From positions 24,838,214 through 24,902,213 of the forward strand of contig CM049320.1 in the NCBI GenBank assembly GCA_026874595.1: DNA of 64,000 bases, written 5' to 3'. The notes below the pieces were generated by a model. That model had not been told where the DNA came from. It saw only the letters and a program-made list of their open reading frames with translations, and did no database searches. This DNA comes from Sipunculus nudus (taxonomy: Eukaryota; Annelida; Sipuncula; Golfingiida; Sipunculidae). Each line of letters opens with the position of its first letter. Positions within the stretch are counted from its first letter, which is position 1. This document shows positions 1 through 64,000 of this stretch, one piece after another. The position numbers and the translations under genes are program-made.

Positions 1-88
1 GAAAATACCAGATGTTTATTTGCTACAGCTTTGTATCCTGTGATTGCATTTGGGCCGGCAGTCAATAAACCTTTTTAAAGTCATTCTG

Positions 89-211
89 TCACTCTAAAGT
101 CTGCCGCTTCAGTTCGAACAGAACGTCCACCATGCACAGCATAGGTGCCTTTTCAATTATATCTAATGGTGTGTTCCCTCTGTTGGTCTTGCGTCTATAC
201 AAACGTGGCAT
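89..211 (-). pseudogene. psq-type helix-turn-helix N-terminal fragment
   Basis: A 40-codon open frame on the minus strand begins MPRLYRRKTNRG and continues with NTPLDIIEKA. That opening resembles the start of psq-type HTH domains in jerky/Tigger-like transposases and related invertebrate proteins, where a basic (R/K)KT(N/Q)RG stretch precedes the first helix. It ends at a stop after KRQTLE, before a full HTH (about 50 residues) could form. A pyrimidine-rich stretch ending in CAG lies five bases upstream of the ATG, so it could be a splice acceptor. It may be a truncated transposase relic or a partial exon of a gene off the left edge. The family call rests only on the short motif. Confidence 0.35.
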
Positions 212-1813
212 AGTTCCTGAAAATAAAGAAAACCTGCTTTATTTGGAAAAAGCCTAATATGATTATAATAAGATTTATTTGTAGGCCCAATTAGAGTTAT
301 TTATTTGTGGATATAGTCATGGGTTAAGTTCATCCATGGCTCAACTGAACCCATGATCTTTTGCTCAACTTACCCATGTCCATTATTTGCATTTTAAACC
401 CAAACTTCTTAAATTTGTTTACAGATAAGGAAAATACATTTATCATAAAAAATGGTAAATATATAGGCTGTCACTTTGAATATATGAAACAAACGTAGTC
501 TATGTATGTTGGTAAAAAAAAAAAACTCTGACCTTACCTGATTGACTAGAACTGCAACTGGTCGAGGAATATTTTTTTTAATTTTTATCACGTTTATTAA
601 TGTTCAGTGATCATTTTATAATTCATGAATTGGCTCCTTCTGTTGGGTGCAAATAGTTTACTTAATTTCTTTTTCCAGGGAGCCCCACTATCACTAAGGG
701 GTAAGGACCACATGAGAATCCTCCTATAATTGAGCACACACACGCCACCTGTATTGGTAATTGAATATTACGGGAACTGGTCAGGGCAGCTGGACATAGG
801 GTAAACAGAGTTACAGGTCACGTGGTCCTATTTGTTTACATGACCTGGGGTCACCAAGCCCTGAAGGAGAGTAGTGAATGGTCTGGCTTTCTCTGGTTGG
901 CTCTAGCCATCATGTGGTGGAGCATCAAAAACATCCCGGGTTTGTTTGATTTTTAAGTATGTTAAGCATAATTTCCAATAAAATTGACAATTTTGGTCAA
1001 TTTTTTTTAAATCTGTGGCCAATCAAAGAGGTGTTGTCAAAAATGCTTGTTTGGGACTGCTTGGTGGGGTATTTTGGGCTTCACCGCATTTGGGCCAGGA
1101 TCGTTAAAAAATGAGATACACAAGCCCCCTTTTTTTTTGGTTTAGTTTGACTGAAGAAACAACAAATTCTCAGGTGAAAAAAAAGTTTAATATCAGAATT
1201 TATTTCGAAAATTATTTAAAAGAGGCCAAAACCGCAGGTGTTTTATAGATGTTTTATAGGAAAAATAAATACAGCCACGTGTCCTACAGGATATATAGGG
1301 GTTGCTTTTAATGGGGTATATTTATGTAAAATCAAAAATTTAACAGACAAAATTATAGGGACTTACGCAGGTCTACTGATTGACAGAATTTGACGTTTTA
1401 TAAAAAATCGACTTTTCCGTGCAGAAAAAAAAAACTTGTTAAATGGCCGTGTCTGAAATGACCGAGACAACAGTATTGCTGATTGCTCCGAATAGGTGGC
1501 GACTGGTGATGGCTCATTCTTTGCAAAAAGCAAGCAGTGGGGGTGGCTCAACTTACCCGGGAATGGCCCAACTAACCCGTTCTTCCCCTAATCTGGTAGG
1601 TTGTTTTAGTAATTTACCATGCATACAACTGATTTCATCTTAAACATTTTTAATGAGGTGACTGTGGTGTCAAAATAGGCAAAAAATCACTGGAAGTTTG
1701 ATTAAACGAAAAATTAAAACTATAATTGTAACACAGGGTGCTTTAAGACCATTGTCACTATCCTGAAAAAAAAACCAGATTAGACAGATCAATGCATCTC
1801 AAAGGTAAGCCCA

Positions 1814-1887
<74 letters not shown>

Positions 1888-2493
1888 TCAATGTTATCCT
1901 ATAGAGCTGCTACAAATGAATATCTATTCTAACAAATGCTTATCTGTTCCATCTAAAATGGGGATCGGTAACTCCTAGTGGGAGTGGAAATAAGCACTTC
2001 CGTACATTTATCTAAAATGCAGACCCCAAAATGATAATTTGACAGTTATTGACATACACTGATAAACAGTCCATTGATAAAAACACGGGCTTTTATCGCA
2101 ATGCAGCCCATGACAACTAAACGATTTGGTATTCATGTTCACTGGAAACAGATAAAATTGATCTGCAGTCAAACCATCGAGATGGTGGTGCCATCTATGA
2201 GTCACAGACGACAGCACCACGTCACCACGGAAAGGGATCATTCATTTACATAATTACATGCCGTATATTTAATAATTTATCCATCTGTAATTCAACATTA
2301 ATTATCCGTCATTTTATTATATCATAGTAGTGTATGTTCAAGCTCATCAGTGGATAAATCAAAAGAATACGATAGATTTATTAATACGGTAGGAGAAAAT
2401 TAATAAGGAAATAAATGCAAACGCCCCCTGTGGGTGTACACAGGAACTATTATCGGAACCGTAAACTTCCGTGAGCGCGTGACACAGTCCGTC
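212..2493. other. Upstream flank of M6PR, no gene recognised
   Basis: No convincing coding exon is seen here. Two short patches, near 320-380 and 1545-1580, share an AACTTACCC-like word inside CAACTTACCCATG and CAACTTACCCGGG. They could be ends of an old element but do not form clear inverted repeats. A pure AT dinucleotide tract occupies about 1818-1884. The stretch just before 2494 must hold the M6PR promoter, but no TATA box or other element is distinct enough to mark. Confidence 0.5.
1818..1884. repeat. (AT)n microsatellite
   Basis: An uninterrupted AT dinucleotide tract of roughly 67 bases. Similar tracts occur at about 15612-15656, 25914-25970, 58205-58256 and 63862-63906 in this window. 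Confidence 0.95.
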
Positions 2494-2639
2494 ATGGAGA
2501 TGTATTTAGTTGTGGCTTTATTATTTTCCGTTGTCAGCACGACAGTGACAAGTGCATGGGACTATGGAACATGTGAATTTGCCAAACATAAAAATACTCA
2601 CAACCAATTGGCCAGACTAAAGCCTCTTGTTAACAAAAG
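2494..2639 (+). CDS. M6PR: M6PR coding exon 1 (signal peptide)
   Basis: Encodes [14 protein letters not shown] and a likely cleavage after the TSA at about residue 21, then WDYGTC with the first lumenal cysteine. The donor is AAAG|GTGAGT at 2640. The exon ends two bases into codon 49. Confidence 0.9.
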
Positions 2640-5600
2640 GTGAGTTACACACATGATGCACCATACATTCGCAAGCCGGTCATGTCAGGAAGGCGGGGCA
2701 GTGACTGACGCTGACAGTGAGTGGTAGTCCAGAACTGGACGATGGCGGGCCTCACAAACGATATATAATATAAATAGTTCAACAGGGTACAATTTTACAG
2801 TGGATGCAACACCAGTATGAAGATTGAATGGGAACGCCTGGAACCTAAACTGATGATTGATATTGCATGTTAAAAGGAACTCTTTCTATCTTATGTGATA
2901 CATATAATTGTGAAAGTCTGTCCAAGTACCTGTATCCGCATGTTTTTTTTAGGACAATTTTTCATACACTACAAAAACTACAAAAATTTCTGGCCAAATG
3001 GTTGCAGGAGCCATTCCTCCAACAGTCTGAGTGAGAAATAATGCCTTACCTTGCTTTGATTTTGTATGAGACGAATAACCCAAAATATGACAAAACAGGT
3101 AACAGCGTTTACAACTTTTTCATCACAAGAGAACTGATAATAGCTAGCTAGGCAAACTGATGAGGTCAGTCCATTGAAGGTGATGCGTGACCAATCTTTG
3201 TGACATCTTTGTGATGTCACTGTTGTCTATATAACAAACGCCACTCGCAGCCATTGACAATAAGACATGGAAAGTGTACAGTGGGGGAATATAAGGGTTT
3301 TGGGACGGACTATAGTACTTGCCTTATTTTTTCTCTGGCCCTATCCTCTTTAGACAGTATAGAACCATAATGTTGCTCCTTTTATAAAATCTCTCCTTCA
3401 ACAGTTCTTCTATATAGTATAGAGCCCAAGGCCTCAGCGTTCATATATCTAGTGGACAGAGTGCATACAACAGTCTGCGCAGCGTGTCATGGGTGCCTGT
3501 CCGAGTGAGTTGACCACTGATTACACACACAATATTACCTGTGAGGTGCATGTATTACATTTCAGCTGGGCGGGCCTAAAGGTTAGCAATGATGATGTAT
3601 CATGCACACTGGTAGCTGAAACAATCATACCGGCTCACCTAGACAAGCACCCAACACACGAGATAGAAGCACTGCTCAGACCATTGTATGCACTCCATCT
3701 GCTAGAAAAATCAAAGGCTGGGACCAACGATTTATGTAGGTTCACTGTAGAAAATCTCTGACTGTAATAATATCACACATGCTGAATATCACATTTACTG
3801 AGCATCTTTGGTCACCGGTAATTTTTTTGTTTAACTTCAGATACACTACTCCATATGACACAGAAGATGATTATGTCTATTATGTTGGAATTTGCACTAA
3901 AGCTAGATTGGATGCCAAAGATGAAGAGAAGGCGGGTGTCATACAGCAAAACAAGAAGACAAAGGAAGACCGAATCATTGGAAGGACCAACGATGCTGAG
4001 TTTCAAGCAGGCAGTTAGTAAACTTTTTTATATCTCGGCTGTCTGGGCTCAAAGCTGGGAGTGCGCAAGTTCAAATCTCAGCTGAGATTCCTCACCCAGG
4101 GTGTAAGCTCTGCTGGCTTAATGGGAAGACTGTGCCCTACAGTCTTTTCTTACTCACAAACCAGTGCTCCTACTTGGGGCTCCATTGGGTTATGACCCAG
4201 GAATACTCCAGATGTACATAAATATTTTAGCTACAATAAAAAATGAGGCAGTAAACTGTAGAAAACCTGTAGAAGATCCATATCTGCTTTAGACATAAAT
4301 TTAATTAAGTCAGTGTTATTAATGAGGGTGTAATTAAATGTTAGGAAAGAAGTTACTGTATTGTTTCTTTTGGCTAATCCATTAGTAGAGTAAGTGTATT
4401 ATAATTTTAATTTAAACAAAATTAAAAAGCAGGGTATATATTAAGGAAATTTTAGAACTGCACAAACCATTGATCATTCAAAATCAAATTACAAGGCTCA
4501 GGCCGGTAGCACTGGTCAAATTCTAATGCCATTGACAGTTAGGGAACCAGGATCACAAGAGAAAGTTGAATCATTATACCAATAGACATAAGAGTTTGTG
4601 ATGACATCTTTAAAACCTAGAACCATGTTAGAGGATCAGTTTCAATGTAACACATTATGGTAATGTTTGTGTAAATGTCTAGACAAAGTTGTTATGATTT
4701 GTTGTTCGTATTTAAACCATCTAATCTGATTTAGTTCAAACTCACAAAGATAATGAAATCCCTGGGTGTTCGTAATAAAACAGTATATTTTGAAAATTAT
4801 TGTTCTTTAAGAAAAGGTATGTTTGAACAATAACATCAAGCATGCCCATGGTCAAGGCGTCAGTGGACCATAAAATTAGATACTGAAGCAAAATCCCTGT
4901 GTATGGTCAAATACATGCAAATATCTCAGCTGAATGTCAATAAATCATTATCATATGTAAACCTTGTCATATGCAACGTGTCATAAGGTATTTCAAAAGA
5001 TTTGCTTCTGTTAAGTCATAGAAATGTATGAGTTTTAAGCTGCGTAACCTCTCAGAGAAACAACTATTCACCTGCATGTTCAATGTGTGAAGTCTTAAGA
5101 TTGATTGAACCAAAGAACATCATCAAGGTTTTCAAGAGTGATGCAAGGGTACGCTGTCAAGTTTTGACCAGTGCTTCATTTATAACATGACAAATGAAAA
5201 ACACTACCTCAGATGATTCACCGAGTTCAAACTCTCTCAGGATAGGAACGAAATCAGACTAGATGGTATGTAGTGCCACAGGCCTGTGGCTTCATTTATC
5301 TAGCAGAAAAAACTGTATAATGCTTTGTTTTGTCTTTTCAGCGGAATGGTTGTTGTTAGAATATGAAAGTGGGGAAGAGTATGTACACCATTGTAATGGT
5401 GAGAAAAAACGGGCACAGATCATGGTCATATGTAAACCAGGAGAAACCCAGGTGAGATATCATCATAAACTAATGTATATGTGAGAAAACACAGTCCACG
5501 AGTATATGTTCAACATAACAGGGTCACATGACCAGAGGTCTGATCTTGTGCGTGCCCGACAACTCCTAAACAGGGGAATGTAACCTGAAAATAGACGCCA

Positions 5601-8600
5601 AGAAAAAATGCTGGTTTGGTGCTTTATCAATCTTGAATTGTAAAGTCGCACAGTTTGACCACCAGGTGGAGTGCCCACAGTGTTTATATATTGCATCACT
5701 CGTTGCATCCTGTGCAAGTTTTTAGCTCAGCTGACTATAAGTCATCTGAGCTATAGTCATGGTCCATTGTCTGTCGTCCGTCCGTCTGTCTGTCCGGATG
5801 TCCATCCGTAAGACTGGCACGTTTCGACACCGTTGGACCTACGAATCTGAAATTCAGCATAAAGTTAGATGTCCCAAAAATCTCCTACCATGCTGAAAAT
5901 TGGATCAGTAGGACTTCGTTCCTTCCAGATTTTAAGGAAAAACCTCAATTTTTTATTAGAAATCTATTCTCACCAGGGTTGGGTTTTAGGCTGCCCAAAA
6001 CCTGTTTTCGGCAGGGCAGAGCCTAAAACCTGCCTTTAACTGCCTAAAATAGGTTATAACCTGCCTAAAACTGCCTTTAACTGCCTAAAACCTTATTTAC
6101 CCTCAGCTATGACTTGTACAAGTTGTAGTTTAACTATGTTTTATTGTTTAACAACTATATATGCATTAAAGAAATAATCTCAACAAATTAAAAGTGAGGA
6201 AAACTCTAATCAAACTAAACAAATTAAACCATGATACAAAAAAAAAGCAACAAATGAATACAACACTACTTTAGGTTTTCTATCAGAACACAGTTCTCTG
6301 ACTATTTTAGCTTGTATCCCGAAATCATGTTCTGAGGTCTTCCACCTCCATTACTGCCCATTTATAAATGAATGCTCCTACTGTTACTAGTGTTAGCTTA
6401 TAACCAGATACTTTGATTGGCTTTTCGATCACAGAAGTTTTTTCCTAATTTAAAAAGTTGTCCCATTTACACTGAATAGTCCTTAATAATGTAGTCCCAC
6501 TAACATATCATGAATGTTTTGTATGCCTGTAGCTTCAAATTGCAAAAAAAAGGCAATGGATTGATTTTATAAATTATAGCAGATCTTTTATGCTAGGCAT
6601 ATTAACTAAAAATATGAAAATATCTTTTCATCATCTGATAATGAATAAGAATTTCCACTATTTGTTTATTCCCTCAGCTAGGTCATCCCTTGTCAAATTT
6701 TATGATTTTGTGCACATACTTATTGTCTATATAATGATGGATATGCTCTGTTAACTGTATGATGAGATTGTGGAAATGGAACCCTCGTGAAACTTTTTAA
6801 TTAGTACTCAAATGAAAATGCGAAAATATAGTGCAATGAATGTGTTGCAAACCACAGAATATTCATAATTACTTTTGGGCTGTGTTAAATGTAAAGGCCT
6901 GAGAAACCTACATGTCATGGTCAGGGGCCCATAAAAAGTTTGACTCAAGAACAGTTTTCAGGGCAAGGGCTTTGATTGCATCCTGCTAGTCATGTATGAA
7001 AGTTCACATGAACATCTAAAAGGATACAGCAGTAGGACTTATGACTATTGGGTCTTATGACCCCATTGCCCTGATAAATAGTAATTAACTGGTCTAATCA
7101 AGCATGACCTTCTCCTCTGATACCCTGCCTTACAAGAGGCATTCTGGAGGCTCTGTTATGTCATTCCAGGTAGCAGTGCACTCATCAAGAAACTCAAAGG
7201 GTCCTGATAATGACATTATCTTGGCCAATGAAACAATGTGCCACAGAAACATGGTCTCATGCTCAAGAAACCTATACAGGCTTATTGAAGACTGCATGGT
7301 GCCAGCCAACAGGAAATCATGCATTACTATACCTGAAACCTTCCAGAAGCCCAGCAAAGCCTTGTGACTGTATCACCCCTGTCAGTTTGGTAGTTTTATA
7401 GATCTTTAAGTCAAAAATTTAAACAAATATAGGTTTTGGGCACTTTTGGTGCCTAAAACCTGCCTAAAACCTGTTTTAGGCGGGGCAGTTTTAACCAGGT
7501 TATAACCTATGGTTAAAACCTTCCTGCCTAAAACTTGCCAACCCTGATTTTCACACTTCAGGACTGCCTAATATCAAAACCACTCATCTGGTTTTCTTCA
7601 TATTTACCATAAATATTCCTCTATATAGTTCCTATGTACAAGCCGTCATTATTATCTAATTTAAAAAAGTTATGGGCCCAAACATAATGGACTTTGTAAA
7701 AAAATCAGGAAGATATTTGGTCACTTAAGACCAAAAGTGTTAAAGGTGGGGACTTTTTTCCAGTAATACAACTTTAATTAATCAAAATTTAATTGTATAC
7801 CAAAAATTAGATCAAAATCTGTTAAATTTTTTTAAATATTGGCTAAAATATAAAATTGGTACCTTAAATTTTGCCCAACTTTGGCCACAGCACATTTTTT
7901 TCCTGTAAGTACTGTGGATTAAATTTTCACAGCATGTATACATAAGGATTTAATCTGTTAAAATCTGAATTTTGAAAATAAAAGCTGCAAAATTAGGCTA
8001 GTTATTGAATTTTTTTGGAGGCTCTTGTTGTATTCCCTTACATTTTCAAGCAGTCCACTTTGATGACTGTAGGTCATTCAGAGCACATCTCTATGCTCTC
8101 CAGGCTGTTGGCATAATTTTAGATGTCCCCAAAATCTCCTACCATACCGAAAATAGGGTCAATTGGACTTCGTTCCTTCGAGATATTAAGGAAAAAAACT
8201 CAGTTTTCCATAAAAAAAGTCATTGTTACACTTCAAGGCTGTCTAATATCAAAACCACTGATCTGTTTTTGATCGTATTTAGTATTCACATTCTTTCATA
8301 CATTTTCTATGAACATACCAAAAATTAGGTCAGTATTGGGTATTATTTTGAAGTTATGGGCCAAAACATAATGCAATTTTTTAAAAAATCAGGAAAAATA
8401 TTGACTCACCTAACATGAGAATTGCTGAACCTAGAGACTTTTTTTCAGGAATATAACTTTATTTAATCAAGATTCAATTGTTTACCCAAAATTAGATCTG
8501 AATTTTGCAAATTTTTTTTTTTGTTTTTTATTTTTACTTCAGAAGAGTAAAAACTTCACCAGGTGTGAAATTGACTATTAATTCCAGTAATAAATTAAAA

Positions 8601-11600
8601 CTGGGATAGTAATTAGCACAATGATATTGTTTGTCCCTCATTCAACCAACAGTGTGTATACTTTATTTGAAAAGATGTTTTATTTTTCAAATTTACTTTT
8701 ATTTTATTTTGGTGAATAAAATTAAGCATGTCCTGAAAACTCCAATGTGCAAAACTTTTTAATAGTGATTCAAGGAATATTCTTGTAGATGCCATGTTGT
8801 GGCATTATTTTCTTTTAAATTCAGTTTAAACATTTATGATTTAAAAATAATAAAATATATGTGTATGCATAATATGACCCAATATGAGCTACACAGTTTT
8901 TTACTCTTTATATATAATGATTGCAACTTTTGCAACAATTCTAATATTTTAACTTATATTTTCAGGTTTTTTTGTTTTTTTTATTAAAAATTTATAAAAC
9001 CTGTAAATAAAAAAAATGGCTCAGATAAAAACTTCTTAATGGAAAAAGTGGATCTGCTTAAAAAAATAGGATTATATATAAACTTAAATGCATTATTCCC
9101 TTGAAAGTGAAATAAAGGTATTAGTCCATTCTGTCCACTTCCCTGTCCATCTGTAAATTTTCATATGCATTACAGTATCTCAAATTTTTTACGGTTTTCT
9201 TCATGACAGTCTTGTCAGAGTATTAGTTTGCAATCATATATTTAGAACTTTACTATAACCAAGTAGGAGGGCCCCTTTCCTCTTAGCTTTTCATATTCTT
9301 ATATAAATGAAAAACATTACAATAGAATATTTCTACATCCACCTTCGTGCTGCCCTCACTTTTCCCTTCTCCGAACCCCATCCCAAAGTCAGCCTCAGTT
9401 AGCAAGAGCAAGATGAATCAGATATATTCATACTTTAATATTTTGTATAACTAATCGTCCATAGGTACCTATGTACATGCCAGAAATATGTCAATATTGT
9501 GTAATATGTAGACATAGTGGGCATCACAATAATGTACCTTGTCAAGACTAAAGAGATATTGTGTCATACAGTCACAAATTCATAAATCACTTCATCAGCA
9601 TAGTACATCATAACATCATATCTGTCAAGTTGAAAGCTTGCAGACTACCATACACTTTAGATCCTTCAACAAATAGCCTTATCATCATTCTACTGCTGCT
9701 TATTACTGCTGTCATTGCATTCATATTTGCTCAAATATATCACAATTTTTAACCCCTCCTAAATAAATAAAAAATAAACCACTATATTTGACTCTATTAA
9801 TCCATCAGTCAGGTTTTCATTTATCATTTACTCACATATTACATTACATTTCTTTATAAAAGCCCAACATGTCCATGATATTCATAAGCTTTATCGACTC
9901 GATATAGTATCACAGTGGAGAAACATTTATAGTTCAATCACAATCAGCTGAGCGCCGTGCCCCAATGCCTTGTTTTTTACTCGTAAACAGGAGGAAGCAT
10001 ATAAATTAAGAACCAAATATTCTCAGATATCACAATATTTCAAAGGGGCCTATTCCGACATCTTCCATTGATTGACTATAGATAATCCCTTCTACCTTTT
10101 ATAAAACCAGGTAAGAAATCTCATTACATACAGGCTGTTTACTTTTTTATATCCACATGTTTATAACATATGGGGGGCTCGTCAAAATAATGCCAAAAAC
10201 ACACTCAACAGTGACATCTGGCGGAAAGATTTACAAACCAGAGATTTGCAAAGGCATTTTGCATCCATCAGAGAGGTGTTATAAGAATTTTTTTTAAAAG
10301 GGAATACAGATCATTAATACATGTAGGAAAAGCCTTAATTTCTCCAGAAAATGTAGGTGCATAGCTAGCTTAAATGATGTCATGGGTTACTGCGCTGCTC
10401 TTTATGATCTGGACACAATTTTTTGAGCAATGGAAAATTTTGCAGATGTCTTCAATATTTTTTTTATTACATTGGGCTTTTATATTGTCAGGTGACTTAA
10501 ATATTTGCAATTTAATGTCAAATTAAAATTGATTAGATTCTTCAAATTGTAAAGGAGGTCTTCGATAGATCTTTAATTCGCTCATAGGTAACTAGGGCAC
10601 CACAGAAAAATACAAAACCAGTTTCAGTTACAGGAAAACTGGTTCTGTTTGGTTTCACATTGTATTTATAATTGGATGATTTAGGCGAAACTGAAATCAA
10701 CTCCAGAGATGGTTTCACAGTTTCATCAAATCCAGTTTTGGTTCCTCAGTTATATAGTAAACAGTTTCCCGGAACTGAAACCAGTTTAAAATTTTTGATT
10801 TGGCCCTATGGTAAGTGGACATGTTTTGTCTGATCTGTTAATATTATGATGATAGAAAGACTGTGAATCACTAACAAGATAATATTTGTAATTCCAGGGC
10901 CAGTTAAGAATCATTGAAGAAAATAATAACAAAACCTCTGACTGCTACTACTTGTTTGAACTGGAGCATGAAGCAGCCTGCAAAAAACAGGAACCCAGAG
11001 TGTACGGTCTCAGTATAGGCTCCGTCATAGTTATCATGTGAGTGAAACAATATGAAAAACTTGTCTTGCGATTTATTAATTCATTTGTGTATGTATATAT
11101 ATATGTATATATATATGAGGTTTGGTTCCCCCCCCCCCTTATTTTGACTTGGAATAGAGTGACTTGGACTTGTACTCACACTTAGAGGTTAGGACTTGAG
11201 AAATCAGGCCTAGTCCATTTTGACTGCAGAAAAAAACCACATAAGGCCTGACTGGAAACCCTGCCATGAAAACTTGCTAACTAATGACAAAATAATATTA
11301 CAAAAACAAGTTAAGATTACATTCCAAACTCAGTCTCTGCATTTTGAGTAAAATGTGATTCAATGTTAAAGTAAAAATCATGGGTAAATTGACATGAAAA
11401 TGCACATGGTGATTTCTGATTCCTATTTTAGTGGGCTTTTTAGTAAGACATTTCAGACTCTGACTTAGAGTTGAGTTTAATAAAACACTGGGGCTTGAAG
11501 AAGATTGACTTGAACTTGAACTTCGACAGACATGCCAAGTCTCATGCATTGGGGATGAGACCCGTGCATTTACTCCTCATCTCATGCTTTCACACCAAGG

Positions 11601-14600
11601 GACATAAATCTCACGCATCCTGTAAACTGGCCTGGTCATCCCCAGCTTTCAAGTTAAAAAGGACATCTTATCCCATTCGTTCTTTCAAGACTGGAAGTGG
11701 AACAAAGTAGTGCCGAATGTGGTGAACTGACCCATTTGACAAGGTGTTGTGTCTTGCCTGGAGGCTAGAAATTTGGGATACCCAGCAGCATCTTGCCAGA
11801 ATTTTTAGCTCAGCTGACTATAAGTCATCTGAGCTATAGTCATGGTCCATTGTCCGTCGTCCGTCCGTCTGTCTGTCCGTCTGGATGTCCGTCCGTAAGA
11901 CTGGCACGTTTCGACACCGTTGGACCTACGAATCTGAATTTCGGCATACAGTTAGATGTCCCCATAATCTCCTACCATGCCAAAAATTGGGTCAATAGGA
12001 CTTCGTTCCTTTGAGATATTAAGGAAAAACCTCAATTTTTTATTAGAAATCTATTTTCACACTTCAGGACTGCCTAATATCAAAACCACTCATCTGGTTT
12101 TCTTCATATTTACCATAAATATTCCTCTATATAGTTCCTATGTACATGCCAGATATTAAGTCAGTATTATATAATTTAAAAAAGTTATGGGCCCAAACAT
12201 AATGGACTTTGTAAAAAAAATCAGGAAGATATTTGGTCACTTAAGACCAAAAGTGTTAAAGGTAGGGACTTTTTTTTCAGTAATACAACTTTAATTAATA
12301 AAAATTTAATTGTATACCAAAAATTAGATCAAAATTTGTTAAATTTTTTTAAATATTGGCAAAAATATAAAATTGGTACCTTAAATTTTGCCCAACTTTG
12401 GCCATGGCACGTTTTTTTCCTGTAAGTACTGTGGGTTTAATTTTCACACCATGTATACATAAGGATTTAATCTGTAAAAATCTTAAATTTGAAAATAAAA
12501 GCTGCAAAATTAGGCTTGTTATTGAATTTTTTTGGAGGCTCTTGTTGTATTCCCTTACATTGTCAGGCAGCCCACTTTGATGACTGTAGGTCATTCAGTG
12601 CACATCTCTATGCTCCCCAGGCTGTTGACATAATTTTAGATGTCCCCAAAATCTCCTACCATACCGAAAATTGGGTCATTAGGACTTTGTTCCTTCGAGA
12701 TATTAAGGAAAAAAACTCTGTTTTCCATAAAAAAAAGCCATTGTTACACTTCAAGGCTGCCTAATATCAAAACCACTGATCTGTTTTTGATCGTATTTAG
12801 TAATCACATTCTTTTATACATTTTCTATGAACATACCAAAAATTAGGTCAGTATTGGGTATTATTTTGAAGTTATGGGCCAAAACATAATGCAATTTTTT
12901 AAAAAATCAGGAAATATATTTACTCACCTATCATGAGAATTGCTGAACCTAGAGACTTTTTTTCAGGAATATAACTTTATTTAATCAAGATTAAATTGTT
13001 TACCCAAAATTAGATCTGAATTTTGCAAATTTTTCAAGTTATTAGCATAAATAAAAAATCAATACCTTAAATTTTGTCCAACTTTGGCACTGTTGATTTA
13101 ATTTTCCCAGCATATATGCATAAGGATTTAATCTTTTAAAATCTGAACATTCAAAAGAAATTGATTGGAATGAATAGCTTTTATTCATGTTTTCATACAC
13201 CATGTCAAGAGTTGTTTACATCTAGCCCACCTAGTAGTACAGCCTTCACTTGCATTATGTAACCCACCCCAGGCAGCTTACCTTGGCCCAGCTTGGCCAC
13301 TACTAGCAGGCTTCCCCTTTGCCCTGCACTTATCCCCCCCCCCCCCAGCTGGTGCATAAACTAGATGAATGTTATAATTTTTCTGTATTTTATTTTATTC
13401 TTGGACATGCTACATTTTAGATTTTGTATTGTACCACCAGGGTTACAATGATTAAAGTGTACATTTAATTGTGTCCACAAAGTGGTGTATTGCTGTGAAA
13501 GTGTGGATGTTCATGAGATAAGTAATTCCTTACTTCAGAAGAGTAAAAACTTCACCAGGTGTGAAATTGACTATTAATTCCAGTAATTAATTAAAACTGG
13601 GATAGTAATTAGCACAATGATATTGTTTGTCCCTCATTCAACCAACAGTGTGTATACTTTATTTGAAAAGATGTTTTATTTTTCAAATTTACTTTTATTT
13701 TATTTTGGTGAATAAAATTAAGCATGTCCTGAAAACTCCAATGTGCAAAACTTTTTAATAGTGATTCAAGGAATATTCTTGTAGATGCCATGTTGTGGCA
13801 TTATTTTCTTTTAAAATCAGTTTAAACATTTATGATTTAAAAATAATAAAATATATGTGTATGCATAATATGACCCAATGTTTTTTACTATGTATATATA
13901 ATGATTGCAACTTTTGCAACAATTCTAATATTTTAACTTTTATTTTCAGGTTTTTTCATTAAAAATTTATAAACCTGTAAATAAAAAAAATGATTCAGAT
14001 AAAAACTTCTTAATGGAAAAAGTGGATCTGCTTAAAAAATAGGATTATATTTTAACTTAAATGCATTATTCTCTTGAAAGTGAAATAAAGGTATTAGTCC
14101 ATTCTGTCCACTTGCCTGTCCAACTATAAATTTTCGTATGCAACACAGTATCTCAAAACTTTAACTGTTTTTCTTCATGACAGTCTTGTCAGAGTATTAG
14201 TTTGCAATCATATATTTAGAACTTTACTATAACCAAGTAGGAGGGCCCCTTTCCTCTTAGCTTTTCATATTCTTATATAAATGAAAAACATTACAATAGA
14301 ATATTTCTACATCCACCTTCATGCTGCCCTCACTTTTCCCTTCTCCGAACCCTATCCCAAAGTCAGCCTCAGTAAGCAAGAACAAGATGAATCAGATATA
14401 TTCATACTTTAATATTTTGTATAACTATTCGTCCATAGGTACCTATGTACATGCCAGAAATTATGTCAATATTGTGTAATATGTAGACATAGTGGGCATC
14501 ACAATAATGTACCTTGTCAAGACTAAAGAGATATTGTGTCATACAGTCACATATTCATAAATCACTTCTACAGCATAGTTAATCATAACATCATATCTGT

Positions 14601-15605
14601 CAAATTGAACGCTTGCAGACTACCATACACTTTAGATCCTTCAACAAATAGCCTTATCATCATTCTACTACTGCTTATTACTGCTGTCATTGCATTCATA
14701 TTTGCTCAAATATATCACAATTTTCAACCCCTCCTAAATAAATAAAAAATAAACCACTTTATTTGACTCTATTAATCCATCAGTCAGGTAATTTCATTTA
14801 TCATTTACTCACATATTACATTACATTCCTTTATAATAGCCTAACATGTACATGATATTCATAAGCTTTATCGACTCGATATAGTATCACAGTGGAGAAA
14901 CATTTATAGTCCAATCACGATCAGCTGAGCGCCGTGACCCATGGGTCCCTTGTTCATTGGTTTCCTGTCTAGGTTGATCCCTCTTACAGGAATGGCATTT
15001 CTTGACTGCCAAGACCATAAGTTTGACATCTCACGCATTGTGATTCTGCCAACTTGGCATCTCTGCCTCTAAGACTCTGACTCAGATTAGGACTCGGCTA
15101 ATGAGGACCTTACTACATCACTGCTAGAGATGATCAAGTGTCACAAGGCTGAATGTTCACAGACATAAAAGCTGCAAGAAATAATGTTAAAAGTACAAAT
15201 CCATGAAATATTGCGGATCATAAACTGATATAGATAATTACTTTAGGCAAAACTATAAATAATTTAAGCATGTCAAGTTGACTAGGTTTACTGTAAGCAC
15301 AATATAAAATCTCAGCACTGGCAATGCTTGATACAGTCAGAATGTTAATGTGAACAACTGTAATTCTATATTATCAGTGTTTTATATATATAATACACCA
15401 GCCTCAACCAGGGTTGTTATTTTTTCCAGGAAAAACTAGTTTCTCCCGGACAGTGGGAAAAACCCGGGATTAATTGGGAATAACTGGGGAAAACTGGTTA
15501 GTACCGGGAATTACTGGGGAAAATGTCTGATCAAAATTTTTAAGAGAGTATAATGATGTATAGTTAATTAATTCTGTTTAATGTTGCATGTTGAAATTAT
15601 ATGTG

Positions 15606-15659
<54 letters not shown>

Positions 15660-18600
15660 TTTCCACATGTGATGAATATATATATATAGGTGAGTGTGTG
15701 TGTGTGTGCAATATTTCCACAACTCATGCTAGTGCATTACTATTACTTAATTACCAATTTACTGCAACATAAACTTTAGTAGGTGAGCTGACAAAAGTTA
15801 TCAAGCATGTTAACCTAATCAAGGCTGAGTTAATCTTGGGGGTACAGAAGTGTGAAGAAGCCATGCTAGTCAATCATGTAACAAGCTTGTAACATGTTAC
15901 TGCACCCTGAGAGGTCCATCAGAGTTGGATTGGTAAATATGTATCAATGAACCTTATTTCTTAACCATCAATGGACTTTTTCAGTGTAACTGATATATCT
16001 GATTATCTGTTTACCTATCACTATGTATATGTCACAGGACAAACTCCGATCCAGTAGAATCGTCGATCTTACTAGGACAAAGTCCGATCAGACTTTCTAC
16101 TAGGAGAAACTCCGATCAGACTTTCTACTAGTAGAATTGGCGATTCTACAAGGACAAACTCAGATCATAGCCTCTACTAGGACAAACTCTGATCATAGCC
16201 TCCACTAGGACAAACTCCGATCAACCAGAGACCACAACATAATTAGACTTTCTACTAGTAGAATCAGTGATTCTACTAGGACAAGCTCCGATCGTGGTCT
16301 CTACTAGGACAAACTCCAATCATATATAAATGTACTAGTTGGGTCAGAGCTTCTACTAGGGAAAACTCTGAATGTAGTCTCTACTAGGACAAACTTACCA
16401 TAATGGTCTAATTTCTGAAACCTGAGATTATGAATGAATTAAACACAGTAATATGGTAACCAAATGTTTTATTTATTTATTATACAAAATATGACTTTCT
16501 AAAAGACTAGAGTATATCATGATAGTTTTATACAATATACAGGACAAGGGTTGTTTATTGGTTTTTAATATGGGGTTAAACACTGGTATATGGTATTGGT
16601 TGACATGTTAGGTTTTTTTTTGTAAAACCATTATATTTATTCATTGTTTTATGTACTATACTTCTAGAATTCTTGTTATTACCCTGTATTGTATATGATT
16701 GCTCCTTGCAAAGTGCCACCCTGAATGTCAAAACAGATTTTGAGCTTTGAGGAAGTTGATATAACCTTAGGACTGATTTTTTTATGATTGACTTGCACTT
16801 AACCGAGGCAACTGTATTTCTGCGAGTGAGTCTTTTGAAAAAGTTCTGTATGAAAATACACACAATCTGTATAAATGGCTTATTAATTGATAAACATAAG
16901 TACTGTCCCATGTATATATTGCATTTTTCTCTTTTATTTTAAGAAATAAGTAATACCTATGTTCAGGAATTGTAGATAACAGTTTGTGCTAATTTGTGCT
17001 TGTGCTTTTATTTGTATTTTTTATCACATAAACTTGTATGTTCTATATGAAACCTACATTCTGTATCAGTGGCTATTTCATTGATTAACATAAGTAATGT
17101 TGTATGTATATATTGCAATTTTTCTCTGTGATTTTAGGACAGGATAAATGAAATATTTTAGATCTATCCGTAAATTAAGGAATTTTTCATATATACAAGT
17201 AGATAAACAGTTTGTGCTTATATGTGCTTGTGCTTTTATTTGTATTTTTTAGAATATGAACTTGTATATATTGTACATAAATAAAGGATTTGTATTTCTG
17301 AGAATCAAAGTTCTATTTGAAAATACCTACATTCTGTATCAGTGGTTTAATTGATAAACATAAGTACAGGTAGATGTATATATTGCATTTTTTTGCTGTG
17401 AATTTAAGACAGGATGTGAATGAAATATTTTCGATCAATATTCAGGAATTTTACATATACACAAGTAGATAAACAGTTTGTGCTTACATGTGCTTGTGCT
17501 TATCTTTGTAATTTTTTTATCAAATAAAATTGTATGAATATATTTGAATGAAACATTAAGATGTATGTCTGTGACTTGTATATATAATCGTAGGATATTG
17601 TGTTTTATCATATATTTTATTCATTTTTAGCTCAGCTGACTATAAGTCATCTGAGCTATAGTCGTGGTCCGTTGTCCATCGTCTGTCTGTCCGTCCGTCC
17701 GTAGATGTGGCACATTTTGAAACCGTAAGACCTAGGAATCCAAAATTCGGCATAGTGTTAGATGTCCCCAAGATCTCCTACCAAGCCGAAAACTGGGTCT
17801 TTGCAACTTTGTTCCTTTGAGAAATTAAGGAAAAACCTCAATTTTTTATTAAAAACCTATTTTCACACTTCAGGACTGCCTAATATCAAAACCACTCATC
17901 TGTTTTTCTTCATATTTACCATAAATAATCCTCTATATAGTTTCTATGTACATGCCAGAAAGTAGGTCTGTATTATATAATTTAAAAAAGTTATGGGCCC
18001 AAACATAATGCACTTTGTAAATAATCAGGGAAAAAATTTGATCACTTAACATAAAAATTGTTAAAGCTAAGCACTTTTTCTCTAGATATATTACTTTTAT
18101 TAATCAAATTTAAATTGTATACCCAAAATTAGATCAAAATCTTTTAAAATATTAGCAAAAATAAAAAATTTTAAATTTTGCCCAACTTTGACCATGGCAC
18201 GCTTTATTCCTGTAACTGCTGTGGATTTAATTTTCAAAGCATGTTTATTTTTTAGCATTTCAACTGTTAACACCAAAAATTTGAAATCAGTTGATCAAAA
18301 ACTGTAGATTTTATTCAAGTTTTCGAGCACCATGTCACATATTGTATACATAAAGCTAGTGTTATGCAGTTTGCTAGAGCTCAGCTCCTGAGCTTACTTT
18401 AAGTTCCTTATATTTGGCATACAGTTAGTTGTCTCCAAAATCCCCTATCATGCCAAGAATTTGGTCACTAGGACTTAATTCCTTTAAGATATTAATGAAA
18501 AACTCATTTTTCCATTAAAAACCCATTGTTACACTTTAAGACTGCCTAATATCAAAACCACTGATCTGACTTTGATCATATATAATATACATATTTTTCT

Positions 18601-21600
18601 ATACATTCACTATGCATGTGCCAGAAATGATGTCAGTATTGCATTTAAGTAATAGGCCCAAACATAATGCACTTGTTAAAAAATCAAGAAATAAATTTAC
18701 TCATCTAAGATGAGAATTGCTGAAGCTGGAGACTTTTTTCAGGAATATAACTTTATTTAATCAAGATTCAATTGTTTACCCAAAATTAGATCTGATTTTT
18801 GCAAATTTTCCAAGTTATTAGCTTAATAAAAAAATCAATACCTTAAATTTTGTCCAACTTTGGCAATGGCACGTTTTTTTCCCTGTAAGCCCTGTTGATT
18901 TAATTTTCACAGCATATATACATAAGGATTTAATTTTTTTAAATTTGAAATTTCAAAGAAATTGATCGGAAAGAATAGCTTTTATTCAAGTTTTCATACA
19001 CCATGTCAAGTGTTGTTTACATCTAGCCCACCTAGTAGTACAGCCTTCACTTGCATTATGTAACCCACCCCAGGCAGCTTGACATGGCTCAGCTTGGCCA
19101 CTACTAGCAGGCTTCCCCTCTGCCCTGCTCCCCTCCCCCCCAGATGGTGCATTAACTAGATGAATGTTATAATTTTCTGTATTTCATTTTATTCTTGGCT
19201 ATGCAATGACACATTTTAGATTTTGTATTTACCACCAGGGTTAACTTACAATGATTAAAGTGCACATTTAATTGTGTCCAAAAACTTCACCAGGTGTGGA
19301 ATTGACTATTAATTCCAGTAATAAATTATAGCTTAGATTGTAATTAGCATAATGATATTGTTTGTCCCTCATTCAACCAACAGTGTGTATATTTGAATAC
19401 TTTATTTGAAAAGATGTTTTTATTTACCATATTTACTGAATCTTTTATTTTATTTCAGTGAATAAGATTAAGCATGTACTGAAAACTCCAATGTGCAAAA
19501 CTTGTTAATAGTGATTCAAGGAATAATCTTGTAGATGCCATGTTGTGGCATTATTTTCTTTTAAATTCAGTTTAAACATTTGTGATTTAAAAATAATAAA
19601 AATATATGTGTATGCATAATATGACCCAATATGAGCTACACTCTGGATATATAATGATTGCAACTTAGAATTCTAATATTTTAACTTGTATTTTCAGTTT
19701 TTTTAATACAAATTTATAAAACTTGTAAATAAAAAAATATTAATAAGATAAAAACTATTTTAATGGAAAAAGTGGATATGCTTAAATAATAGGCTTTTAT
19801 ATAAACTTAAATGCATAATTCCCTTGTAAGTGAAATAAAGGTATTAGTCCATTCTGTCCACTGGCCTGTCCATCTGTAAATTTTTTATATGCATCACAGT
19901 ATCTCAAAAACTTTTACTGTTTTCCTTCATGACAGTCTTGTCAGAGTATTAGTTTGCAATCATATATTTAGAACTTTACTATAACCAAGTAGGAGGGCCT
20001 CTTTCCTCTAAGCTTCTCATATGCTTATATAAATGAAAAACATTAAAATAGAATATTTTGCATTTGCAAAAATTTCAAACTTAAGCTGAGCGCCATGACC
20101 CATGGGTCCCTTGTTAATCTCAGGTTTCAGAAATTAGGTAAATTATGGTAAGTTTCTCCTTGTAGAGACTACAGTCGGAGTTTATCCTAGTAGAGACCAC
20201 GATCAGAGTTTGTCCCAGTAGAGACTACGATTGGAGTTTGTCCTAGTAGAATCGCCGATTCTACTTGTAGAAAGTCTAATTATGATGTGGTCTCTGGTTG
20301 ATCAGAGTTTGTCCTAGTAGAGGCTATGATTGGAGTTTGTCCTAGTAGAATCGCTGATCCTACTAGTAGAAAGTCTGATCGGAATTTCTCCTAGTAGAAA
20401 GTCTGATCAGACTTTGTCCTAGTAGAATCGACGATTCTACTGGATCGGAGTTTGTTCTGTGACATATATACATACAAACAAGCTTTTTTTTAAGGAAAAC
20501 AATATAAATTTTCATATCTTGGTTTTGTGATTTGAGTATGTTTGTTTAAATATATATATGTGTGTGTGTGTGTGAGAGAGAGAGATGATATTTCCTTTTA
20601 ATTCAGTCAGATATCTGCTGGTCTCTCCTTTTATAAGATTATTAGAGGTTTTTCCCAGTTTTTCCCCAATTCCCACTTTGAGAGGTTTTTCAAAGCCGGG
20701 AAAAACTTACAACCCTGGCCTCAACAGTGATGTAAAATTATGCTTCCCTGTATAATTTGCACCAAGGTTTTTCATTTCAATTTTATGAATTAATAAGGAA
20801 GATTATTTTTGGTGAAATACACTCTTGACAGTTTCCAGGCTTGATAATTTACCTACATTTTTTATTTCATATTTGTACATATTGTTACTATATATGATTT
20901 TAAATGATTTTCTTTGAATAACAGTGATACTGTGACCCTATAATGCAATAAAGTATGTTATTTCTCATATTTTTTTCAGATTTTTCACATTACTTGGAGT
21001 GTACCTTATTGGAGGGTTTATATACATGAGATTTGTGGTCCATGCACGGGGCATGAACCAGATACCAAACTGGAGTTTCTGGCAAGATTTTGGCAACTTA
21101 CAAGCTGTGAGTGAATGACTCTTTATTCAAACCTATTTGTGATAGGAGACTGCCTTACAGGGTTCAGCATTGTAGAAGGTCTTGTCGAGTTCATAACAGG
21201 TTAAAATATGACATGACAGGATGGCCTGTAACAATTAATAGGGGCCTTGAATCATCATGATACAAACTATTGCTGTAAATACAGTTGCCATTTGTATTTG
21301 ATTGATGATACCTTTATTTTCGTTTGAACCCAGTCTTACAGAAAACTACCTAACAGAGTACTTTTTATTATAGTGCAGCACTATTGTTATTCAAAGCCTG
21401 CAGTCTTAATATACAGCTGCTGATGAATAATTAAAACTCAAGAACACGTGAATATACAAACTATTTGTATATAATTTATTCCATCACTATGGTAACTCGG
21501 CATTTCCATCCCTTGCACAACTCTGCTGTCATTCACACAGCCTGTGGCAGTTTTCTTCTGTATTAGGTCAGTAATTCAGCAAAAATGTAGGGGGAGTGAA

Positions 21601-22398
21601 ACATATACTGAATTATAATATATAAATTATAATATATAATATATAAATATTCATACAAAATGGATGTTGTTGAAAGGTAGATCTGAAGGCATTGTAAAAA
21701 AATGATCAAAATGTTTGCATTCTAATCCAGAATAATTTTACTTTTTTTTTCATCTTTGGAAGGCAAGGCACTCTGACATCTCCACAGACTCTCCTATTTC
21801 AGAGGGGCAAAGTGCTATTAGATTCAAAGTTTAAATGTCATGTCAGTATTGATTTTAAAATATCCTGTATTTAATATATTTGTGATATCTGGTCATATAC
21901 CACTAAGCCATGTAAAAACAAACTATGTTTACATAGTATCATTTGAATTCCATGTATACATAAATCAAGAAAATATATGTATACATTTGAACTATTTTAT
22001 TACTGATTATTCATTTAGGAAATTAAAACTGTGTTGCTGAACTTTGTTTTTGCTGAACTTTTCTTCCTTAAACTTGTACTGCAGCCATTTAACGTTAGAT
22101 AAATGATCATTTCAGACAGGACTTTATTCTTAATTTTGTGTACATGCTGTTAATTATAATAACATTACTAGTGTCTTTATTGTGATTCCTTCCCAACAGG
22201 TTGACGTTTTAGTTATGTTATTTCTTGCATTTTCCTTTATTTCATTTTCACTTTCCACAGGATGGCTGTAATTTCCTGTGTCGGTGTACTGGTGGCAGTC
22301 CCTATAACCAACCAGGACAGAGAACATACAAGGGCGTCGGTGATGATCAGCTAGGTCTGGAAGATGAGGGACCTGATGATCACTTACTGCCAATGTAA
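2494..22398 (+). CDS. M6PR: Cation-dependent mannose-6-phosphate receptor, six coding exons
   Basis: Type I membrane receptor that binds mannose-6-phosphate on lysosomal hydrolases in the trans-Golgi and delivers them to endosomes. Exons at 2494-2639, 3841-4013, 5342-5451, 10898-11037, 20980-21106 and 22261-22398 join in frame to 277 codons, the length I recall for the vertebrate protein. Residues 1-21 look like a signal peptide. The lumenal P-type lectin domain follows, with VIQQNK (ligand-binding Gln), [12 protein letters not shown] and SDCYYLF. One membrane span lies at about 183-206. The tail has SFWQDFGNL (Phe-Trp endosomal-sorting motif), a CNFLCRC cysteine cluster where the vertebrate tail is palmitoylated, and the terminal acidic dileucine DDHLLPM used by GGA adaptors. 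All introns are GT-AG. Introns 3 (5.4 kb) and 4 (9.9 kb) are swollen by transposons. An in-frame ATG at 2434 would spoil the signal peptide, so 2494 is preferred. Confidence 0.95.
3841..4013 (+). CDS. M6PR: M6PR coding exon 2 (lectin domain, first half)
   Basis: Acceptor TTAACTTCAG|A; donor GGCA|GTTAGT at 4014. Encodes residues 49-106, including [10 protein letters not shown], the ligand-binding VIQQNK segment and [10 protein letters not shown], which line up with the vertebrate VQINK and VGRINETHIF segments. Confidence 0.92.
5342..5451 (+). CDS. M6PR: M6PR coding exon 3 (lectin domain core)
   Basis: Acceptor TCTTTTCAG|CGG; donor CAG|GTGAGA at 5452, phase 0. Encodes residues 107-143. [17 protein letters not shown] matches the vertebrate NWIMLIYKGGDEYDNHC stretch, and [10 protein letters not shown] follows. 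Confidence 0.93.
5721..9974 (+). mobile_element. Hairpin-ended Helentron-like non-autonomous element, copy 1
   Basis: Lies in M6PR intron 3. The 5' end is an imperfect 29-base palindrome starting AGCTCAGCTGACTATAAGTC, followed by a GTCCGTCC-type simple repeat. The 3' end has TCAGCTGAGCGCCGTG and then a decayed form of the terminal palindrome found in other copies as GACCCATGGGTC, then CTTGTT. No coding capacity is seen. It is interrupted by a hAT-like element at 5974-7546. Without that it is about 2.7 kb. Terminal hairpins, subterminal inverted repeats and insertion at TT/AA fit Helentron-derived HINE elements, but the class is inferred. Confidence 0.6.
5974..7546. mobile_element. hAT-like non-autonomous element inserted in copy 1
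   Basis: Begins CAGGGTTGG and ends CCAACCCTG, with 8-bp flanks ATTCTCAC (5966-5973) and ATTTTCAC (7547-7554) that differ at one base. Other copies of the host repeat read straight through this point (for example near 12050). Both ends carry several GCCTAAAACCTG-type words, resembling hAT subterminal transposase sites. No transposase frame is recognised inside. The 8-bp duplication and CAGGG terminus support the hAT superfamily. Confidence 0.75.
10898..11037 (+). CDS. M6PR: M6PR coding exon 4 (lectin end and start of membrane span)
   Basis: Acceptor AATTCCAG|GGC; donor ATCAT|GTGAGT at 11038. Encodes residues 144-189. The [16 protein letters not shown] segment carries the Glu and Tyr that sit ten residues apart in the ligand pocket of the family, plus an N-K-T glycosylation sequon. 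The last residues, IGSVIVI, open the transmembrane helix. Confidence 0.93.
11803..14954 (+). mobile_element. Hairpin-ended Helentron-like element, copy 2
   Basis: Lies in M6PR intron 4. It is the most complete copy of this family here, about 3.15 kb and without a large insertion. It starts with the AGCTCAGCTGACTATAAGTC palindrome and ends TCAGCTGAGCGCC, the palindrome GACCCATGGGTC and CTTGTT. Segments 12533-14954 and 8018-9974 of copy 1 are near-identical over long stretches. Short open frames in both copies (for example 8613-8795 and 13609-13791, minus strand) are identical by shared descent of the repeat and are not genes. Confidence 0.7.
16880..17560 (+). repeat. Tandem repeat of ~230-265 bases, about three units
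   Basis: The phrase CAGTTTGTGCTTATATGTGC (with variants) recurs near 16980, 17208 and 17474, each followed by a similar GCTTGTGCTTTTATTTGTA stretch. It is the core of the foldback-like element. Confidence 0.8.
17626..20115 (+). mobile_element. Hairpin-ended Helentron-like element, copy 3
   Basis: Starts with AGCTCAGCTGACTATAAGTC at 17629 and ends AGCTGAGCGCCATG, the palindrome GACCCATGGGTC and CTTGTT at 20115. It directly abuts the right arm of the foldback-like element, which begins AATCTCAGG. It shares the two-module interior of copies 1 and 2 but is somewhat more diverged. Confidence 0.7.
20980..21106 (+). CDS. M6PR: M6PR coding exon 5 (membrane span and proximal tail)
   Basis: Acceptor TTTTTTCAG|A; donor CAAGCT|GTGAGT at 21107, phase 0. 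Encodes residues 190-232: the rest of the membrane helix ([15 protein letters not shown]) and the tail segment [11 protein letters not shown] with the Phe-Trp sorting motif. Confidence 0.94.
22261..22398 (+). CDS. M6PR: M6PR coding exon 6 (cytosolic tail and stop)
   Basis: Acceptor CTTTCCACAG|GAT; stop TAA at 22396. Encodes residues 233-277: DGCNFLCRC, then [10 protein letters not shown] and the C-terminal acidic-dileucine DDHLLPM, essentially the vertebrate tail end. Confidence 0.95.
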
Positions 22399-22488
22399 TC
22401 ATCACCACCAGATGCCTTTATTTATAATGTAAACTTAAACTTACATATTACATACATAAGACTACATCCATGAAAGAAACCTACAGGC

Positions 22489-22494
22489 AATAAA
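22489..22494 (+). terminator. Candidate M6PR polyadenylation signal
   Basis: AATAAA 91 bases past the M6PR stop. Further copies at 22915-22920 and 23817-23822 are equally plausible; the sequence alone cannot decide. Confidence 0.35.
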
Positions 22495-24082
22495 TTTGAT
22501 TGACGTTTGCACACATGACATGGTCACCATTGTTACACTGTATGTACCTTTTTTTAAATGTGACACAATAACTCAAAAACTCAAACAGGTGCTCCTCTGT
22601 TTAAGCTTGATGGTATATCTTGTGGTTCATCTCACTTGGCAAGGGCTTGGTAACTCTCTTATGATTTTGTGATCTTTTTTATGCTTTCTACATTGAGTTC
22701 TACCAGTGTTTGAGATATCATTATAAAGAATACATATTTTTGGTGCTCATGGGGAGATCCTTCTGCGCTACATAAAACCTCCATGAAGGCCCATCATTAA
22801 CCAGAAGTGAACAAAACATCATCTGATTCATTAGCTTTTTTTTTTAAAATAACTTTATATATTTGGGAAATGATTTTTATGAGAGCAAGCTTAACATATT
22901 TTTCTGTGAAAGAGAATAAAATCAACTTGAAATCTCAACTATGACCTGCTTGATATGTACGTTATAGTACCTTGAACAAAGTTATTAATGGCACAAAGTA
23001 TTGTCACATGAATATAAGAATACCGGTAGAGTTTTGAACCAGCCCTAGTTAGCAGGCATGTCGGATTACCTGACCTGATCACATGCAAGAAAAATGTATA
23101 TCCACACTCTAGCACAGTTTGTATCACTTAAAAATCATTGTTATACTTTGCTCTGCATAACATGCACAGGGGGTATTTTTATTTTAGAATGTAGACCCAA
23201 TGGTATTTTACAGCAAGGTGGTGACAGATTTTCGTTGTTTTTAATGTGAAATTATTTTTGTTTTTGTTATTATCCCAGCATTTTAATTCCTTACATTATA
23301 ATGTTACTCCATTTGTTAATTGTAGATAAAATTTTGTACCATTATCCATAGAACATTAAATGTATCAGATATTATGATTTTGTACAAATGATGAGGGTGT
23401 ATAATGTGTCGGCTTTAATTTGGTTCTGATATCTGTAAGCATATAAAAATGAATTACTGACAATAGCCAAGCTATTTATTTGAATATTTGTTGTGATTAT
23501 ACATGGATGTTGATATATATATATAATCTGTGACTGATATTGTATAACTGTAATCAAAACAGATTTAGTAAAGTTAGAACATACCACCTCCTTTGCAGTT
23601 AATTTTTCTGAAAACTGTTGCAAAACTGTTATGTCATAGACCATGTTTTGGCTTGCCTTGTCTTTAGTACATGGCTAACTGTATATATTAGATAAATGGG
23701 TAACTTGATTTTTTATACCTTTTTCAGACCTTAAATAAGATACCTGTTTTCTGCCAGATAGTATGATTGATTATAAGATATTATCTTTAAATTGGTAAAT
23801 TAGAAGGCATCATTATAATAAAATGTATTGTCCCAAAGTAACCTCATTCTCTGTTTACAGTTTAACACTTTTATATATGGTGTGACCTTACAATTTTTAT
23901 ATTTGGTGTATTCTCTCAAGTTTTTCCACTCCACTTAAAATTGCATGCTGGTTTTTTTTGTGTACTAATGACTTCATCTTCCTATGCAAACTCAGTTTTT
24001 TTTAACCAAATTATGTGCATTTTATTATTAATAAATATAAGCAGAAAGGAATTTAGAGATTCAGGATTAATTTTTCTTGGAA

Positions 24083-24370
24083 TATACTTGTACCTTGTGT
24101 CATAAAAGCATGTTGTTGGCATGTCATTGGCTTAAATTGCAGGTGCAAATCTTTACTAGCTACATTCTCATTTACAATCATATTTGCATTTAGACAACCT
24201 CCTTTTGTAATTACAAAAATCTACTTGATATACTTGTACCTTGTGTCATAAAGGCATGTTGTTGGCATGTCATTGGCTTAAATTGCAGGTGCAAATCTTT
24301 ACTAGCTACATTCTCATTTACAATCATATTTGTATTTAGACAACCTCCTTTTGTTATTACAGAAATCTAG
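24083..24370 (+). repeat. Tandem duplication of a ~145-base unit
   Basis: A stretch beginning ATACTTGTACCTTGTGTCAT at about 24083 is repeated almost exactly starting near 24228. Both units include GCATGTTGTTGGCATGTCAT and end with GACAACCTCCTTTTGT. Only a few bases differ, so the duplication is recent. Confidence 0.9.
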
Positions 24371-25909
24371 ACTTTACAGAGAGGCAAATGATGTTTGTTG
24401 ACAGATCAGTGGTGTAGCAACAGATATAACAGACAGTAACTAAAATTGTGACATGAACAAAGCAAATGAGATGGGTGCCAATCTTCATGTTTACAGATCG
24501 CATTAAAACTAGCTAGCAGAAGTTAATAATGGCTATGGACTTTAGAGCAGGGCAAAGGTATGGCAGGATATTTCATTTTTGATGTTCTCACTTTTAGGGC
24601 ACTGGGCATATTGTTTTTGAATAATAAAGGTGAATATACTTGTAGTTAAATGTCAAAAAGCAGATCATTGTAGTGATATTAAAGACCACAGTTGCCTTAT
24701 ATCTTTAGAAGCATCAAACAGTTAAATAGGTTCAACCTCTGTTACACTGGACTCATTTTGTGTGTTAAATGCTCGTCCATATAAATATGTTGTATCATTT
24801 ACCCAGCTAGATGTGTATCGGTGTATGTCTGAAGTTTGTGTGTTCCAACTATGCTTAAACAAGTACTCTGACTATACAGGCTGGTCTGGATGAAATTGAT
24901 AATATGGCTGTAATGGCTATCACTATTATCACTATTATCACTCAGCAATGATAATATAATCTACACGGACATATACTCCTTGCCAACAGCATGCTTTGTA
25001 ATTAAACATCTTATATGGTAACCCATTAAAAGCATACATCAATTTCTGATTACAATAGCTATGATAGATGGCACCTAATGGAAGTATTTTCATATTCAGT
25101 GTATTACGTATTTTTGTGAAGGAATAGTTACACTTAATGAGAGAATTTTATGGATGTGAAATGGAAACATTTGATGCATGTGATATGTATAAGACAAAGC
25201 ATAAGCACACCTTAGAGATTTGGAACAGATTCGTGTACCTAAGCATAAATATTAGATAACAATTTAATTTCATGGACATATAAAATATTAAACCATGATT
25301 GAATAGTATTATTGATTCGCTGCATGGTTATATGGTGTAGGCACAGCTGTACCAAATCAAATGCTGTAATAAACTTAAACATTCCTCTCAGATCTCTATC
25401 ATGATTGCGCAGATTATCAAACTGATTTAGTATGATATTTTTTTCACAGGTTTCAAAACTGATTAATTAATACAGGATTTTGTCATACCTACTCAGTTCA
25501 CTCATTCTGCCTGAAAGTCTGTCTGTTTAAGTTGCAAAACGATCATTGTGTACAAAATCATCTGGAAATGCTACACCTGCTTTGGGAAATGCTGCTTTTT
25601 GTATCCTTATTTGGGCCTAATATATTGGTTTCAGAATATTTGCCATATGGTGATACCAAATAAAGTGCCCACCCTCCCGTTCTCATAACAGCTGCAAACG
25701 GAGTCTTTGATTAATTTCGAGTAAAACAAAGAATTTTACAATTTTTTAGGGTTGTGTGTTAAACGCTAGTATGACCGCTACCTGTTTAACCTCAATATAT
25801 GTTTAGCCATACTGCTAATAATATTTACCCTCATTTATTTTGAATGACAATAACCTCCTTACCAGGAGTTTACTTGTATGTCAATAGTATCTGAATAAAA
25901 ACGCCACAG

Positions 25910-25976
<67 letters not shown>

Positions 25977-26770
25977 AAACGATTCAGTGTAAACATCATC
26001 GCAGTGTTGGTACACTAATCTTGGTTATATCTTTTTTCTCATGTATCACAAGTTCAAAATTACATGTCATACATGTTAAGTACAATTGTGCAATTTAAGA
26101 TAGCTTAAATATGCAGTGCATGGCAATGTTTTCATTTTGATTATAACAGAACATTTATTGAGCCTGAACTCGATATATCTTATCCTTGCAATTTCAGATA
26201 TCTTGGATCAAATATATTGTATCCAAACTATGTGTTTTTGACTTTATAGAATATAATTCTGTGTACTATAAAGCCTATTTTAAATGACCATTGATATCTT
26301 CATTTCATTGCTTTAAATGTGTATGCAATCAAAATGTATATATCGTTTTGCTCAACTCATTTTAATACTCTAGAGTGTGTAAGATGATAAAGTTACTTTG
26401 ACTTAAGGGGATTAGGGATTCCCCACTTTTTACAGTAACAACAGTTGAAGTTGTTAAGTACTTGCTACTATCTTTAGCATAAATTTTGAACATTAGTGAC
26501 AGTATAATATGGATCAAATGCATAGGGTACCAGTCTGTGTAACACTAAATGCTTTATGAGGCACGCTACAAGTCTATAACAGTTTCTAGTAAGTGGAGGC
26601 CTTAGAATGTTTGACTGTTAAGTTTATGGTTCATACATGTGGAAAGAACCGTTGGAGAAATCTGGTTTAATTGTACAAAGACAAAATATGGTGTTGTTGG
26701 GAGATTTTGCTCTGATAACATTCCATTTATACAATAAAATATACTCTGTAAAAGTTTGTATTTGGTGCCT

Positions 26771-28100
26771 TTTTAGCGAACCTGTGAGCTCATGCGATGT
26801 TGTGGCGTTGTCCGTCGACCGTAAATTAACCTAAAATTAACGCAAATTAACATACTATCTTAAAACAGCAGGAGCTAGCATCAGCAAAATTTTATGCACA
26901 AAAATCAGTCATCTAAAAAACTTGGATTTTGCTTATTGTTTTTGTGTCTGCATTCACTCAGATTTTATAGGGAAAAGCTAAAAAAAACCCTTTAAAAATT
27001 GTCTTTTTCGAAAGTGTCCAGCCAAATTGTACAGTATTTCACAGGAATTTTCTCTGAAACAACCTCTCTCAAGTTATTTTGAATGGTTCAATTTCTGTAA
27101 ATTTTGGCAGAGTTACAGGAAGCGGAACTTAGTCATTTGGCAAAAAAAAAATGATACTTAAATTACAATATCAGAAACAGCTGAAGCCATCATCACCAAA
27201 TTCTGTACAAATATTTTGGTCACATGACTCGTATATGAGGTATTGGTGGCGCCATTTTGATCAGCCTTTTCTGTACGAGGGTCATCGGTTATCAGTACAT
27301 TAACTCATTTCTCAGGAATAGCAGGAGCTAGCATCCTCGAATGTTATGCAAAAATTTGTCACATATCAGTTGTTGTGGAATTGAGGTTTTTGTGGCGCCA
27401 TCTGCAGTAACTTACATTTAAGGGGGGGGGGGGGGGGGGGGGGAAGCTTAAAAAAAAAAACCTTTGAAAATCTTTATCTCTGAATTCATTCAGCCAAAAT
27501 GTTCAGAATTTTACAGAAATGATCAAGAGATGAGCTCTCTCAAGTTTGTTCAAATGGTTTTGGTTTGATGGATTTTATTCGAGTTGCAGAAATTTGAACT
27601 TAGTCATTAGGCAAAATAAGCATGCAACTTAGAAACGACAGGAGCTTGGATCACAAAGTTTTGTGCAAATGTTGGTCACATGACTCGTTTTTGAAATTGC
27701 AGTTTTTGTGGGGCCTACATCAACCTGTTTTACGGACAAAATCCATAATTTTGGCCTCTGTCAGCTTGAAATTGTTTTAAGATGGAACAGTCAAGCTGAA
27801 TTGTTTAATTTTTCACAAGAATTATCCTAGAGTAGGATACTATCAATTCTATAAGCATATGGTAGCCTGAAATAAAAGCATTGTAGCCAAAGTCTTTCAT
27901 TATGTGTAAACAGATTTACCAGAAGGCCAAGATTGTGTCTGTATCTATAAATAGCTTGGCAGAGTGACAACTGTTTGTGATTTGGCAACAGGCCAAAGGT
28001 CAGTCTGGATCTTTTTAAAGCTTTCGCAGACTGCCAACTGTATCACATCAGTAACGTAGCTGCAGCAAGCAATCTGTTCTGGTTCACTCGGGGCAACTGT
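26771..28100 (+). mobile_element. AGCGAACCTGTGAGC-type interspersed repeat
   Basis: Begins TTTTTAGCGAACCTGTGAGC then a GTGGCG..GTCCGTC run, the same start as an element at 36247. The interior repeats phrases such as GAGCTAGCATC and TGGCGCCA with GTTCAAATGG, in units of a few hundred bases. A run of 22 G lies at 27422-27443. The 3' end is not defined; I place it loosely where the shared phrases stop. No coding capacity is seen. Confidence 0.55.
27422..27443 (+). repeat. Homopolymer G tract
   Basis: 22 consecutive G. It could form a G-quadruplex on this strand or be a length-variable assembly spot. Confidence 0.95.
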
Positions 28101-28550
28101 GCTTCTCACCTAAGCCTGGTCAGCCCAGTGCACCTTACTCAAGAGATGCTTGATGTATTCAATTGGCCTGATATTTTGACCTGTCCATGCATCTTTGATG
28201 ACTTTGTCATTCAAAAGATTAGTGGCGCCACCTACAACAATACTTGATGTATTCAATTGGCTTGATATTTTGATCTGTCCATGCATCTTTGATGACTTTC
28301 TCGTACACAAGACTAGTGGCACCACCTACAACAATTCTTGCGCAGTGTATGTCACTGCCTATTTTCAGGAGGGATTTGACATATAAGCCTGAAATTAGGC
28401 CTGTGTATACATCTCAGATAGCTTTGTCGTATGCAAGACAGGTTGCGCACCTACAGTAATTTTTGCTGTGTATGCTCCTGCATATTCCTCAGGAGTGATT
28501 TAACATATCAGCCTGATATTATAGATGTTGATACACCTTGAATAGTTTTG

Positions 28551-30992
28551 TTAGCTCAGCTGACTTTCAGTCATGCTGAGCTATAGCGATGGGTCTTTGT
28601 CCGTCGTCCTTCCGTCTGTCCGTCCGGCCGGCCGGCCGTCCGTCCGTTAGCAGGGCACAAATCGTAACCGTAGGGGCTAGGGCCATGAACCCTATGCAGT
28701 CTTAGAGGTTATAAAAAGATCTCCTTGCAAACCTGAAATTAGGTCACTGCGACCTATATTCTCGAAGTTATGGGGTGTGTTTGCACCCCCCCCCCAGAAA
28801 TAACTCTTTGAGACAAAATTTTCATCCCAAACCTTCCATCTTTCACATACAGCTCACCTACCAACAGGGGAAGAACCATAATTTTTTTTAGGTCAAAAGG
28901 TCAATGGTCAAGGTCACAGGAGCCTCTTCTTTGAAAAGCCTGTGGATGCATTTTAAGCCAACCCTTTCATCCCAATTCTTCGATTTTTCACATATCGCTC
29001 ACCTACTAAGTTGGAGAAGAATCCTATAGATTTTGAGGTCACAAGGTCAAAGGTCAGGGTCACAGGATCCACTTCTTTGAAAAGGTTGTGGACACATTTC
29101 AAGCTAGACTTTTCATTCCAAACCATCCAGCACTGATATCGCTTCTCTGCCAACAGGGGAAAAGACCTGTTGATTTTGAGGTCAAAGGTCAAGTTCACAG
29201 CACCCACTTCTTGCGTGGAGTCATTTTCAGGCAAACTTTTCAATCTGTACCTTCCATCTGTCATATATGGCTTACCTACCAATAAGGGAAGAAGCCTATT
29301 GATGTTGAGGTCAAAAAGTCAAAGGTCAAGGTCACAATATTTAATTGTTCTAAATGCTTGTGAGCATATTTCAAGTGTAACTGTTCAACCCAAACCTTCA
29401 GTCTTTCACATATGCCACATCTATGCATCACTCAGTTTGACTCAAACTTCATATTTATGGGTCTTTTTGCTTGAATAAATAACTTATTGATTTTGGGGTA
29501 AGCTGGTCAGCAGGTTAAAGGTTGCAGGTCAAAGTTATTCACCCATTGGTTGCCAAGTAATTACACCAGATTTAAGTGGTTAGTAGTTACCCATCATTTA
29601 GAAAGAATCCAGTTGATATATGGGCAAAAGGCCAAGGTCATAGGTCAGGGATGTTCACAATTACTTATTTTATAGACCATCTCTATTTTCCTTGTATATA
29701 TAACCATCCCACTCCAGCTGGTACATCTCCCTGTGTGGCTGTAATTGTGAGTGACACTGGTGACATATGACTCCCTTTTGTATCAGCCTATTAAGTGATA
29801 AGGCTCAGTGATAAGTACCTCGTTACTTCATAACAAAAAACACTGTTGTCAGAATGCTTCAGCCAGGCATTAAGACTATGAGAGTATAGTATTAAGGTTT
29901 AGCTACTGATTTATAAGATGATGGGAACATTTTGCAGTTTATTTTATGAAATCCTAGCAATAAACTTAGTTTCCTAGATATCTGAATATTTTAATATATA
30001 TCACCACATATAAAAGCAAGTGTTTGTTCTCATAATATGTGGATGTGTACCTTGATTTAGGATGGCTTTTTGTTTTATTTCAAGACTCTTAGTCATGCTT
30101 TCTGCATTTCTTTTCTTTCAGGTTTAGCAGTTTACCTACCCTGCTGACCCCATTGAAAAGCAGCGTGATAATAAAAAATATTGGACTTACACTTTTTACA
30201 ATTGCATATCTATAAATCTGATATGAGGGCCTGGACATGCCTTATGAATTATTTTGGGCATTCATTACTGGATAATTTGCCCCAAGTTTGGTCTCGTATT
30301 GGAGAATGTGGGATATCAAATGTCATACTTGTCAGAAATCCATTATGTCTGCCAGTTAGCCACCTTAGACATTCTTTCTTCAGTGCAGTTTCAGTAATTT
30401 TTCTTTAATGTTTGGTCCGATTTAGAGAATGTTTGTTGTCTGATTTCAGACTTGTCAGAAGTCCAATATGGCCACCAGGCAACCATCTTTTAATTCCTTT
30501 TGATCATATTATCTCAAGAACAGTTAAAGTGAATGCAGTTGAATGTATATTTATGTAATCTTGTAAAGGATTGGGTCAAATATTTCTGAATAAATATTAC
30601 CATCATTTATAAAAGTGCAGTACAGTTGGCTTGTATTAAATAAAAATTCATACAGAAGCACCTGTTTCTCAATAATTCTTGCATGTATTTCCTTGATTTT
30701 TGCTATATATTTTGATCTTATATTTGCCCTTTGTGGTGTTCCTTTGAGACTGACAGGTTTCAAGCAAGCTGTTGGAATAGTTCCTGATGGCTTAACAATC
30801 ATGCATTTTCCTCAGACCATCAATTCACTGTGTTTTAACCAGACATAGGTGATATATATTTCTGTTGTCATAGAAAATTTTCAACAAATTGGTATTGGTT
30901 CTTCAAAATTTGACTGGAAGTTGTGAATCTCAGTCCATGATGTCACAGGTCATGCTTTGCAGCTGAGCGTCATGACCCATGGGTCACTTGTT
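28551..30992 (+). mobile_element. Hairpin-ended Helentron-like element, copy 4 (variant interior)
   Basis: Starts AGCTCAGCTGACTTTCAGTC with the returning CTGAGCT arm and a GTCCGTCGTCC run. It ends AGCTGAGCGTCATGACCCAT, completing the GACCCATGGGTC palindrome, then ACTTGTT. The ends match copies 1-3 but the interior is unrelated to theirs and holds a ~140-base array rich in AGGTCA. It therefore belongs to the same end-defined family but a different subfamily. Confidence 0.65.
28860..29560 (+). repeat. ~140-base array rich in AGGTCA half sites
   Basis: Four to five degenerate units, anchored near 28865, 29010, 29155 and 29285, each carry GAAGA..CCTATTGATTTTGAGGTCA followed by more AGGTCA-like words. 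One perfect AGGTCA-A-AGGTCA direct repeat with one-base spacing (DR1) lies at 29179-29191. Open frames on both strands here follow the repeat period and are not genes. Confidence 0.8.
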
Positions 30993-31126
30993 GTATACAA
31001 GACTGGTGGTGCCACCCACAATCATTTTTGTGTTGTGTGCACCCATGCCAGTATTTCAGCAGTGACGTTTGTGTAATAGGTGTATGTTTTCGGGTTCAAA
31101 ATGTCCAGTTCTTGCATTGTACATAT

Positions 31127-31284
31127 TGTTAAGGGGTGACATAAAAGCGGACCGAACTGTCTCGCTAGTGAAGCATGCTTTTCTAGCGAAGCGGTTGGAA
31201 CGCCAGACATGTGCGCCACTGACACGGGTTCGAATCCCTGATCGGCCCAGAATTTTCCCCTGAGAAATTTGTCTTCGTAACAAA
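31127..31284 (+). repeat. Left LTR of the TRIM-like element, with tRNA-like promoter
   Basis: Starts TGTTAAGGGGTGACATAAAA and ends TCTTCGTAACAAA. Inside are an A-box-like TAGCGAAGCGGTTGG and a perfect B box GGTTCGAATCC spaced as in a tRNA gene. The right copy at 43174 has slightly decayed boxes (GGTTTGAATCC). Confidence 0.65.
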
Positions 31285-31297
31285 TGGGGGCTCGTCC
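31285..31297 (+). other. tRNA-Pro-type primer binding site
   Basis: TGGGGGCTCGTCC, directly after the left LTR, is complementary to the 3' end of tRNA-Pro as used by several retroelements. Its position immediately inside an LTR supports the element model. Confidence 0.6.
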
Positions 31298-32206
31298 AAT
31301 GTGAAGGCAAACTTTGTGGCCCGTGGAATGGTGCTTTAAAGTAATAGAGTAATAACCGCCACCTAGATCACCAAAAAAAGTGTTACTCCTGGGAAAATTC
31401 GTCTTGTTCTGATAGGAGAACGCTCCTAAGAGAGGGTGTTAGGCCTCAAAACGTGAATCAGCACTAATCGTGAAAAATATCTCCAAACCATTAAATATAT
31501 CCAAGTCGGATATTTGATTTTTCACAAAACGAAAAAATATGCCTCTAAACGTGAAAGGCTATCTCCAAACCGTTAAATACAAAACGTGATAAAGATATTA
31601 TAGAAAAACAAATTCACGTTTTGGTCACCGGTAACGTTTTGTGAAATCACGGTTTGTGCAGGACTAAGGGTCTATTTGCGAGGAAAATAACTGGTTTCAC
31701 AGTAAGTGCAGCATTCATGTTTCGTGAAATCACAATTCAAGCTAGCCTCCAAATCGTGAAACTAGAGCCATCGTGTATGCCAATCGCGAAAATAACTGAA
31801 ACCAACAAGAAAAATCTATGCTTACTTCCAAACATACAGGTCACCTTTCTCTTAATTGTCTGTTGTATACGCAAACAGTTGACTAACCTTCATTTAAAAT
31901 GATTAAATGTCTCAAATGATTTATTTATTTCTTATTTATTACTTATTAAAATCGTTGAAATTGGAAAAAACTTCAAGTCGCACCAGAACACCTTGCACAT
32001 ACAATTGCTGTCAAACCCTGAATGCATGCGAATAATAATAATTTGACCTGAATAGACTGGTCCCTTTTCACAAAAGGAAAGAATATTCAAAGACTTTTCT
32101 TCTCCCCATTCTTACTCTGTTTCTTCCTTGTCCTCCCACTGTTTTTCTTCTTCTTTCACTCTTCTTCTCTCTTTTTTTTCTCTTCCGTTTGCCCATCGCT
32201 TTGGTT

Positions 32207-34109
32207 TTTAGCTCAGCTGACTGTAAGTCATCTGAGCTATAGCGATCACTCTTTGTCCGTCGTCCGTCTGTCCGTCCGTCTGTCTGTCCGTTAACCAGGC
32301 ACAAATCGTAACTTCTGGACCTAGAATCTTGTAACTTGACATTCTGAGAGGTCCATGAGAAATCTCCTTAGAAACCAGAAATTAGATCTCTGTTACCGAT
32401 ATCCTTCGAGCTATGGGGCCCCAAAGTACCCCCCAGAATAGAAAAAAATTTCATACAAAAACTTCAATATATCATTAATACATCATGATTGTTGGCATAC
32501 TTATTGATCATGAGATGTTTCATCAGTTTCTGCAGACTGGTGGCGCCATCTGTATTTTTCGATTTTTTACGAATTGTTTTCTCTATATTTGAGACCTTTA
32601 AAAATATGAACTCTGTTAACAGGGCACAAATCGTAAAGACTGGAGCTAGAATCTTCATTCTTTACACTGTGAGAGACCAATGAAAAGTCTCCATGGAAAC
32701 CTGAAATAAGGTCTCTGTTACCGATATACTTTGAGCTGTGGGGCTTCCATTTACCCCCCCCCCCCCCAGAATAATGGAAAATTTGATAAAAACAACCTGC
32801 AACATCTCAATAACTACAACACTGATGGTCATGATTTTTGTCATACATATTGATCAAGAGGTGTTCCATCAGTTCCTGCAAACTGGTGGCGCCACCTGTA
32901 TTTTATGTTCAAATTTTTACAATTTATTTTCTATATTTTTAAGACCTTTAAGGATGTAGTTATCTGTCAACAGGGTACAAATTGTAACGACTGGACCTAG
33001 AATCTTCATTCTTGACACACAGGGAGACCCATGAAAGGTCTCTATGGAAACCTAAATTTAGTTCTCTGTCACCCATAGACTTTGAGCTATGGCACTCCAA
33101 AGTACAGCTCAGAATAATGGAAAATTTGATACAAAAGCTGAAGTACCTGAACAACTAATGCAGAGATCACCATAATTGTTTGCATGGATATTGATAATGG
33201 AATGGTTCATCAGTTTCTGCAGACTGGTGGCACCACCTGTATTTGTTCGGGTTTTTTTTAACGATTTTTTTCTCTATTTTTGAGACCTTTAAAGATATGA
33301 ACATCTGTTAACAGGGCACAAATCATAACAACTTGACCTAGAATCTTCATTCTTGACACACTGGGAGACCCATGAAAAGTCTCCCTGGAAACCTGAAATT
33401 AGGTCTCTGTTACCCATATCCTGTATGGCTCCAAAATACCCCCCCCCCCCAGAATAATGAAATTTTTTTTACAAAAACTGCAGTATCTTAATAACTACAA
33501 CACTGATGGTCATGATTTTTGGCAAACATATTGATCGTGAGTTGTTCCATCAGTTTCTGCAGACTGGGTGCGCCTACTCTATTTTTTTCAAATTTTTACG
33601 ATTTTTTTTGCTCTATTTGTGAGACCTTTAAAGATGTGGTTATCTGTCAACAGGGTACAAATCGTAACAACTGGACCTAGAATCTCCATTATTGTCATGC
33701 AAGGAGGCCCATGAAAAGTGTCTGTAGAAACCTGAAATTAGGTCTCTGTTTCCAATAACCTTCTAGCCAAAGGACTCCGAAGTATCCCTCGGAATAATGG
33801 ACAATTTGATACAAAAGCTGAAGTGTCTGAACATCTAATGCAGAGACCACCATGATTCTTTGCATGGATATTGACCATTAAGTGTTTTTATTAGTTTCTG
33901 CAGACTGGTGGAGCCACCTGTATTTTTTTTAAAGTTTACGCATTTTTTTTCTTATTTTAGATATATAAATACAGACACAATTTTTGCCTGTTGGTTAATC
34001 TGTTTGATGCTTCAGTTGAATGGGTATATACTACCATTCAGATGATAAAATTTCCTTTTGCGAATCTCTTCCCGGTCAGCTGAGCGTCATGACCCATGGG
34101 TCACTTGTT
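32207..34109 (+). mobile_element. Hairpin-ended Helentron-like element, copy 5 (variant interior)
   Basis: Starts AGCTCAGCTGACTGTAAGTC and ends AGCTGAGCGTCATGACCCAT, completing the terminal palindrome, then ACTTGTT. It splits a pyrimidine-rich tract of the large inverted-arm element. The interior is a tandem array of ~340-base units that differs from copies 1-4. Confidence 0.65.
32287..33990 (+). repeat. ~340-base tandem array, about five units
   Basis: The phrase AACAGGGCACAAATCGTAAC (with variants) recurs near 32287, 32614, 32966, 33307 and 33647. Each unit also has CCTGAAATTAGGTCTCTGTT and a TGGTGGCGCCACCTGTATTT segment. Confidence 0.85.
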
Positions 34110-34312
34110 TTTGTTCATTGTCTCCTCCTTGCTCTCATCCTTACAATTTTCATCTTCTTCTATTGTACTTCTTCGTCCTTTGCTCTTCTCTTTACATTTC
34201 TTATTATAATCCGCATGCCTCTTTTTCTCTCTTCTCACTAATCTCATTTTTCTTTTTCTTTATGTCTTGCTCATCTTCGTCTTGGTCTTTTACTCCTTCA
34301 TTGCTTGCCGGA

Positions 34313-35100
34313 AATGGTCAAACGTGAAAAAACGAGATTTCACGGAAATGCTTATAACTCAGCGACTTTTTAAGCTGGACCGATATTGTTTTCGGTATTT
34401 CGTAATTTTTGCCAGCCTGACATGATAAAACTGCAAGACTGGCCAAATCTCGCACCATATCTCGTTTAACGAGAAAAAACGAGATTTCGCGGGAATACTT
34501 ATAACTCGGCGACCTTTACAGCTACACAGGTCTAGTTTTCGGTATTTCGTAACATTTTGCCAGCTTGACACGCCAGAAGAGAAATCAGGCCAAATCTCGC
34601 ACCTTATCTCGTCAAACGAGAAAAAACGAGATATCATGGAAATGCTTATAACTAGGCGACTTTTACAGCTACTCAGGTCTAGTTTTCTGCATTTGGTAAC
34701 ATTTGGCCAACTTGACATAGTAAAACTGCGAGACTGGCCAAATCTCACACTATATCTGGTCAAATGTGGAAAAACAAGATTTCACAGAAATGCATATAAG
34801 TCGGCGACTTTTACGGCTAGAAAGGTCTAGTTTTTGGCATTTCATAACATTTGGACGGCTTGACATGACAAACCTGCAAGACTGGCCACATCTCGCACCA
34901 TATCTTGTCAAACGATAAAAAACGAGATTTCACAGAAATGCCAATAACTCAGCGACTTTTACAGCTAGACAGGTCTAGTTTTCGGCATTTCATAACATTT
35001 GGCCAGCTTGACATGACAAATCTGAAAACTTCCCACTGCTTCTTGTCAAACGAGATTAAGGGGATTTCATGGAAATGTTTGAACTTGGTCCCTTTTACAC
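34313..35100 (+). repeat. ~148-base tandem array, five to six units
   Basis: Units begin GTCAAACGAGAAAAAACGAG near 34317, 34462, 34610, 34759, 34907 and 35045. Each includes CAGCGACTTTTACAGCTA and ATTTGGCCAGCTTGACA. Long open frames over this stretch on both strands follow the repeat and are not genes. Confidence 0.85.
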
Positions 35101-35279
35101 TAGAAAGGTATGCAGCTATTCAAGGTCAGCGTGCATACATAAACGTATTATTCGTTTCTGCTGCCCCCACAACGTTGCTCATTCATATGACTGTTTCTCC
35201 ATGCACTCTTTGTCTATCTGTCTGTATTATTTCCATTTCCGTCAAGCGCGTGACCTCTGGTCATCTTGTTTTTATCCTC

Positions 35280-36248
35280 TTCTATTCGCTCTCCTTCTTG
35301 CTCTACTTCTTTAACTTCTTTTAAATGTGTTCTCCTTGTATTCATCTTCTTTTGTCTTGCTTTTCTTCTCATGTACTGAATCTTCTTCCCCTTCTTCTGT
35401 CTTCCATCTAACTCTTCTTCTAATTCTACTTTTACTTCTTCTTCGTCGTGCCCATCTTTTAATACGCACTTCTCTCTCTTTTCTTCATGTGTATCTTCTT
35501 CTTTTCTATATAAATCTTTTTCAATACTTTCCTATTTTTTCTTATCATCCTCATTCTTGTTTCCAATCTTATTCTACCTACTTTTTTGTCACTCTTTTTT
35601 CCCCTTCATACTCTGCCTCTGCTCCTCTTTTTTCTCTCCTCTTGTTTTTCTTTCTGTTTCTTCTTTTTGTTCTTTGCTGTATTTACTTGTCCGTATTCTT
35701 ACTCTTTAGAATTCTCCCTTTGCTTCTTTTTTTTTCGTTTTGCTCTTCTGTTGTTCACTTTTCTCCTGATCTTTTCTCTGATACTCTCCTTCAAATTCTG
35801 CTTTTCTCTTTTATAACTTTTTATAACTGCTTCTTTATAACCTAAGCTCACAGAAAGTTATATTAACTATAGCGATCTGCCTTCGTCCGCATTCTGTCCG
35901 TTGGGGTGACAATAAATAGAGCGGAACTAGAAACTTTAACACACTTACTGGTGATGTTTTATTAATTGAACGAGCACGGTGAAACCATTGATATTTTCTT
36001 AATATTTATTTTATCCTTTTGTTAAATTGCATAATTATACCAATTGTGAAAGTTTCTCAGGTCCCTTTTATTCTTGTTCCTTTTTTTCTTTCTCTTCTTC
36101 TCCTTCCACGTCTTCTTGCTCTCTTTTCGTTTCATATTCCCTTTATTCTTGTTCTTCCTTTTTTTTCTTTTTTTTTTTCTTTCTATTTCTCTTCTTATTC
36201 CTCTTCTTCTTTTTCTTTTCTTCTCCCCTTTTTTCTTGTTTTTCCTTT
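35280..36248 (+). repeat. Pyrimidine-rich tract
   Basis: Dominated by C and T in TTCTTCT-like runs, broken at about 35840-36055 by a short piece of another AGCTCAC-type repeat. Leu/Phe/Ser-rich open frames (for example 35327-35845) are composition artefacts. The mirror purine tract lies at 40570-42530. Confidence 0.85.
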
Positions 36249-39200
36249 TTAGCGAACCTGTGAGCTTATGCGATGGTGTGGCGTCGTCCGGCGTCCGTCG
36301 TCCATCGGCCGTCGTCTGTCCGTTAACCCATACTATCTTGAAAACGGCAAGAGGTAGCATCACGAAATTTTATGCAAGAAATTAGTCATCTAAAAAACTA
36401 TATCGGATTTTGCTTATTTTTTGGCTAACTGCATTTTCGTAGATTTTAAAGGAAAAAAGCTAAAAAAGCTTTAAAAATCTTCTTCTCCAAAACCGTTCAG
36501 CCGAATTCTCAGAAATGATTCCTGGAATAATCTTTCTCAAGTTTGTTCGAATGGTTTAAGTTTGGTGATTTTGGCTGAGTTACAGGAAGTTGAACTTAGT
36601 CATCTGTCCATAAAAGCATACTAAAATTATAATCTCAGAAAAGGCTGGAGCTATCATCACTAAATTTTATGCCAATGTTGTTCACATGAGACATATCTGA
36701 AATTGAGGTATTGGTGGCGCCACCTGCATCGACCTTTTTTGTACGGGGGTCATCAGTGCCCGTATCATACTGACGGCTACAAAATACTTCTTCTCTGAAA
36801 CCATATGGCCAAATAATTTAATATCGCACAGAAATGATCCTAGGGTAGTGCTTTCTGAAATTTGTTCAAATGGTCTAAGTTCAGTGACTTTTGGCTGAGT
36901 TATGGGAAGCTGAATTTAGTCATATGCTGTAACAGCCCATTTTAGCTCAGTGTCTACAAAGATCTTCTCCTCAAAAACCACTGGGCCAAATTCTTAAATC
37001 TCACACATTAATTATCCTTAGATGTTGATAATTCAAGTTTGTTCAAATGGTTTTGGTTCAGTGATTTTTGGCTGAGTTATGGGAAGCTTAACTTAGCCAT
37101 TTTGCTGTATTTTCCCATATGAGTTATAAACCTGTAAAATTTTTTTTGACTGACCCTACTGAGGCCAATTTGTTTAATATTTTAGAAGAATAATCCCCTG
37201 AATAATTCTTATAATAATTGTCTTTTATGGTTCCAAAATATGAATTTTGGCTGAATTATAAAGGTTCAATTGAGTCATTTTACCATATATGTTAGCTGTG
37301 TGAAGCAAATACACAGATACATCTAGATACATCTAGACTGGAACCAGTTTATCAGCATTTATTACATCATGCCTCTAGACATTTAGATTTCAGGTTATCT
37401 ATGGTTAATATTGACAAGAATGTTCTTTAAAAGCTTTTAAAAAATGTAGATTTATGACTTTTAGATATTCCTCATGCCAGGCAATGTTTACAATCACAGC
37501 TATACAGCTCTCTGTGGGTATATATAGACGGCTGTACATAAATTATAAATAATTGGTATCCATAGTCAAATTAATTCAAGATTTTGCCATCAGTGAGATG
37601 TATCTGTATTACAATTTTGCATTCAATATGCATCTGTATTAATTTTTAGTGTGAACTAATGCGATGGTGTGGCGGCGTTTGTCTTCTGTACGTTTACCCA
37701 TACTATTTTGAAAATGATTGGATCAAGCATTATGAAATTTAATGCAAATAATTAGCCATCTGAAAATTTTCTTAAATTATATAGAGAAAAAGCTAAAAAA
37801 AACTTTAAAAATCTTCTCCTCCGAAACACTCAAGCCAAATTGTTCGATATTTCACAGAAATAATCTTTTATACCATCTCCATCAATTTTGTTCAGGAAGT
37901 TGAACTTAGTCATCTGTCCAAAAAAGCATACTAAAATGACAGTCTCAGAAACAGCCAGAGCTATCATCACCAAATTTTTTGCCAGTGTTGGTCACATGAG
38001 TCATATATGAAATTCAGGTATTGGTGGCACCACCTGAATTGCCTTTTTTTGTACGGGGTCATGGGTCATCTGTACATTAATCCATAATTTCTCAGGAATA
38101 GCAGGAGCTACCATTCCTAGATTTTATGCAATAATCTGTCACATATCAAATTTTGTGGAATTCAGCTTATTTTTTTGCTATCTGCATTTACTTAGATTTT
38201 ATAAGGAAAATGCTGACAATATTTTAAAAGTCGTCTTCTTGTAGACGGTCCAGCCAAATTGTTAAATATTTTACATAAATGATCCCAGAGGCAAGCCCTC
38301 TCAAGTTTGTTCAAATGGTTTGCATTCGATGAATTTTAGTGGAGTTACACAAATTTGAACAGTCATTCGGCCAAATAAGCACACTGACATAGTACTCTCA
38401 GAAATGACAGAAGCTAGCATTACCAGGTATTGTGCAAATGTTGGTCACATGACTCATATTTGAAGTTGTAGATTTAGTGGTGCCACCTACATTGACCTGT
38501 TTTTTATGGGCAAAAAACCTCATAATTTTAGCCTCTTTCGGCTTAATGATGAAACTGTCAAGTTGAATTGTTCAATTTTTCAAGAGAATTATCCTAGGAC
38601 ATGGTTCTTTTAAACATATCAGAATAAAGTGAGTTTGTTGATTTTTGGTTGAGTTGTGAAAAGCTTAAGTTGGTCTTATGGCCATTATTATGTCTTTTTC
38701 AAACTGAGGACTGCACTAGTGTTCTTCTACAAAATTATTATTTCAATTATATCATCTGTAACATTGCACAAAAATTATTCTTAGGTGGCCTTTGTTCAAG
38801 TTTACTAGAATGATATTTGGCAGAACTATTGGACCTTTAACAATGAAAGTACTGCATCTTTTATTATTCTAGATATTTTGATAAAAAGTTTATGAATATG
38901 TCGGCTTGAAAAAAGAAATTTTAACCAAAGTTTTTCAGTATGTGTAAACAGATATACCAAGAGGCCAAGATTGAATCTGTATCTTTAAATAGGATGAGAA
39001 ACTGCCAACTGTTTCAGATTTGGGAACAGATCAAGAGTTCATTCAGTGCAGCCAGATATAGGTCAAAAGTTCAATCAGTGCAGCCAAGCACATGGCATGT
39101 GATCACCTCATGGGTGACATGTGAACACCTCATGGGCACCATGTGATCACTTCATGGGTGTCAAGCCCCTCAGGGCAGGGCCCCTACATGAGCTTATGCA

Positions 39201-39480
39201 ATGGTGTGGCTACTATTTCAGATTTGGCAACAAGCTAGAGGTCAGTCTGGATCTATTTATAGCTTTGGCAGACTGCCACCTGTATCAGCTTAGGCAACAG
39301 GTCAAGAGTTCACTCAGTGCAGCCAGGTATGGGTCAGGAGTTTACTCAGTGCAGTAGCTGCATTCTATTTATAGCTTTGGCAGACTGCCAAACCTTTGGA
39401 CCCTTATCTTTATTCATTTTAATGTTGCTGAGGAAGCTCGCGGATGGAGGAGCCTCCGATTCCTCCTTCCAGGGAGCTCA
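36248..39480 (+). mobile_element. AGCGAACCTGTGAGC-type repeats, two head-to-tail copies
   Basis: A start like that at 26771 lies at 36248 (AGCGAACCTGTGAGCTTATG, then GTGTGGCGTCGTCC). A second, more decayed start lies at 37649 (AGTGTGAACTAATGCGATGG). The interiors share GAGCTATCATCACCAAATTT and GGTGGCGCCACCTG phrases with the 26.8 kb copy. The right boundary is uncertain; near 39140-39190 a short CATGTGATCACTTCATGGG motif is repeated. No coding capacity is recognised. Confidence 0.5.
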
Positions 39481-40569
39481 AGCGCAATCTTTAACTTTTT
39501 AATAATAATATTATTATTATGCCGAAAGATAAAGTCTTCCTGTAACTATGATTATATAGAACACTGAACAAGAGAAACAGATTTATTTTTTTTTCAAACT
39601 GGATATTATACCTGTGTGTCACTGTACAAACATTATTTATGTTTTCGTAACACTCAGTGTAATAAAAATTAAATAGAATATGCTAATTATTTTATACATA
39701 ACACATAGATATACACACGTTTCTGTTCGTCAAAAACGTTTCCCTCTTTTATAAGAGAGGAGTTTTTATATATTCCGAGATTATTTTCCAGCAAATGTTA
39801 ATTTAAGGCATTCTAATCCTAACCTATAAATACTGAAAGATATGCAAGTCAACTGATGACTATTTAAAAAGAAAAAAAAGGTTTCCTTCTAGATGGAACT
39901 GTATCAGAGCATAACAGCCCGCTTATGGTATTGCATCCAAATTATTTACAGATTTATGGACATTTTGTCTGTTTTTGCATAATTAAATTGTGGTTTTGTG
40001 AGCAGTTTCACCTTCATACTCTGCTCGACCAATGAAACATGTATAGCATTACACAATTTGTTACTATTATCATGCTAACCTTTGAACTAGGCGGCCGTAT
40101 CTCTATAGCTTAAATGTATTTTAGCTATTTAAAATTAAAAAAAAAAATACTATGCACCCGCGATACTGATGATGAGGAATATTTTCATTAATATTGCCTC
40201 TAGCATAATTTATTTAATCTAAATCTGATCATTTAAATGTTAAATGTGTGCGTGAATTGAGGTGGGGTTTCGAATGTTTAAATTAATATGGATTAATTGA
40301 TTCTTCTTTTGTCTCAAGTATTTATTTGAACTGCCTACCGGGCCTTGATGTGAACCGTTTATGCTATGATAAGGAGGAACTGTTGAGGGACCATCTTGGG
40401 AGATAAAATTGCATCACAGGCGGTTGGATACCTATTGACTCGCGTATTTTGAAATCAGTTGAATGCGAGTTGTCATTAGTGCATCATATGCTTGCCTGTT
40501 GATTAATAACGTACATATATAACGATATCTGCAATTACAACTTTATGTAGGAAAGCTGTATATGTCTTT
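39481..40569. other. Unassigned non-coding stretch
   Basis: AT-rich and without a repeat relation I can see in this window. No coding exon is recognised. It lies near the centre of the large inverted-arm element and may be what is left of its core. Confidence 0.5.
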
Positions 40570-42530
40570 CCAAGAAAGGAAATGTCAGAAGTAGATGGAT
40601 GCGGAAAGAGCAAAAAGAAAAATAAGTGAAACAGTACTTATACTAAGAAGAGAATTAAAATAAAAATTGGAGAAAAAAGAATATTAAGATATAGGTAACA
40701 GTAAAGAATGAGAGTAACAGAAAAGAGGACAGGAAATGTAAGAAGAAATGCATGAAGACGAAAAAGAAGAAGAATGGCAAGGAGAACAGGAGTAAGGTGG
40801 AGTAGTAGAGGAAGTAGAAACAACGAGAAAAAAAAGTAGGAAAGAAGATAAAGGAAGAAAAAATATTAGACTATGAAATAGTTTAAAAAGAACAAAAAGA
40901 AGGACATGATGCAGGAGACCAATAATAAAAGGAAGAAGATGAAAATTATTAAAGGAAGGGAGAAAAGCAGAAAATAATAATAAGCAGAAGCAGAAAAAGA
41001 AACGCAGCAGAGTAGGAAGGAAAAGATGTTTAAGAAGAAAAGTGAGAAGATTAAAAAGACGAAGAAACCTGAGGAGAAATAAAAAAATAAAAACAAGAGA
41101 GAGAAGAAGAAGAGGTAGAAATAAAAAGAAAAAGAGCCAGAGGATGCATGAGAAAATTCAAAGAAGAGTTTAAAGAATAATAAGGAAAGTTTGGAAAAGA
41201 AAAAAGGATGAAAAATTGAATGAGAAGTATAGAATGAAGGAAAACATAGCAAAAAAAACAAAAAACAAAACAAACAAACAAACAAAAAAAAACAGTTAGA
41301 GCAGGAAGAAGTAAAAGTAGAACAAGAAAAAGATTGAGATTGATGCCAAAAGAAGGAGAAGAAGAATAAGGGTATTGAAAAGACGAGCAAGCAGCAGAAC
41401 AATAAGAAGCGTTATTAGGTGAAACAGAAGAAGTAGTGTGAGGAAAAGACTAGTGTAACATCCGGGGGGATGGGATGTGACTGACGTAGGTTCGGGTAAT
41501 TTAACGGCTCGGGTTTTTAGACACTAGCAGTTGACACACGGTCGCATGCCGCTTAACATACATAAATGAACAAGACAGCAAGTTAGAAAAATACCATTTA
41601 ATCTAAAACAAGTACCAAAGTACACTTACAACGATGCGCCGATGTTGCCGTCGGGTGATGGCCGCAGGCGAAGCCGTAGGTCGTGGTTTCGATTCTCGCT
41701 ACTGTAGATTAATCCCAAATAAAGTTCAATGGTAATCCCAGGTAAACAGAACACTAATTCCGTGACAGGTAATCCAAATAATAAAAGCGTTATCAAATCA
41801 GGGCTGCATCGAGGGGGTAAACCAAATAAAAGCGTAATCAAACCAGGGCTGTAATCAAGACACGGGGTGACACACACCGAATGACCAGCGTGAGCCGCAG
41901 CTCTATATATAGGCTAAAGGGCGGCCGGTTATCGCTCGGGCGGGGTCCCCGGGCCAGATACCCCTGCTGCGGTAGCCGCGCAGCCCTGGTCAAGCTTCGT
42001 AGCTCGGACGGGCGGCTAGTCCCTTTAAATAATATACTCCCCGAGAGCAGGCCGGCTCACACATGCAAGCAAGTGAAACTTTCTTAGGCCTGCATTCACT
42101 ACACTAGGAAGAATAAGAAAAAGAAGAAAGTGAACAACAGGAAGTATGAGAACACTAGCAAGAGTAAGAGAGAGTTGGTTAAATATTTACACGAAAGGGA
42201 AAAGAAGAAGAAGAAATAAAAGAAGAAGACAAGATGAAAAAGAAGTGTTAGAAGAACAGGCAGAGGAATGAGAAGAAGAGTAAGACGGGAAGAATCAGAT
42301 AAATTTCAACAAATATGAGATTAAGAACAAGATGAAAAGGAAGGAGAAGGAGAGGAAGTAGAAAAGGTAAAAGTAGAAGAAGATCACGATGAAGAATAAG
42401 GGGAAGGGCGAGGAGAAGAGGAAGAAAGTGCACAAAAACAACACAAAGAGGAAACAATAGAGAAAAAAGACAGATGAGGAGTGAGACGAAGATATAAAAC
42501 AGAACCAGTGTAATAATGGAGAAAAGAAGA
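40570..42530 (+). repeat. Purine-rich tract, interrupted by a solo LTR
   Basis: AAGAAGAAG-type DNA, the opposite-strand counterpart of the pyrimidine tracts at 32.1-36.2 kb. Open frames on the minus strand (for example 40866-41402) are Phe/Leu/Ser-rich artefacts. The GC-richer block at 41454-42103 is a separate insertion. Confidence 0.85.
41454..42103 (+). mobile_element. Candidate solo LTR
   Basis: A 650-base GC-richer block inside purine-rich DNA. It begins TGTAACATCC, ends CATTCACTACA (TG...CA termini) and is flanked by CTAG on both sides (41450-41453, 42104-42107). A TATA-like CTATATATAGG lies at about 41902. No internal retrotransposon coding region adjoins it, which suggests recombination between two LTRs. 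Confidence 0.65.
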
Positions 42531-43173
42531 ATGGTCTTTGCTTTACTTTTGTGAATAGGGGCCAATCAGACCAGCTTATTATTATTCCCATGCATGCAGG
42601 ATTTGCCAGCAATTTGAGGGGCAAGGCGTTCTGCTGCGACTTGAAGTTTTTTTTTCCAATTTCTATTTTAATGTGTCATAAATATGTCAAAAATAAATAA
42701 TGTGAGACATAAAAAAAATTTTTTAAATGCAGGTAAGTCAACTGTTTGCGTATTCAGCAGACAGTTAAGAGCAAGGAATGTGTGGAAGTAAGCATGAATC
42801 ATTTTGCTAGTGTCAGTGTTTTTACGTTTGGCATACACGATGGCTTTAGTTTCACAATTTGGAGGCTAGCTTGAATCGTGATTTCACGAAACATGAAAGC
42901 AGAACTTACCGTGAAACCAGTTATTTTCCTCGCAAATAGACCCTTAGTCCTGCACAAACCGTGATTTCACAAACGATACCGGTGGCCAAAACGTGGATTC
43001 GTTTTCCTATAATATTTTTATCACGTTTTGTATTTAACGGTTTGGAGATAGCCTTTCACGTTTAGAGGCATTTTTTTCACGTTTGGTGAAAAATCAAATA
43101 TGCGACATATTTATCGGTTTGGAGATTTTTTTCATGATTAGTGCAGATTCACGTTTTCAGGCCTAACAGGGGG

Positions 43174-43333
43174 TGTGATACGAGGTGACATAAAAGCGGG
43201 CCGAACTGTCTCGCTAGTGAAGCATGCTTTTCTAGCGAATCGGTTGGAACGCTGGACATGTGCGCCACCGAATAGGTTTGAATCCCAGATCGGCCTGATA
43301 TAATCCCCTGAGCAATTTGTCTTCGTAACAAAA
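43174..43333 (+). repeat. Right LTR of the TRIM-like element
   Basis: Starts TGTGATACGAGGTGACATAA and ends TCTTCGTAACAAAA. It is colinear with the left LTR through the tRNA-like segment and is preceded by a run of five G next to the insertion junction. Confidence 0.65.
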
Positions 43334-43789
43334 TACATATCACACATGTAATTGAAAAGTCCTGGATCAACATGTCATGTGAGCCAGTCACGTGGCCCAG
43401 CCGGAGCTTCGGGCCCAGTCAATTCAAACCACGAGCCTGTGCTCCGTACACACGTACACCAGTAAAACCAACAGAGAGCCGTGCAACGACCCAAACTTCA
43501 TGTTCAATTAACCGATCGGTCAGCGCAGGTCAGTGAGTAGCACAATGAGTGCCCACATTAGGCAGTCAGTTGATAAGTAATGTATCACTATGGTCGGGGA
43601 AAAACTGCCCGTAATCCGTAATAGCCAGATGGTCGTATTTCACAGGTTTTATCTATAGATCATATAACGGAATTTGGAAAGGGATGGATATCCAGTGGTC
43701 GAAATAGCCAGTTGCCCGCATTTCATAGTTGGTCGTTCAGACAGGTTGGACTGTATTTAGTCTGTTTAAATCTGAAAGTTAAAAAATTT

Positions 43790-44055
43790 CTAGGTTTTTA
43801 TCTTTTCGGAGGCTCTGTTGTACTCACTTGCATTGACAAGCTGCATGCAGGCCACGTCTGGTCACTCTGTCAGGGAACCTGATTTGAAATGGGTCACTGG
43901 GGGAGATCCCCTGTTGTCACAGGTATTCAGTTGTTGTTATTGCTTGCACTGTTCCTGTTTCAGCAGAAGGGGAAATAAGGATTTGTTTATCCTGTATGTA
44001 TATGCAAAAGTGTTGTAACTCTCAGCTGAGCACAGTGATCTATTGGTCCCTTGTT
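43790..44055 (+). mobile_element. 3' fragment of a hairpin-ended element, copy 6
   Basis: Begins near TTCGGAGGCTCTGTTGTACT, matching the GGAGGCTCTTGTTGTATTCC interior junction of copies 1-3, and ends CTCAGCTGAGCACAGTGATC with GGTCCCTTGTT. It is heavily internally deleted. Confidence 0.55.
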
Positions 44056-44399
44056 TACAAAGTAATCATCTGTATGAATCCTTATCTAAGAGATAAAGAG
44101 GAATAGCCTTTCCTGCGTGTGTAACGCAGCACAAAATGGAATTAAGATTTAGATTGGGGGACTGACTCTTGGCTTAACTGCCGTCGTCAATCTGTGAATA
44201 TCTTGTTCTGCATTTGTTCATCACATATTCCAAATTAACTCCATTGCACTGTGCATGGAAGACTTCGAAAAAAAGTTGATCAGCCAGTACTTCGGAAAAC
44301 GCCGTCATTCTGCGTGATATCAATGTAAATGAAAGTCATTTGAGCTATACAATCACATTTTTGCTAGATTTTCTTTGTATCTTTATGCTTTTTCAACAA

Positions 44400-45400
44400 T
44401 AAATTGAATGGAAGACAGACACATTATTAATAACGGGGCACGTGTAGCTCCAGCACGAATACATAGTATAATTTAATTTCAGTCGAATATCATTAGAAAA
44501 TAGTGAATCATTTGCCGTATTTTAACGATACTCTAAAACTCATCAGAAAGGTAGTGAAATGGCAATATTTGTATATCATTGCCGCATGTATGGCTTCTCG
44601 TAACAGCAAAACCGTCCTGAGAACAGGTTGCACCTTTTGGCTACAATTCACACTTGGCATTCAGCAAGTATAGCCTGGTGAAAAACGGTCCCAGGTAGTA
44701 ATTTTTTATTTTTTATTTTGGTAAATAAAAGGTTTTTACATAACCTGCAGTCTTCGGAGAACATAATACTGTACACGCTGAATGAATACGTTTAGTACCG
44801 CCATCCTGTTTCAATGACCTTTTTTGGACCCATTCGGGAATATGTCATCGAGAGTTTATTGTATACACATGTGAACGGAAAAGGAGAGTCAAATGAATCA
44901 AAAACACTGTTAAAAGCTTATCCACAAAATATGATCTAATGGTTGGTTAGTTAGGTGAGCTTACAACAATTTGTCTGGATATTAATTGTTGCTGCTTCTT
45001 ATGGCTATTTTTTTTGTGCCTTGCTTAGCACCATACTGACAGCTAAGGTCTATGATTCTCAACAAGAGACCAACGGTCTTTACTTTGAAAATGCTGTTGA
45101 AGGTAGCGGACATGATAAAATAATACATTGAAAATGAAAATACAGCTAAAAAAACTAGCTGCAGTACAACATAAGTGATGAAACCTTTACCTGCTAAATC
45201 AGGCTACACTTACTGAATGCAAAGTGTTAATCGCTGCAGTAGGTATCACTGGATCTCAGGAAAGTGTTCTTACGAGAGGCTATAAATGTAGCAATAATTT
45301 AATATTGCCATTTCACTTCCATTCCGGTGAGTTTTAGAGTGTCGTTAAAATATGGCTGGCGAATGATTCCCTATTCACTTATGAAATTCTATTGGAATTT
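44400..45400. repeat. Inverted duplication of the GT15 upstream region
   Basis: The stretch at about 44460-44670 reads as the reverse complement of about 45200-45400. Shared landmarks include ATATTGCCATTTCAC followed by GTGAGTTTTAGAGT and, further out, a CTGAATGCAAAGTG-like stretch. A second piece at about 44990-45105 is the reverse complement of about 53990-54105 upstream of copy 3. The arms are diverged but clearly related, so inversion accompanied duplication of this flank. Confidence 0.7.
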
Positions 45401-45975
45401 AATTATACAATGTATTCTTGCTGGGGTTCCAAATGTCAAGTTTATCTTCATTTGTATCTGTGTTTTCGGATACGTTTCCTTTAAATTATTGTTTAGAAAG
45501 CATACCGGAATACCGGAAAGCCAAATTTGTGAAGAAATTTACAATTGGTTAATTGCAGGGATGCGAAAAAAAACATTCTTTTATTGGTCTGCATTCTAGC
45601 GATGATGCATTAGAAACACTGACAGAACACCTGTTTACCAATGTATTCAAGCTATACTCACCGCAAAGCAAGAGGACAATGTTCCTCCAGCAAAGTGAAG
45701 CTACTACATATTGAATATTTGCTTGCTTAAGAACAGGTAGAGTGGATTCCCGGTCCATCCTTGCTTTCTTCATGTATTCTTTTCTGCCTTTTTTATGAAT
45801 GCCTCTCTCCAGTTAATCATTCTGACAGTCGTGACCTTTCTGGAAAAGAAACTGTTCTAAAGTATGTATGAGTCACTATTCCGTACATTCACGGGTTGTA
45901 ATTTACTTCCTGGCCTCTTATTGTCCCAACACTTGTAAGTAGTATATCTTATTATCTATATCTTATTATTCCAGG
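45327..45975 (+). other. Candidate 5' leader intron of GT15 copy 1
   Basis: A GTGAGT donor at 45327 and a pyrimidine-rich TTATTATTCCAG acceptor at about 45975, 40 bases before the ATG. Copy 3 has the same arrangement: TTTCAG|GTGAGT at 54631 and TTTTTGTTCCAG at about 55417. Position and flanks are conserved, but splicing itself is inferred. Confidence 0.4.
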
Positions 45976-46015
45976 AGCTAGGCCCAAATGTAATTCCCTC
46001 AACTGAAAGGCGAAA

Positions 46016-47032
46016 ATGATATTTAGCAGATCCACTGTGGCTTTTGTTGCTTTCGTATTTGTCATCTCAACATATCTTTTCCTGGTACATAAGGAAGTTT
46101 TTAGTGATCCCTCACAAAGCATGACGAAAATTGTGCTTTCAGTTGGACAAGCAAAAGAAGAAAGGAAACAATTAGTGTTGAAATGCCAGGAAAACAACAC
46201 AGAATGCACAAGGTTTTCCCAGATGATGAAAGCCTGGCCCCCTGATAAGCCGAGAGCTGTGATCTATGTTCTAACCAGAGTGGGTCGACAGAAACGCCTA
46301 ATAAACTTACTCCATACGGTTGATCAATACTTTACCAGGCAGTTCCCCTATCCAGTGATTATATTTCACTCACAAATGTTACGCAGTTCAATTCCTATTA
46401 TTAGAAATTCAACAAATTCTTCATTATTCTTTCAGGAAATTGAATTTGAACTTCCCGACTTTCTTTCCCCAAAAGAGCAATGGTTGAAAGAACACTGCAA
46501 ACGATCCCTCGGGTACAAGCATATGTGTCGTTTTCAATCCAAGTTAGTGACAGAGCAGCCGATCATTGAGCAGCTCGATTATATCTGGAGACTAGATGAT
46601 GACTCTAGCATTCGCAGCCCAGTTAAATATGATGTGTTTCGTTTCATGCGAGATAAAGAAATATATTATGGGTATATGTGCAAGTTTCCCAGCAACGCAG
46701 AATGTGTTTTTGGACTATGGAATGCAACGAGGAAATATATTAAAATGAATCATATCGAACCTAAGTTTTTCAACGAAATGACAGAAGGAATGAATTATTT
46801 CAATAATTTTGAAATCAGCAAAGTCAGCCTCAGGACGAGCCCAGAGTATAAAGATTACATCGATTACATCGACAGATTAGGGGGAATTTTCTATTATCGT
46901 TAGGGAGATGCTCCTATTAAGACCATCGGGGTATCCCTATTCGTCCCTGAAAACAAAACTCATAATTTTCTCAGCATTGGCTATGCTCATCGTGGATGTG
47001 TTAACAACCTGCCAAAGCATAAAAGCAACTAA
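46016..47032 (+). pseudogene. GT15 alpha-mannosyltransferase, copy 1, single nonsense change
   Basis: GT15 (Kre2/Mnt1/Ktr) enzymes are Golgi type II membrane proteins that transfer mannose from GDP-mannose. The frame runs 338 codons from 46016 to TAA at 47030, broken only by TAG at 46901-46903 (codon 296). Copies 2 and 4 have TGG there, the W of the family motif RWGDAP. A signal anchor lies at about residues 7-25. Family landmarks are YKHMCRFQS, LDYIWRLDDDS, EYDVFRFMR-like KYDVFRFMR, NNFEISKVSL and DYIDRLGGIF. Downstream of the stop the frame is still intact (GDAPIKTIGVSLFVP). The protein as read ends at 295 residues and lacks part of the active-site region. It is a young pseudogene, a null allele or, less likely, a readthrough gene. 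A possible leader-intron acceptor (ATTATTCCAG) lies at about 45975. Confidence 0.85.
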
Positions 47033-48257
47033 ACTTTCTTGAATTTACACAACTCTAATGTCGAATACATATTGCACGGTGAAATTCAGAGATCCCGTTT
47101 CCATTATGCAGGTTAGCTGAACTAGTTCACAACTGCATCGGGACTGTTTTTCTCAAAATGTAGGTCCAGTCTATACTAAAAGCTGCAGCTCTTGAACTAT
47201 TTAAGGCTAGGTATGGTAAATGTTGCACGGGAGACTAAACTACGATTTGTTCAATATAATAATATATATTTAAAAATGTTATGAAAATCTTCTTTGGTAA
47301 AATGAGGTGAAAAACGACATTTTGATTGTATGCTTGTTTGTACTTTAATCTGTCACCGGAGGTCATAGATGTCAAAATATGTTATAAGGGGAAAACATAC
47401 ATGACAATCAGACAGTGCATATATATTGTCATCTTAATGTAATATCCCGTGTCAAAAATATTCTACTGTCAAACAAGAGATGTACAGTCTTAGCTGTTTG
47501 TTCTGTGCATTACTTCTTTAATTTCCTAACAGTGAACAAATTAGGTTTAGGACGAGGCACTGATAAACGAAAGCTAACATATTTTAAGGAATGACATGAT
47601 TTTGATGTGACATAGTACAGTGACAATCCAAGAGGTTGAATGTTTTTTTAAGGGGTAATTACATGCTCATGCTCGGTTTCCAACTTTCCTCTTCCTGACC
47701 TTTTATTAATTGTATTATATATAAGTTATATACGAGAGAATACACATGATAATATCTGGAATAAACACACATATACACACATTTATATATGTGTCAGACT
47801 TTTCTGTGTATATTTTTGTGAATGCATCAGACCTTCGTCAGGTGGGCATGGGTTGAGAGGTGTTAAAATATGGCGGAATGTCAATGCGTAGAGTCCACAA
47901 TGCAAGAAACAGTGTATTTACGTTCTGATTGGATATTTAGTAAAATTCTAATCATAATGGCCTGTGTGAGCGTGGTACACAGCAGTCTGCATCGCTCCAC
48001 TAAGGAATTTCCGTGAAACCGACACCATCCACATTATGACGTCACGTCACGGGTCGCTATGTAAAAAAGGCGGACCACTGTGGTACAGCCCGCAATTCCC
48101 AATCGCAACGCCTATCCAAGTAGTCTTTCGAATGCCAAAATTGGTCCGATTAATCGGTCGAAGGTGTGCCGCGAGCCGGATACCAAACCCTACATCCTGT
48201 GTGAGGAATGGGGAGGTACGATTTTCCAGTGCTCTCTCCGGCCCGTGAGTTGACTAT

Positions 48258-48296
<39 letters not shown>

Positions 48297-48930
48297 ATTT
48301 TAGAGAGACTTTTCAGTTCCTGTGGATACTTAGTCGCCGAGTAGCTTTTCCCCTACCCCAAACCTACTCTTGGGTTCATAAATTTAAGAAATGGGACGAG
48401 AGTTTTAAGGTTTTATTTCAAATTCATGAATTTTCAATTTCGGTTGAAAGGCTTGGAATGACCAATTATGGTGTTAAGTATTTTATGTATGTCTAACATC
48501 AGCGCCCCAACAAGAAAATAAAATTCAAATACTTTATTATTCAATGTAGTTATGTTCTTCTTTAATTTTGATATTGGTGTGGTTTAGTCACACTTTATAC
48601 ATTAATTCTCAAAATATTCACCCGATCACGTCAGGGTTAAAATTACTGTTTCTTGGTGAATTAAGACATGATGAAGAGATTGAAATACATACTGAGAGCA
48701 CTGCTTTGTGTGATATTTTTCGTTTCGTTATGTGTAATATCAATATGGAGAATAGTTTGTTTTTCAACTATTATCTTTTTATGGAGTTTCATCCACTCCG
48801 CCACATTAGTAATGGAATGAGAAATTTCACTCTGAGAAGTAATATAATCTAAGTAGCAGGCCAGAAAAGGTGATACAAATATTCGGTATTTTCTATAAGA
48901 AAATGAAATATACATAGCCGTAAATTTATA
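47033..48930. other. Intergenic, no gene recognised
   Basis: AT-rich DNA between GT15 copy 1 and the LINE remnant. It has a TA/TG microsatellite at about 48256-48296 and an ACACATATACACAC-type stretch near 47768. A GC-richer block near 48030-48250 has an open frame with no recognisable domain. Confidence 0.5.
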
Positions 48931-49930
48931 TATGGTGGAGATGGATAAGAAAATTAAAGATATAGACAAAACAATTAATATATGGCGGATTAGGAGTCTG
49001 ACCCTAGAAGGACGAAACCAAATAGGCAAAACTTTTATTATCGGTAGATTTAAATATCAGCTTGCTAATCTACCATATTATATGAAACTAAAAGTCTGAG
49101 AAATTGCCACGTTGTCTTTATTTAAAGAAAAGGAAAAAAAGCGGGGGGGGGGGGGGGGGGCTGAAATTCGCCACATTTAGACATCTCGGGTAGTATGCAT
49201 TTAAAGATATTTGTATACCGGAAGATAGATTTTTGAAGAAATTATGTAAGAAATTAAAACGGATATCACATAATAGAGAAATACTTTTATTGGGTAATGT
49301 TGGTCAGGTGATGAGAGCTGCTTTCTTCAAAGAAAATGGATTGTGAATCAAATAATATGGATGAATCGAAATGTTAAGATTTATAACAAATGATTTGTTG
49401 GAAAGAATCCATAACAATTGGGACCATGATCACTAATCTTTTAATGATAATAACCGTGTTAAGCATTCTGAATATTGGAAAGAACGAGGCGTGAATCTGA
49501 GATTATTCTTTCTGTGGTATTCATAAATGCCATTAGTTCTATCAAAGAAATTAGAAATTGAAAATTAATATTCGAATAAACCCCATACTTTATGGTAAAC
49601 GCTTTGCTTTACATCAAACAACTTTAAAACAGGTGTATCAGAGTATCAAGAATGCAATGTACTTGCCATTTTGTAAACTGCTACAATTTATTAATTGCTC
49701 AACACAGTGGATTATAATTGGTCAAGGGTGTACCTGTTATCTAAAAGTATGTTTCAAGATGTTAAAACACAGGATTTTCAGCATAAAGTTCTGCAGAATA
49801 TTTATTTTTAATAATTACGGGTTTCAGAAAAGGAAATTAGTAACAAATAAAAAATCCAATTTTTGTATCACTAATCGAGAAAATACAGTGCATTTATTTT
49901 TGGAATGTGAATTGATAAAAGTATTTTGAT
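48930..49930 (+). mobile_element. Decayed LINE (non-LTR retrotransposon) 3' coding remnant
   Basis: At 48939-49099 the frame reads INIWRIRSLTLEGRNQIGKT followed by FIIGRFKYQLANLPYY, the post-reverse-transcriptase segment typical of LINE ORF2 proteins (W..R.LTLEGR..I.KT). At 49558-49929 a second frame ends NFCITNRENTVHLFLECE, which fits the C-terminal zinc-finger-like zf-RVT segment (C..C..H..C) with the first Cys lost. Stops and frameshifts lie between. An 18-G run at 49143-49160 interrupts it. It is non-functional; the clade cannot be told. Confidence 0.7.
49143..49160 (+). repeat. Homopolymer G tract
   Basis: 18 consecutive G inside the LINE remnant. Confidence 0.95.
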
Positions 49931-51012
49931 TAAACATAGAAATATGATCGGTTGAAAAGAAGATAATTTTTACTTTGATAAATCAGGAGTTGTTTTACGA
50001 GAGTGAATCGAAGAATTTTGGAAGAATTATACATTCATTATCGGTAAAAAGTATATTAATAGATACAGGTATAACAAAAGTGGTCTAACGATAACAGGAT
50101 TTGAACACTATTTAAAGTATTACATGTAGATTGAATAAATTATAGAAAAAAGACATTAAAAAACACAAGATTTAATTGAGAAGAGGGCAGTGTTAATATG
50201 TTTAATACATTGAGATATTATTTGATATTATTTGTAAGAGAAATGGTTTGATTTTGTTCTGCGTATTAATTTTTGAATAAAACTTGTAAAAAAACTAAGT
50301 AGTAGTTAAACATGTCACACTTTTGCTATACCTGAATTATATGTTGGACTTGCTATTCTATGATCATAGGAGTTTACAGCTTTCCGGGAAGAATACTTTT
50401 TCTTTACAATTTCAGATTTAACTAAACACTACCTTTGTGTGCAGAGTTATTTGATCTGAACACCAAGTGTCAGTCGCTGCCAAATGGCGTCGCTAGTTTC
50501 GTGAAATGTATCGCTAAATAATTGTTCGAGTTTTCAATCACACAAGAAATTGATATTGCGGATGTTCACTGCCTTCAAATGAGTTTATGAGGGTCATTTA
50601 AATGCAGTAAATGAGGTTTGCAGATTGATGTGAAATTATATCTGAGGGCAATGACCCCATTAATTTGTATTTGAGTTTAATATGCAATGCGTATATTTAC
50701 CCATTTCTCGAATCCCAGGCATATATATAGGAGAATTAGATCCCTAAAATGCATGTTATTGTTTGGAATGGAAAACAAACATATGTAATATTAGATTTTG
50801 TCAGACTAAATGTACCACGGGTAAATGCGAATATAGGCTACCTCCTTTTTAACTGGTATGGTTATGTTTCAGGAATACCATTATTATATCAATCTTTAAC
50901 ATTTCCGCCTACATCAAATTAAGTATTCTGTGTAAAATATAGTTTGATTTTCTCTTTTTAGAATACAGAGAAATTCTGCTCGAGACGGCCCCGACGCGTT
51001 ACAAACAGAACC
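49931..51012. other. Upstream flank of GT15 copy 2
   Basis: Mostly unassigned. Near 50455-50500 a GAACACCAAGTGTCAGTCGC stretch resembles the upstream regions of copies 1 and 3, so part of the duplicated promoter flank is retained. A TCTCTTTTTAG at about 50961 could be a leader-intron acceptor. Confidence 0.4.
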
Positions 51013-52024
51013 ATGGTGATTAGGCCATGCCACTCCGCTTTGATCGTCACTGCTTTTGTTTGTGTATCCACAATGTATGTTTTCCTAGTATATAATGCAG
51101 AAATTCTTGAATTCTCCCAAGGTCTTATGAAAATTGAGTTTTCACTCGGAATAAAAGAAAGAAAATTACGGTCACTATGCCAAGAGAAGAACGCAGACTG
51201 CATTAGGTTTTTCCACATGATGAAATCATGGCCTCCGGACAAACCGAAAGGTGCAATCTACCTCCTTACCAGAGCTGGCCGACCGTCTCGCCTTAAAATC
51301 TTACTCTGGGTACTTGAGCAGCATTTTACCAGCTGATGGGACTATCCAATTATAATATTTAACACAAAACTGCTGCGAAGCTCAATTCCTGGGATCAGAA
51401 ATTCAACTAATTCTTCATTATTCTTTCAGGAAGTTAATTTCAAAATCCCTGAATTTGTTCCTCCAGTATTTGAGTGGCCAAAATGGCCACACTGCAAAAA
51501 CCAATTGGATACAAACATATATATGTCGCTTTCATTCCAAGTTAGTTACAGAGCAGCCGGTGATTGGACAGCTCGATTATATCTGGAGACTTGATGACGA
51601 TTCCAGTGTTCGTTACCCTGTAGAATTTGATGTGTTTTGCTTCATGCGCGATAAAGATATATATTACGGATACATTTGTAAATATCCTGACATCTCAAAT
51701 TGTGTGTTTGGGTTATGGAATGCAACCAAGAAATACATCGAAATGAGACACATCAAACCACAGTTCTTCTACCAAATGCCGGATAGAATGACATGCGTTA
51801 ATAACTTTGAAATTAGTAAAGTCAGTCTTTGGACAAGCTCCGAGTACATAGATTTCATGGATTACCTTGACAGGTTAGGTGGCATATTCTACTATCGTTG
51901 GGGAGATGCTCCAATAAAGACGATTGCAGTTTCCCTCTTCGTCCCTGAAAACAAAACTCAAGTTTTTCGTCGCATAGGCTATTTTCACCGTGGGTATGTC
52001 AATAAGCCACCGCCAAAGCATTGA
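51013..52024 (+). pseudogene. GT15 alpha-mannosyltransferase, copy 2, stop plus frameshift
   Basis: The frame opens at 51013 with a signal anchor (ALIVTAFVCVSTMYVFLVY) and MMKSWPPDKPKGAIYLLTRA, then meets TGA at 51334-51336, where copy 4 has an Arg codon (CGC). Downstream DNA stays colinear in that frame until about 51510, where small indels around a CATATATATG stretch shift the frame by one. From 51455 the new frame carries ICRFHSKLVTEQ, LDYIWRLDDDS, NNFEISKVSL, DYLDRLGGIFYYRWGDAPIK and a stop after NKPPPKH. Two independent lesions make a functional product unlikely. It keeps the intact RWGDAP motif that copy 1 lost. Confidence 0.85.
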
Positions 52025-54480
52025 TGGACCTCAGATTAACAATATACTAATATTTATAATCACTGATTGGACTCCGTTTAAAAAAGTAGCACAATTTTAA
52101 TATAAATTAACTGAACTTGTCCCGACTGTAATAAAACCTTTTTCGGGATTGCCAAAGCAATAAATGAGATTAACAATTTGCTAACATTTATACACATTAA
52201 TTAAACTGCGTAAATACAGAAAAAATTACATATCAATTTGATGATTTCATCTAATTCTAACTTAAACATTTTGTTGACCTTTTAAGAGAAAGGGCTATTG
52301 TGAATTACGTTTGCATATCGCTAAATACAAGCATATGATCCTATCATGCCCTAAAACAAAATTGTCATATTTGTAACGCGTTTCGCTTGATCTCGTTTAC
52401 GCTCCATCACACCAAAACTAACTGAATTGGAAACTTTGAACACTTTGGATAAGTGCCCATTATGATTAGTTCTAAAGTAAACCATATTCATATGCCAACT
52501 TGCTTTTTTTTCAAAATTTATTTTATCCTCCTGTGGTTGGTATGAATAGATTCTAAGAGCTACTGTAAACTGTTTATTCACTAGAGTACAGTTTGAAACA
52601 TACTAATAAAAATCTTAAGCGGCGTTGCATGTACATAATTTGTGTGCACATTAAATGTCATCACAATGATTGCGGTCATTACCAGCAGCGTCTATAATTG
52701 ATGCATAGTAATGAACATGCTTTTCCCTTATGTAGAATAAAAACTGTATTAAAAATCAACTGCAAAATGACAGATAAAGCTTTGATACATGGGACTAGGC
52801 ATGTATTCTACCTCTATTTTACTGAAGGACAGCAGTTGTTCTATTATAGTCTGAGTGTATCTGCTTTTATTTTTACTTAAAATCAGCTAAGCCTAAGCGA
52901 CGGCCCTTTATACTTCTACTGGTTTTCTTGTCTGGTCGCCAGGGATATCCTGAGGAAATTGTCTTTAAAATCCTAAAGTACGTCACAGTGACCTATACTC
53001 TACACTTTATAATGTAACTCACAATTTTGAGCACTGTAAAAGTAAGGCTTCCCTAAGCGTGCAATGTTGTTAACTTGTTAATCATATGTTCTGCGTTAAA
53101 TCATAATATGGCAATAATGTGCCTCTTCTACTCTTTAATTCTATCAGCATTCAAAGTTTAAAAAAACAAACCGAGATTTTCTGCGTTGTGGGTCAATTGC
53201 AAGGACTGCATGTAGACATTATGTAATATCTGTTCTAAATATCCCAGTATCCCTAAATATCCCAATATTGACCGTATTACCGATAAATGCTTGTAAGCTG
53301 CACGTGACCTTACGTGTGATGACTTCTTTTCTACAAGCCAAAATGTTAATTTCCGTCCAACCCAGATAAACAGGAAAAATAATAATTTAGTTTCTTATCA
53401 TAGTAAACTATTCAATAATTGAAGGCACCCACATTACTGGTAATTAACACAATTTTGCCTAAACGGAGCTTTCATTTTCGTTTATCATGAATGTTTACGA
53501 CTTCAAGTTCTACTAATAATTTAAGCACTGCAGGGTGATGAGCAGAACAGGATTCTGTAGCTGGAATATGAGGAAAATTCAGATTGCGCCGAAAAATGGT
53601 GAATCAGTATAGTGAATCAAAATAACCTTTTCAACCACTACCTTTTGAAATAGGTTTTCATGTTAAGGGGACGAACAGTTCCTCGGAGTCAAATTGAAAA
53701 TAATTATTTTCAAAGTAGCAGCTTTGTGGAATTTCTCTTATTTGAGTATTTGGTTTCTGTGTTTGCTTATCACGTTATTGTCTGTAAAAAATATTGATCA
53801 CATGACTTATTAATAAACTATGGATTGCGCCGCCCATACTGATCTATTCCATTGATCCAAAAATAATTTTATTTCCTGAATATCATGCAGATTTACACTG
53901 TAGGTGCCACCACTTATGCTGTACTGCAGCTGTTTCTTTTTCCAGCTGTATATCATTTTTAATATATCATTATATCATATCCACTACCTTTCACAGTTTA
54001 ATCAAATGAAAGACCGTTAGTCTTTTGTTGAAAATGACAGACTTCAGCGGTCAGTATTGTGCTAAGCATGGCACAAATAGTAGCCATATGAAGCAGCTAC
54101 ACTTAACACACAGACAGGCTGTGATAAGCTCAAACAAATAACCCTTCATCGGGCTATATTTTGTGTGTAGCCTTTTAACATTGTGTCAGATTCAGTTGAC
54201 CTTTACGGTTGAGCACCAGATCAGACCGTGTGCAATAAACTCTCGCGGATATATTTCTCATTGTATTAACAATTCTTTGAAGAGGGATGGCGGTAAAACA
54301 AATTCATTAAACATATACAGTACTACGTTTTTTAAGACTGCATTTTATTTAAAATAAAAAAACTTTTTTTACAATATTTGAATGTTTACTAAACGTAAAT
54401 GTATTTATTTTATATACACATTGTCTTCATTTGCGCTTCACAATAAAAGCTTAAAAACACATTAAAACAATCAGGGCAAA
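52025..54480. other. Intergenic, no gene recognised
   Basis: AT-rich spacer between GT15 copies 2 and 3. It includes the piece at about 53990-54105 that is inverted relative to 44990-45105. No exon, RNA gene or intact element is supported. Confidence 0.5.
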
Positions 54481-54499
54481 ATGACCATATCACCTTTCT

Positions 54500-55451
54500 C
54501 CATCAGGCTACACCAGCTGAATGCCAAGTGTAAATCGTTGCCAATAGGTGTCACTGGCTCTCAAGATGGTATTGTTGTTACGCCAGGCTATAGATGCAGT
54601 AATGATATATAAATATTCTCTAACTTTCAGGTGAGTTTAAGAGTGTTGTTAAAATACGGCAAATGATGCGCTATTTCCTAATGATATTCAATTGGAATTA
54701 AATTAAACTATGCATTCATGCTGAAGTTAAACATGCCCCGTTAACTTTGTTTGACTCTGTGTTTTCGGGTACTTTCCATTCAATTAATTTAGAAAACATA
54801 AAGGTATACAGGAACGTTTAATTAGTTAATTGCATTTATACCAATAAATCATTCTTTTATTGGTCTGTATGCTAGCGATGATTCTTCAGGAAACACTGAC
54901 AGACCATCTGTTACACATTATCAGGGTATTCATGCCATACTCATCGCTCAATATAATGGCACAGTTTCTCCAGCAAAGTGAGGCATCTACATATTGATTT
55001 TTGCTTGCATGAGAACAGGTAGAGTGGATTCCCGGTCCTTCCTTATTCCTTCCATCATTGATTTTATAATGCTTTTTTTTTATGAATGCCTCTCTCGTGC
55101 TAATCATTCTGAGAGTCAAGGGCTTCCTGGAAAAGAAACTGTTCTACAGTATGTTTTATTCACTATTCTGTACTGAAAACAGGTTTATCTATCTATCTTA
55201 CCAGTCCCCTTTTCACTTTAATACAATTTTATTAAAACTAATAGAATTTCATAGACTTGTCTCTCCGTTTCTCCCCCACTTGAAATACATAAAACTTGAA
55301 ATAACCACGGAACACTTATGATTAACGTATATTCAAAGAGTTGTAATTTACTTTCTGGCTTTTTATTGTTCTAACACCTATAATATATTGATGCATTCTC
55401 TATCTTTTTGTTCCAGGAACTAGGCCCAAGTGTAATTCCCTCAGTTGAAAT
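54500..55451 (+). repeat. Duplicated upstream flank of GT15 copy 3
   Basis: Colinear with about 45190-46015 upstream of copy 1: the CAGGCTACAC and GTGAGTTTAAGAGTG segments, GGTAGAGTGGATTCCCGGTC, and GGAACTAGGCCCAAGTGTAA just before the start codon. Copies 1 and 3 therefore arose by segmental duplication that included the promoter. Confidence 0.8.
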
Positions 55452-55840
55452 ATGAAAATATTTAGCAGATCCACTGTGGTCTTTGCGCTTTCGTATGTAT
55501 CATCTTAACATATCTTTTCCTGACACAAAAGGAAGATTTAAGTGATCCCTCACAAAGTATGACGGAAATTGTGCTTTCTCTTGGACAAGAAAAAGAAGAA
55601 AGGAAAACAATGTGTTGAAATGCCACGAAAACAACACAGAAAGTATAAGGTTTTTCCAGATGATGAAATCCTGGCCACCTGATAAGCCAAGAGCTGTGAT
55701 CTATGTCCTAAACAGAGTGGATCGACAGAAACGCTTTCTAAACTTACTCCATACGGTTGATCAATATTTTGCCAGGCAGTTCCGCAATCCAGTAATTATA
55801 TTTCACTCACAAATGTTACGAAGTTCAATTCCTACGATTA
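55452..55840 (+). pseudogene. GT15 alpha-mannosyltransferase, copy 3, frameshifted and cut by an insertion
   Basis: Closest to copy 1 in sequence. The start region has small indels that break the frame near 55490 and 55600. The longest clean frame (from 55612) reads FQMMKSWPPDKPRAVIYVL and continues through LLHTVDQYFARQF to SSIPTI. It then runs into a minus-strand hairpin-ended element at about 55840, exactly where copy 1 continues RNSTNSSLFF. The catalytic half is absent and was not found beyond the insertion. Confidence 0.85.
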
Positions 55841-57758
55841 ACAAGGGACCCATGGGTCACGGCGCTCAGTTAAAATATTAGAATTGTTGCAAAAGTTGCA
55901 ATCATTATATATACAGAGTAAAAAGCATTTGGTCATATTATGCATACACATATATTTTATTATTTTTAAATCATAAATGTTTAAACTAATTTTAAAAGAA
56001 AATAATGCCACAACATGGCATCTACAAGAATATTCTCCACATTGGAGTTTTCAGGACATGCTTAATTTTATTCACCAAAATAAAATAAAAGTAAATTTGA
56101 TAAAATAAAACATCTTTTCAAATAAAGTATACACACTGTTGGTTGAATGAGGGACAAACAATATCATTGTGCTAATTACTATCCCAGTTTTAATTAATTA
56201 CTGGAATTAATAGTCAATTTCACACCTGGTGAAGTTTTTACTCTTCTGAAGTAAGGAATTACTTATCTCATGAACATCCACACTTTCACAGCAATACACC
56301 ACTTTGTGGACACAATTAAATGTACACTTTAATCATTGTAACCCTGGTGGTTCAATACAAAATCTAAAACGTAGCATGTCCAAGAATAAAATAAAATAAT
56401 AACATTCATCTAGTTTATGCACCAGCTGGACGGGGGATGAGTGCAGGGCAGAGGGGAAGCCTGCTAGTAGTGGCCAAGCTGGGCCAGGGTAAGCTGCCTG
56501 GGGTGGGTTACATAATGCAAGTGAAGGCTGTACTACTAGGTGGGCTAGATGTAAACAACACTTGACATGGTGTATGAAAACATGAAAAAAAGCTATTCAA
56601 TCCTATCAATTTCTTTTGAAAGTTCAGACTTTAAAAGATTAAATCCTTATGCATATATGCTGGGAAAATTAAATCAACAGTGCCAAAGTTGGACAAAATT
56701 TAAGGTATTGATTTTTTATTTATGCTAATAACTTGAAAAATTTGCAAAATTCAGATCTAATTTTGGGTAAACAATTGAATCTTGATTAAATAAAGTTATA
56801 TTCCTGAAAAAAGGTCTCTAGGTTCAGCAATTCTCATGTTAGGTGAGTAAATATATTTCCTGATTTTTTAAAAAATTGTATTATGTTTTGGCCCATAACT
56901 TCAAAATAATACCCAATACTGACCTAATTTTTGGTATGTTAATAGAAAATGTATAAAAGAATGTGAATACTAAATACCATCAAAAACAGATCAGTGGTTT
57001 TGATATTAGGCAGCCTTGAAGTGTAACAATGGCTTTTTTTCTTCCTTAATATCTCGAAGGAACAAAGTCCTAATGACCCAATTTTCGGTATGGTAGGAGA
57101 TTTTGGGGACATCTAAAATAATGTCAACAGCCTGGGGAGCATAGAGATGTGCACTGAATGACCTACAGTCATCAAAGTGGACTGCTTGACAATGTAAGGG
57201 AATACAACAACAAAAATTCAATAACTAGTCTAATTTTGCAGCTTTTATATTCAAATTTCAGATTTTAACAGATTAAATCCTTATGTATACATGGTGTGAA
57301 AATTAAATCCACAGTACTTACAGGAAAAAAACGTGCCATGGCCAAAGTTGGGCAAAATTTAAGGTACCAATTTTATATTTTTGCCAATATTTAAAAAAAA
57401 ATTAACAAATTTTGATCTAATTTTTGGTATGCAATTAAATTTTGATTAATTAAAGTTGTATTACTGGAAAAAAGTCCCTACCTTTAACACTTTTGGTCTT
57501 AAGTGACCAAATATCTTCCTGATTTTTTTACAAAGTCCATTATGTTTGGGCCCATAACTTTTTTAAATTATATAATACTGACTTAATATCTGGCACGTAC
57601 ATAGGAACTATATAGAGGAATATTTATGGTAAATATGAAGAAAACCGGATGAGTGGTTTTAATATAAGGCAGTCCTGAAGTGTGAAAATAGATTTCTAAT
57701 AAAAAATTGAGGTTTTTCCTTAATATCTCAAAGGAACGAAGTCCTATTGACCCAAATT
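55840..57758 (-). mobile_element. Hairpin-ended Helentron-like element, copy 7, 5'-truncated
   Basis: On the plus strand it opens AACAAGGGACCCATGGGTCA (the inverted 3' palindrome end) and runs through the interior seen in copies 1-3, reversed. It stops near CCTATTGACCCAAATTTTTG without the AGCTCAG hairpin, so the 5' end is lost. The insertion point lies after ACGATT in the GT15 frame, consistent with a TT/AA target. Confidence 0.75.
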
Positions 57759-57759
57759 T

Positions 57760-58188
57760 TTGCTTATATATAAAATTTATTATGTTATAACATAGATGTA
57801 TATCTCTCTATATAATATATAATCGGAAGATCATGGGTTCGATTCCCTTGGCAGTGAACCTACTTTTTTGGGTATTCAAATCCATCCCTATATACAATGA
57901 ACCAGCATGGCTATTTTTACTCTATATAATATATGCCGCACACCAAACAAGACCACAAGTTCTCCCTGCTGCATGCAAAGTCGCTGGTTCCTGTAAAAGT
58001 ATGCATATACACAGAGGGGTTATAGATCTGTCGTTAGGTGTATCAGCTTAGTGGGTAAATCGGAAGATCATGGGTTCGATTCGCATCGGCAGTGAACTGA
58101 CTTTTCTGTGTATTCTAGTTCGATCTCTGTATACACTGAACCAGCATCACTATTCAAACATCACTTTCTTTCTTTCTCTCTCTCTCTA

Positions 58189-58258
<70 letters not shown>

Positions 58259-58555
58259 TATATTTCTGTCACCATCAAATCTCCTGAGCCAATACATCCA
58301 TGATTGATATAATTGGAAGACATACTGATCATGCAACTTATGTGCTATTTTCTGCAGAAAATGCATACATTTTCAGGAAAACACATCATGCGAAAAAAAA
58401 AACACTGACTATAGCCTTGCAACTACAACCCTTTCTCATAGGCAGTCAGACCTGGGGTCGAACCCAAGTTGCCAACGGACAGCAAAAATGAAATTTTTAT
58501 GGTGACGAATGATTTGTGTAACAGTCTATTGTGTAACAAACCTAGAATGAATGCA

Positions 58556-58598
<43 letters not shown>

Positions 58599-59888
58599 TT
58601 TTACGCAGTGGAATCATATGTGTGTGTCTGTACGTTTTACGCAGTGGAATCAGATATGGACACTCAATGTACTTCTTTCCTGATATATTGTTAAAAAGGA
58701 TTAGTAGCAAAGATGGATAAATTATACTGGAATGCCGTAAAGAAATCTTATAAATACGACACTCGGTTAGCTGGGAATGTGTATTTTAAAGAACCTTCGT
58801 TGTATGCCCGTGGCATAAAAACGTAGCAGAGGGAGGAAAGACATGATGTGTGTTACATCATCATTATTATTCAAGATGTTGAAATAATGCAAATGCACGA
58901 GTAAAGTGACTGCATATACATTTGGTCACTGGAAGGTAGGTCACGTTTGTTCCCTCATTGCAGCCATTCTTTCTCCTTTGAAATTTCCTTCAATTTTAAT
59001 TTCCTAATGCTTTACTCACTTTTCTTTTTTTTATTTTCTCTGCCCTGGTCTTTCACACCACGTGGCCTTGTATAAGTACTTGGTCATGTGGTTAAAGAAA
59101 ATGACAGTTTCAACTGGAATTGTTCAAAATACCTCGGTCACGCATAGATAACGGTCACAGCGATAGACAGATTTACTTTTCTGTCTCAAATAACGACTGG
59201 CCCAGGTTTATGTAAAACTAATAAACAACTCTATCTTCAGAAAGATTGTCCGTTTGTCCCTATCAGTATGAGTCGAACATTTTCGTTTGTAGTTACAATG
59301 ATTGCTTTACAATCCTTTTTAAAAATCCTTACATCCTAATTTAATAATAAGTACATTATTTCTTGTTGAATATTTTTTTTTAAATTTCATACTGTAACTA
59401 CATGATATTAAAATAAGACCTTGGCATAGTTATTACATACACACGAAATTTTTTATATAATTTCATGGAAAGAACTTACCTAGTATTTATAAAACAGACT
59501 GCCCAAATGATAAGCAATTTGCTCAGCTCAGTATTTAAAGTTTATTTTACTTAAGCTTCCGCACTTACACCCGCCACGTCATCCCTGATTAATTTATTAA
59601 TCAATTAAAAGAAATTTGTAGATAATGAAATGTTGCATGTCAAGACACGAGCTAAGTTCCTCATCCGATGAGATTGAATAAAAAAATATTCTGTCTGCAG
59701 ATTATATATTCCAAGACAGCACCGAAAATTCAAGAATTTGTCGAAGATTATTGATTTTCTTTTCCCAGTTTCAAATTTCCATTCTCTGTCCGTCCACTCC
59801 AATCTGACTCCGGTCTAACACGTATTCATATGTTTTATATTTCATAATTCAAAGCACCTCTACTCAAGACGAGTGACTAAGTTAAGGA
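57760..59888. other. Spacer between GT15 copies 3 and 4
   Basis: Holds two SINE-like tRNA-derived fragments (separate entry), CT and AT microsatellites at about 58167-58260, and a TG tract at about 58565-58594 followed by a duplicated GTACGTTTTACGCAGTGGAA unit (58594 and 58630). No coding exon is recognised. Confidence 0.55.
57826..58155 (+). repeat. Two tRNA-derived SINE-like fragments in direct order
   Basis: AATCGGAAGATCATGGGTTC with the B box GGTTCGATTC occurs at 57831 and 58058. The second copy also has an A-box-like TATCAGCTTAGTGGG upstream at about 58040. Both are followed by GGCAGTGAAC and, about 50 bases on, ACTGAACCAGCAT or AATGAACCAGCAT. They look like two copies of one tRNA-derived SINE rather than functional tRNA genes. 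Confidence 0.6.
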
Positions 59889-60905
59889 ATGAAGATGAAC
59901 TTTCCAAAATCCATAATCGCTGTAGTAATAGTTACCTCGATAGGCATCATCTCTTCATATATTTTGTTTGCATATAACGATGAATTTTTTGAGCTCACAC
60001 ACGGCATAATGAAGATTGTATTTTCTCCGGAACAAAACGTGGATGGACAACAGCTGATGTCGAAATGTAATAGAAAGAACACAGAATGCATGAGGTTTTC
60101 CGAAATGATGAAATCCTGGCCTCCGGACAAACCAAAGGCTGCTATTTATGTTTTAACCAGGGTGGGAAGACAGAAGCGCCTTATAAACATGCTGGAGTCA
60201 GTTGATCAACATTTTATCAGCCGCTTCCACTATCCAGTGATAATATTTCACTCAATCATATTCCGGGGTTTAATTCCTAGTATAAGAAATGCTACAAATT
60301 TACCAATATTCTTTCAGGAAATTGAATTTAAATTACCGAACTTTCTTCCTCCAAAAGATCGTTGGCCCACACCGCACTGCATACACACTATAGGATACAG
60401 GCACATGTGTCGTTTTCAGTCAAGGTTAGTAACAGAACAGCCGATCATTGAGCAGCTCGATTATATATGGAGACTAGATGATGACTCTGATATCAGCAGC
60501 CGAATTGAATACGATGTATTTCGATTCATGCGAGATAAAGATATATATTACGGATACATGTGCATACGTCTTGACAACCCTGGGTGTGTGTATGGATTAT
60601 GGAAAGCAGCAAAGAAATACATTGAAATGAAACAAATCAAACCACATTTCTTCTACGAAATGAAGGAAAGAATGACGTACTTTAACAATTTTGAAATCAG
60701 TAAAGTCAGCCTTTGGAGGAGCCCCGAATACAAAGATTACATCGATTACATCGACAGACTCGGAGGAATATTCTACCATCGTTGGGGAGACGCTCCTATT
60801 AAGACGATTGGCGTAACTCTCTTCGTCCCTAAGAACAAGACATATCATTTTGGGGACATCGGCTATATTCATCACAGCTGTGTTAATAAACCGTCAAAGC
60901 AGTAA
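59889..60905 (+). CDS. GT15 alpha-1,2-mannosyltransferase-like protein, intact copy 4
   Basis: An intact intronless frame of 338 residues with TAA-type ending at 60903-60905. GT15 (Kre2/Mnt1/Ktr) proteins are Golgi type II membrane enzymes that transfer mannose from GDP-mannose, usually in alpha-1,2 linkage to glycans. Short N-tail, signal anchor at about 9-29, stem to about 78, then the catalytic domain. Family landmarks: AAIYVLTRVGRQ (84-95), YRHMCRFQS (170-178), LDYIWRLDDDS (190-200), EYDVFRFMRD (207-216), NNFEISKVSL (266-275), DYIDRLGGIF (286-295) and RWGDAPIKTIG (298-308). These mirror fungal GT15 motifs. Where fungal proteins have WR.EPD/G, this one has WRLDDDS. It is shorter than yeast Mnt1 mainly in the stem. 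Mannosyl transfer is inferred from family; donor, acceptor and linkage are not shown. Confidence 0.85.
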   Translation: MKMNFPKSIIAVVIVTSIGIISSYILFAYNDEFFELTHGIMKIVFSPEQNVDGQQLMSKCNRKNTECMRFSEMMKSWPPDKPKAAIYVLTRVGRQKRLINMLESVDQHFISRFHYPVIIFHSIIFRGLIPSIRNATNLPIFFQEIEFKLPNFLPPKDRWPTPHCIHTIGYRHMCRFQSRLVTEQPIIEQLDYIWRLDDDSDISSRIEYDVFRFMRDKDIYYGYMCIRLDNPGCVYGLWKAAKKYIEMKQIKPHFFYEMKERMTYFNNFEISKVSLWRSPEYKDYIDYIDRLGGIFYHRWGDAPIKTIGVTLFVPKNKTYHFGDIGYIHHSCVNKPSKQ

Positions 60906-62417
60906 GGAATTATCCATCTATTATAGACACACTTTTCACTGAAGGATTTCAACACATTATGACTCCATAAAAATACTTTCCAAAAGCCGATTCGCTGTCT
61001 GCAAATTATGTGAAATAGAGGCAACTTCAATAGTAATTACTGAACTTAATTTAATTCTGAAAGTATGTCTAACCTAGTGTTGCGTTCCTGTAATGCATTG
61101 TTACTTGACGTAGAGAAATTTTATAATGCCGAATGAGGGAGAAGACAAATGCTATGACATCTAATCTAGAAAGATTTTAAGTATATATAATAAGTTTCAC
61201 GCATATAATAACTTGTAAAATGGGCATAACTGAAAAACAAGGGAATGGTTACAGAATAGTATACATATATTATATAATTCGATAATGTAAATGATATTCC
61301 TAGGCTTTACAGTAGTGTGTATATGAGTATTTTTTTCAATGAACAAGATAAACCTGCATATAAGGAGTTCCGAGAAACATGAATAATTGATAAACTGTTT
61401 AACAGACACCCGGTGGTTTATACCAAGTAAACGTGTTCATACATATGTACTATATGTTTCAATTACTTTTCAACACAATATTTTACATCTATAGCCTGAG
61501 GGTTTCATCACAGAGGAATGAATAATATCTGAATGTCCAGATGTTCATGTTTTTTAAATACATTTGCACATGCTGGGATATCTTTTCTGGTAATCACTCC
61601 TTCATGCGTATGATTTGAACAAAATTATGTACCCATAATCCATTCCTGTTGTATTAAGGTAATAGTTTATTAATACTATTTGTAGGAAGAGACTTTCGTG
61701 TGCGCTACTGCCTTACTCGGAAGCCCTATATGTTTTCAGTCGTTCCTTCATGATATTCATTCAGGTTTCTATCTACTTGTCATTTTACACCTCAGGGAAT
61801 GACATTCACCATGGGCTTCCATAGCCTCTAGTTTTCCTGTTGCTTGCATAACGCATTTATTAGCATATATTAGCATATAAAAATAGCACTACGTAACATA
61901 ACCACCTGTGTTTGAGCTATTAATTACGTATAATTATTGTTATTTGATAACAAATGGGTCCCCTGTCCTTATCACAAGCACGTTTTCTACATCTAAATGT
62001 GTTTTTCCATTACCCGTATATTTACTGTGATTCCAATACTGTTATTGTTATTTTACAGTGGTAGGATGGCCTCTCCCAGTGTTCTTTTTGTAAACAGATA
62101 TATGTGTGTATATTAATATATTCCTATATGTGTGTATATTTATATATTCCTTATGTGTCACGGAGTCTATTTCACATGCATACTCCCAGGCCCTTAACCT
62201 AGTGTAGTGATCAATAAGGCTATAGCGTCTCGTAATGTAGGTGAAATGCACCCTGGTTACGAAGAAACAGGGTGTTTGGAGAATATACATTATTTCTTTC
62301 TCTTTCATATGTTGAACTTTCGCGGAGCAGGAGATCTAGCATCTATATTTCCATAGACCCCTAACTCGAAGACACATTCACTCAGCCGAAAGAGAAACTG
62401 ATCGTTTTGAAAACCGC
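60906..62417. other. Spacer between GT15 copy 4 and remnant 5
   Basis: AT-rich, with a TATATGTGTGTATATT-type stretch duplicated near 62100-62150. No coding exon or recognisable mobile element is seen. Confidence 0.5.
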
Positions 62418-63100
62418 TTTGTCGTTATGTGTCAACTCAATATATCATTTTCTGGCATATCATAAGGAAATTACTGATCACTCAAAGATATGACGAAAAT
62501 TGTACTTTCACTTGGATAAGAAAAAGAGGGCAGAAAACAATTCCTGTCAAATGCCAGATACAACACAATGCATCAGGTATTTCAATATGACGAAATACTG
62601 CCCTCCCCTCCCCCAAACAAAACAGTTCATTAGGTATTTCCAGATGATAAATTCCTGCCCCCCCCCCCCACACACACACAGACAAATGCCTGCAGAATGC
62701 ATTTGGTATTTCCAGATGATGCAATCCTGTCCCCCAAAACGTCACAGAATGCATCAGGTATTTCCAGATGATGTAATCCTGCCCCCCCCCCCCCGAAAAA
62801 TCATGAGGAATTTACTGATCACTCGAAGATATGACGAAATTGTACCTTCACTTGGATAAGAAAAAGAGGAAGGAAAACAATTTCTGTCAAATGCCAGAAA
62901 CTACATAATTTATTAGATATTTCGTGATGACGAAATATTGGCCCCAAAAACAACATAGAATGCATTAGGTATTTACAGAAGATGAAGTCCTGGCCCCAAA
63001 ACAAAACAGAATGCATTAGATATTTCAAGATGATGAAATCCTGGCCCCAAAACATGACATAATGCATTAGGTATTTCTAGATGATGAAACATCAGAGAAG
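62418..63100 (+). pseudogene. GT15 remnant 5 with coding-derived minisatellite
   Basis: Starts with a decayed anchor/stem region: TCATAAGGAAATTACTGATC and ATGACGAAAATTGTACTTTC match copy 1 around 46090-46140. A unit of about 51 bases follows, corresponding to the codons for NTECTRFSQMMKAWP: GAATGCATTAGGTATTTCC, AGATGATGAAATCCTGGCCC. It recurs near 62569, 62620, 62695, 62747, 62906, 62958, 63009 and 63060. The array falls into two blocks of four, each preceded by the stem segment (62478 and 62806), so a larger duplication followed the first. C-runs separate several units. No catalytic domain follows. Confidence 0.8.
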
Positions 63101-63856
63101 GGCACAGTCAGGTTCAGAGAAAGGAACAGTGAGGGCTTCAAAGGTGAATTGAGAGAGATAGACAGAAAGAGGGGATGGAACATTCAACAGTACTTAAACA
63201 CCTGGAAGGTTAAAATCTAAAATATTATGAAAAGCAGATAGAGTCTGATCGGAAAAGGTAATCTTGGCCATGGTTGGTTTATATGATTGAAGAAATTGTT
63301 GCAAATAATATTTTGAGATCCGACCATGTGTTTCCATTCGTTACCTTTTTGATAAGCTGTTGACATTTCAACAGTTTACAGATTTGTTTAATGAGATCCA
63401 ATTATTTAAATAAACCTATTTTATCATATGTATGCAGTAGCCATAAAGTCCCCACTTAAAAGGTGGAAGGATGGGGAAGGGGGTTATGATGGGAGTTACA
63501 ACGCATCAGTCTTTCTGTATATATTATCTTTAATTATTAAATTTATGGAATAGCAATAGAACTATTTTTCACAGTGCCAAAGAGCAAGGACTCTATGGGG
63601 TCGGGGAAGGGGATGGTGGGAGTTACAACGCCCTTGCATATCCATACAGGATATTAAATTTAATTTAAGTGCTTACAGGAAATAAATGTTTATTCATAAT
63701 TATAAAATATTTAAGCAGGCAGAAAGGTGGAGAAACTAAACAAATCATTTTCATTCCCATTCTACTGAGCCAAGAAAAATTAACAATATTTGCCTTCATT
63801 CCTTTTTTTTCAAAACATCATTTTTTCCAGGTTTAAAAATGTAACTACACATTTAC

Positions 63857-63909
<53 letters not shown>

Positions 63910-64000
63910 TATTTCCGTCGATTCACATTTCTAAATTGCTTCAACATTCATAGCTAATTAATCTGGTTTATAGTACCTGTCAACAGAATGGGGTGCAGGG
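63101..64000. other. Right edge, no gene recognised
   Basis: AT-rich. A GGGAGTTACAACGC phrase with a preceding GGGGAAGGGG run occurs twice (about 63474-63503 and 63604-63631), a partial tandem duplication. An AT tract lies at 63862-63906. Confidence 0.5.

Follow-up and report, generated by a model that had tools for sequence, protein, structure and literature searches.

An array of GT15 glycosyltransferase genes in Sipunculus nudus belongs to a large family of DxD form that duplicates and decays

Results

Five GT15 copies on a 64-Mb scaffold

The window, by which we mean the whole 64,000-nucleotide stretch of DNA analysed, corresponds to C15:24838214-24902213 in a Sipunculus nudus genome assembly of 1.43 Gb and 153 contigs, where scaffold C15 is 64 Mb long. 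It carries the following features:

3839-22395, plus strand: M6PR (PF02157) gene, five exon matches, the first one weak and with stops
46016-47017, plus strand: GT15 copy 1, full length with one in-frame TAG; pseudogene or null allele
51013-52024, plus strand: GT15 copy 2, a pseudogene interrupted by a TGA at 51334-51336 and by a frameshift at about 51495-51518
about 55453-55838, plus strand: GT15 copy 3, an N-terminal remnant of the first ~130 codons, with frameshifts
55868-57689, minus strand: repeat DNA 3' of copy 3, in matched pieces 55868-56254 and 56736-57689
59889-60905, plus strand: GT15 copy 4, intact from ATG to TAA, a single open frame of 338 amino acids
62470-63110, plus strand: copy 5, a decayed remnant made of a minisatellite and a repeated segment, with no gene

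The five plus-strand copies or remnants reported in a first-pass annotation were all recovered where it had placed them, the fifth as a minisatellite with stem-like sequence, and one of the five is intact. This intact gene, copy 4, encodes an N-terminal hydrophobic stretch followed by a GT-A catalytic domain, and its coding region—to which our observation applies—is one open frame, in keeping with the intronless coding sequences described by the annotation. In copy 1 the frame is open to position 46900 and is then interrupted by a TAG (46901-46903) at the W position of the RWGDAPI motif of its relatives; the part 5' of this stop scores 97.4 bits with the PF01793 profile. For copy 3, a search between its end and 59889 recovered no 3' part. 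In copy 5, a 51-bp unit forms a minisatellite at 62912-63089, and a segment of 107 nt occurs twice, 340 bp apart; both resemble the stem-coding part of a GT15 gene. The minisatellite seems to be derived from this part in a GT15 pseudogene.

The M6PR gene, which has kilobase introns, sits inside the GT15 cluster. The repeat interrupting copy 3 (56736-57689) is 92% identical to 7547-8516, which in turn matches 12053-13034 (95%) and 17859-18809 (77%), and these last three copies all lie between M6PR exon matches. The sharing of this repeat with the M6PR introns, proposed from the window's sequence alone, is thus confirmed, and it places the GT15 array on the animal chromosome. Contamination had been called unlikely; given the length of the scaffold, we consider it excluded. 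Outside the window, two sites (C13:23746478-23746609 and C13:62687214-62687351) also gave exon-like matches to the family of the mannose-6-phosphate receptor.

The family expands by duplication and decays copy by copy

The tandem expansion suggested by the window proved to be larger than first seen. A genome-wide profile search returned at least 53 GT15 matches on six scaffolds (C1, C6, C8, C14, C15, and C17), and all 53 of the matches listed passed the PF01793 cut-off: 31 cover the whole domain and have no stop, four (copy 1 among them) are full length with one stop, and 18 are shorter pieces. On C15, nine more copies, intact or broken, lie on the minus strand to the left of the window. This cluster, left of M6PR, consists of three copies of a three-gene block, spaced 18.6-21.8 kb apart, with segments of 2-10 kb that are 90-97% identical; five of its nine genes are intact, and the window copies are their inverted relatives at 74-85% DNA identity. 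The family therefore multiplies by both tandem and segmental duplication, while its members decay singly—through nonsense mutation, frameshift, truncation at a repeat, or conversion to minisatellite—and a varied intact set remains.

For comparative analyses we extracted 31 open frames of at least 250 amino acids, comprising 29 of the 31 stop-free full-length copies and two stop-cut frames, one of them copy 1; the set was chosen as single open frames. Among 29 copies there are 406 pairs for dN/dS, 264 of them saturated at synonymous sites. Omega was 0.20-0.53 in 43 of the 44 pairs with 0<dS<1, values that are not independent because pairs have copies in common, and the youngest pair (dS 0.013) gave 0.86. 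All 31 extracted copies have a hydropathy peak of 1.67-2.75 (19-residue window) starting within residues 1-57, as expected of an N-terminal signal anchor, and only 0.08-1.22 after residue 110. Together with the omega values, this hydrophobic stretch is in line with type II membrane enzymes kept under purifying selection, which is how we read the intact copies.

A GT15 fold with a distinct active-site signature

Assignment to GT15 was borne out by the profile, the predicted fold, and the catalytic residues. The copy 4 protein contains the GT15 domain at 143.9 bits (PF01793, cut-off 25, E 9.8e-42), and its predicted GT-A fold resembles solved GT15 enzymes across the whole catalytic domain, the solved relatives found being fungal only. 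Measured against the active-site residues defined for Ktr4p in PMC4546622, the active-site Tyr, acidic metal ligand, and His ligand are all present.

Around these catalytic residues the host proteins differ from the fungal Kre2/Mnt1 family (Kre2p, Ktr4p, CmsA/Ktr4; CAZy GT15), with which they share 23-37% identity (three fungal and 31 host rows). Where fungal enzymes have EPD, EPN, or EPK, the first position of the DxD site is D in all 31 host rows and the site reads DDD in 29, so that the fungal modified DXD (EPD or similar) appears in none. Most guanine-pocket residues are replaced: the guanine-contacting Asn172, Asp173, and Trp204 of Ktr4p, together with the diphosphate-contacting Tyr229, whose alignment column falls in a gappy stretch, are exchanged in 31/31 host rows for H/Y, S/E/T/A, F, and C, respectively. 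Ser234 is missing from 30 of the 31, and Arg142 is retained in 13. As a result, GDP-mannose is not assured as the donor. Asp173 is not purely fungal, since D also occurs in 18 of 44 viral rows, while D262, F204, and G234 are common to host, archaeal, and nearly all viral rows. The Glu of the NFE motif is missing from one host row, 6/44 viral rows, and all three other prokaryotic rows. Judged by these residues, the DxD form of the host is shared with archaea, Chlamydiae, and viral contigs and is distinct from the EPx of the three fungal enzymes compared; it suggests, on three fungal sequences only, that the fungal EPx motif is a later change within GT15.

Each intact gene encodes a predicted type II membrane protein with a short N-terminal anchor, a stem, and a lumenal GT-A domain. 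By analogy with Ktr4p, the first D of DDD and a His near the C-terminus would bind Mn2+, and the invariant Tyr of GYRHMC would hold the donor diphosphate. Such a retaining enzyme would transfer a sugar, in all likelihood alpha-mannose, to glycans in the Golgi; its Golgi site, donor, acceptor, and use are inferences.

Relatives in prokaryotes, viral contigs, and published tables

A scan of GTDB genomes recovered ten prokaryotic GT15 loci. Among viral contigs, a scan with a single protein found no GT15 relative, and a scan with an alignment found 110, the best 80 of which lie in 77 loci (L052-L128). Across the 31 host rows, identity was 35-49% to the archaeal rows L042-L044 (36-49% to L042), 29-36% to Chlamydiae, 24-40% to viral rows, 25-37% to Kre2p, and 23-32% to two Ktr4 proteins. 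For every host row, the top archaeal row had a higher bit score than any fungal or viral row, and the top viral row outscored all three fungal rows, the viral set being far larger.

The prokaryotic enzymes (from a Methanoperedens MAG, two other archaeal MAGs, and Chlamydiae) resemble the host proteins in the DxD motif and in further residue states. The two complete archaeal proteins start at the domain and lack an N-terminal anchor, whereas the host copies have one. Both are encoded beside FkbM methyltransferase and GT2 genes (L042 975-3927, L043 984-3930) that are 71% and 62% identical between the two MAGs, and one archaeal GT15 adjoins an NFACT gene, neighbourhoods that rule out eukaryotic contamination. 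The gene was found in 2/34 genomes of that archaeal family, some of which may be incomplete, at one copy each.

The GT15s of IMG/VR contigs likewise belong to the same family and carry DxD, at 29-39% identity to the window protein. Some loci (e.g., L054, L060, L067, L076) have two GT15 genes. Several of the neighbours examined are sugar-nucleotide or glycosyltransferase genes; 7/10 neighbour genes had a Pfam match and 5/9 a PHROG match. One viral-contig GT15 (L067) had no match among 50,697 phage records and none in PHROGs.

Published tables list one GT15 for the snail Achatina fulica (PMC10295696) and five each for the cryptomonads Goniomonas avonlea and Guillardia theta (PMC6260743), which indicates that GT15 is not confined to fungi; these entries are GT15 by family name only, and are single or few copies against the large host set. 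In the accessible text of PMC3797821, GT15 is reported absent from the algae surveyed. In the open-licence literature we found no account of a GT15 expansion in an animal, and mannosyl terms do not occur in the available portions of PMC9993606, PMC11592408, PMC13342648, and PMC10764150.

Origin and meaning of the family

We assembled 131 GT15 sequences, reduced to 81 after removal of near copies. Our careful tree comprised 53 rows—24 host, three fungal, nine prokaryotic, and 17 of the 44 viral—with one long bacterial row excluded, and was rooted by assumption on two distant rows from prokaryotes. In it, the 24 host rows group together (99/98), the fungi join Chlamydiae (96/80) apart from the host rows, and the archaea join viral rows (95/89). 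AU tests did not reject any constrained grouping: host with fungi (p 0.243, on three fungal rows only), host with archaea (p 0.167), host with viral rows (p 0.065), host with archaea and viral rows (p 0.16), or fungi with archaea and viral rows (p 0.16).

On this evidence, the window probably shows one section of a large GT15 glycosyltransferase family of the DxD form that is native to the animal and at once expanding and decaying, where the label of an animal family rests on the present genome and on the one published count for the snail. The first-pass annotation had offered two alternatives, an old transfer followed by tandem expansion, or a poorly described animal lineage of GT15. Expansion is supported, but a fungal source is not, as the host rows lack EPx and most of the fungal guanine-pocket states and fungal scores are lower; the animal lineage fits better, helped by the GT15s tabulated for the snail and cryptomonads.

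A transfer from a fungus into the animal lineage with subsequent expansion would agree with the single open frames of all 31 extracted copies (which were selected as such), with the host-plus-fungi clade that the AU test keeps, and with solved relatives that are all fungal. We nonetheless regard it as very improbable, because no host row has EPx, Asn172, Asp173, Trp204, or Tyr229 and all but one lack Ser234, while its D262, F204, and G234 recur in the archaeal rows and in nearly all of the viral ones; identity to Kre2p (25-37%) is below that to L042, the archaeal bit score is higher for all 31, and the tree pairs the fungi with Chlamydiae. Those same shared residue states, the archaeal rows being the most similar (35-49%), and coding regions that have no introns in the copies read make it a real if minority possibility that an animal ancestor anciently acquired a DxD-type enzyme from archaea, bacteria, or a virus, the N-terminal anchor being gained later. 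Against this, the direction of transfer is unsettled by the patchiness of the archaeal gene (2/34), the AU tests neither reject nor demonstrate a host clade with archaea or with viral rows, and five GT15s tabulated for each of two cryptomonads suit an old eukaryotic family. That the family is mostly decaying, with few working enzymes and the window array as a graveyard, seems scarcely probable: one of five window copies is intact, four full-length copies have one stop, and 18/53 matches are shorter, but 31 full-length copies are free of stops and omega is low in nearly all pairs with 0<dS<1.

GT15 is best known from fungal mannoproteins and yeast cell walls, and its importance for the design of antifungals has been proposed (PMC4546622). 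The 31 full-length, stop-free copies show that GT15 also has a branch in animals whose active-site signature differs, and the host is predicted to make unusual, probably mannose-bearing glycans. More speculatively, and in our judgement unlikely, an early animal may have taken up a DxD prokaryotic or viral enzyme and amplified it into a glycan-diversifying repertoire whose donor is not GDP-mannose, used for example to vary surface or mucus glycans in contacts with microbes. New here are the size of the family, its active-site signature, and the question of its donor; the kind of system is already known.

Oxidase genes on small contigs of the assembly

A COX1 search of the assembly found no mitochondrial gene and one short fragment on C5. 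COX1-family oxidase genes in standard-code open frames were present on C60, C61, C62, C66, C72, C74, C75, C89, and C123—nine sites of near-equal score spread over eight contigs, plus one on C123 (112 kb), which in our reading looks like a cbb3 type. The small oxidase-bearing contigs are apparently bacterial, and the assembly seems to include bacterial companions, possibly symbiont strains.
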